A program made the translations under genes and the position numbers. From positions 310,001-374,000 of the forward strand of contig JBBELK010000108.1 in NCBI GenBank assembly GCA_037783545.1: a DNA stretch of 64,000 nucleotides, written 5' to 3'. Source of the DNA: Henricia sp. BOLD:AAB3569. Taxonomy: Eukaryota > Echinodermata > Asteroidea > Spinulosida > Echinasteridae. Of this stretch, positions 1-64,000 are shown one piece after another. Position 1 is the first letter of the stretch. Every line of letters begins with the position of its first letter. Under the pieces are notes generated by a model that saw nothing but the letters and a program-made list of their open reading frames with translations, did no database searches and was not told the origin of the DNA.

Positions 1-98
1 AACTTTGAAATTTCTCTGCCATTTCCCGGCGAAAGTCTGTCAATTTTTTAGGACAAGTGCGCAATATAGAGTGTTCGGAGCATGCAAAATTTGAAGTT

Positions 99-134
99 CG
101 TCGGAAAATTTTTCGACCTCCAAATTTGCCGACG
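99..134. other. Inverted-repeat region CGTCGG...CCGACG with an inner near-palindrome (example copy)
   Basis: CGTCGG (99-104) and CCGACG (129-134) can pair around a 24-nt loop. Inside it, GTCGGAAAATTTTTCGAC (100-117) is a near-perfect palindrome. Variant monomers carry GTCGAAAAATTGTTCGAC, so the outer GTCG/CGAC arms persist while the A/T centre changes. The 19-bp deletion found in four monomers starts in this region. Confidence 0.55.
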
Positions 135-151
135 TTTGAACCACACTTTGA

Positions 152-172
152 CCAAATTGCCGTGCCAAACTG
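152..172. other. LINE target site in an uninterrupted monomer (example)
   Basis: In both occupied monomers the LINE 3' end abuts CCAAATTGCC and the LINE 5' end abuts the continuation GTGCCAAACTGG with one mismatch. In this empty monomer the junction maps between 161 and 162. With target-primed reverse transcription, the first nick would be on the plus strand after TTGCC. A near copy of the left half-site, CCAAATTTGCC, lies 31 bp upstream (120-130) and is not used. Confidence 0.75.
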
Positions 173-186
173 GGGTGCGTCAACGA

Positions 187-201
187 CAGTCCGAAGGACT
201 G
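187..201. other. Conserved perfect hairpin in the monomer (example copy)
   Basis: CAGTCC-GAA-GGACTG forms a 6-bp stem with a 3-nt loop. It recurs in nearly every monomer. It is altered to TACGAAGG only beside the two LINE 5' ends (9285-9292 and 15145-15152), and to TTCGAAGG in one monomer near 21931. The inverted symmetry is seen directly; a function in RNA or in DNA extrusion is not shown. Confidence 0.7.
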
Positions 202-223
202 AGCATGCGCACGAGTCAGGAGT

Positions 224-238
224 ACACCAAAGAGGTGT
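224..238. other. Second short hairpin in the monomer (example copy)
   Basis: ACACC-AAAGA-GGTGT forms a 5-bp stem with a 5-nt loop, 22 bp downstream of the CAGTCC hairpin. It recurs in most monomers. Single exceptions break the stem: ACATC near 16066, and TACCCC in the monomers near 27570 and 29049. Confidence 0.6.
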
Positions 239-3200
239 GTACAGACAGCCACGGGTTGCGTGAGCAGTCAGGAAGCTCCAACCCAGTTTTCCCTAAACTT
301 TTAAATTTCTCTGCCATTTCCCGGCGAAAGTCTGTCAATTTTTTAGGACAAGTGCGCAATATAGAGTGTTCGGAGCATGCAAAATTTGAAGTTCGTCGGA
401 AAATTTTTTGACCTCCAAATTTGCCGACGTTTGAACCACACTTTGACCAAATTGCCGTGCCAAACTGGGGTGCGTCAACGACAGTCCGAAGGACTGAGCA
501 TGCGCACGAGTCAGGAGTACACCAAAGAGGTGTGTACAGACAGCCACGGGTTGCGTGAGCAGTCAGGAAGCTCCAACCCAGTTTTCCCTAAACTTTGAAA
601 TTTCTCTGCCATTTCCCGGCGAAAGTCTGTCAATTTTTTAGGACAAGTGCGCAATATAGAGTGTTTGGAGCATGCAAAATTTGAAGTTCGGCGGAAAATT
701 TTTCGACCTCCAAATTTGCCGACGTTTGAACCACACTTTGACCAAATTGCCGTGCCAAACTGGGGTGCGTCAACGACAGTCCGAAGGACTGAGCATGCGC
801 ACGAGTCAGGAGTACACCAAAGAGGTGTGTACAGACAGCCACGGGTTGCGTGAGCAGTCAGGAAGCTCCAACCCAGTTTTCCCTAAACTTTTAAATTTCT
901 CTGCCATTTCCCGGCGAAAGTCTGTCAATTTTTTAGGACAAGTGCGCAATATAGAGTGTTCGGAGCATGCAAAATTTGAAGTTCGTCGGAAAATTTTTCG
1001 ACCTCCAAATTTGCCGACGTTTGAACCACACTTTGACCAAATTGCCGTGCCAAACTGGGGTGCGTCAACGACAGTCCAAAGGACTGAGCATGCGCACGAG
1101 TCAGGAGTACACCAAAGAGGTGTGTACAGACAGCCACGGGTTGCGTGAGCAGTCAGGAAGCTCCAACCCAGTTTTCCCTAAACTTTGAAATTTCTCTGCC
1201 ATTTCCCGGCGAAAGTCTGTCAATTTTATAGGACAAGTGCGCAATATAGAGTGTTTGGAGCATGCAAAATTTGAAGTTCGTCGGAAAATTTTTCGACCTC
1301 CAAATTTGCCGACGTTTGAACCACACTTTGACCAAATTGCCGTGCCAAACTGGGGTGCGTCAACGACAGTCCGAAGGACTGAGCATGCGCACGAGTCAGG
1401 AGTACACCAAAGAGGTGTGTACAGACAGCCACGGGTTGCGTGAGCAGTCAGAAAGCTCCAACCCAGTTTTCCCTAAACTTTGAAATTTCTCTGCCATTTC
1501 CCGGCGAAAGTCTGTCAATTTTTTTAGGACAAGTGCGCAATATAGAGTGTTTGGAGCATGCAAAATTTGAAGTTCGTCGAAAAATTGTTCGACCTCCAAA
1601 TTTGCCGACGTTTGAACCACACTTTGACCAAATTGCCGTGCCAAACTGGGGTGCGTCAACGACAGTCCGAAGGACTGAGCATGCGCACGAGTCAGGAGTA
1701 CACCAAAGAGGTGTGTACAGACAGCCACGGGTTGCGTGAGCAGTCAGGAAGCTCCAACCCAGTTTTCCCTAAACTTTGAAATTTCTCTGCCATTTCCCGG
1801 CGAAAGTCTGTCAATTGTTTAGGACAAGTGCGCAATATAGAGTGTTTGGAGCATGCAAAATTTGAAGTTCGTCGGAAAATTTTTCGACCTCCAAATTTGC
1901 CGACGTTTGAACCACACTTTGACCAAATTGCCGTGCCAAACTGGGGTGCGTCAACGACAGTCCGAAGGACTGAGCATGCGCACGAGTCAGGAGTACACCA
2001 AAGAGGTGTGTACAGACAGCCACGGGTTGCGTGAGCAGTCACGAAGCTCCAACCCAGTTTTCCCTAAACTTTGAAATTTCTCTGCCATTTCCCGGCGAAA
2101 GTCTGTCAATTTTTTAGGACAAGTGCGCAATATAGAGTGTTTGGAGCATGCAAAATTTGAAGTTCGTCGAAAATTTTTTCGACCTCCAAATTTGCCGACG
2201 TTTGAACCACACTTTGACCAAATTGCCGTGCCAAACTGGGGTGCGTCAACGACAGTCCGAAGGACTGAGCATGCGCACGAGTCAGGAGTACACCAAAGAG
2301 GTGTGTACAGACAGCCACGGGTTGCGTGAGCAGTCAGGAAGCTCCAACCCAGTTTTCCCTAAACTTTGAAATTTCTCTGCCATTTCCCGGCGAAAGTCTG
2401 TCAATTTTTTAGGACAAGTGCGCAATATAGAGTGTTTGGAGCATGCAAAATTTGAAGTTCGTCGGAAAATTTTTCGACCTCCAAATTTGCCGACGTTTGA
2501 ACCACACTTTGACCAAATTGCCCTGCCAAACTGGGGTGCGTCAACGACAGTCCGAAGGACTGAGCATGCGCACGAGTCAGGAGTACACCAAAGAGGTGTG
2601 TACAGACAGCCACGGGTTGCGTGAGCAGTCAGGAAGCTCCAACCCAGTTTTCCCTAAACTTTGAAATTTCTCTGCCATTTCCTGGCGAAAGTCTGTCAAT
2701 TTTTTAGGACAAGTGCGCAATATAGAGTGTTTGGAGCATGCAAAATTTGAAGTTCGTCGAAAAATTTTTCGACCTCCAAATTTGCCGACGTTTGAACCAC
2801 ACTTTGACCAAATTGCCGTGCCAAACTGGGGTGCGTCAACGACAGTCCGAAGGACTGAGCATGCGCACGAGTCAGGAGTACACCAAAGAGGTGTGTTCAG
2901 ACAGCCACGGGTTGCGTGAGCAGTCAGGAAGCTCCAACCCAGTTTTCCCTAAACTTTGAAATTTCTCTGCCATTTCCCGGCGAAAGTCTGTCAATTTTTT
3001 AGGACAAGTGCGCAATATAGAGTGTTCGGAGCATGCAAAATTTGAAGTTCGTCGGAAAATTTTTCGACCTCCAAATTTGCCGACGTTTGAACCACACTTT
3101 GACCAAATTGCCGTGCCAAACTGGGGTGCGTCAACGACAGTCCGAAGGACTGAGCATGCGCACGAGTCAGGAGTACACCAAAGAGGTGTGTACAGACAGC

Positions 3201-4293
3201 CACGGGTTGCGTGAGCAGTCAGGAAGCTCCAACCCAGTTTTCCCTAAACTTTGAAATTTCTCTGCCATTTCCCGGCGAAAGTCTGTCAATTTTATAGGAC
3301 AAGTGCGCAATATAGAGTGTTTGGAGCATGCAAAATTTGAAGTTCGTCGGAAAATTTTTCGACCTCCAAATTTGCCGACGTTTGAACCACACTTTGACCA
3401 AATTGCCGTGCCAAACTGGGGTGCGTCAACGACAGTCCGAAGGACTGAGCATGCGCACGAGTCAGGAGTACACCAAAGAGGTGTGTACAGACAGCCACGG
3501 GTTGCGTGAGCAGTCAGGAAGCTCCAACCCAGTTTTCCCTAAACTTTGAAATTTCTCTGCCATTTCCCGGCGAAAGTCTGTCAATTTTTTAGGACAAGTG
3601 CGCAATATAGAGTGTTTGGAGCATGGAAAATTTGAAGTTCGTCGGAAAATTTTTCGACCTCCAAATTTGCCGACGTTTGAACCACACTTTGACCAAATTG
3701 CCGTGCCAAACTGGGGTGCGTCAACGACAGTCCGAAGGACTGAGCATGCGCACGAGTCAGGAGTACACCAAAGAGGTGTGTACAGACAGCCACGGGTTGC
3801 GTGAGCAGTCACGAAGCTCCAACCCAGTTTTCCCTAAACTTTGAAATTTCTCTGCCATTTCCCGGCGAAAGTCTGTCAATTTTTTAGGACAAGTGCGCAA
3901 TATAGAGTGTTTGGAGCATGCAAAATTTGAAGTTCGTTGAAAAATTGTTCGACCTCCAAATTTGCCGACGTTTGAACCACACTTTGACCAAATTGCCGTG
4001 CCAAACTGGGGTGCGTCAACGACAGTCCGAAGGACTGAGCATGCGCACGAGTCAGGAGTACACCAAAGAGGTGTGTACAGACAGCCACGGGTTGCGTGAG
4101 CAGTCAGGAAGCTCCAACCCAGTTTTCCCTAAACTTTGAAATTTCTCTGCCATTTCCCGGCGAAAGTCTGTCAATTTTTTTAGGACAAGTGCGCAATATA
4201 GAGTGTTTGGAGCATGCAAAATTTGAAGTTCGTCGAAAAATTGTTCGACCTCCAAATTTGCCGACGTTTGAACCACACTTTGACCAAATTGCC

Positions 4294-4533
4294 TTTTTAT
4301 AAAATGTTTTATTTTTCCAAATAAAACACACCAAGTTACATATTTACAATTTAACCAAATCTAAAGAAAAATGTACATTTTAAAAAAGTGTAACTTTCAC
4401 TTTAACGAAAACTTCAAAATTCAAAACCATACACATGTTACAACGTTATATTTAAGGTGGGCAAGACCGCACCCGGCCAAGAAGAACTTGAGAAAACGGT
4501 TTGAGAAATCTACGGGCCCCGACATGGGTTTCG
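4294..4533 (-). other. 3' UTR of LINE copy 1
   Basis: About 240 nt follow the ORF2 TAA. The ORF-proximal part (about 4454-4533) is GC-richer and nearly identical in copy 2. The distal part is AT-rich and carries several substitutions and A/T-run length changes relative to copy 2. In the element's sense it ends TTTTATAAAAA at the satellite junction; there is no long poly(A) tail. A 3' stem-loop recognised by the RT is possible, but I see no convincing one. Confidence 0.8.
4308..4313 (-). promoter_or_regulatory. AATAAA polyadenylation signal, LINE copy 1
   Basis: AATAAA on the minus strand, 14 bp from the 3' end of the element. It is also present in copy 2 at 10157-10162. The position is suitable for directing cleavage near the observed terminal A5, although the A run is short. 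Confidence 0.6.
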
Positions 4534-7500
4534 TTACACAAAATAACGAACTTTATGCAAAATAAGATCTGTTGAAATATTAACTTTCCTAGCAAACTTT
4601 ACGTCATTCCGGCACTTCCAAACAACATAACGAAAGTAACTTAAAACTTTAAGGATACGTAATTCTGCAGACTTTGCAGGTGAACCAAAAAGAGAAAAAA
4701 CGAGATTATCCATGTCGGGGAGGGTGTAGCGCTTCGTGATGTTACCCAGGTAACGGCTGAGCCACTCCCCCACCGGTCTGACCACGCGGCACTCGGTGAA
4801 CAAGTGACGCGTGGACTCAAAGGTCCCACAGTGTGGACAAAGCCCTGGGGTGCCAAAAATTCGATTCAAAAACTGACCGGTGGGAAGCACTCTGTGCATA
4901 ATTCGAAAGTTCAAAGAAACCTGATAATTTGGCAAATTCTTGCACAGAGCGCGTTGCCATACAGTGGCCCAGTCTTTACCGGGGTTTTTACGCTGCACCC
5001 TGGGAATGATCTTTTGGGATTCCACAATGTCTGCATATAACTGTGCCATCTTCAGGTCCCCCCAATTAGTAACCAAATGTTTGTATTTTCTGAACGAAAT
5101 CAAGACAGTATCGTAAAAGGGGGAACGAGAAAAGCAGTGCGGTATGCTGTTGACGGCCAAGTGGGGGGCAATGTCCCGGAGGGACAGCCCACACCAATAG
5201 GAAGCTAGAACTTTCCACTTTGCCGCCCGTTCAGAAATTAAGTCTTTTATATGCAGACATTGGAGCGCGACTATTCTACTTTCCAGGTCAATGACTCCAA
5301 GGCCTCATTTGGAGGGTGGCAGGTGCATGGTTTTCCGGTTGACATATTCTGTTGATTGGCCCCAAATAAATCCAAAAATAATACGATTAATCTTTGAAAT
5401 GATATTCTTCCCCGGTGGATGGATTTCGGCTAGATACCATAACTGAGATAATATATATTGATTGATGACAGTGACCTTACCCTTTAGGGTTAAGTCACTG
5501 TCATCCCATTCTCCAATTGTTTTCCTGAGTTTCATTATTTTCTCCTCCCAAATGTTGTTTTTGTGTTCTCCGTACCCGAGTTCCACCCCAACGACTTTCA
5601 CGGAATTTACCCAATTGATGTCAACCGGACCATGCATCTGACCTCGCCATCGGCCTAGATAAACGCCACCCGTTTTCCTTTGGTTTAGCTTGGCCCCGGA
5701 CGCGCGCTCGTATCTCTCGATCAGCCGAAAGCTTCGGGCGACCGAGCGCTCGTCCGACAAGATCAACGTGGTATCATCGGCGTACATGGACATTTTGGCT
5801 TCGGTCCCACCCGGCATTTTAACCCCGTGAATATTAACATCGTTACGGATCGCTGCCGCCAAAGGCTCTAAAGAAAGAATGTACAAGAGGGGCGACAGGG
5901 GACATCCCTGTCGCACACCCCGAAATAAAGGAAAGGAATCCGAAACATGCCCGTTGCAAATAACTGAACTTTGAATATCTTTATACAATATTCCCACCCA
6001 CTTTTTGAAATTGTCACCGAAGCCAAAGGTATCCAAAACACGCCGAAGATATTCCCAGTCAACCCTGTCGAACGCCTTCTGCTGATCGAGAGACACGAAA
6101 ATAGCGCCCAGGTTTTTCTGGTCGACGTAACTCTGAACGTTTCGAAGAAGATGGGCGTTGTCCGATATGGACCGACCGACTACGGAGCAGGTCTGATCGA
6201 TATCGATGATTCGATCGAGAACACCCCGCAGTCGGTTGGCAAGCACCTTGGCAATTAACTTGTAATCAACGTTAAGCAGAGAAATCGGTCGCCAATTACC
6301 CAGATCCCCCCTCTCCCCCTTATTCTTGTACAGCAAAGTAATCAACCCCAATCTTTGTGAATCTGTGAGAACCCCATTATTAAAAATTTCGTTAATCAAG
6401 TCGCAAAGGTCAGAACCCAAATCATCAAAAAAATGTTTATAAAAATCAGCAGAAAAACCGTCGGAGCCAGGTGTTTTGCCAGTGCCCATATCGAACAATG
6501 CCCGTCTCAATTCAAGAAGAGTGACCGGACCCTCGAGAGAGTCACGGTCCTCTGAACTTAAATGTCTGTTAACAGAATTACAAAAGAAATCTACGTCATT
6601 GTGGCTAATTAAAGGTGCTGAATATAAGTCTGAATAAAATTCTTTGCAGTGGTTGGTCATATCCTTAGAGTTAGAAATGATATTGCCGTGTTTGTCTTTT
6701 AAATTATCCATGCGTTTTAAATCATCATTGTTATTTAAATCAAAATTAATCGTTTCACCGGGAATCTTGGGACGTTTGTGCTGAAAAGAACTGAAATTTT
6801 GCTGGTTTTTCTCTAATTGTGTCAACTTAAAACGAATATCTTTAACTTTAACACCATATGAAGCGTCACCTTTGTCTAAATTACATTGATAATCATTTAG
6901 TTTACGTAATAGGTCTTTACGTTCAGAGTTACGTCGACGCGCTAAACCGACGGAAAAAGAAATTGCCGCTCGTTTTAGGCCCGAATTCCCTCCTCCCACC
7001 AGTCACTTAAATTTCGAAATTCCCCTTTTTGCGTTCGCCAAAAATCCCACTCCCTTTTAATAGTGTCTTGAAACAAAACATTTCCCAAAAGACTAGAATT
7101 CAATTTCCAAAACCCCTTTCCAATGTTTGAAATCCCCCCCATTATTTTAGTACATACCATGTCGTGGTCGGACCACGGAAAAGCGGCAATTTCACTAAGG
7201 GAACCCACAGACAACTCCCGCGATAGATAAATACGGTCGATTCTTGTCCCTTGGTTTTGTGCACTATTGTGCCAGGTGAAACGCTGCTGGTCGGGGTTTT
7301 GCTCCCGCCAGCAGTCTACTAAATTAAAATTTGCAACTGATTTATTAAATTCCTTTATACCGGATTTTCCAAGAACAGAATCTCCCTTTGAATCTATGCC
7401 AGGTTCTGGAACACAATTAAAATCTCCCCCCAAAATAACATGACGAAAGCCGTGAAAATGGTGTGGCAACTCAGTTGAAAAAAAGGATTTTCTTTCCCCC

Positions 7501-7853
7501 CGGTCATTGGGGGCATAGACATTAATGATACGAACCTTTTTATCAGTGTTTGGTAAAGTAATTGTAAGGGACAAAATTCGACCGTTGTCATCCCGGAAGA
7601 GGTCCGTGGGTTTCCACGAGTGGCGCTTTGAAAGCAAAATAGCCACACCTCTACTGGAACTATTCCCAAAACACCAAAACCCTTTACCGTCGAATTCCCG
7701 GGTCCACGATCTGGCTTCGTGGAAACCAGATGCGTGGGTCTCCTGCAACAGTAGAATATCAGTATTCTTGCCGTTGCACGAGCCGAAAATTCGACGGCGC
7801 TTATCGTGATTTCTTAAACCGTTAACATTCACACTGGAAATTAAAAATTCCAT
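4534..7853 (-). pseudogene. LINE ORF2 (endonuclease + reverse transcriptase), copy 1, one frameshift and one nonsense codon
   Basis: ORF2 encodes the nick-and-copy enzyme for target-primed reverse transcription; undamaged it would be about 1,106 residues. The N-terminal APE-type endonuclease (1-235) keeps its key residues: N11, Q37-E38, NVYAPN at 111-116, GGDFN at 142-146, RIDRIY at 204-209 and SDHD at 228-231. GKGFWKLN then follows. The RT has GNWRPISLLNVDYK, SLDQQKAFD, RQGCPLSP and the catalytic YADD (5773-5784). A C-terminal CX2CX7HX4C motif lies at 4789-4839. Two lesions are seen. One C is missing from a run near 6988-6990, where copy 2 has four C and this copy three; this separates the endonuclease from the RT. 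A TGA at 5305-5307 replaces the GGA found in copy 2 and cuts off the last quarter. Downstream of it the same frame is open to the TAA at 4534-4536. Confidence 0.92.
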
Positions 7854-7889
7854 TATTTATAGGATTTGTTAAAAACCCCAAACCAATTC
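7854..7889 (-). other. ORF1-ORF2 spacer, copy 1
   Basis: Thirty-six nucleotides separate the ORF1 TGA from the ORF2 ATG. The ORFs are therefore in the same frame, but two further in-frame TAA codons lie in the spacer, so simple stop readthrough cannot fuse them. ORF2 would need reinitiation or internal initiation. The 8 nt before the ATG read TATAAATA. The spacer has the same length in copy 2 (13715-13750). Confidence 0.75.
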
Positions 7890-9242
7890 TCATTTCTTCT
7901 TGGCCTTACGGCAGTTCTTTTTGGTTTCCCACACACCACCCTGCTGTTCGTCAGACGACGACCGCCCCCGCTTGCTTGAAATCATTGAGACGACTGAGTC
8001 CTTGTCCGAGTCCGTGGACTCCCGCTCCGACAACGGGGTCTCGTTGATGACAAGAGGCCCCGAAGTTATAATTGAGTCCATTTCGTCCAAAAGTACTTCA
8101 AACATAGACCGTTCCGCCCAGGAACGCGTTGCGTCTGCCTTGTTTATTCCTTTCCTGGGCGGACGCGGTCCTTTTGCCGGAGCAGGAGTCGGGGCGGGTG
8201 CCAATGGCGGGGGCGGTGCAGGCTTGGTTGGTGGTGGGGCCTTGGGTGCGGTCTTGCCGGGTGGTGAAGAGGGAGCTGTCCGGCCAGGCAGAGCCGCGCC
8301 TCGTCCCATGTTTGGTTTTCTCACAGGAGTGTTCTTGCGTGGAACTGGACGGGGCGCGGATTTTTGTCCCGGTGCAGCGGTTGATGGAGGACCGGCGTTC
8401 TGTGGTCCCGGGGTACGTTCCGCGCTGGTTCCTGCGGGTTTTGGTTGCGGAGCATTGCTCGGTCCAGCGCGTTGCGGTCCCGGGGCAGGCACGGTGCGGG
8501 CTGCCGGTGTTGGGGTTGTGGTGGGGGTCGGGGTGGTGGGGGTCGGGGTGTCGGCGGTATCCTCGGAGTCGGCGTCTGAATGAATGCTTACATTGTCTCT
8601 GTGCTGAATGTTATTGCCGACTCTCTGCGCCCAGGTCTGTTGGTGTCGAGGCGGCTTCGGGCAAATGTTGCTGCGGTGCCCAGCTTCACCGCAATTATAG
8701 CAGCGAATCTGGACACAAAAAGCCGCCTTATGCCCGGGCGCTCCACACCGCCGGCAGGTCTCTACTTGGCCGTTGTAACGTACCTTTAATTGGTAACCCC
8801 CGACCCACACGTACGACGGGATGGCCTTGTCGACATGCATGCGGATATGCCGCATGCCGTTTTCCCACGTTGGATGCAATACCCAGTGTCCCCGTCGTAC
8901 TCCCAACACCGTACCGTACTGTCCAAGAAGTGTGATGATAGGCCGATCCTCCATTTCGTAGGGTGCGTAGCTAACGGTAACGTAGTCTACTGGTCGCTGC
9001 ACCGGGCTGGCGTTAAACCTGACATTCCCCGCGGCAAGTTGAGTTTCCAGGATCTTCTTCCTCCCGGCGGCGGTCCTCGGCGTCACAAGCCATCGCAGGT
9101 CTCCGAGTTGTTGGAGGCACTTGATCTCGCCGTCGGGAAGGGTAGACGCAATGGTTCGGCAGACATCCTGGTAGTTCAACTTGCTGGGCAGGTCCAAAGT
9201 CACAGTCAGCTCCCTCTTCAGGTTAGAATTAGCGTCGTTCAT
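7890..9242 (-). CDS. LINE ORF1 protein, copy 1, intact: RNA-binding protein with two CCHC zinc knuckles
   Basis: A 450-residue ORF1 protein, expected to bind the element's own RNA and form the retrotransposition particle. Residues about 10-160 look like the RRM-type fold of L1/Tx1 ORF1 proteins, with a stretch containing LLGQYGTVLGVRRG at 105-118; the fold itself is inferred. Two knuckles are plain: C163-x2-C166-x4-H171-x4-C176 and C181-x2-C184-x4-H189-x4-C194. Residues about 229-365 are a Pro/Ala/Thr-rich low-complexity linker, followed by a short conserved-looking tail (about 370-400) and a basic C-terminus. The start is supported by an in-frame TGA two codons upstream (9246-9248), within the 14-nt leader. 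This is the only undamaged ORF of the four in the window. The stop is TGA at 7890-7892, 36 bp before the ORF2 ATG. Confidence 0.92.
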   Translation of the reverse strand: MNDANSNLKRELTVTLDLPSKLNYQDVCRTIASTLPDGEIKCLQQLGDLRWLVTPRTAAGRKKILETQLAAGNVRFNASPVQRPVDYVTVSYAPYEMEDRPIITLLGQYGTVLGVRRGHWVLHPTWENGMRHIRMHVDKAIPSYVWVGGYQLKVRYNGQVETCRRCGAPGHKAAFCVQIRCYNCGEAGHRSNICPKPPRHQQTWAQRVGNNIQHRDNVSIHSDADSEDTADTPTPTTPTPTTTPTPAARTVPAPGPQRAGPSNAPQPKPAGTSAERTPGPQNAGPPSTAAPGQKSAPRPVPRKNTPVRKPNMGRGAALPGRTAPSSPPGKTAPKAPPPTKPAPPPPLAPAPTPAPAKGPRPPRKGINKADATRSWAERSMFEVLLDEMDSIITSGPLVINETPLSERESTDSDKDSVVSMISSKRGRSSSDEQQGGVWETKKNCRKAKKK

Positions 9243-9256
9243 GGTTCACGGCACAA
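9243..9256 (-). other. Minimal 5' UTR and 5' junction of LINE copy 1
   Basis: Only about 14 nt (17 at most) lie between the ORF1 ATG and satellite sequence. They include an in-frame TGA. This leaves no room for an internal promoter of the L1 kind. Copy 2 has the same leader (15103-15116), so this is the shared structure and not a random 5' truncation of one copy. Confidence 0.75.
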
Positions 9257-10142
9257 GTCCCAAACTGGGGTGCGTCAACGACAGTACGAAGGACTGAGCA
9301 TGCGCACGAGTCAGGAGTACACCAAAGAGGTGTGTACAGACAGCCACGGGTTGCGTGAGCAGTCAGGAAGCTCCAACCCAGTTTTCCCTAAACTTTAAAA
9401 TTTCTCTGCCATTTCCCGGCGAAAGTCTGTCAATTTTTTAGGACAAGTGCGCAATATAGAGTGTTTGGAGCATGCAAAATTTGAAGTTCGTCGGAAAATT
9501 TTTCGACCTCAAAATTTGCCGACGTTTAAACCACACTTTGACCAAATTGCCGTGCCAAACTGGGGTGCGTCAACGACAGTCCGAAGGACTGAGCATGCGC
9601 ACGAGTCAGGAGTACACCAAAGAGGTGTGTACAGACAGCCACGGGTTGCGTGAGCAGTCAGGAAGCTCCAACCCAGTTTTCCCTAAACTTTGAAATTTCT
9701 CTGCCATTTCCCGGCGAAAGTCTGTCAATTTTTTAGGACAAGTGCGCAATATAGAGTGTTTGGAGCATGCCAAATTTGAAGTTCGTCGGAAAATTTTTCG
9801 ACCTCCAAATTTGCCGACGTTTGAACCACACTTTGACCAAATTGCCGTGCCAAAACTGGGGTGCGTCAACGACAGTCCGAAGGACTGAGCATGCGCACGA
9901 GTCAGGAGTACACCAAAGAGGTGTGTACAGACAGCCACGGGTTGCGTGAGCAGTCAGGAAGCTCCAACCCAGTTTTCCCTAAACTTTGAAATTTCTCTGC
10001 CATTTCCCGGCTAAAGTCTGTCAATTTTTTAGGACAAGTGCGCAATATAGAGTGTTTGGAGCATGCAACATTTGAAGTTCGTCGGAAAATTTTTCGACCT
10101 CCAAATTTGCCGACGTTTGAACCACACTTTGACCAAATTGCC
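9257..10142. repeat. 295-bp satellite, three-monomer island between the two LINEs
   Basis: These 886 bp hold exactly three monomers, one carrying an extra A (AAAACTGGGG near 9851-9860). Because both LINEs interrupt the monomer at the same base, the island is a whole number of units. It starts GTCCCAAACTGG, one mismatch from the usual GTGCCAAACTGG, and ends CCAAATTGCC. Private variants include TACGAAGG (9285-9292, usual TCCGAAGG), CGACCTCAAAATTTG (near 9504-9518), GGCTAAAGTC (near 10009-10018) and CATGCAACATT (near 10063-10073). Confidence 0.95.
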
Positions 10143-10385
10143 TTTTTCTAAAATGTTTTATTTTTCCAAATAAAACACACTAAGTTACATATTTACAATT
10201 TAACCAAATCTAAATAAAATGTACATTTTTTTTAAAAAGTGTAACTTTCACTTTAACGAAAACTTCACAATTCAAAAACCATACACATGTTAAAACGTTA
10301 TATTGAAGGTGGGCAAGACCGCACCCGGCCAAGAAGAACTTGAGAAAACGGTTTGAGAAATCTACGGGCCCCGACATGGGTTTCG
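10143..10385 (-). other. 3' UTR of LINE copy 2
   Basis: About 243 nt, matching copy 1 closely over the ORF-proximal part and less so over the AT-rich end, where T/A runs differ in length (for example the run of eight T near 10227-10234). AATAAA lies at 10157-10162 on the minus strand, 14 bp from the junction. Confidence 0.8.
10157..10162 (-). promoter_or_regulatory. AATAAA polyadenylation signal, LINE copy 2
   Basis: Minus-strand AATAAA at the same distance from the 3' end as in copy 1. Confidence 0.6.
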
Positions 10386-13300
10386 TTACACAAAATAACG
10401 AACTTTATGCAAAATAAGATCTGTTGAAATATTAACTTTCCTAGCAAACTTTACGTCATTCCGGCACTTCCAAACAACATAACGAAAGTAACTTAAAACT
10501 TTAAGGATACGTAATTCTGCAGACTTTGCAGGTGAACCAAAAAGAGAAAAAACGAGATTATCCATGTCGGGGAGGGTGTAGCGCTTCGTGATGTTACCCA
10601 GGTAACGGCTGAGCCACTCCCCCACCGGTCTGACCACGCGACACTCGGTGAACAAGTGACGCGTGGACTCAAAGGTCCCACAGTGTGGACAAAGCCCTGG
10701 GGCGCCGAAAATTCGATTCAAAAACTGACCGGTGGGAAGCACTCTGTGCATAATTCGAAAGTTCAAAGAAACCTGATAATTTGGCAAATTCTTGCACAGA
10801 GCGCGTTGCCACACAGTGGCCCAGTCTTTACCGGGGTTTTTACGCTGCACCCTGGGAATGATCTTTTGGGATTCCACAATGTCTGTATATAACTGTGCCA
10901 TCTTCAGGTCCCCCCAATTAGTAACCAAATGTTTGTATTTTCTGAACGAAATCAAGACAGTATCGTAAAAGGGGGAACGAGAAAAGCAGTGCGGTATGCT
11001 GTTGACGGCCAAGTGGGGGGCAATATCCCGGAGGGACAGCCCACACCAATAGGAAGCGATACTTTCCACTTGGCCGCCCGTTCAGAAATTAAGTCTTTTA
11101 TATGCAGACATTGGAGCGCGACTATTCTACTTTCCAGGTCAATGACTCCAAGGCCTCCTTTGGAGGGTGGCAGGTGCATGGTTTTCCGGTTGACATATTC
11201 TGTTGATTGGCCCCAAATAAATCCAAAAATAATACGATTAATCTTTGAAATGATATTCTTCCCCGGTGGATGGATTTCGGCTAGATACCATAACTGAGAT
11301 AATATATATTGATCGATGACAGTGACCTTACCCTTTAGGGTTAAGTCACTGTCATCCCATTCTCCAATTGTTTTCCTGAGTTTCATTATTTTCTCCTCCC
11401 AAATGTTGTCTTTGTGTTCTCCGTACCCGAGTTCCACCCCAACGACTTTCACGGAATTTACCCAATTGATGTCAACCGGACCATGCATCTGACCTCGCCA
11501 TCGGCCTAGATAAACGCCACCCGTTTTCCTTTGGTTTGGCTTGGCCCCGGACGCGCGCTCGTATCTCTCGATCAGCCGAAAGCTTCGGGCGACCGAGCGC
11601 TCGTCCGACAAGATCAACGTGGTATCATCGGCGTACATGGACATTTTGGCTTCGGTCCCACCCGGCATTTTAACCCCGTGAATATTAACATCGTTACGGA
11701 TCGCTGCCGCCAAAGGCTCTAAAGAAAGAATGTATATACAAGAGGGGCGACAGGGGACATCCCTGTCGCACACCCCGAAATAAAGGAAAGGAATCCGAAA
11801 CATGCCCGTTGCAAATAACTGAACTTTGAATATCTTTATACAATATTCCCACGCACTTTTTGAAATTGTCACCGAAGCCAAAGGTATCCAAAACACGCCG
11901 AAGATATTCCCAGTCAACCCTGTCGAACGCCTTCTGCTGATCGAGAGACACGAAAATAGCGCCCAGGTTTTTCTGGTCGACGTAACTCTGAACGTTTCGA
12001 AGGAGATGGGCGTTGTCCGATATGGACCGAACGACTACGGAGCAGGTCTGATCGATATCGATGATTCGATCGAGAACACCCCGCAGTCGGTTAGCAAGCA
12101 CCTTGGCAATTAACTTGTAATCAACGTTAAGCAGAGAAATCGGTCGCCAATTACCCAGATCCCCCCTCTCCCCCTTATTCTTGTACAGCAAAGTAATCAA
12201 CCCCAATCTTTGTGAATCTGTGAGAACCCCATTATTAAAAATTTCGTTAATCAAGTCGCAAAGGTCAGAACCCAAATCATCAAAAAAATGTTTATAAAAA
12301 TCAGCAGAAAAACCGTCGGAGCCAGGTGTTTTGCCAGTGCCCATATCGAACAATGCCCGTCTCAATTCAAGAAGAGTGACCGGACCCTCGAGAGAGTCAC
12401 GGTCCTCTGAACTTAAATGTCTGTTAACAGAATTACAAAAGAAATCTACGTCATTGTGGCTAATTAAAGGTGTGAATATAAGTCTGAATAAAATTCTTTG
12501 CAGTGGTTGGTCATATCCTTAGAGTTAGAAATTATATTGCCGTGTTTGTCTTTTAAATTATCCATGCGTTTTAAATCATCATTGTTATTTAAATCAAAAT
12601 TAATCGTTTCACCGGGAACCTTGGGACGTTTGTGCTGAAAAGAACTGAAATTTGGCTGGTTTTTCTCTAATTGTGTCAACTTAAAACGAATATCTTTAAC
12701 TTTAACACCATATGAAGCGTCACTTTTGTCTAAATTACATTGATAATCATTTAGTTTACGTAATAGGTCTTTACGTTCAGAGTTACGTCGACGCGCTAAA
12801 CCGACGGAAAAAGAAATTGCCGCTCGTTTTAGGCCCGATTTCCCCTCCTCCCACCAGTCACTTAAATTTCGAAATTCCCCTTTTTGCGTTCGCCAAAAAT
12901 CCCACTCCCTTTTAATAGTGTCTTGAAACAAAACATTTCCCAAAAGACTAGAATTCAATTTCCAAAACCCCTTTCCAATGTTTGAAATCCCCCCCCCCCC
13001 CATTATTTTAGTGCATACCATGTCGTGGTCGGACCACGGAAAAGCGGCAATTTCACTAAGGGAACCCACAGACAACTCCCGCGATAGATAAATACGGTCG
13101 ATTCTTGTCCCTTGGTTTTGTGCACTATTGTGCCAGGTGAAACGCTGCTGGTCGGGGTTTTGCTCCCGCCAGCAGTCTACTAAATTAAAATTTGCAACTG
13201 ATTTATTAAATTCCTTTATACCGGATTTTCCAAGAACAGAATCTCCCTTCGAATCTATGGCAGGTTCTGGAACACAATTAAAATCTCCCCCCAAAATAAC

Positions 13301-13714
13301 ATGACGAAAGCCGTGAAAATGGTGTGGCAACTCAGTTGAAAAAAAGGATTTTCTTTCCCCCCGGTCATTGGGGGCATAGACATTAATGATACGAACCTTT
13401 TTATCAGTGTTTGGTAAAGTAATTGTAAGGGACAAAATTCGACCGTTGTCATCCCGGAAGAGGTCCGTGGGTTTCCACGAGTGGCGCTTTGAAAGCAAAA
13501 TAGCCACACCTCTACTGGAACTATTCCCAAAACACCAAAACCCTTTACCGTCGAATTCCCGGGTCCACGATCTGGCTTCGTGGAAACCAGATGCGTGGGT
13601 CTCCTGCAACAGTAGAATATCGGTATTCTTGCCGTTGCACGAGCCGAAAATTCGACGGCGCTTATCGTGATTTCTCAAACCGTTAACATTCACACTGGAA
13701 ATTAAAAATTCCAT
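10386..13714 (-). pseudogene. LINE ORF2 (endonuclease + reverse transcriptase), copy 2, three frameshifts
   Basis: The endonuclease and the start of the linker-RT region are in one open frame (13714 to about 12470), with the catalytic motifs seen in copy 1. Three breaks follow. A C is missing near 12472 (GGTGTGAAT against GGTGCTGAAT in copy 1). A 4-bp TATA-type insertion lies at 11733-11738. One base is lost near 11055-11062 together with neighbouring substitutions. The RT motif CSVVGRS of copy 1 reads CSVVVRS here, losing the glycine usual before the arginine in this family. YADD and the CX2CX7HX4C motif are still encoded, in different frames. At the place of the copy 1 stop codon this copy has GGA (Gly). 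The end is the same TAA (10386-10388). Confidence 0.91.
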
Positions 13715-13750
13715 TATTTATAGGATTTGTTAAAAACCCCAAACCAATTC

Positions 13751-15102
13751 TCATTTCTTCTTGGCCTTACGGCAGTTCTTTTTGGTTTCCCACACACCAC
13801 CCTGCTGTACGTCAGACGACGACCGCCCCCGCTTGCTTGAAATCATTGAGACGACTGAGTCCTTGTCCGAGTCCGTGGACTCCCGCTCCGACAACGGGGT
13901 CTCGTTGATGACAAGAGGCCCCGAAGTTATAATTGAGTCCATTTCGTCCAAAAGTACTTCAAACATAGACCGTTCCGCCCAGGAACGCGTTGCGTCTGCC
14001 TTGTTTATTCCTTTCCTGGGCGGACGCGGTCCTTTTGCCGGAGCAGGAGTCGGGGCGGGTGCCAATGGCGGGGGCGGTGCAGGCTTGGTTGGTGGTGGGG
14101 CCTTGGGTGCGGTCTTGCCGGGTGGTGAAGAGGGAGCTGTCCGGCCAGGCAGGGCCGCGCCTCGTCCCATGTTTGGTTTTCTCACAGGAGTGTTCTTGCG
14201 TGGAACTGGACGGGCGCGGATTTTTGTCCCGGTGCAGCGGCTGATGGAGGACCGGCGTTCTGTGGTCCCGGGGTACGTTCCGCGCTGGTTCCTGCGGGTT
14301 TTGGTTGCGGAGCATTGCTCGGTCCAGTGCGTTGCGGTCCCGGGGCAGGCACGGTGCGGGCTGCCGGTGTTGGGGTTGTGGTGGGGGTCGGGGTGGTGGG
14401 GGTCGGGGTGTCGGCGGTATCCTCGGAGTCGGTGTCTGAATGAATGCTTACATTGTCTCTGTGCTGGATGTTATTGCCGACTCTCTGCGCCCAGGTCTGT
14501 TGGTGTCGAGGCGGCTTCGGGCAAATGTTGCTGCGGTGCCCAGCTTCACCGCAATTATAGCAGCGAATCTGGACACAAAAAGCCGCCTTATGCCCGGGCG
14601 CTCCACACCGCCGGCAGGTCTCTACTTGGCCGTTGTAACGTACCTTTAATTGGTAACCCCCGACCCACACGTACGACGGGATGGCCTTGTCGACATGCAT
14701 GCGGATATGCCGCATGCCGTTTTCCCACGTTGGATGCAATACCCAGTGTCCCCGTCGTACTCCCAACACCGTACCGTACTGTCCAAGAAGTGTGATGATA
14801 GGCCGATCCTCCATTTCGTAGGGTGCGTAGCTAACGGTAACGTAGTCTACTGGTCGCTGCACCGGGCTGGCGTTAAACCTGACATTCCCCGCGGCAAGTT
14901 GAGTTTCCAGGATCTTCTTCCTCCCGGCGGCGGTCCTCGGCGTCACAAGCCATCGCAGGTCTCCGAGTTGTTGGAGGCACTTGATCTCGCCGTCGGGAAG
15001 GGTAGACGCAATGGTTCGGCAGACATCCTGGTAGTTCAACTTGCTGGGCAGGTCCAAAGTCACAGTCAGCTCCCTCTTCAGGTTAGAATTAGCGTCGTTC
15101 AT
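13751..15102 (-). pseudogene. LINE ORF1, copy 2, frameshifted after the zinc knuckles
   Basis: Same ORF1 as copy 1, starting at the equivalent ATG (15100-15102) behind the same in-frame TGA. The N-terminal region and both CCHC knuckles are intact. One G is lost in the run near 14212-14214 (CGGGCGCGG here, CGGGGCGCGG in copy 1). As a result the first frame ends at residue 306, within the Pro/Ala-rich linker. The original frame resumes and is open to the TGA at 13751-13753, so the C-terminal tail is present but out of frame. The truncated product would keep the RNA-binding part. Confidence 0.9.
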
Positions 15103-15116
15103 GGTTCACGGCACAA
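15103..15116 (-). other. Minimal 5' UTR and 5' junction of LINE copy 2
   Basis: Identical in length and sequence to the copy 1 leader, including the in-frame TGA. It joins the satellite at the same base with the same G-to-C mismatch (GTCCC for GTGCC). Confidence 0.75.
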
Positions 15117-17373
15117 GTCCCAAACTGGGGTGCGTCAACGACGGTACGAAGGACTGAGCATGCGCACGAGTCAGGAGTACACCAAAGAGGTGTGTACAGA
15201 CAGCCACGGGTTGCGTGAGCAGTCAGGAAGCTCCAACCCAGTTTTCCCTAAACTTTGAAATTTCTCTGCCATTTCCCGGCGAAAGTCTGTCAATTTTTTA
15301 GGACAAGTGCGCAATATAGAGTGTTTGGAGCATGCAAAATTTGAAGTTCGTCGAAAAAAAATTTCGACCTCCAAATTTGCCGACGTTTGAACCACACTTT
15401 GACCAAATTGCCGTGCCAAACTGGGGTGCGTCAACGACAGTCCGAAGGACTGAGCATGCGCACGAGTCAGGAGTACACCAAAGAGGTGTGTACAGACAGC
15501 CACGGGTTGCGTGAGCAGTCAGGAAGCTCCAACCCAGTTTTCCCTAAACTTTGAAATTTCTCTGTCATTTCCCGGCGAAAGTCTGTCAATTTTTTAGGAC
15601 AAGTGCGCAATATAGAGTGTGTGGAGCATGCAAAATTTGAAGTTCGTCGGAAAATTTTTCGACCTCCAAATTTACCGACGTTTGAACCACACTTTGACCA
15701 AATTGCCGTGCCAAACTGGGGTGCGTCAACGACAGTCCGAAGGACTGAGCATGCGCACGAGTCAGGAGTACACCAAAGAGGTGTGTACAGACAGCCACGG
15801 GTTGCGTGAGCAGTCAGGAAGCTCCAACCCAGTTTTCCGTAAACTTTGAAATTTCTCTGCCATTTCCCGGCGAAAGTCTGTCAATTTTTTTAGGACAAGT
15901 GCGCAATATAGAGTGTTTGGAGCATGCAAAATTTGAAGTTCGTCGGAAAAATTTTCGACCTCCAAATTTGCCGACGTTTGAACCACACTTTGACCAAATT
16001 GCCGTGCCAAACTGGGGTGCGTCAACGACAGTCCGAAGGACTGAGCATGCGCACGAGTCAGGAGTACATCAAAGAGGTGTGTACAGACAGCCACGGGTTG
16101 CGTGAGCAGTCAGGAAGCTCCAACCCAGTTTTCCCTAAACTTTGAAATTTCTCTGCCATTTCCCGGCGAAAGTCTGTCAATTTTTTAGGACAAGTGCGCA
16201 ATATAGAGTGTGTGGAGCATGCAAAATTTGAAGTTCGTCGGAAAATTTTTCGACCTCCAAATTTGCCGACGTTTGAACCACACTTTGACCAAATTGCCGT
16301 GCCAAACTGGGGTGCGTCAACGACAGTCCGAAGGACTGAGCATGCGCACGAGTCAGGAGTACACCAAAGAGGTGTGTACAGACAGCCACGGGTTGCGTGA
16401 GCAGTCAGGAAGCTCCAACCCAGTTTTCCCTAAACTTTGAAATTTCTCTGCCATTTCCCGGCGAAAGTCTGTCAATTTTTTAGGACAAGTGCGCAATATA
16501 GAGTGTTTGGAGCATGCAAAATTTGAAGTTCGTCGGAAAATTTTTCGACCTCCAAATTTGCCGACGTTTGAACCACACTTTGACCAAATTGCCGTGCCAA
16601 ACTGGGGTGCGTCAACGACAGTCCGAAGGACTGAGCATGCGCACGAGTCAGGAGTACACCAAAGAGGTGTGTACAGACAGCCACGGGTTGCGTGAGCAGT
16701 CAGGAAGCTCCAACCCAGTTTTCCCTAAACTTTGAAATTTCTCTGCCATTTCCCGGCGAAAGTCTGTCAATTTTTTAGGACAAGTGCGCAATATAGAGTG
16801 TGTGGAGCATGCAAAATTTGAAGTTCGTCGGAAAATTTTTCGACCTCCAAATTTGCCGACGTTTCAACCACACTTTGACCAAATTGCCGTGCCAAACTGG
16901 GGTGCGTCAACGACAGTCCGAAGGACTGAGCATGCGCACGAGTCAGGAGTACACCAAAGAGGTGTGTACAGACAGCCACGGGTTGCGTGAGCAGTCAGGA
17001 AGCTCCAACCCAGTTTTCCCTAAACTTTGAAATTTCTCTGCCATTTCCCGGCGAAAGTCTGTCAATTTTTTAGGACAAGTGCGCAATATAGAGTGTTTGG
17101 AGCATGCAAAATTTGAAGTTCGTCGGAAAATGTTTCGACCTCCAAATTTTCCGACGTTTGAACCACACTTTGACCAAATTGCCGTGCCAAACTGGGGTGC
17201 GTCAACGACAGTCCGAAGGACTGAGCATGCGCACGAGTCAGGAGTACACCAAAGAGGTGTGTACAGACAGCCACGGGTTGCGTGAGCAGTCAGGAAGCTC
17301 CAACCCAGTTTTCCCTAAACTTTGAAATTTCTCTGCCATTTCCCGGCTAAAGTCTGTCAATTTTTTAGGACAA

Positions 17374-19143
17374 GTGCACAATATAGAGTGTTTGGAGCAT
17401 GCAAAATTTGAAGTTCGTCGGAAAATTTTTCGACCTCCAAATTTGCCGACGTTTGAACCACACTTTGACCAAATTGCCGTGCCAAACTGGGGTGCGTCAA
17501 CGACAGTCCGAAGGACTGAGCATGCGCACGAGTCAGGAGTACACCAAAGAGGTGTGTACAGACAGCCACGGGTTGCGTGAGCAGTCAGGAAGCTCCAACC
17601 CAGTTTTCCCTAAACTTTGAAATTTCTCTGCCATTTCCCGGCGAAAGTCTGTCAATTTTTTAGGACAAGTGCGCAATATAGAGTGTTTGGAGCATGCAAA
17701 ATTTGAAGTTCGTGGGAAAATTTTTCGACCTCCAAATTTGCCGACGTTTGAACCACACTTTGACCAAATTGCCGTGCCAAACTGGGGTGCGTCAACGACA
17801 GTCCGAAGGACTGAGCATGCGCACGAGTCAGGAGTACACCAAAGAGGTGTGTACAGACAGCCACGGGTTGCGTGAGCAGTCAGGAAGCTCCAACCCAGTT
17901 TTCCCTAAACTTTGAAATTTCTCTGCCATTTCCCGGCGAAAGTCTGTCAATTTTTTAGGACAAGTGCGCAATATAGAGTGTGTGGAGCATGCAAAATTTG
18001 AAGTTCGTCGGAAAATTTTTCGACCTCCAAATTTGCCGACGTTTCAACCACACTTTGACCAAATTGCCGTGCCAAACTGGGGTGCGTCAACGACAGTCCG
18101 AAGGACTGAGCATGCGCACGAGTTAGGAGTACACCAAAGAGGTGTGTACAGACAGCCACGGGTTGCGTGAGCAGTCAGGAAGCTCCAACCCAGTTTTCCC
18201 TAAACTTTGAAATTTCTCTGCCATTTCCCGGCGAAAGTCTGTCAATTTTTTAGGACAAGTGCACAATATAGAGTGTTTGGAGCATGCAAAATTTGAAGTT
18301 CGTCGGAAAATTTTTCGACCTCCAAATTTGCCGACGTTTGAACCACACTTTGACCAAATTGCCGTGCCAAACTGGGGTGCGTCAACGACAGTCCGAAGGA
18401 CTGAGCATGCGCACGAGTCAGGAGTACACCAAAGAGGTGTGTACAGACAGCCACGGGTTGCGTGAGCAGTCAGGAAGCTCCAACCCAGTTTTCCCTAAAC
18501 TTTGAAATTTCTCTGCCATTTCCCGGCGAAAGTCTGTCAATTTTTTAGGACAAGTGCGCAATATAGAGTGTTTGGAGCATGCAAAATTTGAAGTTCGTGG
18601 GAAAATTTTTCGACCTCCAAATTTGCCGACGTTTGAACCACACTTTGACCAAATTGCCGTGCCAAACTGGGGTGCGTCAACGACAGTCCGAAGGACTGAG
18701 CATGCGCACGAGTCAGGAGTACACCAAAGAGGTGTGTACAGACAGCCACGGGTTGCGTGAGCAGTCAGGAAGCTCCAACCCAGTTTTCCCTAAACTTTGA
18801 AATTTCTCTGCCATTTCCCGGCGAAAGTCTGTCAATTTTTTAGGACAAGTGCGCAATATAGAGTGTGTGGAGCATGCAAAATTTGAAGTTCGTCGGAAAA
18901 TTTTTCGACCTCCAAATTTGCCGACGTTTCAACCACACTTTGACCAAATTGCCGTGCCAAACTGGGGTGCGTCAACGACAGTCCGAAGGACTGAGCATGC
19001 GCACGAGTTAGGAGTACACCAAAGAGGTGTGTACAGACAGCCACGGGTTGCGTGAGCAGTCAGGAAGCTCCAACCCAGTTTTCCCTAAACTTTGAAATTT
19101 CTCTGCCATTTCCCGGCGAAAGTCTGTCAATTTTTTAGGACAA
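17374..19143. repeat. Higher-order repeat: three-monomer block in tandem (885 bp x 2)
   Basis: Three consecutive variant monomers, marked GTGCACAAT, then TTCGTGGGAAAA, then GTGTGTGGAG with GTTTCAACC and GAGTTAGGAG, occur from 17374 and again from 18259. The rare combination in the same order shows one tandem duplication of three units. Confidence 0.85.
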
Positions 19144-20601
19144 GTGCGCAATATAGAGTGTTTGGAGCATGCACAATTTGAAGTTCGTCGGAAAATGTTT
19201 CGACCTCCAAATTTGCCGACGTTTAAACCACACTTTGACCAAATTGCCGTGCCAAACTGGGGTGCGTCAACGACAGTCCGAAGGACTGAGCATGCGCACG
19301 AGTCAGGAGTACACCAAAGAGGTGTGTACAGACAGCCACGGGTTGCGTGAGCAGTCAGGAAGCTCCAACCCAGTTTTCCCTAAACTTTGAAATTTCTCTG
19401 CCATTTCCCGGCGAAAGTCTGTCAATTTTTTAGGACAAGTGCGCAATATAGAGTGTTTGGAGCATGCAAAATTTGAAGTTCGTCGGAAAATTTTTCGACC
19501 TCCAAATTTGCCGACGTTTGAACCACACTTTGACCAAATTGCCGTGCCAAACTGGGGTGCGTCAACGACAGTCCGAAGGACTGAGCATGCGCACGAGTCA
19601 GGAGTACACCAAAGAGGTGTGTACAGACAGCCACGGGTTGCGTGAGCAGTCAGGAAGCTCCAACCCAGTTTTCCCTAAACTTTGAAATTTCTCTGCCATT
19701 TCCAGGCGAAAGTCTGTCAATTTTTTAGGACAAGTGCGCAATATAGAGTGTGTGGAGCATGCAAAATTTGAAGTTCGTCGGAAAATTTTTCGACCTCCAA
19801 ATTTGCCGACGTTTCAACCACACTTTGACCAAATTGCCGTGCCAAACTGGGGTGCGTCAACGACAGTCCGAAGGACTGAGCATGCGCACGAGTCAGGAGT
19901 ACACCAAAGAGGTGTGTACAGACAGCCACGGGTTGCGTGAGCAGTCAGGAAGCTCCAACCCAGTTTTCCCTAAACTTTGAAATTTCTCTGCCATTTCCCG
20001 GCGAAAGTCTGTCAATTTTTTAGGACAAGTGCGCAATATAGAGTGTTTGGAGCATGCAAAATTTGAAGTTCGTCGGAAAATGTTTCGACCTCCAAATTTT
20101 CCGACGTTTGAACCACACTTTGACCAAATTGCCGTGCCAAACTGGGGTGCGTCAACGACAGTCCGAAGGACTGAGCATGCGCACGAGTCAGGAGTACACC
20201 AAAGAGGTGTGTACAGACAGCCACGGGTTGCGTGAGCAGTCAGGAAGCTCCAACCCAGTTTTCCCTAAACTTTTAAATTTCTCTGCCATTTCCCGGCGAA
20301 AGTCTGTCAATTTTTTAGGACAAGTGCGCAATATAGAGTGTTTGGAGCATGCAAAATTTGAAGTTCGTCGGAAAATGTTTCGACCTCCAAATTTTCCGAC
20401 GTTTGAACCACACTTTGACCAAATTGCCGTGCCAAACTGGGGTGCGTCAACGACAGTCCGAAGGACTGAGCATGCGCACGAGTCAGGAGTACACCAAAGA
20501 GGTGTGTACAGACAGCCACGGGTTGCGTGAGCAGTCAGGAAGCTCCAACCCAGTTTTCCCTAAAATTTGAAATTTCTCTGCCATTTCCCGGCGAAAGTCT
20601 G

Positions 20602-23600
20602 TCAATTTTTTAGGACAAGTGCGCAATATAGAGTGTTTGGAGCATGCAAAATTTGAAGTTCGTCGGAAAATTTTTCGACCTCCAAATTTGCCGACGTTTG
20701 AAACACACTTTGACCAAATTGCCGTGCCAAACTGGGGTGCGTCAACGACAGTCCGAAGGACTGAGCATGCGCACGAGTCAGGAGTACACCAAAGAGGTGT
20801 GTACAGACAGCCACGGGTTGCGTGAGCAGTCAGGAAGCTCCAACCCAGTTTTCCCTAAACTTTGAAATTTCTCTGCCATTTCCCGGCGAAAGGCTGTCAA
20901 TTTTTTAGGACAAGTGCGCAATATAGAGTGTGTGGAGCATGCAAAATTTGAAGTTCGTCGGAAAATTTTTCGACCTCCAAATTTGCCGACGTTTGAACCA
21001 CACTTTGACCAAATTGCCGTGCCAAACTGGGGTGCGTCAACGACAGTCCGAAGGACTGAGCATGCACACGAGTCAGGAGTACACCAAAGAGGTGTGTACA
21101 GACAGCCACGGGTTGCGTGAGCAGTCAGAAAGCTCCAACCCAGTTTTCCCTAAACTTTGAAATTTCTCTGCCATTTCCCGGCGAAAGTCTGTCAATTTTT
21201 TAGGACAAGTGCGCAATATAGAGTGTGTGGAGCATGCAAAATTTGAAATTCGTCGGAAAATTTTTCGACCTCCAAATTTGCCGACGTTTGAACCACACTT
21301 TGACCAAATTGCCGTGCCAAACTGGGGTGCGTCAACGACAGTCCGAAGGACTGAGCATGCGCACGAGTCAGGAGTACACCAAAGAGGTGTGTACAGACAG
21401 CCACGGGTTGCGTGAGCAGTCAGGAAGCTCCAACCCAGTTTTCCCTAAACTTTTAAATTTCTCTGCCATTTCCCGGCGAAAGTCTGTCAATTTTTTAGGA
21501 CAAGTGCGCAATATAGAGTGTTTGGAGCATGCAAAATTTGAAGTTCGTCGGAAAATGTTTCGACCTCCAAATTTTCCGACGTTTGAACCACACTTTGACC
21601 AAATTGCCGTGCCAAACTGGGGTGCGTCAACGACAGTCCGAAGGACTGAGCATGCGCACGAGTCAGGAGTACACCAAAGAGGTGTGTACAGACAGCCACG
21701 GGTTGCGTGAGCAGTCAGGAAGCTCCAACCCAGTTTTCCCTAAAATTTGAAATTTCTCTGCCATTTCCCGGCGAAAGTCTGTCAATTTTTTAGGACAAGT
21801 GCGCAATATAGAGTGTTTGGAGCATGCAAAATTTGAAGTTCGTCGGACAATTTTTCGACCTCCAAATTTGCCGACGTTTGAACCACACTTTAACCAAATT
21901 GCCGTGCCAAACTGGGGTGCGTCAACGACAGTTCGAAGGACTGAGCATGCGCACGAGTCAGGAGTACACCAAAGAGGTGTGTACAGACAGCCACGGGTTG
22001 CGTGAGCAGTCAGGAAGCTCCAACCCAGTTTTCCCTAAACTTTGAAATTTCTCTGCCATTTCCCGGCGAAAGTCTGTCAATTTTTTAGGACAAGTGCGCA
22101 ATATAGAGTGTGTGGAGCATGCAAAATTTGAAGTTCGTCGGAAAATTTTTCGACCTCCAAATTTGCCGACGTTTGAACCACACTTTGACCAAATTGCCGT
22201 GCCAAACTGGGGTGCGTCAACGACAGTCCGAAGGACTGAGCATGCGCACGAGTCAGGAGTACACCAAAGAGGTGTGTACAGACAGCCACGGGTTGCGTGA
22301 GCAGTCAGGAAGCTCCAACCCAGTTTTCCCTAAACTTTGAAATTTCTCTGCCATTTCCCGGCGAAAGTCTGTCAATTGTTTAGGACAAGTGCGCAATATA
22401 GAGTGTTTGGAGCATGCAAAATTTGAAGTTCGTCGGAAAATTTTTCGACCTCCAAATTTGCCGACGTTTGAACCACACTTTGACCAAATTGCCGTGCCAA
22501 ACTGGGGTGCGTCAACGACAGTCCGAAGGACTGAGCATGCGCACGAGTCAGGAGTACACCAAAGAGGTGTGTACAGACAGCCACGGGTTGCGTGAGCAGT
22601 CAGGAAGCTCCAACCCAGTTTTCCCTAAACTTTGAAATTTCTCTGCCATTTCCCGGCGAAAGTCTGTCAATTTTTTAGGACAAGTGCGCAATATAGAGTG
22701 TTTGGAGCATGCAAAATTTGAAGTTCGTCGGAAAATTTTTCGACCTCCAAATTTGCCGACGTTTGAAACACACTTTGACCAAATTGCCGTGCCAAACTGG
22801 GGTGCGTCAACGACAGTCCGAAGGACTGAGCATGCGCACGAGTCAGGAGTACACCAAAGAGGTGTGTACAGACAGCCACGGGTTGCGTGAGCAGTCAGGA
22901 AGCTCCAACCCAGTTTTCCCTAAACTTTGAAATTTCTCTGCCATTTCCCGGCGAAAGGCTGTCAATTTTTTAGGACAAGTGCGCAATATAGAGTGTGTGG
23001 AGCATGCAAAATTTGAAGTTCGTCGGAAAATTTTTCGACCTCCAAATTTGCCGACGTTTGAACCACACTTTGACCAAATTGCCGTGCCAAACTGGGGTGC
23101 GTCAACGACAGTCCGAAGGACTGAGCATGCACACGAGTCAGGAGTACACCAAAGAGGTGTGTACAGACAGCCACGGGTTGCGTGAGCAGTCAGAAAGCTC
23201 CAACCCAGTTTTCCCTAAACTTTGAAATTTCTCTGCCATTTCCCGGCGAAAGTCTGTCAATTTTTTAGGACAAGTGCGCAATATAGAGTGTGTGGAGCAT
23301 GCAAAATTTGAAATTCGTCGGAAAATTTTTCGACCTCCAAATTTGCCGACGTTTGAACCACACTTTGACCAAATTGCCGTGCCAAACTGGGGTGCGTCAA
23401 CGACAGTCCGAAGGACTGAGCATGCGCACGAGTCAGGAGTACACCAAAGAGGTGTGTACAGACAGCCACGGGTTGCGTGAGCAGTCAGGAAGCTCCAACC
23501 CAGTTTTCCCTAAACTTTGAAATTTCTCTGCCATTTCCCGGCGAAAGTCTGTCAATTTTTTAGGACAAGTGCGCAATATAGAGTGTTTGGAGCATGCAAA

Positions 23601-23864
23601 ATTTGAAGTTCGTCGGAAAATGTTTCGACCTCCAAATTTTCCGACGTTTGAACCACACTTTGACCAAATTGCCGTGCCAAACTGGGGTGCGTCAACGACA
23701 GTCCGAAGGACTGAGCATGCGCACGAGTCAGGAGTACACCAAAGAGGTGTGTACAGACAGCCACGGGTTGCGTGAGCAGTCAGGAAGCTCCAACCCAGTT
23801 TTCCCTAAAATTTGAAATTTCTCTGCCATTTCCCGGCGAAAGTCTGTCAATGTTTTTAGGACAA
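20602..23864. repeat. Higher-order repeat: four-monomer block repeated at a 2065-bp offset (7 monomers)
   Basis: The series GTTTGAAACACAC, then GAAAGGCTGTC with CATGCACACGAG, then TTTGAAATTCGTC, then AAAATGTTTCG with AAATTTTCCGACG begins near 20602 and again near 22667. The three monomers between the two series differ, so the tandem unit is seven monomers with one conserved four-unit part. Confidence 0.82.
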
Positions 23865-25617
23865 GTGCGCAATATAGAGTGTTTGGAGCATGCAAAATTT
23901 GAAGTTCGTCGGAAAATGTTTCGACCTCCAAATTTTCCGACGTTTGAACCACACTTTGACCAAATTGCCGTGCCAAACTGGGGTGCGTCAACGACAGTCC
24001 GAAGGACTGAGCATGCGCACGAGTCAGGAGTACACCAAAGAGGTGTGTACAGACAGCCACGGGTTGCGTGAGCAGTCAGGAAGCTCCAACCCAGTTTTCC
24101 CTAAAATTTGAAATTTCTCTGCCATTTCCCGGCGAAAGTCTGTCAATTTTTTAGGACAAGTGCGCAATATAGAGTGTTTGGAGCATGCAAAATTTGAAGT
24201 TCGTCGGAAAATTTTTCGACCTCCAAATTTGCCGACGTTTGAACCACACTTTGACCAAATTGCCGTGCCAAACTGGGGTGCGTCAACGACAGTCCGAAGG
24301 ACTGAGCATGCGCACGAGTCAGGAGTACACCAAAGAGGTGTGTACAGACAGCCACGGGTTGCGTGAGCCGTCAGGAAGCTCCAACCCAGTTTTCCCTAAA
24401 CTTTGAAATTTCTCTGCCATTTCCCGGCGAAAGTCTGTCAATTTTTTAGGACAAGTGCGCAATATAGAGTGTTTGGAGCATGCAAAATTTGAAGTTCGTC
24501 GGAAAATTTTTCGACCTCCAATTTTGCCGACGTTTGAACCACACTTTGACCAAATTGCCGTGCCAAACTGGGGTGCGTCAACGACAGTCCGAAGGACTGA
24601 GCATGCGCACGAGTCAGGAGTACACCAAAGAGGTGTGTACAGACAGCCACGGGTTGCGTGAGCAGTCAGGAAGCTCCAACCCAGTTTTTCCTAAACTTTG
24701 AAATTTCTCTGCCATTTCCCGGCGAAAGTCTGTCAATTTTTTAGGACAAGTGCGCAATATACAGTGTTTGGAGCATGCAAAATTTGAAGTTCGTCGGAAA
24801 ATTTTTCGACCTCCAAACTTGCCGACGTTTGAACCACACTTTGACCAAATTGCCGTGCCAAACTGGGGTGCGTCAACGACAGTCCGAAGGACTGAGCATG
24901 CGCACGAATCAGGAGTACACCAAAGAGGTGTGTACAGACAGCCACGGGTTGCGTGAGCAGTCAGGAAGCTCCAACCCAGTTTTCCCTAAACTTTGAAATT
25001 TCTCTGCCATTTCCCCGCGAAAGTCTGTCAATTTTTTAGGACAAGTGCGCAATATAGAGTGTTTGGAGCACGCAAAATTTGAAGTTCGTCGGAAAATTTT
25101 TCGACCTCCAAATTTGCCGACGTTTGAACCACACTTTGACCAAATTGCCGTGCCAAACTGGGGTGTGTCAACGACAGTCCGAAGGACTGAGCATGCGCAC
25201 GAGTCAGGAGTACACCAAAGAGGTGTGTACAGACAGCCACGGGTTGCGTGAGCAGTCAGGAAGCTCCAACCCAGTTTTCCCTAAACTTTGAAATTTCTCT
25301 GCCATTTCCCGGCGAAAGTCTGTCAATTTTTTAGGACAAGTGCGCAATATAGAGTGTTTGGATCATGCAAAATTTGAAGTTCGTCGGAAAATGTTTCGAC
25401 CTCCAAATTTTCCGACGTTTGAACCACACTTTGACCAAATTGCCGTGCCAAACTGGGGTGCGTCAACGACAGTCCGAAGGACTGAGCATGCGCACGAGTC
25501 AGGAGTACACCAAAGAGGTGTGTACAGACAGCCACGGGTTGCGTGAGCAGTCAGGAAGCTCCAACCCAGTTTTCCCTAAAATTTGAAATTTCTCTGCCAT
25601 TTCCCGGCGAAAGTCTG

Positions 25618-27387
25618 TCAATTTTTTAGGACAAGTGCGCAATATAGAGTGTTTGGAGCATGCAAAATTTGAAGTTCGTCGGAAAATTTTTCGATCTCCA
25701 AATTTGCCGACGTTTGAACCACACTTTGACCAAATTGCCGTGCCAAACTGGGGTGCGTCAACGACAGTCCGAAGGACTGAGCATGCGCACGAGTCAGGAG
25801 TACACCAAAGAGGTGTGTACAGACAGCCACGGGTTGCGTGAGCCGTCAGGAAGCTCCAACCCAGTTTTCCCTAAACTTTGAAATTTCTCTGCCATTTCCC
25901 GGCGAAAGTCTGTCAATTTTTTAGGACAAGTGCGCAATATAGAGTGTTTGGAGCATGCAAAATTTGAAGTTCGTCGGAAAATTTTTCGACCTCCAATTTT
26001 GCCGACGTTTGAACCACACTTTGACCAAATTGCCGTGCCAAACTGGGGTGCGTCAACGACAGTCCGAAGGACTGAGCATGCGCACGAGTCAGGAGTACAC
26101 CAAAGAGGTGTGTACAGACAGCCACGGGTTGCGTGAGCAGTCAGGAAGCTCCAACCCAGTTTTCCCTAAACTTTGAAATTTCTCTGCCATTTCCCGGCGA
26201 AAGTCTGTCAATTTTTTAGGACAAGTGCGCAATATAGAGTGTTTGGAGCATGCAAAATTTGAAGTTCGTCGGAAAATGTTTCGACCTCCAAATTTGCCGA
26301 CGTTTGAACCACACTTTGACCAAATTGCCGTGCCAAACTGGGGTGCGTCAACGACAGTCCGAAGGACTGAGCATGCGCACGAGTCAGGAGTACACCAAAG
26401 AGGTGTGTACAGACAGCCACGGGTTGCGTGAGCAGTCAGGAAGCTCCAACCCAGTTTTCCCTAAAATTTGAAATTTCTCTGCCATTTCCCGGCGAAAGTC
26501 TGTCAATTTTTTAGGACAAGTGCGCAATATAGAGTGTTTGGAGCATGCAAAATTTGAAGTTCGTCGGAAAATTTTTCGATCTCCAAATTTGCCGACGTTT
26601 GAACCACACTTTGACCAAATTGCCGTGCCAAACTGGGGTGCGTCAACGACAGTCCGAAGGACTGAGCATGCGCACGAGTCAGGAGTACACCAAAGAGGTG
26701 TGTACAGACAGCCACGGGTTGCGTGAGCCGTCAGGAAGCTCCAACCCAGTTTTCCCTAAACTTTGAAATTTCTCTGCCATTTCCCGGCGAAAGTCTGTCA
26801 ATTTTTTAGGACAAGTGCGCAATATATAGTGTTTGGAGCATGCAAAATTTGAAGTTCGTCGGAAAATTTTTCGACCTCCAATTTTGCCGACGTTTGAACC
26901 ACACTTTGACCAAATTGCCGTGCCAAACTGGGGTGCGTCAACGACAGTCCGAAGGACTGAGCATGCGCACGAGTCAGGAGTACACCAAAGAGGTGTGTAC
27001 AGACAGCCACGGGTTGCGTGAGCAGTCAGGAAGCTCCAACCCAGTTTTCCCTAAACTTTGAAATTTCTCTGCCATTTCCCGGCGAAAGTCTGTCAATTTT
27101 TTAGGACAAGTGCGCAATATAGAGTGTTTGGAGCATGCAAAATTTGAAGTTCGTCGGAAAATGTTTCGACCTCCAAATTTGCCGACGTTTGAACCACACT
27201 TTGACCAAATTGCCGTGCCAAACTGGGGTGCGTCAACGACAGTCCGAAGGACTGAGCATGCGCACGAGTCAGGAGTACACCAAAGAGGTGTGTACAGACA
27301 GCCACGGGTTGCGTGAGCAGTCAGGAAGCTCCAACCCAGTTTTCCCTAAACTTTGAAATTTCTCTGCCATTTCCCGGCGAAAGTCTG
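25618..27387. repeat. Higher-order repeat: three-monomer block in tandem (885 bp x 2)
   Basis: Monomers marked TTCGATCTCC with GAGCCGTCAGG, then CTCCAATTTTGCC, then AAAATGTTTCG occur from 25618 and again from 26503. A related pair (GAGCCGTCAGG then CCAATTTTGCC) also lies at 24143-24732. Confidence 0.83.
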
Positions 27388-27910
27388 TCAATTTTTTAGG
27401 ACAAGTGCGCAATATAGAGTGTTTGGAGCATGCAAAATTTGAAGTTCGTCGGAAAATGTTTCGACCTCCAAATTTGCCGACGTTTGAACCACACTTTGAC
27501 CAAATTGCCGTGCCAAACTGGGGCGCGTCAACGACAGTCCGAAGGACTGAGCATGCGCACGAGTCAGGAGTACCCCAAAGAGGTGTGTACAGACAGCCAC
27601 GGGTTGCGTGAGCAGTCAGGAAGCTCCAACCCAGTTTTCCCTAAACTTTGAAATTTCTCTGCCATTTCCCGGCGAAAGTCTGTCAATTTTTTAGGACAAG
27701 TGCGCAATATAGAGTGTGTGGAGCATGCAAAATTTAAAGTTCGTCGGAAAATTTTTCGACCTCCAAATTTGCCGACGTTTGAACCACACTTTGACCAAAT
27801 TGCCGTGCCAAACTGGGGTGCGTCAACGACAGTCCGAAGGACTGAGCATGCGCACGAGTCAGGAGTACACCAAAGAGGTGTGTACAGACAGCCACGGGTT
27901 GCGTGAGCAG

Positions 27911-29753
27911 TCAGGAAGCTCCAACCCAGTTTTCCCTAAACTTTGAAATTTCTCTGCCATTTCCCGGCGAAAGTCTGTCAATTTTTGTAGGACAAGTGCG
28001 CAATATAGAGTGTTTGGAGCATGCAAAATTTGAAGTTCGTTGGAAAATTTTTCGACCTCCAAATTTGCCGACGTTTGAACCACACTTTGACCAAATTGCC
28101 GTGCCAAAACTGGGGTGCGTCAACGACAGTCCGAAGGACTGAGCATGCGCACGAGTCAGGAGTACACCAAAGAGGTGTGTACAGACAGCCACGGGTTGCG
28201 TGAGCAGTCAGGAAGCTCCAACCCAGTTTTCCCTAAACTTTGGAATTTCTCTGCCATTTCCCGGCGAAAGTCTGTCAATTTTTTAGGACAAGTGCGCAAT
28301 ATAGAGTGTTTGGAGCATGCAAAATTTGAAGTTCGTTGGAAAATTTTTCGACCTCCGAATTTGCCGACGTTTGAACCACACTTTGACCAAATTGCCGTGC
28401 CAAAACTGGGGTGCGTCAACGACAGTCCGAAGGTCTGAGCATGCGCACGAGTCAGGAGTACACCAAAGAGGTGTGTACAGACAGCCACGGGTTGCGTGAG
28501 CAGTCAGGAAGCTCCAACCCAGTTTTCCCTAAACTTTGAAATTTCTCTGCCATTTCCCGGCGAAAGTCTGTCAATTTTTTAGGACAAGTGCGCAATATAG
28601 AGTGTTTGGAGCATGCAAAATTTGAAGTTCGTTGGAAAATTTTTCGACCTCCAAATTTGCCGACGTTTGAACCACACTTTGACCAAATTGCCGTGCCAAA
28701 CTGGGGTGCGTCAACGACAGTCCGAAGGACTGAGCATGCGCACGAGTCAGGAGTACACCAAAGAGGTGTGTACAGACAGCCACGGGTTGCGTGAGCAGTC
28801 AGGAAGCTCCAACCCAGTTTTCCCTAAACTTTGAAATTTCTCTGCCATTTCCCGGCGAAAGTCTGTCAATTTTTTAGGACAAGTGCGCAATATAGAGTGT
28901 TTGGAGCATGCAAAATTTGAAGTTCGTCGGCAAATTTTTCGACCTCCAAATTTGCCGACGTTTGAACCACACTTTGACCAAATTGCCGTGCCAAACTGGG
29001 GTGCGTCAACGACAGTCCGAAGGACTGAGCATGCGCACGAGTCAGGAGTACCCCAAAGAGGTGTGTACAGACAGCCACGGGTTGCGTGAGCAGTCAGGAA
29101 GCTCCAACCCAGTTTTCCCTAAACTTTGAAATTTCTCTGCCATTTCCCGGCGAAAGTCTGTCAATTTTTTTAGGACAAGTGCGCAATATAGAGTGTTTGG
29201 AGCATGCAAAATTTGAAGTTCGTTGGAAAATTTTTCGACCTCCAAATTTGCCGACGTTTGAACCACACTTTGACCAAATTGCCGTGCCAAAACTGGGGTG
29301 CGTCAACGACAGTCCGAAGGACTGAGCATGCGCACGAGTCAGGAGTACACCAAAGAGGTGTGTACAGACAGCCACGGGTTGCGTGAGCAGTCAGGAAGCT
29401 CCAACCCAGTTTTCCCTAAACTTTGGAATTTCTCTGCCATTTCCCGGCGAAAGTCTGTCAATTTTTTAGGACAAGTGCGCAATATAGAGTGTTTGGAGCA
29501 TGCAAAATTTGAAGTTCGTTGGAAAATTTTTCGACCTCCGAATTTGCCGACGTTTGAACCACACTTTGACCAAATTGCCGTGCCAAAACTGGGGTGCGTC
29601 AACGACAGTCCGAAGGTCTGAGCATGCGCACGAGTCAGGAGTACACCAAAGAGGTGTGTACAGACAGCCACGGGTTGCGTGAGCAGTCAGGAAGCTCCAA
29701 CCCAGTTTTCCCTAAACTTTGAAATTTCTCTGCCATTTCCCGGCGAAAGTCTG
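27911..29753. repeat. Higher-order repeat: monomer pair repeated at a 1183-bp offset
   Basis: Two adjacent monomers share TTCGTTGGAAAA and the extra A in GCCAAAACTGG; the second also has CTCCGAATTTG and GAAGGTCTGAG. They occur near 28000-28500 and again near 29180-29680. The offset is four monomers plus 3 bp, which are the single-base insertions in this block. Confidence 0.78.
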
Positions 29754-32130
29754 TCAATTTTTTAGGATAAGTGCGCAATATAGAGTGTTTGGAGCATGCA
29801 AAATTTGAAGTTCGTCGGAAAAATTTTCGACCTCCAAATTTGCCGACGTTTGAACCACACTTTGACCAAATTGCCGTGCCAAACTGGGGTGCGTCAACGA
29901 CAGTCCGAAGGACTGAGCATGCGCACGAGTCAGGAGTACACCAAAGAGGTGTGTACAGACAGCCACGGGTTGCGTGAGCAGTCAGGAAGCTCCAACCCAG
30001 TTTTCCCTAAACTTTGAAATTTCTCTGCCATTTCCCGGCGAAAGTCTGTCAATTTTTTAGGACAAGTGCGCAAAATAGAGTGTTTGGAGCATGCAAAATT
30101 TGAAGTTCGTCGGAAAATTTTTCGACCTCCAAATTTGCCGACGTTTGAACCACACTTTGACCAAATTGCCGTGCCAAACTGGGGTGCGTCAACGACAGTC
30201 CGAAGGACTGAGCATGCGCACGAGTCAGGAGTACACCAAAGAGGTGTGTACAGACAGCCACGGGTTGCGTGAGCAGTCAGGAAGCTCCAACCCAGTTTTC
30301 CCTAAACTTTGAAATTTCTCTGCCATTTCCCGGCGAAAGTCTGTCAATTTTTTTGGACAAGTGCGCAATATAGAGTGTTTGGAGCATGCAAAATTTGAAG
30401 TTCGTCGGAAAAATTTTCGACCTCCAAATTTGCCGACGTTTGAACCACACTTTGACCAAATTGCCGTGCCAAACTGGGGTGCGTCAACGACAGTCCGAAG
30501 GACTGAGCATGCGCACGAGTCAGGAGTACACCAAAGAGGTGTGTACAGACAGCCACGGGTTGCGTGAGCAGTCAGGAAGCTCCAACCCAGTTTTCCCTAA
30601 ACTTTGAAATTTCTCTGCCATTTCCCGGCGAAAGTCTGTCAATTTTTTAGGACAAGTGCGCAAAATAGAGTGTTTGGAGCATGCAAAATTTGAAGTTCGT
30701 CGGAAAATTTTTCGACCTCCAAATTTGCCGACGTTTGAACCACACTTTGACCAAATTGCCGTGCCAAACTGGGGTGCGTCAACGACAGTCCGAAGGACTG
30801 AGCATGCGCACGAGTCAGGAGTACACCAAAGAGGTGTGTACAGACAGCCACGGGTTGCGTGAGCAGTCAGGAAGCTCCAACCCAGTTTTCCCTAAACTTT
30901 GAAATTTCTCTGCCATTTCCCGGCGAAAGTCTGTCAATTTTTTTGGACAAGTGCGCAATATAGAGTGTTTGGAGCATGCAAAATTTGAAGTTCGTCGGAA
31001 AATTTTTCGACCTCCAAATTTGCCGACGTTTGAACCACACTTTGACCAAATTGCCGTGCCAAACTGGGGTGCGTCAACGACAGTCCGAAGGACTGAGCAT
31101 GCGCACGAGTCAGGAGTACACCAAAGAGGTGTGTACAGACAGCCACGGGTTGCGTAAGCAGTCAGGAAGCTCCAACCCAGTTTTCCCTAAACTTTGAATT
31201 TTCTCTGCCATTTCCCGGCGAAAGTCTGTCATTTTTTTAGGACAAGTGCGCAAAATAGAGTGTTTGGAGCATGCAAAATTTGAAGTTCGTCGGAAAATTT
31301 TTCGACCTCCAAATTTGCCGACGTTTGAACCACACTTTGACCAAATTGCCGTGCCAAACTGGGGTGCGTCAACGACAGTCCGAAGGACTGAGCATGCGCA
31401 CGAGTGAGGAGTACACCAAAGAGGTGTGTACAGACAGCCACGGGTTGCGTGAGCAGTCAGGAAGCTCCAACCCAGTTTTCCCTAAACTTTGAAATTTCTC
31501 TGCCATTTCCCGGCGAAAGTCTGTCAATTTTTTTGGACAAGTGCGCAATATAGAGTGTTTGGAGCATGCAAAATTTGAAGTTCGTCGGAAAAATTTTCGA
31601 CCTCCAAATTTGCCGACGTTTGAACCACACTTTGACCAAATTGCCGTGCCAAACTGGGGTGCGTCAACGACAGTCCGAAGGACTGAGCATGCGCACGAGT
31701 CAGGAGTACACCAAAGAGGTGTGTACAGACAGCCACGGGTTGCGTCAGCAGTCAGGAAGCTCCAACCCAGTTTTCCCTAAACTTTGAAATTTCTCTGCCA
31801 TTTCCCGGCGAAAGTCTGTCAATTTTTTAGGACAAGTGCGCAAAATAGAGTGTTTGGAGCATGCAAAATTTGAAGTTCGTCGGAAAATTTTTCGACCTCC
31901 AAATTTGCCGACGTTTGAACCACACTTTGACCAAATTGCCGTGCCAAACTGGGGTGCGTCAACGACAGTCCGAAGGACTGAGCATGCGCACGAGTCAGGA
32001 GTACACCAAAGAGGTGTGTACAGACAGCCACGGGTTGCGTGAGCAGTCAGGAAGCTCCAACCCAGTTTTCCCTAAACTTTGAAATTTCTCTGCCATTTCC
32101 CGGCAAAAGTCTGTCAATTTTTTAGGACAA
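29754..32130. repeat. Dimeric higher-order repeat, 590 bp, about four copies
   Basis: Two monomer types alternate. Type A has GCGCAATATAG and mostly TCGGAAAAATTTTCG, and in three of four cases TTTTTTTGGACAAG. Type B has GCGCAAAATAG and TCGGAAAATTTTTCG. A units start near 29754, 30344, 30934 and 31524; B units near 30049, 30639, 31229 and 31819. This is the only clean dimer periodicity I saw in the window. Confidence 0.83.
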
Positions 32131-35100
32131 GTGCGCAAAATAGAGTGTTTTGAGCATGCAAAATTTGAAGTTCGTCGGAAAATTTTTCGACCTCCAAATT
32201 TGCCGACGTTTGAACCACACTTTGACCAAATTGCCGTGCCAAACTGGGGTGCGTCAACGACAGTCCGAAGGACTGAGCATGCGCACGAGTCAGGAGTACA
32301 CCAAAGAGGTGTCTACAGACAGCCACGGGTTGCGTGAGCAGTCAGGAAGCTCCAACCCAGTTTTGCCTAAACTTTGAAATTTCTCTGCCATTTCCCGGCG
32401 AAAGTCTGTCAATTTTTTAGGACAAGTGCGCAATATAGAGTGTTTGGAGCATGCAAAATTTGAAGTTCGTCGGAAAAATTTTCGACCTCCAAATTTGCCG
32501 ACGTTTGAACCACACTTTGACCAAATTGCCGTGCCAAAACTGGGGTGCGTCAACGACAGTCCGAAGGACTGAGCATGCGCACGAGTCAGGAGTACACCAA
32601 AGAGGTGTGTACAGACAGCCACGGGTTGCGTGAGCAGTCAGGAAGCTCCAACACAGTTTTCCCTAAACTTTGGAATTTCTCTGCCATTTCCCGGCGAAAG
32701 TCTGTCAATTTTTTAGGACAAGTGCGCAATATAGAGTGTTTGGAGCATGCAAAATTTGAAGTTCGTCGGAAAAATTTTCGACCTCCAAATTTGCCGACGT
32801 TTGAACCACACTTTGACCAAATTGCCGTGCCAAACTGGGGTGCGTCAACGACAGTCCGAAGGACTGAGCATGCGCACGAGTCAGGAGTACACCAAAGAGG
32901 TGTGTACAGACAGCCACGGGTTGCGTGAGCAGTCAGGAAGCTCCAACCCAGTTTTCCCTAAACTTTGAAATTTCTCTGCCATTTCCCGGCGAAAGTCTGT
33001 CAATTTTTTAGGACAAGTGCGCAAAATAGAGTGTTTGGAGCATGCAAAATTTGAAGTTCGTCGGAAAATTTTTCGACCTCCAAATTTGCCGACGTTTGAA
33101 CCACACTTTGACCAAATTGCCGTGCCAAACTGGGGTGCGTCAACGACAGTCCGAAGGACTGAGCATGCGCACGAGTCAGGAGTACACCAAAGAGGTGTGT
33201 ACAGACAGCCACGGGTTGCGTGAGCAGTCAGGAAGCTCCAACCCAGTTTTCCCTAAACTTTGAAATTTCTCTGCCATTTCCCGGCGAAAGTCTGTCAATT
33301 TGTTAGGACAAGTGCGCAATATAGAGTGTTTGGAGCATGCAAAATTTGAAGTTCGTCTGAAAATTTTTCGACCTCCAAATTTGCCGACGTTTGAACCACA
33401 CTTTGACCAAATTGCCGTGCCAAACTGGGGTGCGTCAACGACAGTCCGAAGGACTGAGCATGCGCACGAGTCAGGAGTACACCAAAGAGGTGTGTACAGA
33501 CAGCCACGGGTTGCGTGAGCAGTCAGGAAGCTCCAACCCAGTTTTCCCTAAACTTTGAAATTTCTCTGCCATTTCCCGGCGAAAGTCTGTCAATTTTTTA
33601 GGACAAGTGCGCAATATAGAGTGTGTGGAGCATGCAAAATTAGAAGTTCGTCGGAAAATTTTTCGACCTCCAAATTTGCCGACGTTTGAACCACACTTTG
33701 ACCAAATTGCCGTGCCAAACTGGGGTGCGTCAACGACAGTCCGAAGGACTGAGCATGCGCACGAGTCAGGAGTACACCAAAGAGGTGTGTACAGACAGCC
33801 ACGGGTTGCGTGTGCAGTCAGGAAGCTCCAACCCAGTTTTCCCTAAACTTTGAAATTTCTCTGCCATTTCCCGGCGAAAGTCTGTCAATTTTTTAGGACA
33901 AGTGCGCAATATAGAGTGTGTGGAGCATGCAAAATTTGAAGTTCGTCGGAAAAATTTTCGACCTCCAAATTTGCCGACGTTTGAACCACACTTTGACCAA
34001 ATTGCCGTGCCAAACTGGGGCGCGTCAACGACAGTCCGAAGGACTGAGCATGCGCACGAGTCAGGAGTACACCAAAGAGGTGTGTACAGACAGCCACGGG
34101 TTGCGTGAGCAGTCAGGAAGCTCCAACCCAGTTTTCCCTAAACTTTGAAATTTCTCTGCCATTTCCCGGCGAAAGTCTGTCAATTTTTTAGGACAAGTGC
34201 GCAATGTAGAGTGTGTGGAGCATGCAAAATTAGAAGTTCGTCGGAAAATTTTTCGACCTCCAAATTTGCCGACGTTTGAACCACACTTTGACCAAATTGC
34301 CGTGCCAAACTGGGGTGCGTCAACGACAGTCCGAAGGACTGAGCATGCGCACGAGTCAGGAGTACACCAAAGAGGTGTGTACAGACAGCCACGGGTTGCG
34401 TGAGCAGTCAGGAAGCTCCAACCCAGTTTTCCCTAAACTTTGAAATTTCTCTGCCATTTCCCGGCGAAAGTCTGTCAATTTTTTAGGACAAGTGCGCAAT
34501 ATAGAGTGTGTGGAGCATGCAAAATTTGAAGTTCGTCGGAAAATTTTTCGACCTCCAAATTTGCCGACGTTTGAACCACACTTTGACCAAATTGCCGTGC
34601 CAAACTGGGGTGCGTCAACGACAGTCCGAAGGACTGAGCATGCGCACGAGTCAGGAGTACACCAAAGAGGTGTGTACAGACAGCCACGGGTTGCGTGAGC
34701 AGTCAGGAAGCTCCAACCCAGTTTTCCCTAAACTTTGAAATTTCTCTGCCATTTCCCGGCGAAAGTCTGTCAATTTTTTAGGACAAGTGCGCAATATAGA
34801 GTGTTTGGAGCATGCAAAATTTGAAGTTCGTCGGAAAATTTTTCGACCTCCAAATTTGCCGACGTTTGAACCACACTTTGACCAAATTGCCGTGCCAAAC
34901 TGGGGTGCGTTAACGACAGTCCGAAGGACTGAGCATGCGCACGAGTCAGGAGTACACCAAAGAGGTGTGTACAGACAGCCACGGGTTGCGTGAGCAGTCA
35001 GGAAGCTCCAACCCAGTTTTTCCTAAACTTTGAAATTTCTCTGCCATTTCCCAGCGAAAGTCTGTCAATTTTTTAGGACAAGTGCGCAATATAGAGTGTT

Positions 35101-35966
35101 TGGAGCATGCAAAATTTGAAGTTCGTCGGAAAAATTTTCGACCTCCAAATTTGCCGACGTTTGAACCACACTTTGACCAAATTGCCGTGCCAAACTGGGG
35201 TGCGTCAACGACAGTCCGAAGGACTGAGCATGCGCACGAGTCAGGAGTACACCAAAGAGGTGTGTACAGACAGCCACGGGTTGCGTGAGCAGTCAGGAAG
35301 CTCCAACCCAGTTTTCCCTAAACTTTGAAATTTCTCTTCCATTTCCCGGCAAAAGTCTGTCAATTTTTTAGGACAAGTGCGCAATATAGAGTGTTTGGAG
35401 CATGCAAAATTTGAAGTTCGTCGGAAAATTTTTCGACCTCCAAATTTGCCGACGTTTGAACCACACTTTGACCAAATTGCCGTGCCAAACTGGGGTGCGT
35501 CAACGACAGTCCGAAGGACTGAGCATGCGCACGAGTCAGGAGTACACCAAAGAGGTGTGTACAGACAGCCACGGGTTGCGTGAGCAGTCAGGAAGCTCCA
35601 ACCCAGTTTTCCCTAAACTTTGAAATTTCTCTGCCATTTCCCGGCGAAAGTCTGTCAATTTTTTAGGACAAGTGCGCAATATAGAGTGTTTGGAGCATGC
35701 AAAATTTGAAGTTCGTCGGAAAATTTTTCGACCTCCAAATTTGCCGACGTTTGAACCACACTTTGACCAAATTGCCGTGCCAAACTGGGGTGCGTCAACG
35801 ACAGTCCGAAGGACTGAGCATGCGCACGAGTCAGGAGTACACCAAAGAGGTGTGTACAGACAGCCACGGGTTGCGTAAGCAGTCAGGAAGCTCCAACCCA
35901 GTTTTCCCTTAACTTTGAAATTTCTCTGCCATTTCCCGGCGAAAGTCTGTCAATTTTTTAGGACAA

Positions 35967-38900
35967 GTGCGCAATATAGAGTGTTTAGAGCATGCAAAAT
36001 TTGAAGTTCGTCGGAAAATTTTTCGACCTCCAAATCTGCCGACGTTTGAACCACACTTTGACCACATTGCCGTGCCAAACTGGGGTGCGTCAACGACAGT
36101 CCGAAGGACTGAGCATGCGCACGAGTCAGGAGTACACCAAAGAGGTGTGTACAGACAGCTACGGGTTGCGTGAGCAGTCAGGAAGCTCCAACCCAGTTTT
36201 CCCTAAACTTTGAAATTTCTCTGCCATTTCCCGGCAAAAGTCTGTCAATTTTTTAGGACAAGTGCGCAATATAGAGTGTTCGGAGCATGCAAAATTTTTC
36301 GACCTCCAAATTTGCCGACGTTTGAACCACACTTTGACCAAATTGCCGTGCCAAACTGGGGTGCGTCAACGACAGTCCGAAGGACTGAGCATTCGCACGA
36401 GTCAGGAGTACACCAAAGAGGTGTGTACAGACAGCTACGGGTTGCGTGAGCAGTCAGGAAGCTCCAACCCAGTTTTCCCTAAACTTTGAAATTTCTCTGC
36501 CATTTCCGGGCGAAAGTCTGTCAATTTTTTAGGACAAGTGCGCAATATAGAGTGTTCGGAGCATGCAAAATTTGAAGTTCGTCGGAAAATTTTTCGACCT
36601 CCAAATTTGCCGACGTTTGAACCACACTTTGACCAAATTGCCGTGCCAAACTGGGGTGCGTCAACGACAGTCCGAAGGACTGAGCATGCGCATGAGTCAG
36701 GAGTACACCAAAGAGGTGTGTACAGACAGCCACGGGTTGCGTGAGCAGTCAGGAAGCTCCAACCCAGTTTTCCCTAAACTTTGAAATTTCTCTGCCATTT
36801 CCCGGCGAAAGTCTGTCAATTTTTTAGGACAAGTGCGCAATATAGAGTGTTTGGAGCATGCAAAATTTGAAGTTCGTCGGAAAATTTTTCGACCTCCAAA
36901 TTTGCCGACGTTTGAACCACACTTTGACCAAATTGCCGTGCCAAACTGGGGTGCGTCAACGACAGTCCGAAGGACTGAGCATGCGCACGAGTCAGGAGTA
37001 CACCAAAGAGGTGTGTACAGACAGCCACGGGTTGCGTGAGCAGTCAGGAAGCTCCAACCCAGTTTTCCCTAAACTTTGAAATTTCTCTGCCATTTCCCGG
37101 CGAAAGTCTGTCAATTTTTTAGGACAAGTGCGCAATATAGTGTGTTTGGAGCATGCAAAATTTGAAGTTCGTCGGAAAATTTTTCGACCTCCAAATTTGC
37201 CGACGTTTGAACCACACTTTGACCACATTGCCGTGCCAAACTGGGGTGCGTCAACGACAGTCCGAAGGACTGAGCATGCGCACGAGTCAGGAGTACACCA
37301 AAGAGGTGTGTACAGACAGCTACGGGTTGCGTGAGCAGTCAGGAAGCTCCAACCCAGTTTTCCCTAAACTTTGAAATTTCTCTGCCATTTCCCGGCAAAA
37401 GTCTGTCAATTTTTTAGGACAAGTGCGCAATATAGAGTGTTCGGAGCATGCAAAATTTTTCGACCTCCAAATTTGCCGACGTTTGAACCACACTTTGACC
37501 AAATTGCCGTGCCAAACTGGGGTGCGTCAACGACAGTCCGAAGGACTGAGCATGCGCACGAGTCAGGAGTACACCAAAGAGGTGTGTACAGACAGCTACG
37601 GGTTGCGTGAGCAGTCAGGAAGCTCCAACCCAGTTTTCCCTAAACTTTGAAATTTCTCTGCCATTTCCGGGCGAAAGTCTGTCAATTTTGTAGGACAAGT
37701 GCGCAATATAGAGTGTTCGGAGCATGTAAAATTTGAAGTTCGTCGGAAAATTTTTCGACCTCCAAATTTGCCGACGTTTGAACCACACTTTGACCAAATT
37801 GCCGTGCCAAACTGGGGTGGGTCAACGACAGTCCGAAGGACTGAGCATGCGCACGAGTCAGGAGTACACCAAAGAGGTGTGTACAGACAGCCACGGGTTG
37901 CGTGAGCAGTCAGGAAGCTCCAACCCAGTTTTCCCTAAACTTTGAAATTTCTCTGCCATTTCCCGGCGAAAGTCTGTCAATTTTTTAGGACAAGTGCGCA
38001 ATATAGAGTGTTTGGAGCATGCAAAATTTGAAGTTCGTCGGAAAATTTTTCGACCTCCAAATTTGCCGACGTTTGAACCACACTTTGACCAAATTGCCGT
38101 GCCAAACTGGGGTGCGTCAACGACAGTCCGAAGGACTGAGCATTCGCACGAGTCAGGAGTACACCAAAGAGGTGTGTACAGACAGCTACGGGTTGCGTGA
38201 GCAGTCAGGAAGCTCCAACCCAGTTTTCCCTAAACTTTGAAATTTCTCTGCCATTTCCCGGCGAAAGTCTGTCAATTTTTTAGGACAAGTGCGCAATATA
38301 GAGTGTTTGGAGCATGCAAAATTTGAAGTTCGTCGGAAAATTTTTCGACCTCCAAATTTGCCGACGTTTGAACCACACTTTGACCAAATTGCCGTGCCAA
38401 ACTGGGGTGCGTCAACGACAGTCCGAAGGACTGAGCATGCGCACGAGTCAGGAGTACACCAAAGAGGTGTGTACAGACAGCCACGGGTTGCGTGAGCAGT
38501 CAGGAAGCTCCAACCCAGTTTTCCCTAAACTTTGAAATTTCTCTGCCATTTCCCGGCGAAAGTCTGTCAATTTTTTAGGACAAGTGCGCAATATAGAGTG
38601 TTTGGAGCATGCAAAATTTGAAGTTCGTCGGAAAATTTTTCGACCTCCAAATTTGCCGACGTTTGAACCACACTTTGACCAAATTGCCGTGCCAAACTGG
38701 GGTGCGTCAACGACAGTCCGAAGGACTGAGCATGCGCACGAGTCAGGAGTACACCAAAGAGGTGTGTACAGACAGCCACGGGTTGCGTGAGCAGTCAGGA
38801 AGCTCCAACCCAGTTTTCCCTAAACTTTGAAATTTCTCTGCCATTTCCCGGCGAAAGTCTGTCAATTTTTTAGGACAAGTGCGCAATATAGAGTGTTTGG

Positions 38901-40905
38901 AGCATGCAAAATTTGAAGTTCGTCGGAAAATTGTTCGACCTCCAAATTTGCCGACGTTTGAACCACACTTTGACCAAATTGCCGTGCCAAACTGGGGTGC
39001 GTCAACGACAGTCCGAAGGACTGAGCATGCGCACGAGTCAGGAGTACACCAAAGAGGTGTGTACAGACAGCCACGTGTTGCGTGAGCAGTCAGGAAGCTC
39101 CAACCCAGTTTTCCCTAAACTTTGAAATTTCTCTGCCATTTCCCGGCGAAAGTCTGTCAATTTTTTAGGACAAGTGCGCAATATAGAGTGTTTGGAGCAT
39201 GCAAAATTTGAAGTTCGTCGGAAAATTTTTCGACCTCCAAATTTGCCGACGTTTGAACCACACTTTGACCACATTGCCGTGCCAAACTGGGGTGCGTCAA
39301 CGACAGTCCGAAGGACTGAGCATGCGCACGAGTCAGGAGTACACCAAAGAGGTGTGTACAGACAGCCACGGGTTGCGTGAGCAGTCAGGAAGCTCCAACC
39401 CAGTTTTCCCTAAACTTTGAAATTTCTCTGCCATTTCCCGGCAAAAGTCTGTCAATTTTTTAGGACAAGTGCGCAATATAGAGTGTTCGGAGCATGCAAA
39501 ATTTTTCGACCTCCAAATTTGCCGACGTTTGAACCACACTTTGACCAAATTGCCGTGCCAAACTGGGGTGCGTCAACGACAGTCCGAAGGACTGAGCATG
39601 CGCACGAGTCAGGAGTACACCAAAGAGGTGTGTACAGACAGCCACGGGTTGCGTGAGCAGTCAGGAAGCTCCAACCCAGTTTTCCCTAAACTTTGAAATT
39701 TCTCTGCCATTTCCCGGCGAAAGTCTGTCAATTTTTTAGGACAAGTGCGCAATATAGAGTGTTTGGAGCATGCAAAATTTGAAGTTCGTCGGAAAATTTT
39801 TCGACCTCCAAATTTGCCGACGTTTGAACCACACTTTGACCAAATTGCCGTGCCAAACTGGGGTGCGTCAACGACAGTCCGAAGGACTGAGCATGCGCAC
39901 GAGTCAGGAGTACACCAAAGAGGTGTGTACAGACAGCCACGGGTTGCGTGAGCAGTCCGGAAGCTCCAACCCAGTTTTCCCTAAACTTTGAAATTTCTCT
40001 GCCATTTCCCGGCGAAAGTCTGTCAATTTTTTAGGACAAGTGCGCAATATAGAGTGTTTGGAGCATGCAAAATTTGAAGTTCGTCGGAAAATTTTTCGAC
40101 CTCCAAATTTGCCGACGTTTGAACCACACTTTGACCAAATTGCCGTGCCAAACTGGGGTGCGTCAACGACAGTCCGAAGGACTGAGCATGCGCACGAGTC
40201 AGGAGTACACCAAAGAGGTGTGTACAGACAGCAACGGGTTGCGTGAGCAGTCAGGAAGCTCCAACCCAGTTTTCCCTTAACTTTGAAATTTCTCTGCCAT
40301 TTCCCGGCGAAAGTCTGTCAATTTTTTAGGACAAGTGCGCAATATAGAGTGTTTGGAGCATGCAAAATTTGAAGTTCGTCGGAAAATTTTTCGACCTCCA
40401 AATCTGCCGACGTTTGAACCACACTTTGACCACATTGCCGTGCCAAACTGGGGTGCGTCAACGACAGTCCGAAGGACTAAGCATGCGCACGAGTCAGGAG
40501 TACACCAAAGAGGTGTGTACAGACAGCTACGGGTTGCGTGAGCAGTCAGGAAGCTCCAACCCAGTTTTCCCTAAACTTTGAAATTTCTCTGCCATTTCCC
40601 GGCAAAAGTCTGGCAATTTTTTAGGACAAGTGCGCAATATAGAGTGTTCGGAGCATGCAAAATTTTTCGACCTCCAAATTTGCCGACGTTTGAACCACAC
40701 TTTGACCAAATTGCCGTGCCAAACTGGGGTGCGTCAACGACAGTCCGAAGGACTGAGCATGCGCACGAGTCAGGAGTACACCAAAGAGATGTGTACAGAC
40801 AGCCACGGGTTGCGTGAGCAGTCCGGAAGCTCCAACCTAGTTTTCCCTAAACTTTGAAATTTCTCTGCCATTTCCCGGCGAAAGTCTGTCAATTGTTTAG
40901 GACAA
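35967..40905. repeat. Amplified monomer pair, one member with a 19-bp deletion (four occurrences)
   Basis: Monomers beginning near 36262, 37423, 39469 and 40630 (numbered at the GCGCAAT block) are 276 bp. They lack 19 bp between two AAAATTT tracts, reading GCATGCAAAATTTTTCGACC. Each is preceded by a monomer with GACCACATTG in place of GACCAAATTG, and each has GGCAAAAGTC at its start. Spacings are 1161, 2046 and 1161 bp, that is 4, 7 and 4 monomers minus 19 bp. The deletion probably arose once between the short direct repeats and spread with its neighbour. Confidence 0.88.
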
Positions 40906-42363
40906 GTGCGCAATATAGAGTGTTTGGAGCATGCAAAATTTGAAGTTCGTCGGAAAATTTTTCGACCTCCAAATTTGCCGACGTTTGAACCACACTTTGA
41001 CCAAATTGCCGTGCCAAACTGGGGTGCGTCAACGACAGTCCGAAGGACTGAGCATGCGCACGAGTCAGGAGTACACCAAAGAGGTGTGTACAGACAACCA
41101 CGGGTTGCGTGAGCAGTCAGGAAGCTCCAACCCAGTTTTCCCTAAACTTTGAAATTTCTCTGCCATTTCCCGGCTAAAGTCTGTCAATTTTTTAGGACAA
41201 GTGCGCAATATAGAGTGTTTGGAGCATGCAAAATTTGAAGTTCGTCGGAAAATTGTTCGACCTCCAAATTTGCCGACGTTTGAACCACACTTTGACCAAA
41301 TTGCCGTGCCAAACTGGGGTGCGTCAACGACAGTCCGAAGGACTGAGCATGCGCACGAGTCAGGAGTACACCAAAGAGGTGTGTACAGACAGCCACGTGT
41401 TGCGTGAGCAGTCAGGAAGCTCCAACCCAGTTTTCCCTAAACTTTGAAATTTCTCTGCCATTTCCCGGCGAAAGTCTGTCAATTTTTTAGGACAAGTGCG
41501 CAATATAGAGTGTTTGGAGCATGCAAAATTTGAAGTTCGTCGGAAAATTTTTCGACCTCCAAATTTGCCGACGTTTGAACCACACTTTGACCAAATTGCC
41601 GTGCCAAACTGGGGTGCGTCAACGACAGTCCGAAGGACTGAGCATGCGCACGAGTCAGGAGTACACCAAAGAGGTGTGTACAGACAGCCACGGGTTGCGT
41701 GAGCAGTCAGGAAGCTCCAACCCAGTTTTCCCTAAACTTTGAAATTTCTCTGCCATTTCCCGGCGAAAGTCTGTCAATTTTTTAGGACAAGTGCGCAATA
41801 TAGAGTGTTTGGAGCATGCAAAATTTGAAGTTCGTCGGAAAATTGTTCGACCTCCAAATTTGCCGACGTTTGAACCACACTTTGACCAAATTGCCGTGCC
41901 AAACTGGGGTGCGTCAACGACAGTCCGAAGGACTGAGCATGCGCACGAGTCAGGAGTACACCAAAGAGGTGTGTACAGACAGCCACGGATTGCGTGAGCA
42001 GTCAGGAAGCTCCAACCCAGTTTTCCCTAAACTTTGAAATTTCTCTGCCATTTCCGGGCGAAAGTCTGTCAATTTTTTAGGACAAGTGCGCAATATAGAG
42101 TGTTCGGAGCATGCAAAATTTGAAGTTCGTCGGAAAATTTTTCGACCTCCAAATTTGCCGACGTTTGAACCACACTTTGACCAAATTGCCGTGCCAAACT
42201 GGGGTGCGTCAACGACAGTCCGAAGGACTGAGCATGCGCACGAGTCAGGAGTACACCAAAGAGGTGTGTACAGACAGCCACGGGTTGCGTGAGCAGTCAG
42301 GAAGCTCCAACCCAGTTTTCCCTAAACTTTGAAATTTCTCTGCCATTTCCCGGCGAAAGTCTG

Positions 42364-45300
42364 TCAATTTTTTAGGACAAGTGCGCAATATAGAGTGTTT
42401 GGAGCATGCAAAATTTGAAGTTCGTCGGAAAATTTTTCGACCTCCAAATTTGCCGACGTTTGAACCACACTTTGACCAAATTGCCGTGCCAAACTAGGGT
42501 GCGTCAACGACAGTCCGAAGGACTGAGCATGCGCACGAGTCAGGAGTACACCAAAGAGGTGTGTACAGACAGCCACGGGTTGCGTGAGCAGTCAGGAAGC
42601 TCCAACCCAGTTTTCCCTAAACTTTGAAATTTCTCTGCATTTCCAGGCGAAAGTCTGTCAATTTTTTAGGACAAGTGCGCAATATAGAGTGTTTGGAGCA
42701 TGCAAAATTTGAAGTTCGTCGGAAAATTTTTCGACCTCCAAATTTCCCGACGTTTGAACCACACTTTGACCAAATTGCCGTGCCAAACTGGGGTGCGTCA
42801 ACGACAGTCGGAGGGATTGAGCATGCGCACGAGTCAGGAGTACACCAAAGAGGTGTGTACAGACAGCCACGGGTTGCGTGAGCAGTCAGGAAGCTCCAAC
42901 CCAGTTTTCCCTAAACTTTGAAATTTCTCTGCCATTTCCCGACGAAATTCTGTCAATTTTTTAGGACAAGTGCGCAATATAGAGTGTTTGGAGCATGCAA
43001 AATTTGAAGTTCGTTGGAAAATTTTTCGACCTCCAAATTTGCCGACGTTTGAACCACACTTTGACCAAATTGCCGTGCCAAACTGGGGTGCGTCAACGAC
43101 AGTCCGAAGGACTGAGCATGCGCACGAGTCAGGAGTACACCAAAGAGGTGTGTACAGACAGCCACGGGTTGCGTGAGCAGTCAGGAAGCTCCAACCCAGT
43201 TTTTCCTAAACTTTGAAATTTCTCTTCCATTTCCCGGCGAAAGTCTGTCAATTTTTTAGGACAAGTGCGCAATATAGAGTGTTTGGAGCTTGCAAAATTT
43301 GAAGTTCGTCGGAAAATTTTTCGACCTCCAAATTTGCCGACGTTTGAACCACACTTTGACAAAATTGCCGTGCCAAACTGGGGTGCGTCAACGACAGTCC
43401 GAAGGACTGAGCATGCGCACGAGTCAGGAGTACACCAAAGAGGTGTGTACAGACAGCCACGGGTTGCGTGAGCAGTCAGGAAGCTCCAACCCAGTTTTCC
43501 CTAAACTTTGAAATTTCTCTGCCATTTCCCGGCGAAAGTCTGTCAATTTTTTAGGACAAGTGCGCAATATAGAGTGTTTGGAGCATGCAAAATTTGAAGT
43601 TCGTCGGAAAATTTTTCGACCTCCAAATTTGCCGACGTTTGAACCACACTTTGACCAAATTGCCGTGCCAAACTAGGGTGCGTCAACGACAGTCCGAAGG
43701 ACTGAGCATGCGCACGAGTCAGGAGTACACCAAAGAGGTGTGTACAGACAGCCACGGGTTGCGTGAGCAGTCAGGAAGCTCCAACCCAGTTTTCCCTAAA
43801 CTTTGAAATTTCTCTGCATTTCCAGGCGAAAGTCTGTCAATTTTTTAGGACAAGTGCGCAATATAGAGTGTTTGGAGCATGCAAAATTTGAAGTTCGTCG
43901 GAAAATTGTTCGACCTCCAAATTTGCCGACGTTTGAACCACACTTTGACCAAATTGCCGTGCCAAACTGGGGTGCGTCAACGACAGTCCGAAGGACTGTG
44001 CATGCGCACGAGTCAGGAGTACACCAAAGAGGTGTGTACAGCCAGCCACGGGTTGCGTGAGCAGTCAGGAAGCTCCAACCCAGTTTTCCCTAAACTTTGA
44101 AATTTCTCTGCCATTTCCCGGCGAAAGTCTGTCAATTTTGTAGGACAAGTGCGCAATATAGAGTGTTTGGAGCATGCAAAATTTGAAGTTCGTCGGAAAA
44201 TTTTTCGACCTCCAAATTTGCCGACGTTTGAACCACACTTTGACCAAATTGTCGTGCCAAACTGGGGTGCGTCAACGACAGTCCGAAGGACTGAGCATGC
44301 GCACGAGTCAGGAGTACACCAAAGAGGTGTGTACAGACAGCCACGGGTTGCGTGAGCAGTCAGGAAGCTCCAACCCAGTTTTCCCTAAACTTTGAAATTT
44401 CTCTTCCATTTCCCGGCGAAAGTCTGTCAATTTTTTAGGACAAGTGCGCAATATAGAGTGTTTGGAGCATGCAAAATTTGAAGTTCGTCGGAAAATTTTT
44501 CGACCTCCAAATTTGCCGACGTTTGAACCACACTTTGACCAAATTGCCGTGCCAAACTGGGGTGCGTCAACGACAGTCCGAAGGACTGAGCATGCGCACG
44601 AGTCAGGAGTACACCAAAGAGGTGTGTACAGACAGCCACGGGTTGCGTGAGCAGTCAGGAAGCTCCAACCCAGTTTTCCCTAAACTTTGAAATTTCTCTG
44701 CCATTTCCCGGCGAAAGTCTGTCAATTTTTTAGGACAAGTGCGCAATATAGAGTGTTTGGAGCATGCAAAATTTGAAGTTCGTCGAAAACTTTTTCGACC
44801 TCCAAATTTGCCGACGTTTGAACCACACTTTGACCAAATTGCCGTGCCAAACTAGGGTGCGTCAACGACAGTCCGAAGGACTGAGCATGCGCACGAGTCA
44901 GGAGTACACCAAAGAGGTGTGTACAGACAGCCACGGGTTGCGTGAGCAGTCAGGAAGCTCCAACCCAGTTTTCCCTAAACTTTGAAATTTCTCTGCATTT
45001 CCAGGCGAAAGTCTGTCAATTTTTTAGGACAAGTGCGCAATATAGAGTGTTTGGAGCATGCAAAATTTGAAGTTCGTCGGAAAATTGTTCGACCTCCAAA
45101 TTTGCCGACGTTTGAACCACACTTTGACCAAATTGCCGTCCCAAACTGGGGTGCGTCAACGACAGTCCGAAGGACTGTGCATGCGCACGAGTCAGGAGTA
45201 CACCAAAGAGGTGTGTACAGACAGCCACGGGTTGCGTGAGCAGTCAGGAAGCTCCAACCCAGTTTTCCCTAAACTTTGAAATTTCTCTGCCATTTCCCGG

Positions 45301-45899
45301 CGAAAGTCTGTCAATTTTTTAGGACAAGTGCGCAATATAGAGTGTTTGGAGCATGCAAAATTTGAAGTTCGTCGAAAACTTTTTCGACCTCCAAATTTGC
45401 CGACGTTTGAACCACACTTTGACCAAATTGCCGTGCCAAACTAGGGTGCGTCAACGACAGTCCGAAGGACTGAGCATGCGCACGAGTCAGGAGTACACCA
45501 AAGAGGTGTGTACAGACAGCCACGGGTTGCGTGAGCAGTCAGGAAGCTCCAACCCAGTTTTCCCTAAACTTTGAAATTTCTCTGCATTTCCAGGCGAAAG
45601 TCTGTCAATTTTTTAGGACAAGTGCGCAATATAGAGTGTTTGGAGCATGCAAAATTTGAAGTTCGTCGGAAAATTGTTCGACCTCCAAATTTGCCGACGT
45701 TTGAACCACACTTTGACCAAATTGCCGTCCCAAACTGGGGTGCGTCAACGACAGTCCGAAGGACTGTGCATGCGCACGAGTCAGGAGTACACCAAAGAGG
45801 TGTGTACAGACAGCCACGGGTTGCGTGAGCAGTCAGGAAGCTCCAACCCAGTTTTCCCTAAACTTTGAAATTTCTCTGCCATTTCCCGGCGAAAGTCTG
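42364..45899. repeat. Higher-order repeat, 1179-bp (four-monomer) unit plus a 589-bp tandem duplication
   Basis: A pair of monomers, the first with AACTAGGGTGCG and the second with the 1-bp-shorter CTCTGCATTTCCAGG, occurs from 42364, 43543, 44722 and 45311. The first three are 1179 bp apart. The last two are 589 bp apart and also share CGTCGAAAACTTTTTCG and GCCGTCCCAAACTGG, marking a very recent pair duplication. Confidence 0.85.
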
Positions 45900-48849
45900 T
45901 CAATTTTTTAGGACAAGTGCGCAATATAGAGTGTTTGGAGCATGCGAAATGTGAAGTTCGTCGGAAAATTTTTCAACCTCCAAATTTCCCGACGTTTGAA
46001 CCACACTTTGACCAAATTGCCGTGCCAAACTGGGGTGCGTCAACGACAGTCCGAAGGACTGAGCATGCGCACGAGTCAGGAGTACACCAAAGAGGTGTGT
46101 ACAGACAGCCACGGGTTGCGTGAGCAGTCAGGAAGCTCCAACCCAGTTTTCCCTAAACTTTGAAATTTCTCTGCCATTTCCCGGCGAAAGTTTGTCAATT
46201 TTGTAGGACAAGTGCGCAATATAGGGTGTTTGGAGCATGCAAAATGTGAAGTTCGTCGGAAAATTTTTCGACCTCCAAATTTGCCGACGTTTGAACCACA
46301 CTTTGACCAAATTGCCGTGCCAAACTGGGGTGCGTCAACGACAGTCCGAAGGACTGAGCATGCGCACGAGTCAGGAGTACACCAAAGAGGTGTGTACAGA
46401 CAGCCACGGGTTGCGTGAGCAGTCAGGAAGCTCCAACCCAGTTTTCCCTAAACTTTGAAATTTCTCTGCCATTTCCCGGCGAAAGTCTGTCAATTTTGTA
46501 GGACAAGTGCGCAATATAGAGTGTTTGGAGCATGCAAAATTTGAAGTTCGTCGGAAAATCTTTCGACCTCCAAATTTGCCGACGTTTGAACCACACTTTG
46601 ACCAAATTGCCGTGCCAAACTGGGGTGCGTCAACGACAGTCCGAAGGACTGAGCATGCGCACGAGTCAGGAGTACACCAAAGAGGTGTGTACAGACAGCC
46701 ACGGGTTGCGTGAGCAGTCAGGAAGCTCCAACCCAGTTTTCCCTAAACTTTGAAATTTCTCTTCCATTTCCCGGCGAAAGTCTGTCAATTTTTTAGGACA
46801 AGTGCGCAATATAGAGTGTTTGGAGCATGCAAAATTTGAAGTTCGTCGGAAAATTTTTCGACCTCCAAATTTGCCGACGTTTGAACCACACTTTGACCAA
46901 ATTGCCGTGCCAAACTAGGGTGCGTCAACGACAGTCCGAAGGACTGAGCATGCGCACGAGTCAGGAGTACACCAAAGAGGTGTGTACAGACAGCCACGGG
47001 TTGCGTGAGCAGTCAGGAAGCTCCAACCCAGTTTTCCCTAAACTTTGACATTTCTCTGCCATTTCCCGGCGAAAGTCTGTCAATTTTTTAGGACAAGTGC
47101 GCAATATAGAGTGTTTGGAGCATGCAAAATTTGAAGTTCGTCGGAAAATTTTTCGACCTCCAAATTTGCCGACGTTTGAACCACACTTTGACCAAATTGC
47201 CGTGCCAAACTGGGGTGCGTCAACGACAGTCCGAAGGACTGAGCATGCGCACGAGTCAGGAGTACACCAAAGAGGTGTGTACAGACAGCCACGGGTTGCG
47301 TGAGCAGTCAGGAAGCTCCAACCCAGTTTTCCCTAAACTTTGAAATTTCTCTGCCATTTCCCGGCGAAAGTCTGTCAATTTTGTAGGACAAGTGCGCAAT
47401 ATAGAGTGTTTGGAGCATGCAAAATGTGAAGTTCGTCGGAAAATTTTTCGACCTCCAAATTTGCCGACGTTTGAACCACACTTTGACCAAATTGCCGTGC
47501 CAAACTGGGGTGCGTCAACGACAGTCCGAAGGACTGAGCATGCGCACGAGTCAGGAGTACACCAAAGAGGTGTGTACAGACAGCCACGGGTTGCGTGAGC
47601 AGTCAGGAAGCTCCAACCCAGTTTTCCCTAAACTTTGAAATTTCTCTGCCATTTCCCGGCGAAAGTCTGTCAATTTTTTAGGACAAGTGCGCAATATAGA
47701 GTGTTTGGAGCATGCAAAATTTGAAGTTCGTCGGAAAATTTTTCGACCTCCAAATTTGCCGACGTTTGAACCACACTTTGACCAAATTGCCGTGCCAAAC
47801 TAGGGTGCGTCAACGACAGTCCGAAGGACTGAGCATGCGCACGAGTCAGGAGTACACCAAAGAGGTGTGTACAGACAGCCACGGGTTGCGTGAGCAGTCA
47901 GGAAGCTCCAACCCAGTTTTCCCTAAACTTTGAAATTTCTCTGCCATTTCCCGGCGAAAGTCTGTCAATTTTTTAGGACAAGTGCGCAATATAGAGTGTT
48001 TGGAGCATGCAAAATTTGAAGTTCGCCGGAAAATTTTTCGACCTCCAAATTTGCCGACGTTTGAACCACACTTTGACCAAATTGCCGTGCCAAACTGGGG
48101 TGCGTCAACGACAGTCCGAAGGACTGAGCATGCGCACGAGTCAGGAGTACACCAAAGAGGTGTGTACAGACAGCCACGGGTTGCGTGAGCAGTCAGGAAG
48201 CTCCAACCCAGTTTTCCCTAAACTTTGAAATTTCTCTTCCATTTCCCGGCGAAAGTCTGTCAATTTTTTAGGACAAGTGCGCAATATAGAGTGTTTGGAG
48301 CATGCAAAATTTGAAGTTCGTCGGAAAATTTTTCGACCTCCAAATTTGCCGACGTTTGAACCACACTTTGACCAAATTGCCGTGCCAAACTAGGGTGCGT
48401 CAACGACAGTCCGAAGGACTGAGCATGCGCACGAGTCAGGAGTACACCAAAGAGGTGTGTACAGACAGCCACGGGTTGCGTGAGCAGTCAGGAAGCTCCA
48501 ACCCAGTTTTCCCTAAACTTTGACATTTCTCTGCCATTTCCCGGCGAAAGTCTGTCAATTTTTTAGGACAAGTGCGCAATATAGAGTGTTTGGAGCATGC
48601 AAAATTTGAAGTTCGTCGGAAAATTTTTCGACCTCCAAATTTGCCGACGTTTGAACCACACTTTGACCAAATTGCCGTGCCAAACTGGGGTGCGTCAACG
48701 ACAGTCCGAAGGACTGAGCATGCGCACGAGTCAGGAGTACACCAAAGAGGTGTGTACAGACAGCCACGGGTTGCGTGAGCAGTCAGGAAGCTCCAACCCA
48801 GTTTTCCCTAAACTTTGAAATTTCTCTGCCATTTCCCGGCGAAAGTCTG

Positions 48850-51800
48850 TCAATTTTGTAGGACAAGTGCGCAATATAGAGTGTTTGGAGCATGCAAAAT
48901 GTGAAGTTCGTCGGAAAATTTTTCGACCTCCAAATTTGCCGACGTTTGAACAACACTTTGACCAAATTGCCGTGCCAAACTGGGGTGCGTCAACGACAGT
49001 CCGAAGGACTGAGCATGCGCACGAGTCAGGAGTACACCAAAGAGGTGTGTACAGACAGCCACGGGTTGCGTGAGCAGTCAGGAAGCTCCAACCCAGTTTT
49101 CCCTAAACTTTGAAATTTCTCTGCCATTTCCCGGCGAAAGTCTGTCAATTTTTTAGGACAAGTGCGCAATATAGAGTGTTTGGAGCATGCAAAATTTGAA
49201 GTTCGTCGGAAAATTTTTCGACCTCCAAATTTGCCGACGTTTGAACCACACTTTGACCAAATTGCCGTGCCAAACTAGGGTGCGTCAACGACAGTCCGAA
49301 GGACTGAGCATGCGCACGAGTCAGGAGTACACCAAAGAGGTGTGTACAGACAGCCACGGGTTGCGTGAGCAGTCAGGAAGCTCCAACCCAGTTTTCCCTA
49401 AACTTTGAAATTTCTCTGCCATTTCCCGGCGAAAGTCTGTCAATTTTTTAGGACAAGTGCGCAATATAGAGTGTTTGGAGCATGCAAAATTTGAAGTTCG
49501 TCGGGAAATGTTTCGACCTCCAAATTTGCCGACGTTTGAACCACACTTTGACCAAATTGCCGTGCCAAACTGGGGTGCGTCAACGACAGTCCGAAGGACT
49601 GAGCATGCGCACGAGTCAGGAGTACACCAAAGAGGTGTGTACAGACAGCCACGGGTTGCGTGAGCAGTCAGGAAGCTCCAACCCAGTTTTCCCTAAACTT
49701 TGAAATTTCTCTGCCATTTCCCGGCGAAAGTCTGTCAATTTTGTAGGACAAGTGCGCAATATAGAGTGTTTGGAGCATGCAAAATGTGAAGTTCGTCGGA
49801 AAATTGTTCGACCTCCAAATTTGCCGACGTTTGAACCACACTTTGACCAAATTGCCGTGCCAAACTGGGGTGCGTCAACGACAGTCCGAAGGACTGAGCA
49901 TGCGCACGAGTCAGGAGTACACCAAAGAGGTGTGTACAGACAGCCACGGGTTGCGTGATCAGTCAGGAAGCTCCAACCCAGTTTTCCCTAAACTTTGAAA
50001 TTTCTCTGCCATTTCCCGGCGAAAGTCTGTCAATTTTGTAGGACAAGTGCGCAATATAGTGTGTTTGGAGCATGCAAAATGTGAAGTTCGTCGGAAAATT
50101 TTTCGACCTCCAAATTTGCCGACGTTTGAACCACACTTTGACCAAATTGCCGTGCCAAACTGGGGTGCGTCAACGACACTCCGAAGGACTGAGCATGCGC
50201 ACGAGTCAGGAGTACACCAAAGAGGTGTGTACAGACAGCCACGGGTTGCGTGAGCAGTCAGGAAGCTCCAACCCAGTTTCCCCTAAACTTTGAAATTTCT
50301 CTGCCATTTCCCGGCGAAAGTCTGTCAATTTTTTAGGACAAGTGCGCAATATAGAGTGTTTGGAGCATGCAAAATTTGAATTTCGTCGGAAAATTTTTCG
50401 AACTCCAAATTTGCCGACGTTTGAACCACACTTTGACCAAATTTCCGTGCCAAACTGGGGTGCGTCAACGACAGTCCGAAGGACTGAGCATGCGCACGAG
50501 TCAGGAGTACACCAAAGAGGTGTGTACAGACAGCCACGGGTTGCGTGAGCAGTCAGGAAGCTCCAACCCAGTTTTCCCTAAACTTTGAAATTTCTCTGCC
50601 ATTTCCCGGCGAAAGTCTGTCAATTTTTTAGGACAAGTGCGCAATATAGAGTGTTTGGAGCATGCAAAATTTGAAGTTCGTCGGAAAATTTTTCGACCTC
50701 CAAATTTGCCGACGTTTGAACCACACTTTGACCAAATTGCCGTGCCAAACTGGGGTGCGTCAACGACAGTCCGAAGGACTGAGCATGCGCACGAGTCAGG
50801 AGTACACCAAAGAGGTGTGTACAGACAGCCACGGGTTGCGTGAGCAGTCAGGAAGCTCCAACCCAGTTTTCCCTAAACTTTGAAATTTCTCTTCCATTTC
50901 CCGGCGAAAGTCTGTCAATTTTTTAGGACAAGTGCGCAATATAGAGTGTGTGGAGCATGCAAAATTTGAAGTTCGTCGGAAAATTTTTCGACCTCCAAAT
51001 TTGCCGACGTTTGAACCACACTTTGACCAAATTGCCGTGCCAAACTGGGGTGCCTCAACGACAGTCCGAAGGACTGAGCATGCGCACGAGTCAGGAGTAC
51101 ACCAAAGAGGTGTGTACAGACAGCCACGGGTTGCGTGAGCAGTCAGGAAGCTCCAACCCAGTTTTCCCTAAACATTGAAATTTCTCTGCCATTTCCCGGC
51201 GAAAGTCTGTCAATTTTTTAGGACAAGTGCGCAAAATAGAGTGTTTGGAGCATGCAAAATTTAAAGTTCGTCGGAAAATTTTTCGACCTCCAAATTTGCC
51301 GACGTTTGAACCACACTTTGACCAAATTGCCGTGCCAAACTGGGGTGCGTCAACGACAGTCCGAAGGACTGAGCATGCGCACGAGTCAGGAGTACACCAA
51401 AGAGGTGTGTAGAGACAGCCACGGGTTGCGTGAGCAGTCAGGAAGCTCCAACCCAGTTTTCCCTAAACTTTGAAATTTCTCTGCCATTTTCCGGCGAAAG
51501 TCTGTCAATTGTTTAGGACAAGTGCGCAATATAGAGTGTTTGGAGCATGCAAAATTTGAAGTTCGTCGGAAAATTTGTTCGACCTCCAAATTTGCCGACG
51601 TTTGAACCACACTTTGACCAAATTGCCGTGCCAAACTGGGGTGCGTCAACGACACTCCGAAGGACTGAGCATGCGCACGAGTCAGGAGTACACCAAAGAG
51701 GTGTGTACAGACAGCCACGGGTTGCGTGAGCAGTCAGGAAGCTCCAACCCAGTTTTCCCTAAACTTTGAAATTTCTCTGCCATTTCCCGGCGAAAGTCTG

Positions 51801-54800
51801 TCAATTTTTTAGGACAAGTGCGCAAAATAGAGTGTTTGGAGCATGCACAATTTGAAGTTCGTCGGAAAATTGTTCGACCTCCAAATTTGCCGACGTTTGA
51901 ACCACACTTTGACCAAATTGCCGTGCCAAACTGGGGTGCGTCAACGACAGTCCGAAGGACTGAGCATGCGCACGAGTCAGGAGTACACCAAAGAGGTGTG
52001 TACAGACAGCCACGGGTTGCGTGAGCAGTCAGGAAGCTCCAACCCAGTTTTCCCTAAACTTTGAAATTTCTCTGCCATTTCCCGGCGAAAGTCTGTCAAT
52101 TTTTTAGGACAAGTGCGCAAAATAGAGTGTTTGGAGCATGCAAAATTTGAAGTTCGTCGGAAAATTTTTCGACCTCCAAATTTGCCGACGTTTGAACCAC
52201 ACTTTGACCAAATTGCCGTGCCAAACTGGGGTGCGTCAACGACAGTCCGAAGGACTGAGCATGCGCACGAGTCAGGAGTACACCAAAGAGGTGTGTACAG
52301 ACAGCCACGGGTTGCGTGAGCAGTCAGGAAGCTCCAACCCAGTTTTCTCTAAACTTTGAAATTTCTCTTCCATTTCCCGGCGAAAGTCTGTCAATTTTTT
52401 AGGACAAGTGCGCAATATAGAGTGTGTGGAGCATGCAAAATTTGAAGTTCGTCGGAAAATTTTTCGACCTCCAAATTTGCCGACGTTTGAACCACACTTT
52501 GACCAAATTGCCGTGCCAAACTGGGGTGCCTCAACGACAGTCCGAAGGACTGAGCATGCGCACGAGTCAGGAGTACACCAAAGAGGTGTGTACAGACAGC
52601 CACGGGTTGCGTGAGCAGTCAGGAAGCTCCAACCCAGTTTTCCCTAAACATTGAAATTTCTCTGCCATTTCCCGGCGAAAGTCTGTCAATTTTTTAGGAC
52701 AAGTGCGCAAAATAGAGTGTTTGGAGCATGCAAAATTTAAAGTTCGTCGGAAAATTTTTCGACCTCCAAATTTGCCGACGTTTGAACCACACTTTGACCA
52801 AATTGCCGTGCCAAACTGGGGTGCGTCAACGACAGTCCGAAGGACTGAGCATGCGCACGAGTCAGGAGTACACCAAAGAGGTGTGTAGAGACAGCCACGG
52901 GTTGCGTGAGCAGTCAGGAAGCTCCAACCCAGTTTTCCCTAAACTTTGAAATTTCTCTGCCATTTTCCGGCGAAAGTCTGTCAATTGTTTAGGACAAGTG
53001 CGCAATATAGAGTGTTTGGAGCATGCAAAATTTGAAGTTCGTCGGAAAATTTTTCGACCTCCAAATTTGCCGACGTTTGAACCACACTTTGACCAAATTG
53101 CCGTGCCAAACTGGGGTGCGTCAACGACACTCCGAAGGACTGAGCATGCGCACGAGTCAGGAGTACACCAAAGAGGTGTGTACAGACAGCCACGGGTTGC
53201 GTGAGCAGTCAGGAAGCTCCAACCCAGTTTTCCCTAAACTTTGAAAATTCTCTGCCATTTCCCGGCGAAAGTCTGTCAATTTTTTAGGACAAGTGCGCAA
53301 AATAGAGTGTTTGGAGCATGCACAATTTGAAGTTCGTCGGAAAATTGTTCGACCTCCAAATTTGCCGACGTTTGAACCACACTTTGACCAAATTGCCGTG
53401 CCAAACTGGGGTGCGTCAACGACAGTCCGAAGGACTGAGCATGCGCACGAGTCAGGAGTACACCAAAGAGGTGTGTACAGACAGCCACGGGTTGCGTGAG
53501 CAGTCAGGAAGCTCCAACCCAGTTTTCCCTAAACTTTGAAATTTATCTGCCATTTCCCGGCGAAAGTCTGTCAATTTTTTAGGACAAGTGCGCAAAATAG
53601 AGTGTTTGGAGCATGCAAAATTTGAAGTTCGTCGGAAAATTTTTCGACCTCCAAATTTGCCGACGTTTGAACCACACTTTGACCAAATTGCCGTGCCAAA
53701 CTGGGGTGCGTCAACGACACTCCGAAGGACTGAGCATGCGCACGAGTCAGGAGTACACCAAAGAGGTGTGTACAGACAGCCACGGGTTGCGTGAGCAGTC
53801 AGGAAGCTCCAACCCAGTTTCCCCTAAACTTTGAAATTTCTCTGCCATTTCCCGGCGAAAGTCTGTCAATTTTTTAGGACAAGTGCGCAATATAGAGTGT
53901 TTGGAGCATGCAAAATTTGAAGTTCGTCGGAAAATTTTTCGAACTCCAAATTTGCCGACGTTTGAACCACACTTTGACCAAATTTCCGTGCCAAACTGGG
54001 GTGCGTCAACGACAGTCCGAAGGACTGAGCATGCGCACGAGTCAGGAGTACACCAAAGAGGTGTGTACAGACAGCCACGGGTTGCGTGAGCAGTCAGGAA
54101 GCTCCAACCCAGTTTTCCCTAAACTTTGAAATTTCTCTGCCATTTCCCGGCGAAAGTCTGTCAATTTTTTAGGACAAGTGCGCAATATAGAGTGTTTGGA
54201 GCATGCAAAATTTGAAGTTCGTCGGAAAATTTTTCGACCTCCAAATTTGCCGACGTTTGAACCACACTTTGACCAAATTGCCGTGCCAAACTGGGGTGCG
54301 TCAACGACAGTCCGAAGGACTGAGCATGCGCACGAGTCAGGAGTACACCAAAGAGGTGTGTACAGACAGCCACGGGTTGCGTGAGCAGTCAGGAAGCTCA
54401 ACCCAGTTTTCCCTAAACTTTGAAATTTCTCTGCCATTTCCCGGCGAAAGTCTGTCAATTTTGTAGGACAAGTGCGCAATATAGAGTGTTTGGAGCATGC
54501 AAAATGTGAAGTTCGTCGGAAAATTTTTCGACCTCCAAATTTGCCGACGTTTGAACAACACTTTGACCAAATTGCCGTGCCAAACTGGGGTGCGTCAACG
54601 ACAGTCCGAAGGACTGAGCATGCGCACGAGTCAGGAGTACACCAAAGAGGTGTGTACAGACAGCCACGGGTTGCGTGAGCAGTCAGGAAGCTCCAACCCA
54701 GTTTTCCCTAAACTTTGAAATTTCTCTGCCATTTCCCGGCGAAAGTCTGTCAATTTTTTAGGACAAGTGCGCAATATAGAGTGTTTGGAGCATGCAAAAT

Positions 54801-57404
54801 TTGAAGTTCGTCGGAAAATTTTTCGACCTCCAAATTTGCCGACGTTTGAACCACACTTTGACCAAATTGCCGTGCCAAACTAGGGTGCGTCAACGACAGT
54901 CCGAAGGACTGAGCATGCGCACGAGTCAGGAGTACACCAAAGAGGTGTGTACAGACAGCCACGGGTTGCGTGAGCAGTCAGGAAGCTCCAACCCAGTTTT
55001 CCCTAAACTTTGAAATTTCTCTGCCATTTCCCGGCGAAAGTCTGTCAATTTTTTAGGACAAGTGCGCAATATAGAGTGTTTGGAGCATGCAAAATTTGAA
55101 GTTCGTCGGGAAATGTTTCGACCTCCAAATTTGCCGACGTTTGAACCACACTTTGACCAAATTGCCGTGCCAAACTGGGGTGCGTCAACGACAGTCCGAA
55201 GGACTGAGCATGCGCACGAGTCAGGAGTACACCAAAGAGGTGTGTACAGACAGCCACGGGTTGCGTGAGCAGTCAGGAAGCTCCAACCCAGTTTTCCCTA
55301 AACTTTGAAATTTCTCTGCCATTTCCCGGCGAAAGTCTGTCAATTTTGTAGGACAAGTGCGCAATATAGAGTGTTTGGAGCATGCAAAATGTGAAGTTCG
55401 TCGGAAAATTGTTCGACCTCCAAATTTGCCGACGTTTGAACCACACTTTGACCAAATTGCCGTGCCAAACTGGGGTGCGTCAACGACAGTCCGAATGACT
55501 GAGCATGCGCACGAGTCAGGAGTACACCAAAGAGGTGTGTACAGACAGCCACGGGTTGCGTGAGCAGTCAGGAAGCTCCAACCCAGTTTTCCCTAAACTT
55601 TGAAATTTCTCTGCCATTTCCCGGCGAAAGTCTGTCAATTTTGTAGGACAAGTGCGCAATATAGTGTGTTTGGAGCATGCAAAATGTGAAGTTCGTCGGA
55701 AAATTTTTCGACCTCCAAATTTGCCGACGTTTGAACCACACTTTGACCAAATTGCCGTGCCAAACTGGGGTGCGTCAACGACACTCCGAAGGACTGAGCA
55801 TGCGCACGAGTCAGGAGTACACCAAAGAGGTGTGTACAGACAGCCACGGGTTGCGTGAGCAGTCAGGAAGCTCCAACCCAGTTTCCCCTAAACTTTGAAA
55901 TTTCTCTGCCATTTCCCGGCGAAAGTCTGTCAATTTTTTAGGACAAGTGCGCAATATAGAGTGTTTGGAGCATGCAAAATTTGAAGTTCGTCGGAAAATT
56001 TTTCGAACTCCAAATTTGCCGACGTTTGAACCACACTTTGACCAAATTTCCGTGCCAAACTGGGGTGCGTCAACGACAGTCCGAAGGACTGAGCATGCGC
56101 AAGAGTCAGGAGTACACCAAAGAGGTGTGTAGAGACAGCCACGGGTTGCGTGAGCAGTCAGGAAGCTCCAACCCAGTTTTCCCTAAACTTTGAAATTTCT
56201 CTGCCATTTCCCGGCGAAAGTCTGTCAATTTTTTAGGACAAGTGCGCAATATAGAGTGTTTGGAGCATGCAAAATTTGAAGTTCGTCGGAAAATTTTTCG
56301 ACCTCCAAATTTGCCGACGTTTGAACCACACTTTGACCAAATTGCCGTGCCAAACTGGGGTGCGCCAACGACAGTCCGAAGGACTGAGCATGCGCACGAG
56401 TCAGGAGTACACCAAAGAGGTGTGTACAGACAGCCACGGGTTGCGTGAGCAGTCAGGAAGCTCCAACCCAGTTTTCCCTAAACTTTGAAATTTCTCTTCC
56501 ATTTCCCGGCGAAAGTCTGTCAATTTTTTAGGACAAGTGCGCAATATAGAGTGTGTGGAGCATGCAAAATTTGAAGTTCGTCGGAAAATTTTTCGACCTC
56601 CAAATTTGCCGACGTTTGAACCACACTTTGACCAAATTGCCGTGCCAAACTGGGGTGCCTCAACGACAGTCCGAAGGACTGAGCATGCGCACGAGTCAGG
56701 AGTACACCAAAGAGGTGTGTACAGACAGCCACTGGTTGCGTGAGCAGTCAGGAAGCTCCAACCCAGTTTTCCCTAAACATTGAAATTTCTCTGCCATTTC
56801 CCGGCGAAAGTCTGTCAATTTTTTAGGACAAGTGCGCAAAATAGAGTGTTTGGAGCATGCAAAATTTAAAGTTCGTCGGAAAATTTTTCGACCTCCAAAT
56901 TTGCCGACGTTTGAACCACACTTTGACCAAATTGCCGTGCCAAACTGGGGTGCGTCAACGACAGTCCGAAGGACTGAGCATGCGCACGAGTCAGGAGTAC
57001 ACCAAAGAGGTGTGTAGAGACAGCCACGGGTTGCGTGAGCAGTCAGGAAGCTCCAACCCAGTTTTCCCTAAACTTTGAAATTTCTCTGCCATTTTCCGGC
57101 GAAAGTCTGTCAATTGTTTAGGACAAGTGCGCAATATAGAGTGTTTGGAGCATGCAAAATTTGAAGTTCGTCGGAAAATTTTTCGACCTCCAAATTTGCC
57201 GACGTTTGAACCACACTTTGACCAAATTGCCGTGCCAAACTGGGGTGCGTCAACGACAGTCCGAAGGACTGAGCATGCGCACGAGTCAGGAGTACACCAA
57301 AGAGGTGTGTACAGACAGCCACGGGTTGCGTTGGCAGTCAGGAAGCTCCAACCCAGTTTTCCCTAAACTTTGAAATTTCTCTTCCATTTCCCGGCAAAAG
57401 TCTG
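48850..57404. repeat. About 3-kb block of ten monomers duplicated at a 5605-bp offset
   Basis: An ordered series of rare variants runs from 48850 to about 51800 and again from 54455 to about 57400. It includes GAACAACACTT, AACTAGGGTG, TCGGGAAATG, ATAGTGTGTTTGG with GACACTCCG, TTCGAACTCC with AAATTTCCGTG, GTGCCTCAACG, and TTTAAAGTTCG with GTGTAGAGAC. All offsets are 5605 bp (19 monomers). The copies differ at a few bases, for example GAATGACTGAG at 55494-55504. Confidence 0.85.
50915..53865. repeat. Five-monomer block in tandem (1476 and 1475 bp)
   Basis: Nested inside the 5605-bp duplication interval. The series GTGCCTCAACG, then TTTAAAGTTCG with GTGTAGAGAC, then TCAATTGTTTAGG with GACACTCCG, then GCATGCACAATTTG with AAAATTGTTCG, begins near 50915 and again near 52391. 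The first copy has one extra base at AAAATTTGTTCG (near 51571-51581). Confidence 0.82.
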
Positions 57405-59400
57405 TCAATTTTTTAGGACAAGTGCGCAATATAGAGTGTTTGGAGCATGCAAAATTTGAAGTTCGTCGGAAAATTGTTCGACCTCCAAATTTGCCGACGT
57501 TTGAACCACACTTTGACCAAATTGCCGTGCCAAACTGGGGTGCGTCAACGACACTCCGAAGGACTGAGCATGCGCACGAGTCAGGAGTACACCAAAGAGG
57601 TGTGTACAGACAGCCACGGGTTGCGTGAGCAGTCAGGAAGCTCCAACCCAGTTTCCCCTAAACTTTGAAATTTCTCTGCCATTTCCCGGCGAAAGTCTGT
57701 CAATTTTTTAGGACAAGTGCGCAATATAGAGTGTTTGGAGCATGCAAAATTTGAAGTTCGTCGGAAAATTTTTCGAACTCCAAATTTGCCGACGTTTGAA
57801 CCACACTTTGACCAAATTGCCGTGCCAAACTGGGGTGCGTCAACGACAGTCCGAAGGACTGAGCATGCGCACGAGTCAGGAGTACACCAAAGAGGTGTGT
57901 ACAGACAGCCACGGGTTGCGTGAGCAGTCAGGAAGCTCCAACCCAGTTTTCCCTAAACTTTGAAATTTCTCTTCCATTTCCCGGCAAAAGTCTGTCAATT
58001 TTTTAGGACAAGTGCGCAATATAGAGTGTTTGGAGCATGCAAAATTTGAAGTTCGTCGGAAAATTTTTCGACCTCCAAATTTGCCGACGTTTGAACCACA
58101 CTTTGACCAAATTGCCGTGCCAAACTGGGGTGCGTCAACGACAGTCCGAAGGACTGAGCATGCGCACGAGTCAGGAGTACACCAAAGAGGTGTGTACAGA
58201 CAGCCACGGGTTGCGTGAGCAGTCAGGAAGCTCCAACCCAGTTTTCCCTAAACTTTGAAATTTCTCTGCCATTTCCCGGCGAAAGTCTGTCAATTTTTTA
58301 GGACAAGTGCGCAATATAGAGTGTTTGGAGCATGCAAAATTTGAAGTTCGTCGGAAAATTTTTCGACCTCCAAATTTGCCGACGTTTGAACCACACTTTG
58401 ACCAAATTGCCGTGCCAAACTGGGGTGCGTCAACGACAGTCCGAAGGACTGAGCATGCGCACGAGTCAGGAGTACACCAAAGAGGTGTGTACAGACAGCC
58501 ACGGGTTGCGTCAGCAGTCAGGAAGCTCCAACCCAGTTTTCCCTAAACTTTGAAATTTCTCTTCCATTTCCCGGCGAAAGTCTGTCAATTTTTTAGGACA
58601 AGTGCGCAATATAGAGTGTTTGGAGCATGCAAAATTTGAAGTTCGTCGGAAAATTTTTCGACCTCCAAATTTGCCGACGTTTGAACCACACTTTGACCAA
58701 ATTGCCGTGCCAAACTGGGGTGCGTCAACGACAGTCCGAAGGACTGAGCATGCGCACGAGTCAGGAGTACACCAAAGAGGTGTGTACAGACAGCCACGGG
58801 TTGCGTCAGCAGTCAGGAAGCTCCAACCCAGTTTTCCCTAAACTTTGAAATTTCTCTTCCATTTCCCGGCGAAAGTCTGTCAATTTTTTAGGACAAGTGC
58901 GCAATATAGAGTGTTTGGAGCATGCAAAATTTGAAGTTCGTCGGAAAATTTTTCGACCTCCAAATTTGCCGACGTTTGAACCACACTTTGACCAAATTGC
59001 CGTGCCAAACTGGGGTGCGTCAACGACAGTCCGAAGGACTGAGCATGCGCACGAGTCAGGAGTACACCAAAGAGGTGTGTACAGACAGCCACGGGTTGCG
59101 TGAGCAGTCAGGAAGCTCCAACCCAGTTTTCCCTAAACTTTGAAATTTCTCTGCCATTTCCCGGCGAAAGTCTGTCAATTTTTTAGGACAAGTGCGCAAA
59201 ATAGAGTGTTTGGAGCATGCAAAATTTAAAGTTCGTCGGAAAATTTTTCGACCTCCAAATTTGCCGACGTTTGAACCACACTTTGACCAAATTGCCGTGC
59301 CAAACTGGGGTGCGTCAACGACACTCCGAAGGACTGAGCATGCGCACGAGTCAGGAGTACACCAAAGAGGTGTGTACAGACAGCCACGGGTTGCGTGAGC

Positions 59401-62400
59401 AGTCAGGAAGCTCCAACCCAGTTTCCCCTAAACTTTGAAATTTCTCTGCCATTTCCCGGCGAAAGTCTGTCAATTTTTTAGGACAAGTGCGCAATATAGA
59501 GTGTTTGGAGCATGCAAAATTTGAAGTTCGTCGGAAAATTTTTCGAACTCCAAATTTGCCGACGTTTGAACCACACTTTGACCAAATTGCCGTGCCAAAC
59601 TGGGGTGCGTCAACGACAGTCCGAAGGACTGAGCATGCGCACGAGTCAGGAGTACACCAAAGAGGTGTGTACAGACAGCCACGGGTTGCGTGAGCAGTCA
59701 GGAAGCTCCAACCCAGTTTTCCCTAAACTTTGAAATTTCTCTGCCATTTCCCGGCGAAAGTCTGTCAATTTTTTAGGACAAGTGCGCAATATAGAGTGTT
59801 TGGAGCATGCAAAATTTGAAGTTCGTCGGAAAATTTTTCGACCTCCAAATTTGCCGACGTTTGAACCACACTTTGACCAAATTGCCGTGCCAAACTGGGG
59901 TGCGTCAACGACAGTCCGAAGGACTGAGCATGCGCACGAGTCAGGAGTACACCAAAGAGGTGTGTACAGACAGCCACGGGTTGCGTGAGCAGTCAGGAAG
60001 CTCCAACCCAGTTTTCCCTAAACTTTGAAATTTCTCTTCCATTTCCCGGCAAAAGTCTGTCAATTTTTTAGGACAAGTGCGCAATATAGAGTGTGTGGAG
60101 CATGCAAAATTTGAAGTTCGTCGGAAAATTTTTCGACCTCTAAATTTGCCGACGTTTGAACCACACTTTGACCAAATTGCCGTGCCAAACTGGGGTGCCT
60201 CAACGACAGTCCGAAGGACTGAGCATGCGCACGAGTCAGGAGTACACCAAAGAGGTGTGTACAGACAGCCACGGGTTGCGTGAGCAGTCAGGAAGCTCCA
60301 ACCCAGTTTCCCCTAAACTTTGAAATTTCTCTGCCATTTCCCGGCGAAAGTCTGTCAATTTTTTAGGACAAGTGCGCAATATAGAGTGTTTGGAGCATGC
60401 AAAATTTGAAGTTCGTCGGAAAATTTTTCGAACTCCAAATTTGCCGACGTTTGAACCGCACTTTGACCAAATTGCCGTGCCAAACTGGGGTGCGTCAACG
60501 ACAGTCCGAAGGACTGAGCATGCGCACGAGTCAGGAGTACACCAAAGAGGTGTGTACAGACAGCCACGGGTTGCGTGAGCAGTCAGGAAGCTCCAACCCA
60601 GTTTTCCCTAAACTTTGAAATTTCTCTGCCATTTCCCGGCGAAAGTCTGTCAATTTTTTAGGACAAGTGCGCAATATAGAGTGTTTGGAGCATGCAAAAT
60701 TTGAAGTTCGTCGGAAAATTTTTCGACCTCCAAATTTGCCGACGTTTGAACCACACTTTGACCAAATTGCCGTGCCAAACTGGGGTGCGTCAACGACAGT
60801 CCGAAGGACTGAGCATGCGCACGAGTCAGGAGTACACCAAAGAGGTGTGTACAGACAGCCACGGGTTGCGTGAGCAGTCAGGAAGCTCCAACCCAGTTTT
60901 CCCTAAACATTGAAATTTCTCTGCCATTTCCCGGCGAAAGTCTGTCAATTTTTTAGGACAAGTGCGCAAAATAGAGTGTTTGGAGCATGCAAAATTTAAA
61001 GTTCGTCGGAAAATTTTTCGACCTCCAAATTTGCCGACGTTTGAACCACACTTTGACCAAATTGCCGTGCCAAACTGGGGTGCGTCAACGACAGTCCGAA
61101 GGACTGAGCATGCGCACGAGTCAGGAGTACACCAAAGAGGTGTGTAGAGACAGCCACGGGTTGCGTGAGCAGTCAGGAAGCTCCAACCCAGTTTTCCCTA
61201 AACTTTGAAATTTCTCTGCCATTTCCCGGCGAAAGTCTGTCAATTTTTTAGGACAAGTGCGCAAAATAGAGTGTTTGGAGCATGCAAAATTTGAAGTTCG
61301 TCGGAAAATTGTTCGACCTCCAAATTTGCCGACGTTTGAACCACACTTTGACCAAATTGCCGTGCCAAACTGGGGTGCGTCAACGACACTCCGAAGGACT
61401 GAGCATGCGCACGAGTCAGGAGTACACCAAAGAGGTGTGTACAGACAGCCACGGGTTGCGTGAGCAGTCAGGAAGCTCCAACCCAGTTTCCCCTAAACTT
61501 TGAAATTTCTCTGCCATTTCCCTGCGAAAGTCTGTCAATTTTTTAGGACAAGTGCGCAATATAGAGTGTTTGGAGCATGCAAAATTTGAAGTTCGTCGGA
61601 AAATTTTTCGACCTCCAAATTTGCCGACGTTTGAACCACACTTTGACCAAATTGCCGTGCCAAACTGGGGTGCGTCAACGACAGTCCGAAGGACTGAGCA
61701 TGCGCACGAGTCAGGAGTACACCAAAGAGGTGTGTACAGACAGCCACGGGTTGCGTGAGCAGTCAGGAAGCTCCAACCCAGTTTTCCCTAAACTTTGAAA
61801 TTTCTCTGCCATTTCCCGGCGAAAGTCTGTCAATTTTTTAGGACAAGTGCGCAATATAGAGTGTTTGGAGCATGCAAAATTTGAAGTTCGTCGGAAAATT
61901 TTTCGACCTCCAAATTTGCCGACGTTTGAACCACACTTTGACCAAATTGCCGTGCCAAACTGGGGTGCGTCAACGACAGTCCGAAGGACTGAGCATGCGC
62001 ACGAGTCAGGAGTACACCAAAGAGGTGTGTACAGACAGCCACGGGTTGCGTCAGCAGTCAGGAAGCTCCAACCCAGTTTTCCCTAAACTTTGAAATTTCT
62101 CTTCCATTTCCCGGCGAAAGTCTGTCAATTTTTTAGGACAAGTGCGCAATATAGAGTGTGTGGAGCATGCAAAATTTGAAGTTCGTCGGAAAATTTTTCG
62201 ACCTCCAAATTTGCCGACGTTTGAACCACACTTTGACCAAATTGCCGTGCCAAACTGGGGTGCCTCAACGACAGTCCGAAGGACTGAGCATGCGCATGAG
62301 TCAGGAGTACACCAAAGAGGTGTGTACAGACAGCCACGGGTTACGTGAGCAGTCAGGAAGCTCCAACCCAGTTTTCCCTAAACATTGAAATTTATCTGCC

Positions 62401-64000
62401 ATTTCCCGGCGAAAGTCTGTCAATTTTGTAGGACAAGTGCGCAATATAGAGTGTTTGGAGCATGCAAAATTTGAAGTTCGTCGGAAAATTTTTCGACCTC
62501 CAAATTTGCCGACGTTTGAACCACACTTTGACCAAATTGCCGTGCCAAACTGGGGTGCGTCAACGACAGTCCGAAGGACTGAGCATGCGCACGAGTCAGG
62601 AGTACACCAAAGAGGTGTGTACAGACAGCCACGGGTTGCGTGAGCAGTCAGGAAGCTCCAACCCAGTTTTCCCTAAACTTTGAAATTTCTCTTCCATTTC
62701 CCGGCGAAAGTCTGTCAATTTTTTAGGACAAGTGCGCAATATAGAGTGTGTGGAGCATGCAAAATTTGAAGTTCGTCGGAAAATTTTTCGACCTCCAAAT
62801 TTGCCGACGTTTGAACCACACTTTGACCAAATTGCCGTGCCAAACTGGGGTGCCTCAACGACAGTCCGAAGGACTGAGCATGCGCACGAGTCAGGAGTAC
62901 ACCAAAGAGGTGTGTACAGACAGCCACGGGTTGCGTGAGCAGTCAGGAAGCTCCAACCCAGTTTCCCCTAAACTTTGAAATTTCTCTGCCATTTCCCGGC
63001 GAAAGTCTGTCAATTTTTTAGGACAAGTGCGCAATATAGAGTGTTTGGAGCATGCAAAATTTGAAGTTCGTCGGAAAATTTTTCGAACTCCAAATTTGCC
63101 GACGTTTGAACCACACTTTGACCAAATTGCCGTGCCAAACTGGGGTGCGTCAACGACAGTCCGAAGGACTGAGCATGCGCACGAGTCAGGAGTACACCAA
63201 AGAGGTGTGTACAGACAGCCACGGGTTGCGTGAGCAGTCAGGAAGCTCCAACCCAGTTTTCCCTAAACTTTGAAATTTCTCTGCCATTTCCCGGCGAAAG
63301 TCTGTCAATTTTTTAGGACAAGTGCGCAATATAGAGTGTTTGGAGCATGCAAAATTTGAAGTTCGTCGGAAAATTTTTCGACCTCCAAATTTGCCGACGT
63401 TTGAACCACACTTTGACCAAATTGCCGTGCCAAACTGGGGTGCGTCAACGACAGTCCGAAGGACTGAGCATGCGCACGAGTCAGGAGTACACCAAAGAGG
63501 TGTGTACAGACAGCCACGGGTTGCGTGAGCAGTCAGGAAGCTCCAACCCAGTTTTCCCTAAACTTTGAAATTTCTCTTCCATTTCCCGGCAAAAGTCTGT
63601 CAATTTTTTAGGACAAGTGCGCAATATAGAGTGTGTGGAGCATGCAAAATTTGAAGTTCGTCGGAAAATTTTTCGACCTCTAAATTTGCCGACGTTTGAA
63701 CCACACTTTGACCAAATTGCCGTGCCAAACTGGGGTGCCTCAACGACAGTCCGAAGGACTGAGCATGCGCACGAGTCAGGAGTACACCAAAGAGGTGTGT
63801 ACAGACAGCCACGGGTTGCGTGAGCAGTCAGGAAGCTCCAACCCAGTTTCCCCTAAACTTTGAAATTTCTCTGCCATTTCCCGGCGAAAGTCTGTCAATT
63901 TTTTAGGACAAGTGCGCAATATAGAGTGTTTGGAGCATGCAAAATTTGAAGTTCGTCGGAAAATTTTTCGAACTCCAAATTTGCCGACGTTTGAACCGCA
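59401..64000. repeat. Twelve-monomer (3540-bp) duplication reaching the right window edge
   Basis: Variants TTCGAACTCC, CGACCTCTAAATTTG with GTGCCTCAACG and GTTTCCCCTAAAC, then TTCGAACTCC with GAACCGCA, appear from about 59401 to 60460 and again from about 62941 to 64000, each 3540 bp apart. The rare GAACCGCA at 60454-60461 matches the last eight bases of the window. The second copy is cut by the window end. Confidence 0.83.

Follow-up and report, generated by a model that had tools for sequence, protein, structure and literature searches.

Two LINE copies within a 295-bp satellite

The window, a stretch of 64,000 nucleotides from Henricia sp. BOLD:AAB3569, carries two near-identical LINE copies on the minus strand within a 295-bp satellite (Table 1), whose monomer positions are numbered p1 to p295. 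At the 3′ side of both copies the satellite junction lies directly after CCAAATTGCC, and at the 5′ side the satellite picks up again at CCAAACTGG, the GTG (p1–p3) of GTGCCAAACTGG being absent at both 5′ junctions. These junction sequences confirm what the initial annotation had described, namely two copies at one base of the satellite in a shared orientation. It had also reported that no target-site duplication is visible; none is seen at these junctions, and p1–p3 are missing instead.

Table 1. Features of the window and the evidence on which they rest
Feature	Position	Strand	Evidence or remark
295-bp satellite array, 14.5 copies	1..4293	+	Tandem Repeats Finder and sequence; the array ends in CCAAATTGCC, 3′ target flank of LINE copy 1
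Body of LINE copy 1, excluding its satellite leader	4294..9259	-	ORFs, Pfam, junctions
3′ tail of copy 1: 11-bp stem, GGAA loop, terminal five A	4294..4330	-	
ORF2 C-terminal piece, copy 1	4534..5304	-	weak zf-RVT, 22.9 bits where Pfam requires 27.5
ORF2 reverse transcriptase piece (RVT_1), copy 1	5305..7002	-	Pfam E 8.8e-37
ORF2 APE endonuclease piece, copy 1	6975..7856	-	Exo_endo_phos E 2.3e-15; best PDB match L1
ORF1, copy 1, ~450 aa, CCHC zinc knuckle	7890..9242	-	starts 17 nt into the LINE body
Satellite-derived 5′ leader, copy 1 (p4–p34 at most)	9260..9290	-	marker base p30A at 9286
Three satellite monomers separating LINE copies 1 and 2	9260..10142	+	
LINE copy 2, interruptions in both ORFs	10143..15119	-	
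Satellite-derived 5′ leader, copy 2	15120..15150	-	marker base p30A at 15146
295-bp satellite array, 165.9 copies	15120..63997	+	

The RVT_1 and Exo_endo_phos domains together with the 3′ tail at the junction identify the element as a LINE. The tail folds better than shuffled sequences (z -2.65 for copy 1 and -3.13 for copy 2). An AlphaFold model of ORF1 (199 aa), considered for an RRM fold, was discarded at a mean pLDDT of 37. A search of window positions 1–17000 against Rfam (E<=5) gave no match of any kind and no tRNA was found there; an array of RNA genes was dropped as a reading of the satellite.

Among solved structures, the reverse transcriptase is closest to L1 ORF2p (E 3.5e-59, against 2.4e-19 for the best R2 match), and every endonuclease match at E<=0.001 is to a chain of L1 type, among them LR1 and LTX. 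Endonuclease chains of R1 and TRAS are present in the PDB; none is among these matches. The R2 clade does not fit either, as an APE stands in place of the restriction-like endonuclease and Rfam gave no match. A placement in the L1/Tx1 group, one of those that the initial annotation named, is supported in part, namely as far as both domains are nearest to L1 ORF2p among solved structures. In a sister LINE family with 84% identity in the longest aligned stretch, the 3′ ends fall at a single base of U5 snRNA genes.

The target site in the whole assembly

The ends of the LINE were searched in the 740.7-Mb assembly containing the window without regard to their flanks, allowing up to 3 mismatches; ends above this limit do not enter the counts. 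A probe of 32 nt from the 3′ end found 77 places, its reversed control 0. Inspection of the flanks at all 77 assigned 48 to this LINE and 29 to other elements sharing the tail, mostly SINEs. Of the LINE 3′ ends, 46 lie between p295 and p1 of the satellite (or at a local variant of this site) in a single orientation; the two others are L061, elsewhere in the satellite, and L060, a 216-bp piece outside it. The 5′ end was found at 55 places, every one adjoining satellite, at p4 in 35 cases and at p10 in 20. As the satellite makes up about 6.8% of the assembly (169,712 sites with <=3 mismatches over 36 nt, ~50 Mb) and each monomer offers 590 strand-specific insertion positions, chance clustering between p295 and p1 is excluded. 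A site-specific LINE with the satellite monomer as target had been proposed in the initial annotation, along with a tabulation of every LINE 3′ junction; the junctions at both ends now support the proposal, and copies off the site, far from being the majority, are two among 48.

Most paired copies are of full length, their ends being 4.9–5.1 kb apart in 35 of 41 pairs. Exactly five T are present in 43 of the 46 LINE tails. Unpaired are 14 of the 55 5′ ends and 7 of the 48 3′ ends. For nine of these 14 the expected 3′ place was inspected; one had a tail at the target (C1422, L157) and eight had none there. On C807 a LINE without its last 200 bases adjoins satellite (L177).

The same base is occupied by a non-coding, SINE-derived element with the 3′ tail of the LINE, called the rider here. 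Target plus SINE tail (<=3 mismatches) occurs at 963 places, ~15 of which are expected to be LINEs, so that riders are present at ~950 places and outnumber the LINE ~20 to 1. The SINE tail alone occurs at 1,501 places, the two search patterns being of unequal length. BLAST matches between the LINE tail and SINE loci span 30–42 nt; the tail of rider L043 folds no better than shuffles (z -1.11). All 20 sampled riders sit at the target site, and their tails are uniform because they were picked among exact matches; L149 was excluded from the SINE bins. Like the LINE, the rider bears satellite sequence at its 5′ end, and 9 of the 20 have an additional p4–p25 stub beside an intact target. The rider has the LINE-shared 3′ tail of a SINE and, in its head, an A-box-like TGGCGTACGGG, but not the A and B box pair of Pol III promoters: no B box (exact or with 2 mismatches) was present in the three riders scanned, while five of six other tail-bearing loci, picked for tRNA-like flanks, have an exact one. 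The tail relatives found with 3 mismatches were also considered as LINEs targeting tRNA or other RNA genes. This was rejected, as only the tail is common with the LINE; they are SINEs, often in tandem, and therefore most of the apparent targets were SINE heads.

The satellite leader and the independence of the copies

At their 5′ end the LINE copies carry ~27–31 nt of satellite (p4 to p30–34), which often mismatches the local satellite. When the 5′ flank was compared with the local 3′ monomer in 38 of the 41 two-ended copies, the two disagreed in 50 of 418 cells at p10–20 and 36 of 374 at p21–30, and in 11 of 910 at p37–60. The carried tract is one-sided, with 27–31 nt at the 5′ side and little or nothing at the 3′ side. 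Two counts go the other way: next to the 3′ junction, at p288–295, 15 of 295 cells are discordant, above the 3.0% at p201–287, and in 13 of the 41 copies the leader departs from the local sequence solely at p30 (10) or at none of the listed sites from p11 to p34 (3). The base p30A is found in 30 of 43 scoreable LINE 5′ flanks (53 fetched), in one of 100 monomers from outer 3′ flanks, and in 2 of the 179 monomers of the window, both of them LINE flanks. Genome-wide, the exact 24-mer carrying p30A occurs at 40 places, 31 of which abut LINE 5′ ends, as compared with 13,538 places for the same 24-mer with p30C. Ten 5′ ends (L104, L106, L107, L109, L111–L114, L135, L136) were excluded from the flank alignment, and L060 and L061 from the flank statistics; three copies with poorly aligned flanks (L012, L015, L046) were removed from the binned discordance and the satellite clusters and retained in the distance comparison.

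Since only 17 nt of its own sequence precede ORF1, and since the leaders of LINE and rider both end at ~p25–p34, we infer that transcription starts in the satellite. The LINE RNA probably begins within the satellite, and its cDNA end would be able to pair with the target. It is possible, though we doubt it, that the RNA 5′ end instead arises as in R2, by processing of a long satellite co-transcript through a self-cleaving ribozyme or a nuclease. R2 RNA may retain rRNA, up to a predicted 36 nt, after ribozyme cleavage upstream of the element (PMC11331408, in the part cited here), and the leaders have a similar length. The ribozyme variant was dropped for the LINE 5′ end: the Rfam search described above found none, and the predicted fold of this end is no better than that of shuffles (z -0.18).

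Most copies look independent in their sequences, as LINE ends are on average 1.6% apart and the flanking monomers 8.5% (3′) and 7.6% (5′), and as the flanks match the local satellite subtype. The 3′ value falls to 7.2% without the three poorly aligned copies. Among LINE pairs within 1% of each other, the 3′ flanks are at least 6% apart in 280 of 387. A weaker point is that the whole distances of the two flanks of one copy correlate with an r of only 0.21. An improbable alternative is that one insertion or a few, made with no specificity, were multiplied together with the satellite through gene conversion, segmental duplication or unequal crossing-over. Some spread of this kind has apparently taken place. 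The LINE and 3′ flank distances are weakly correlated (Mantel r 0.20, p 0.048), therefore some copies are duplicates; joining near-identical ones leaves 27 clusters among the 41 two-ended copies, 14 being redundant at the threshold used. Two copies on C144 share one cluster, and four LINE 5′ ends on C1126 recur with a 9.2-kb period. Yet the flanks show roughly fivefold the divergence of the LINEs, the carried tract has about one endpoint and is unlike a conversion tract in being one-sided, and the rider, a different element, occupies the same base. Leader and LINE distances show no significant correlation (r 0.16, p 0.11). On the LINE 3′-end tree the B-form 5′ deletion requires 10 changes, which would count against a simple single descent, although only one of 33 branches is well supported. 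The initial annotation had cautioned that the copies may not be independent and might even all descend from one duplicated insertion. The caution is justified for a part of them; descent of all from one insertion disagrees with the several 5′ forms contained in each of the four clusters of local satellite.

Two further explanations fare worse. It is very unlikely that the LINE targets satellite chromatin regardless of sequence, the common base reflecting a local preference of the APE: elements with the SINE tail do occur off target, as the tail-only and target-plus-tail counts indicate within the limits of their unequal patterns, but 46 of 48 LINE ends share one site and one orientation among the 590 strand positions, and the 3′ ends of the sister family share a single base of U5 genes, which differ in sequence from the satellite site. 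That the uniform p4–p34 reflects insertion only beside monomers having these bases, and no carried leader, is hardly credible, for although a flanking-base preference is plausible at a sequence-specific site and certain satellite subtypes frequently carry the p12, p17 and p20 alleles, p30A is rare in its exact 24-mer context except beside LINE 5′ ends, and nearly half of the sampled riders have a stub beside an intact target.

What marks a target-specific LINE, namely independent copies that share a site defined by its sequence, is observed here, and a LINE that inserts specifically into satellite is a real variant of the target-specific non-LTR retrotransposons. Searches of the open-access literature, where absence is weak evidence, showed no LINE with a comparable satellite target.

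Proposed mechanism and comparison with known systems

We think it likely that a LINE of the L1/Tx1 group, equipped with an APE, integrates specifically between p295 and p1 (CCAAATTGCC^GTGCC) in a leader-paired cycle that it shares with the rider. The RNA would start in the satellite minus strand, ~27–36 nt upstream of the element. ORF2p would bind the stem–loop of the 3′ tail and the APE would nick the satellite plus strand after CCAAATTGCC; the nick may then prime reverse transcription, and the 3′ flank of the copies is mostly local satellite up to this putative nick. The cDNA would extend across the leader, which is present in the DNA copies, and pairing of leader and target may seal a precise, full-length 5′ junction, p1–p3 being lost since leader and element meet at p4. 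The rider, found at the same site, is presumably mobilised by the LINE machinery.

For a wider reading we hold the balance to be about even. The satellite array may be both promoter and landing site, a minus-strand start at ~p25–p39 driving LINE and rider and the leader steering the cDNA to a like monomer; the target would have switched between U5 gene and satellite within one lineage, and the elements could drive array turnover. If the promoter and landing-site part is true, the satellite is a renewable habitat for selfish elements.

A strict case with many copies in a long satellite monomer shows that site-specific LINEs can occupy satellites as a niche, and ties together two repeat classes that are usually studied separately. 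The leader makes a testable claim on satellite transcription and on 5′ end sealing by an APE-type LINE. Related families with distinct fixed targets open the change of target specificity to experiment, and, together with its target, the endonuclease might yield a new tool for site-specific insertion.

The known targets of site-specific LINEs are mainly rDNA, telomeres, microsatellites and the genes for snRNAs and tRNAs; the Tx1 clade includes Tx1L, Keno on U2 snRNA, Mutsu on 5S rRNA and Dewa on tRNA. The LINE described here resembles the Tx1 clade in its CCHC ORF1, its APE and reverse transcriptase, its single fixed site in a multicopy sequence and its sister family in U5 snRNA genes. It differs in its target, a 295-bp satellite without Rfam match, in its target-derived 5′ leader and in its ~950 riders. 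Cp1, which is SINE-like and occupies a fixed position in Chironomus centromeric repeats, is likewise a short element at a fixed satellite site; it is not known to have a partner LINE, unlike the rider. The cited part of PMC4640811 names, in part, the same kinds of targets, and states that target-specific Tx1-clade elements possess an APE. It also describes the YURE elements of Ciona, which are LINEs in a satellite too, but there the insertions are occasional and the satellite is derived from the U2 gene.

With R2 of rDNA our LINE has the target-derived 5′ sequence in common, which in R2 can be retained on the RNA according to the part of the study cited above and is here found in DNA copies. 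In R2, pairing of cDNA and target yields precise 5′ junctions, the alternative being end-joining (PMC11331408, same part). R2 encodes an endonuclease of the restriction-like type and carries an HDV-like ribozyme, in contrast to the APE and the lack of a detected ribozyme here. Finally, the R2 and R2/R1 SIDEs are, as far as the cited part of PMC3414825 describes them, short non-autonomous elements that share the 3′ end and the site of a site-specific LINE and are not transcribed by Pol III. The rider is likewise short, with a LINE 3′ end at the LINE's site; it differs from these R2 SIDEs in having a SINE-like head in place of the R2 ribozyme and in its large excess over the LINE.

Site of the LINE and independence of its copies

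The 295-bp satellite occupies the whole window apart from two LINE copies. We number the monomer from p1, the G of GTGCCAAACTGG, to p295, the final C of CCAAATTGCC. The two LINEs share one orientation and are flanked by p295 and p4, and the same-site insertion described in the initial annotation is thus borne out.

LINE copies of the window and their interrupted reading frames
Feature	Position	Strand	Interrupted frames
LINE copy 1	4294-9259	minus	ORF2
LINE copy 2	10143-15119	minus	ORF1 and ORF2

ORF1 starts 17 nt into the LINE body and encodes a CCHC knuckle (Pfam), and ORF2 has APE and RT domains as well as a zf-RVT match scoring under the Pfam cut-off. Among solved structures the RT is nearest to L1 ORF2p (E 3.5e-59; best R2 2.4e-19) and the APE matches at E<=0.001 are exclusively L1-type chains. 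An Rfam search of window positions 1-17000 gave zero matches at E<=5. A 221-aa open frame within the satellite (54042-54707) is regarded as a chance frame.

The window spans 310001-374000 of contig C108 in an assembly of 740.7 Mb and 2,104 contigs, and the satellite makes up about 50 Mb or 6.8% of this assembly (88,446 + 81,266 sites at <=3 mismatches). In a genome search blind to the flanks, a 32-nt query from the LINE 3' end was found at 77 places with <=3 mismatches and its reversed control at 0 places. When the flanks of all 77 places were read, 48 belonged to the LINE family of the window, and 46 of these 3' ends have the satellite junction p295|p1, including L022, where the joint lies about 5 nt further on. 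The other two are L061, at another satellite position, and L060, a 216-bp stretch of LINE that lies outside the satellite. Half of the on-target ends (23/46) are preceded by GACCAAATTGCC and the remaining ones by variants such as CCAATTTCC, CCAAAATCCC and CCAAATTCCC. A 27-nt query from the LINE 5' end was found at 55 places, all of them adjoined by satellite in one shared orientation, and a 32-nt query internal to ORF2 at 55 places, comprising 49 of the window family and six on contig C356 that belong to a sister family. These counts cover copies with at most three letters' difference at the searched ends. Thus, the site of the LINE is p295|p1, and the specificity for a satellite that had been proposed from the two window copies is confirmed genome-wide, as only 2 of the 48 3' ends are off target rather than most copies lying in unrelated sequence.

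Both ends were found for 41 copies. In 35 of them the ends are 4.9-5.1 kb apart, and therefore 5' truncation is rare among two-ended copies. The mean distance between LINE 3' ends is 1.6%, and that between flanking monomers is 8.5% on the 3' side (7.2% minus three poorly aligned copies) and 7.6% on the 5' side. Among 387 LINE pairs within 1%, the 3' flanks are at least 6% apart in 280, and 27 clusters remain once copies whose flanks and LINE are near-identical have been merged. The local satellite of 38 well-aligned copies was split into four clusters, a number of our choice; each contains several LINE 5' forms, and the satellite cluster switches at least 15 times on a poorly resolved LINE tree. 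The last 1,001 bp of copy 1 match copies on five further contigs at 99% identity and copy 2 at 98%, so that neither window copy is a simple duplicate of the other. Nevertheless, a weak correlation between LINE and flank distance persists (Mantel r 0.20, p 0.048), and hence some copies are duplicates. The earlier doubt over independence therefore holds for some copies, but many are independent and they do not all derive from one insertion.

On contig C1126 (G000:C1126:1446-29071) four LINE 5' ends recur every 9.2 kb, which suggests that the LINE is part of a higher-order repeat. In four copies known from their 5' ends (L158, L160, L161, L162) the tail is absent at the expected 3' place.

Satellite leader and riders

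For each copy, the monomers flanking it on the 5' and 3' sides were compared position by position. At p10-p30 the 5' flank is often unlike the local satellite, yet near-uniform across copies, and from about p35 onward it mostly matches that satellite. Among the 38 well-aligned copies, discordant cells amount to 50/418 at p10-20, 36/374 at p21-30, 0/148 at p31-34, 7/74 at p35-36, 11/910 at p37-60 and 19/1,513 at p61-100; discordance is up again at p201-287 (98/3,278) and is 15/295 at p288-295, beside the 3' junction. Seven copies of one satellite subtype have a carried p30 and a local p35, which places the end of this leader between p30 and p35. Up to p34, p30 is the sole difference in 10 of 41 copies, and three show none. 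The clearest marker, p30A, is present in 30 of 43 scoreable LINE 5' flanks (53 fetched), in 1/100 outer 3' flank monomers and in 2/179 window monomers, both LINE flanks. An exact 24-mer occurs genome-wide at 40 places with p30A versus 13,538 with p30C; 31 of the 40 adjoin LINE 5' ends, eight are on C278 and one is on C1069. A p30A place beside a LINE 5' end on C1262 was confirmed. Thus, a satellite leader is present in the DNA of LINE copies. Its distances are uncorrelated with those of the 3' flank (Mantel r 0.00, p 0.31) and not significantly correlated with those of the LINE (r 0.16, p 0.11).

Form B, an 11-bp deletion spanning the joint of element and leader, is found in 20 of 55 copies, all 20 with p30A; of 21 form-A copies with both ends found, 10 have p30A and 11 p30C. 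This nesting fits inheritance of the leader on the RNA, whereas the scatter of form B on the LINE tree (10 changes, with 1/33 branches well supported) does not. The eight p30A monomers on C278 (G000:C278:328405-344937) have no known LINE end alongside and are possibly leader sequence fed back into an array.

The other 29 of the 77 matches have the tail alone in common with the LINE (30-42 nt BLAST matches), and one of them, L043, stands at the satellite target. The pattern of satellite target plus this tail occurs at 963 places (<=3 mismatches); LINE copies differ from the pattern by 3 letters, and about 15 of them are expected among these places, leaving roughly 950 riders, which are non-coding and SINE-derived. 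The tail pattern alone occurs at 1,501 places, and the target with five T after it at 1,004 (<=2 mismatches). Twenty riders of 630-703 bp, hand-picked on 20 contigs from 100 exact matches listed, all stand at p295|p1. Riders thus occupy the site of the LINE. Ten are joined to satellite at p4 as the LINE is; nine (among L137-L156) have an additional p4-p25 stub before an intact target, an arrangement also found in L043; and in L149 the joint is farther in. L146, L152 and L155 are located in one satellite subtype with p12-p20 bases from another, and therefore riders, too, seem to move with satellite at their 5' end; in the remaining sampled riders the leader equals the local satellite and no foreign 5' satellite is visible. 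L155 is foreign in its stub and in the adjacent p1-p26 alike; a renewed RNA start in satellite, beyond the earlier joint, would produce this pattern. The rider head has an A-box-like TGGCGTACGGG, and a scan of three riders found no B box in any, which makes ordinary Pol III transcription doubtful.

SINE relatives sharing the tail form short tandem arrays in L040, L041, L042 and L067 (units about 222-332 bp). A histone 3' UTR stem-loop match at L041:5044-5088 scores 29.5 bits against an Rfam gathering score of 34.

Proposed mechanism of insertion

Given the short 5' UTR of the LINE, the near-fixed end of the leader and the riders devoid of a B box, we suggest that the RNA starts on the minus strand of the satellite, some 27-36 nt upstream of the element. 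At p41-p36 this strand has TCAGTC, a putative Initiator-like word, adjoining TGCGCATGC. The APE domain would nick after CCAAATTGCC, and cDNA synthesis would be primed on the stem-loop tail. For the fold of this tail, z is -2.65 in window copy 1 and -3.13 in window copy 2 (-1.11 for the rider tail in L043), and the number of T is exactly five in 43 of the 46 LINE tails, in contrast to a variable poly(A). The cDNA would end in a copy of the leader, which can base-pair with monomer sequence upstream of the nick. Such pairing would account for copies being full-length and precisely joined at the 5' end, and for the invariable loss of p1-p3. Riders would be mobilized by this LINE, and the stub-duplicated ones look like products of an end-joining alternative. 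R2 is described as using both routes, pairing and end-joining, on templates that have or lack an rRNA leader (PMC11331408).

Sister family and related elements

The six ORF2 matches on C356 point to a related family; where it aligns with the window LINE, identity is 65-91%, with 84% over the longest stretch of 1,434 bp. In L170 and L171 the sister 3' end is preceded by CACGGAAATCTTTAG, which is U5 snRNA gene sequence on the minus strand, with the joint at CTTTTA^CTAAAGATTTCCG; L170 also has the U5 3' half beyond the LINE. In L167 and L168 this LINE tail comes after the U5-like end of a SINE, and in L174 a U5-like ATTTCGCCTTTTA is immediately ahead of the LINE 5' end. Intact U5 genes lie near the sister copies (Rfam E 1.4e-15). 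The U5 word occurs at 744 places (<=3 mismatches), with 99 of the 100 matches listed on C356 in a tandem array, mostly spaced about 1,079 bp, and the joint of U5 and tail at 3 places (<=3 mismatches). Thus, two related families have different targets; the U5 copies are few and confined to one contig, and may be non-independent. The C356 loci with these U5 features include L170-L174 and L063, and SINE-tailed elements, too, are found at the same U5-like site.

As the LINE is of the target-specific kind, it is not categorically new. What sets it apart as a variant is the satellite as target, together with the leader that its copies carry and the large number of riders, and in the open-access literature we found no such case. 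The nearest systems found there are the YURE elements in a U2-derived satellite (PMC4640811) and the SIDEs of R2 and R1 (PMC3414825).
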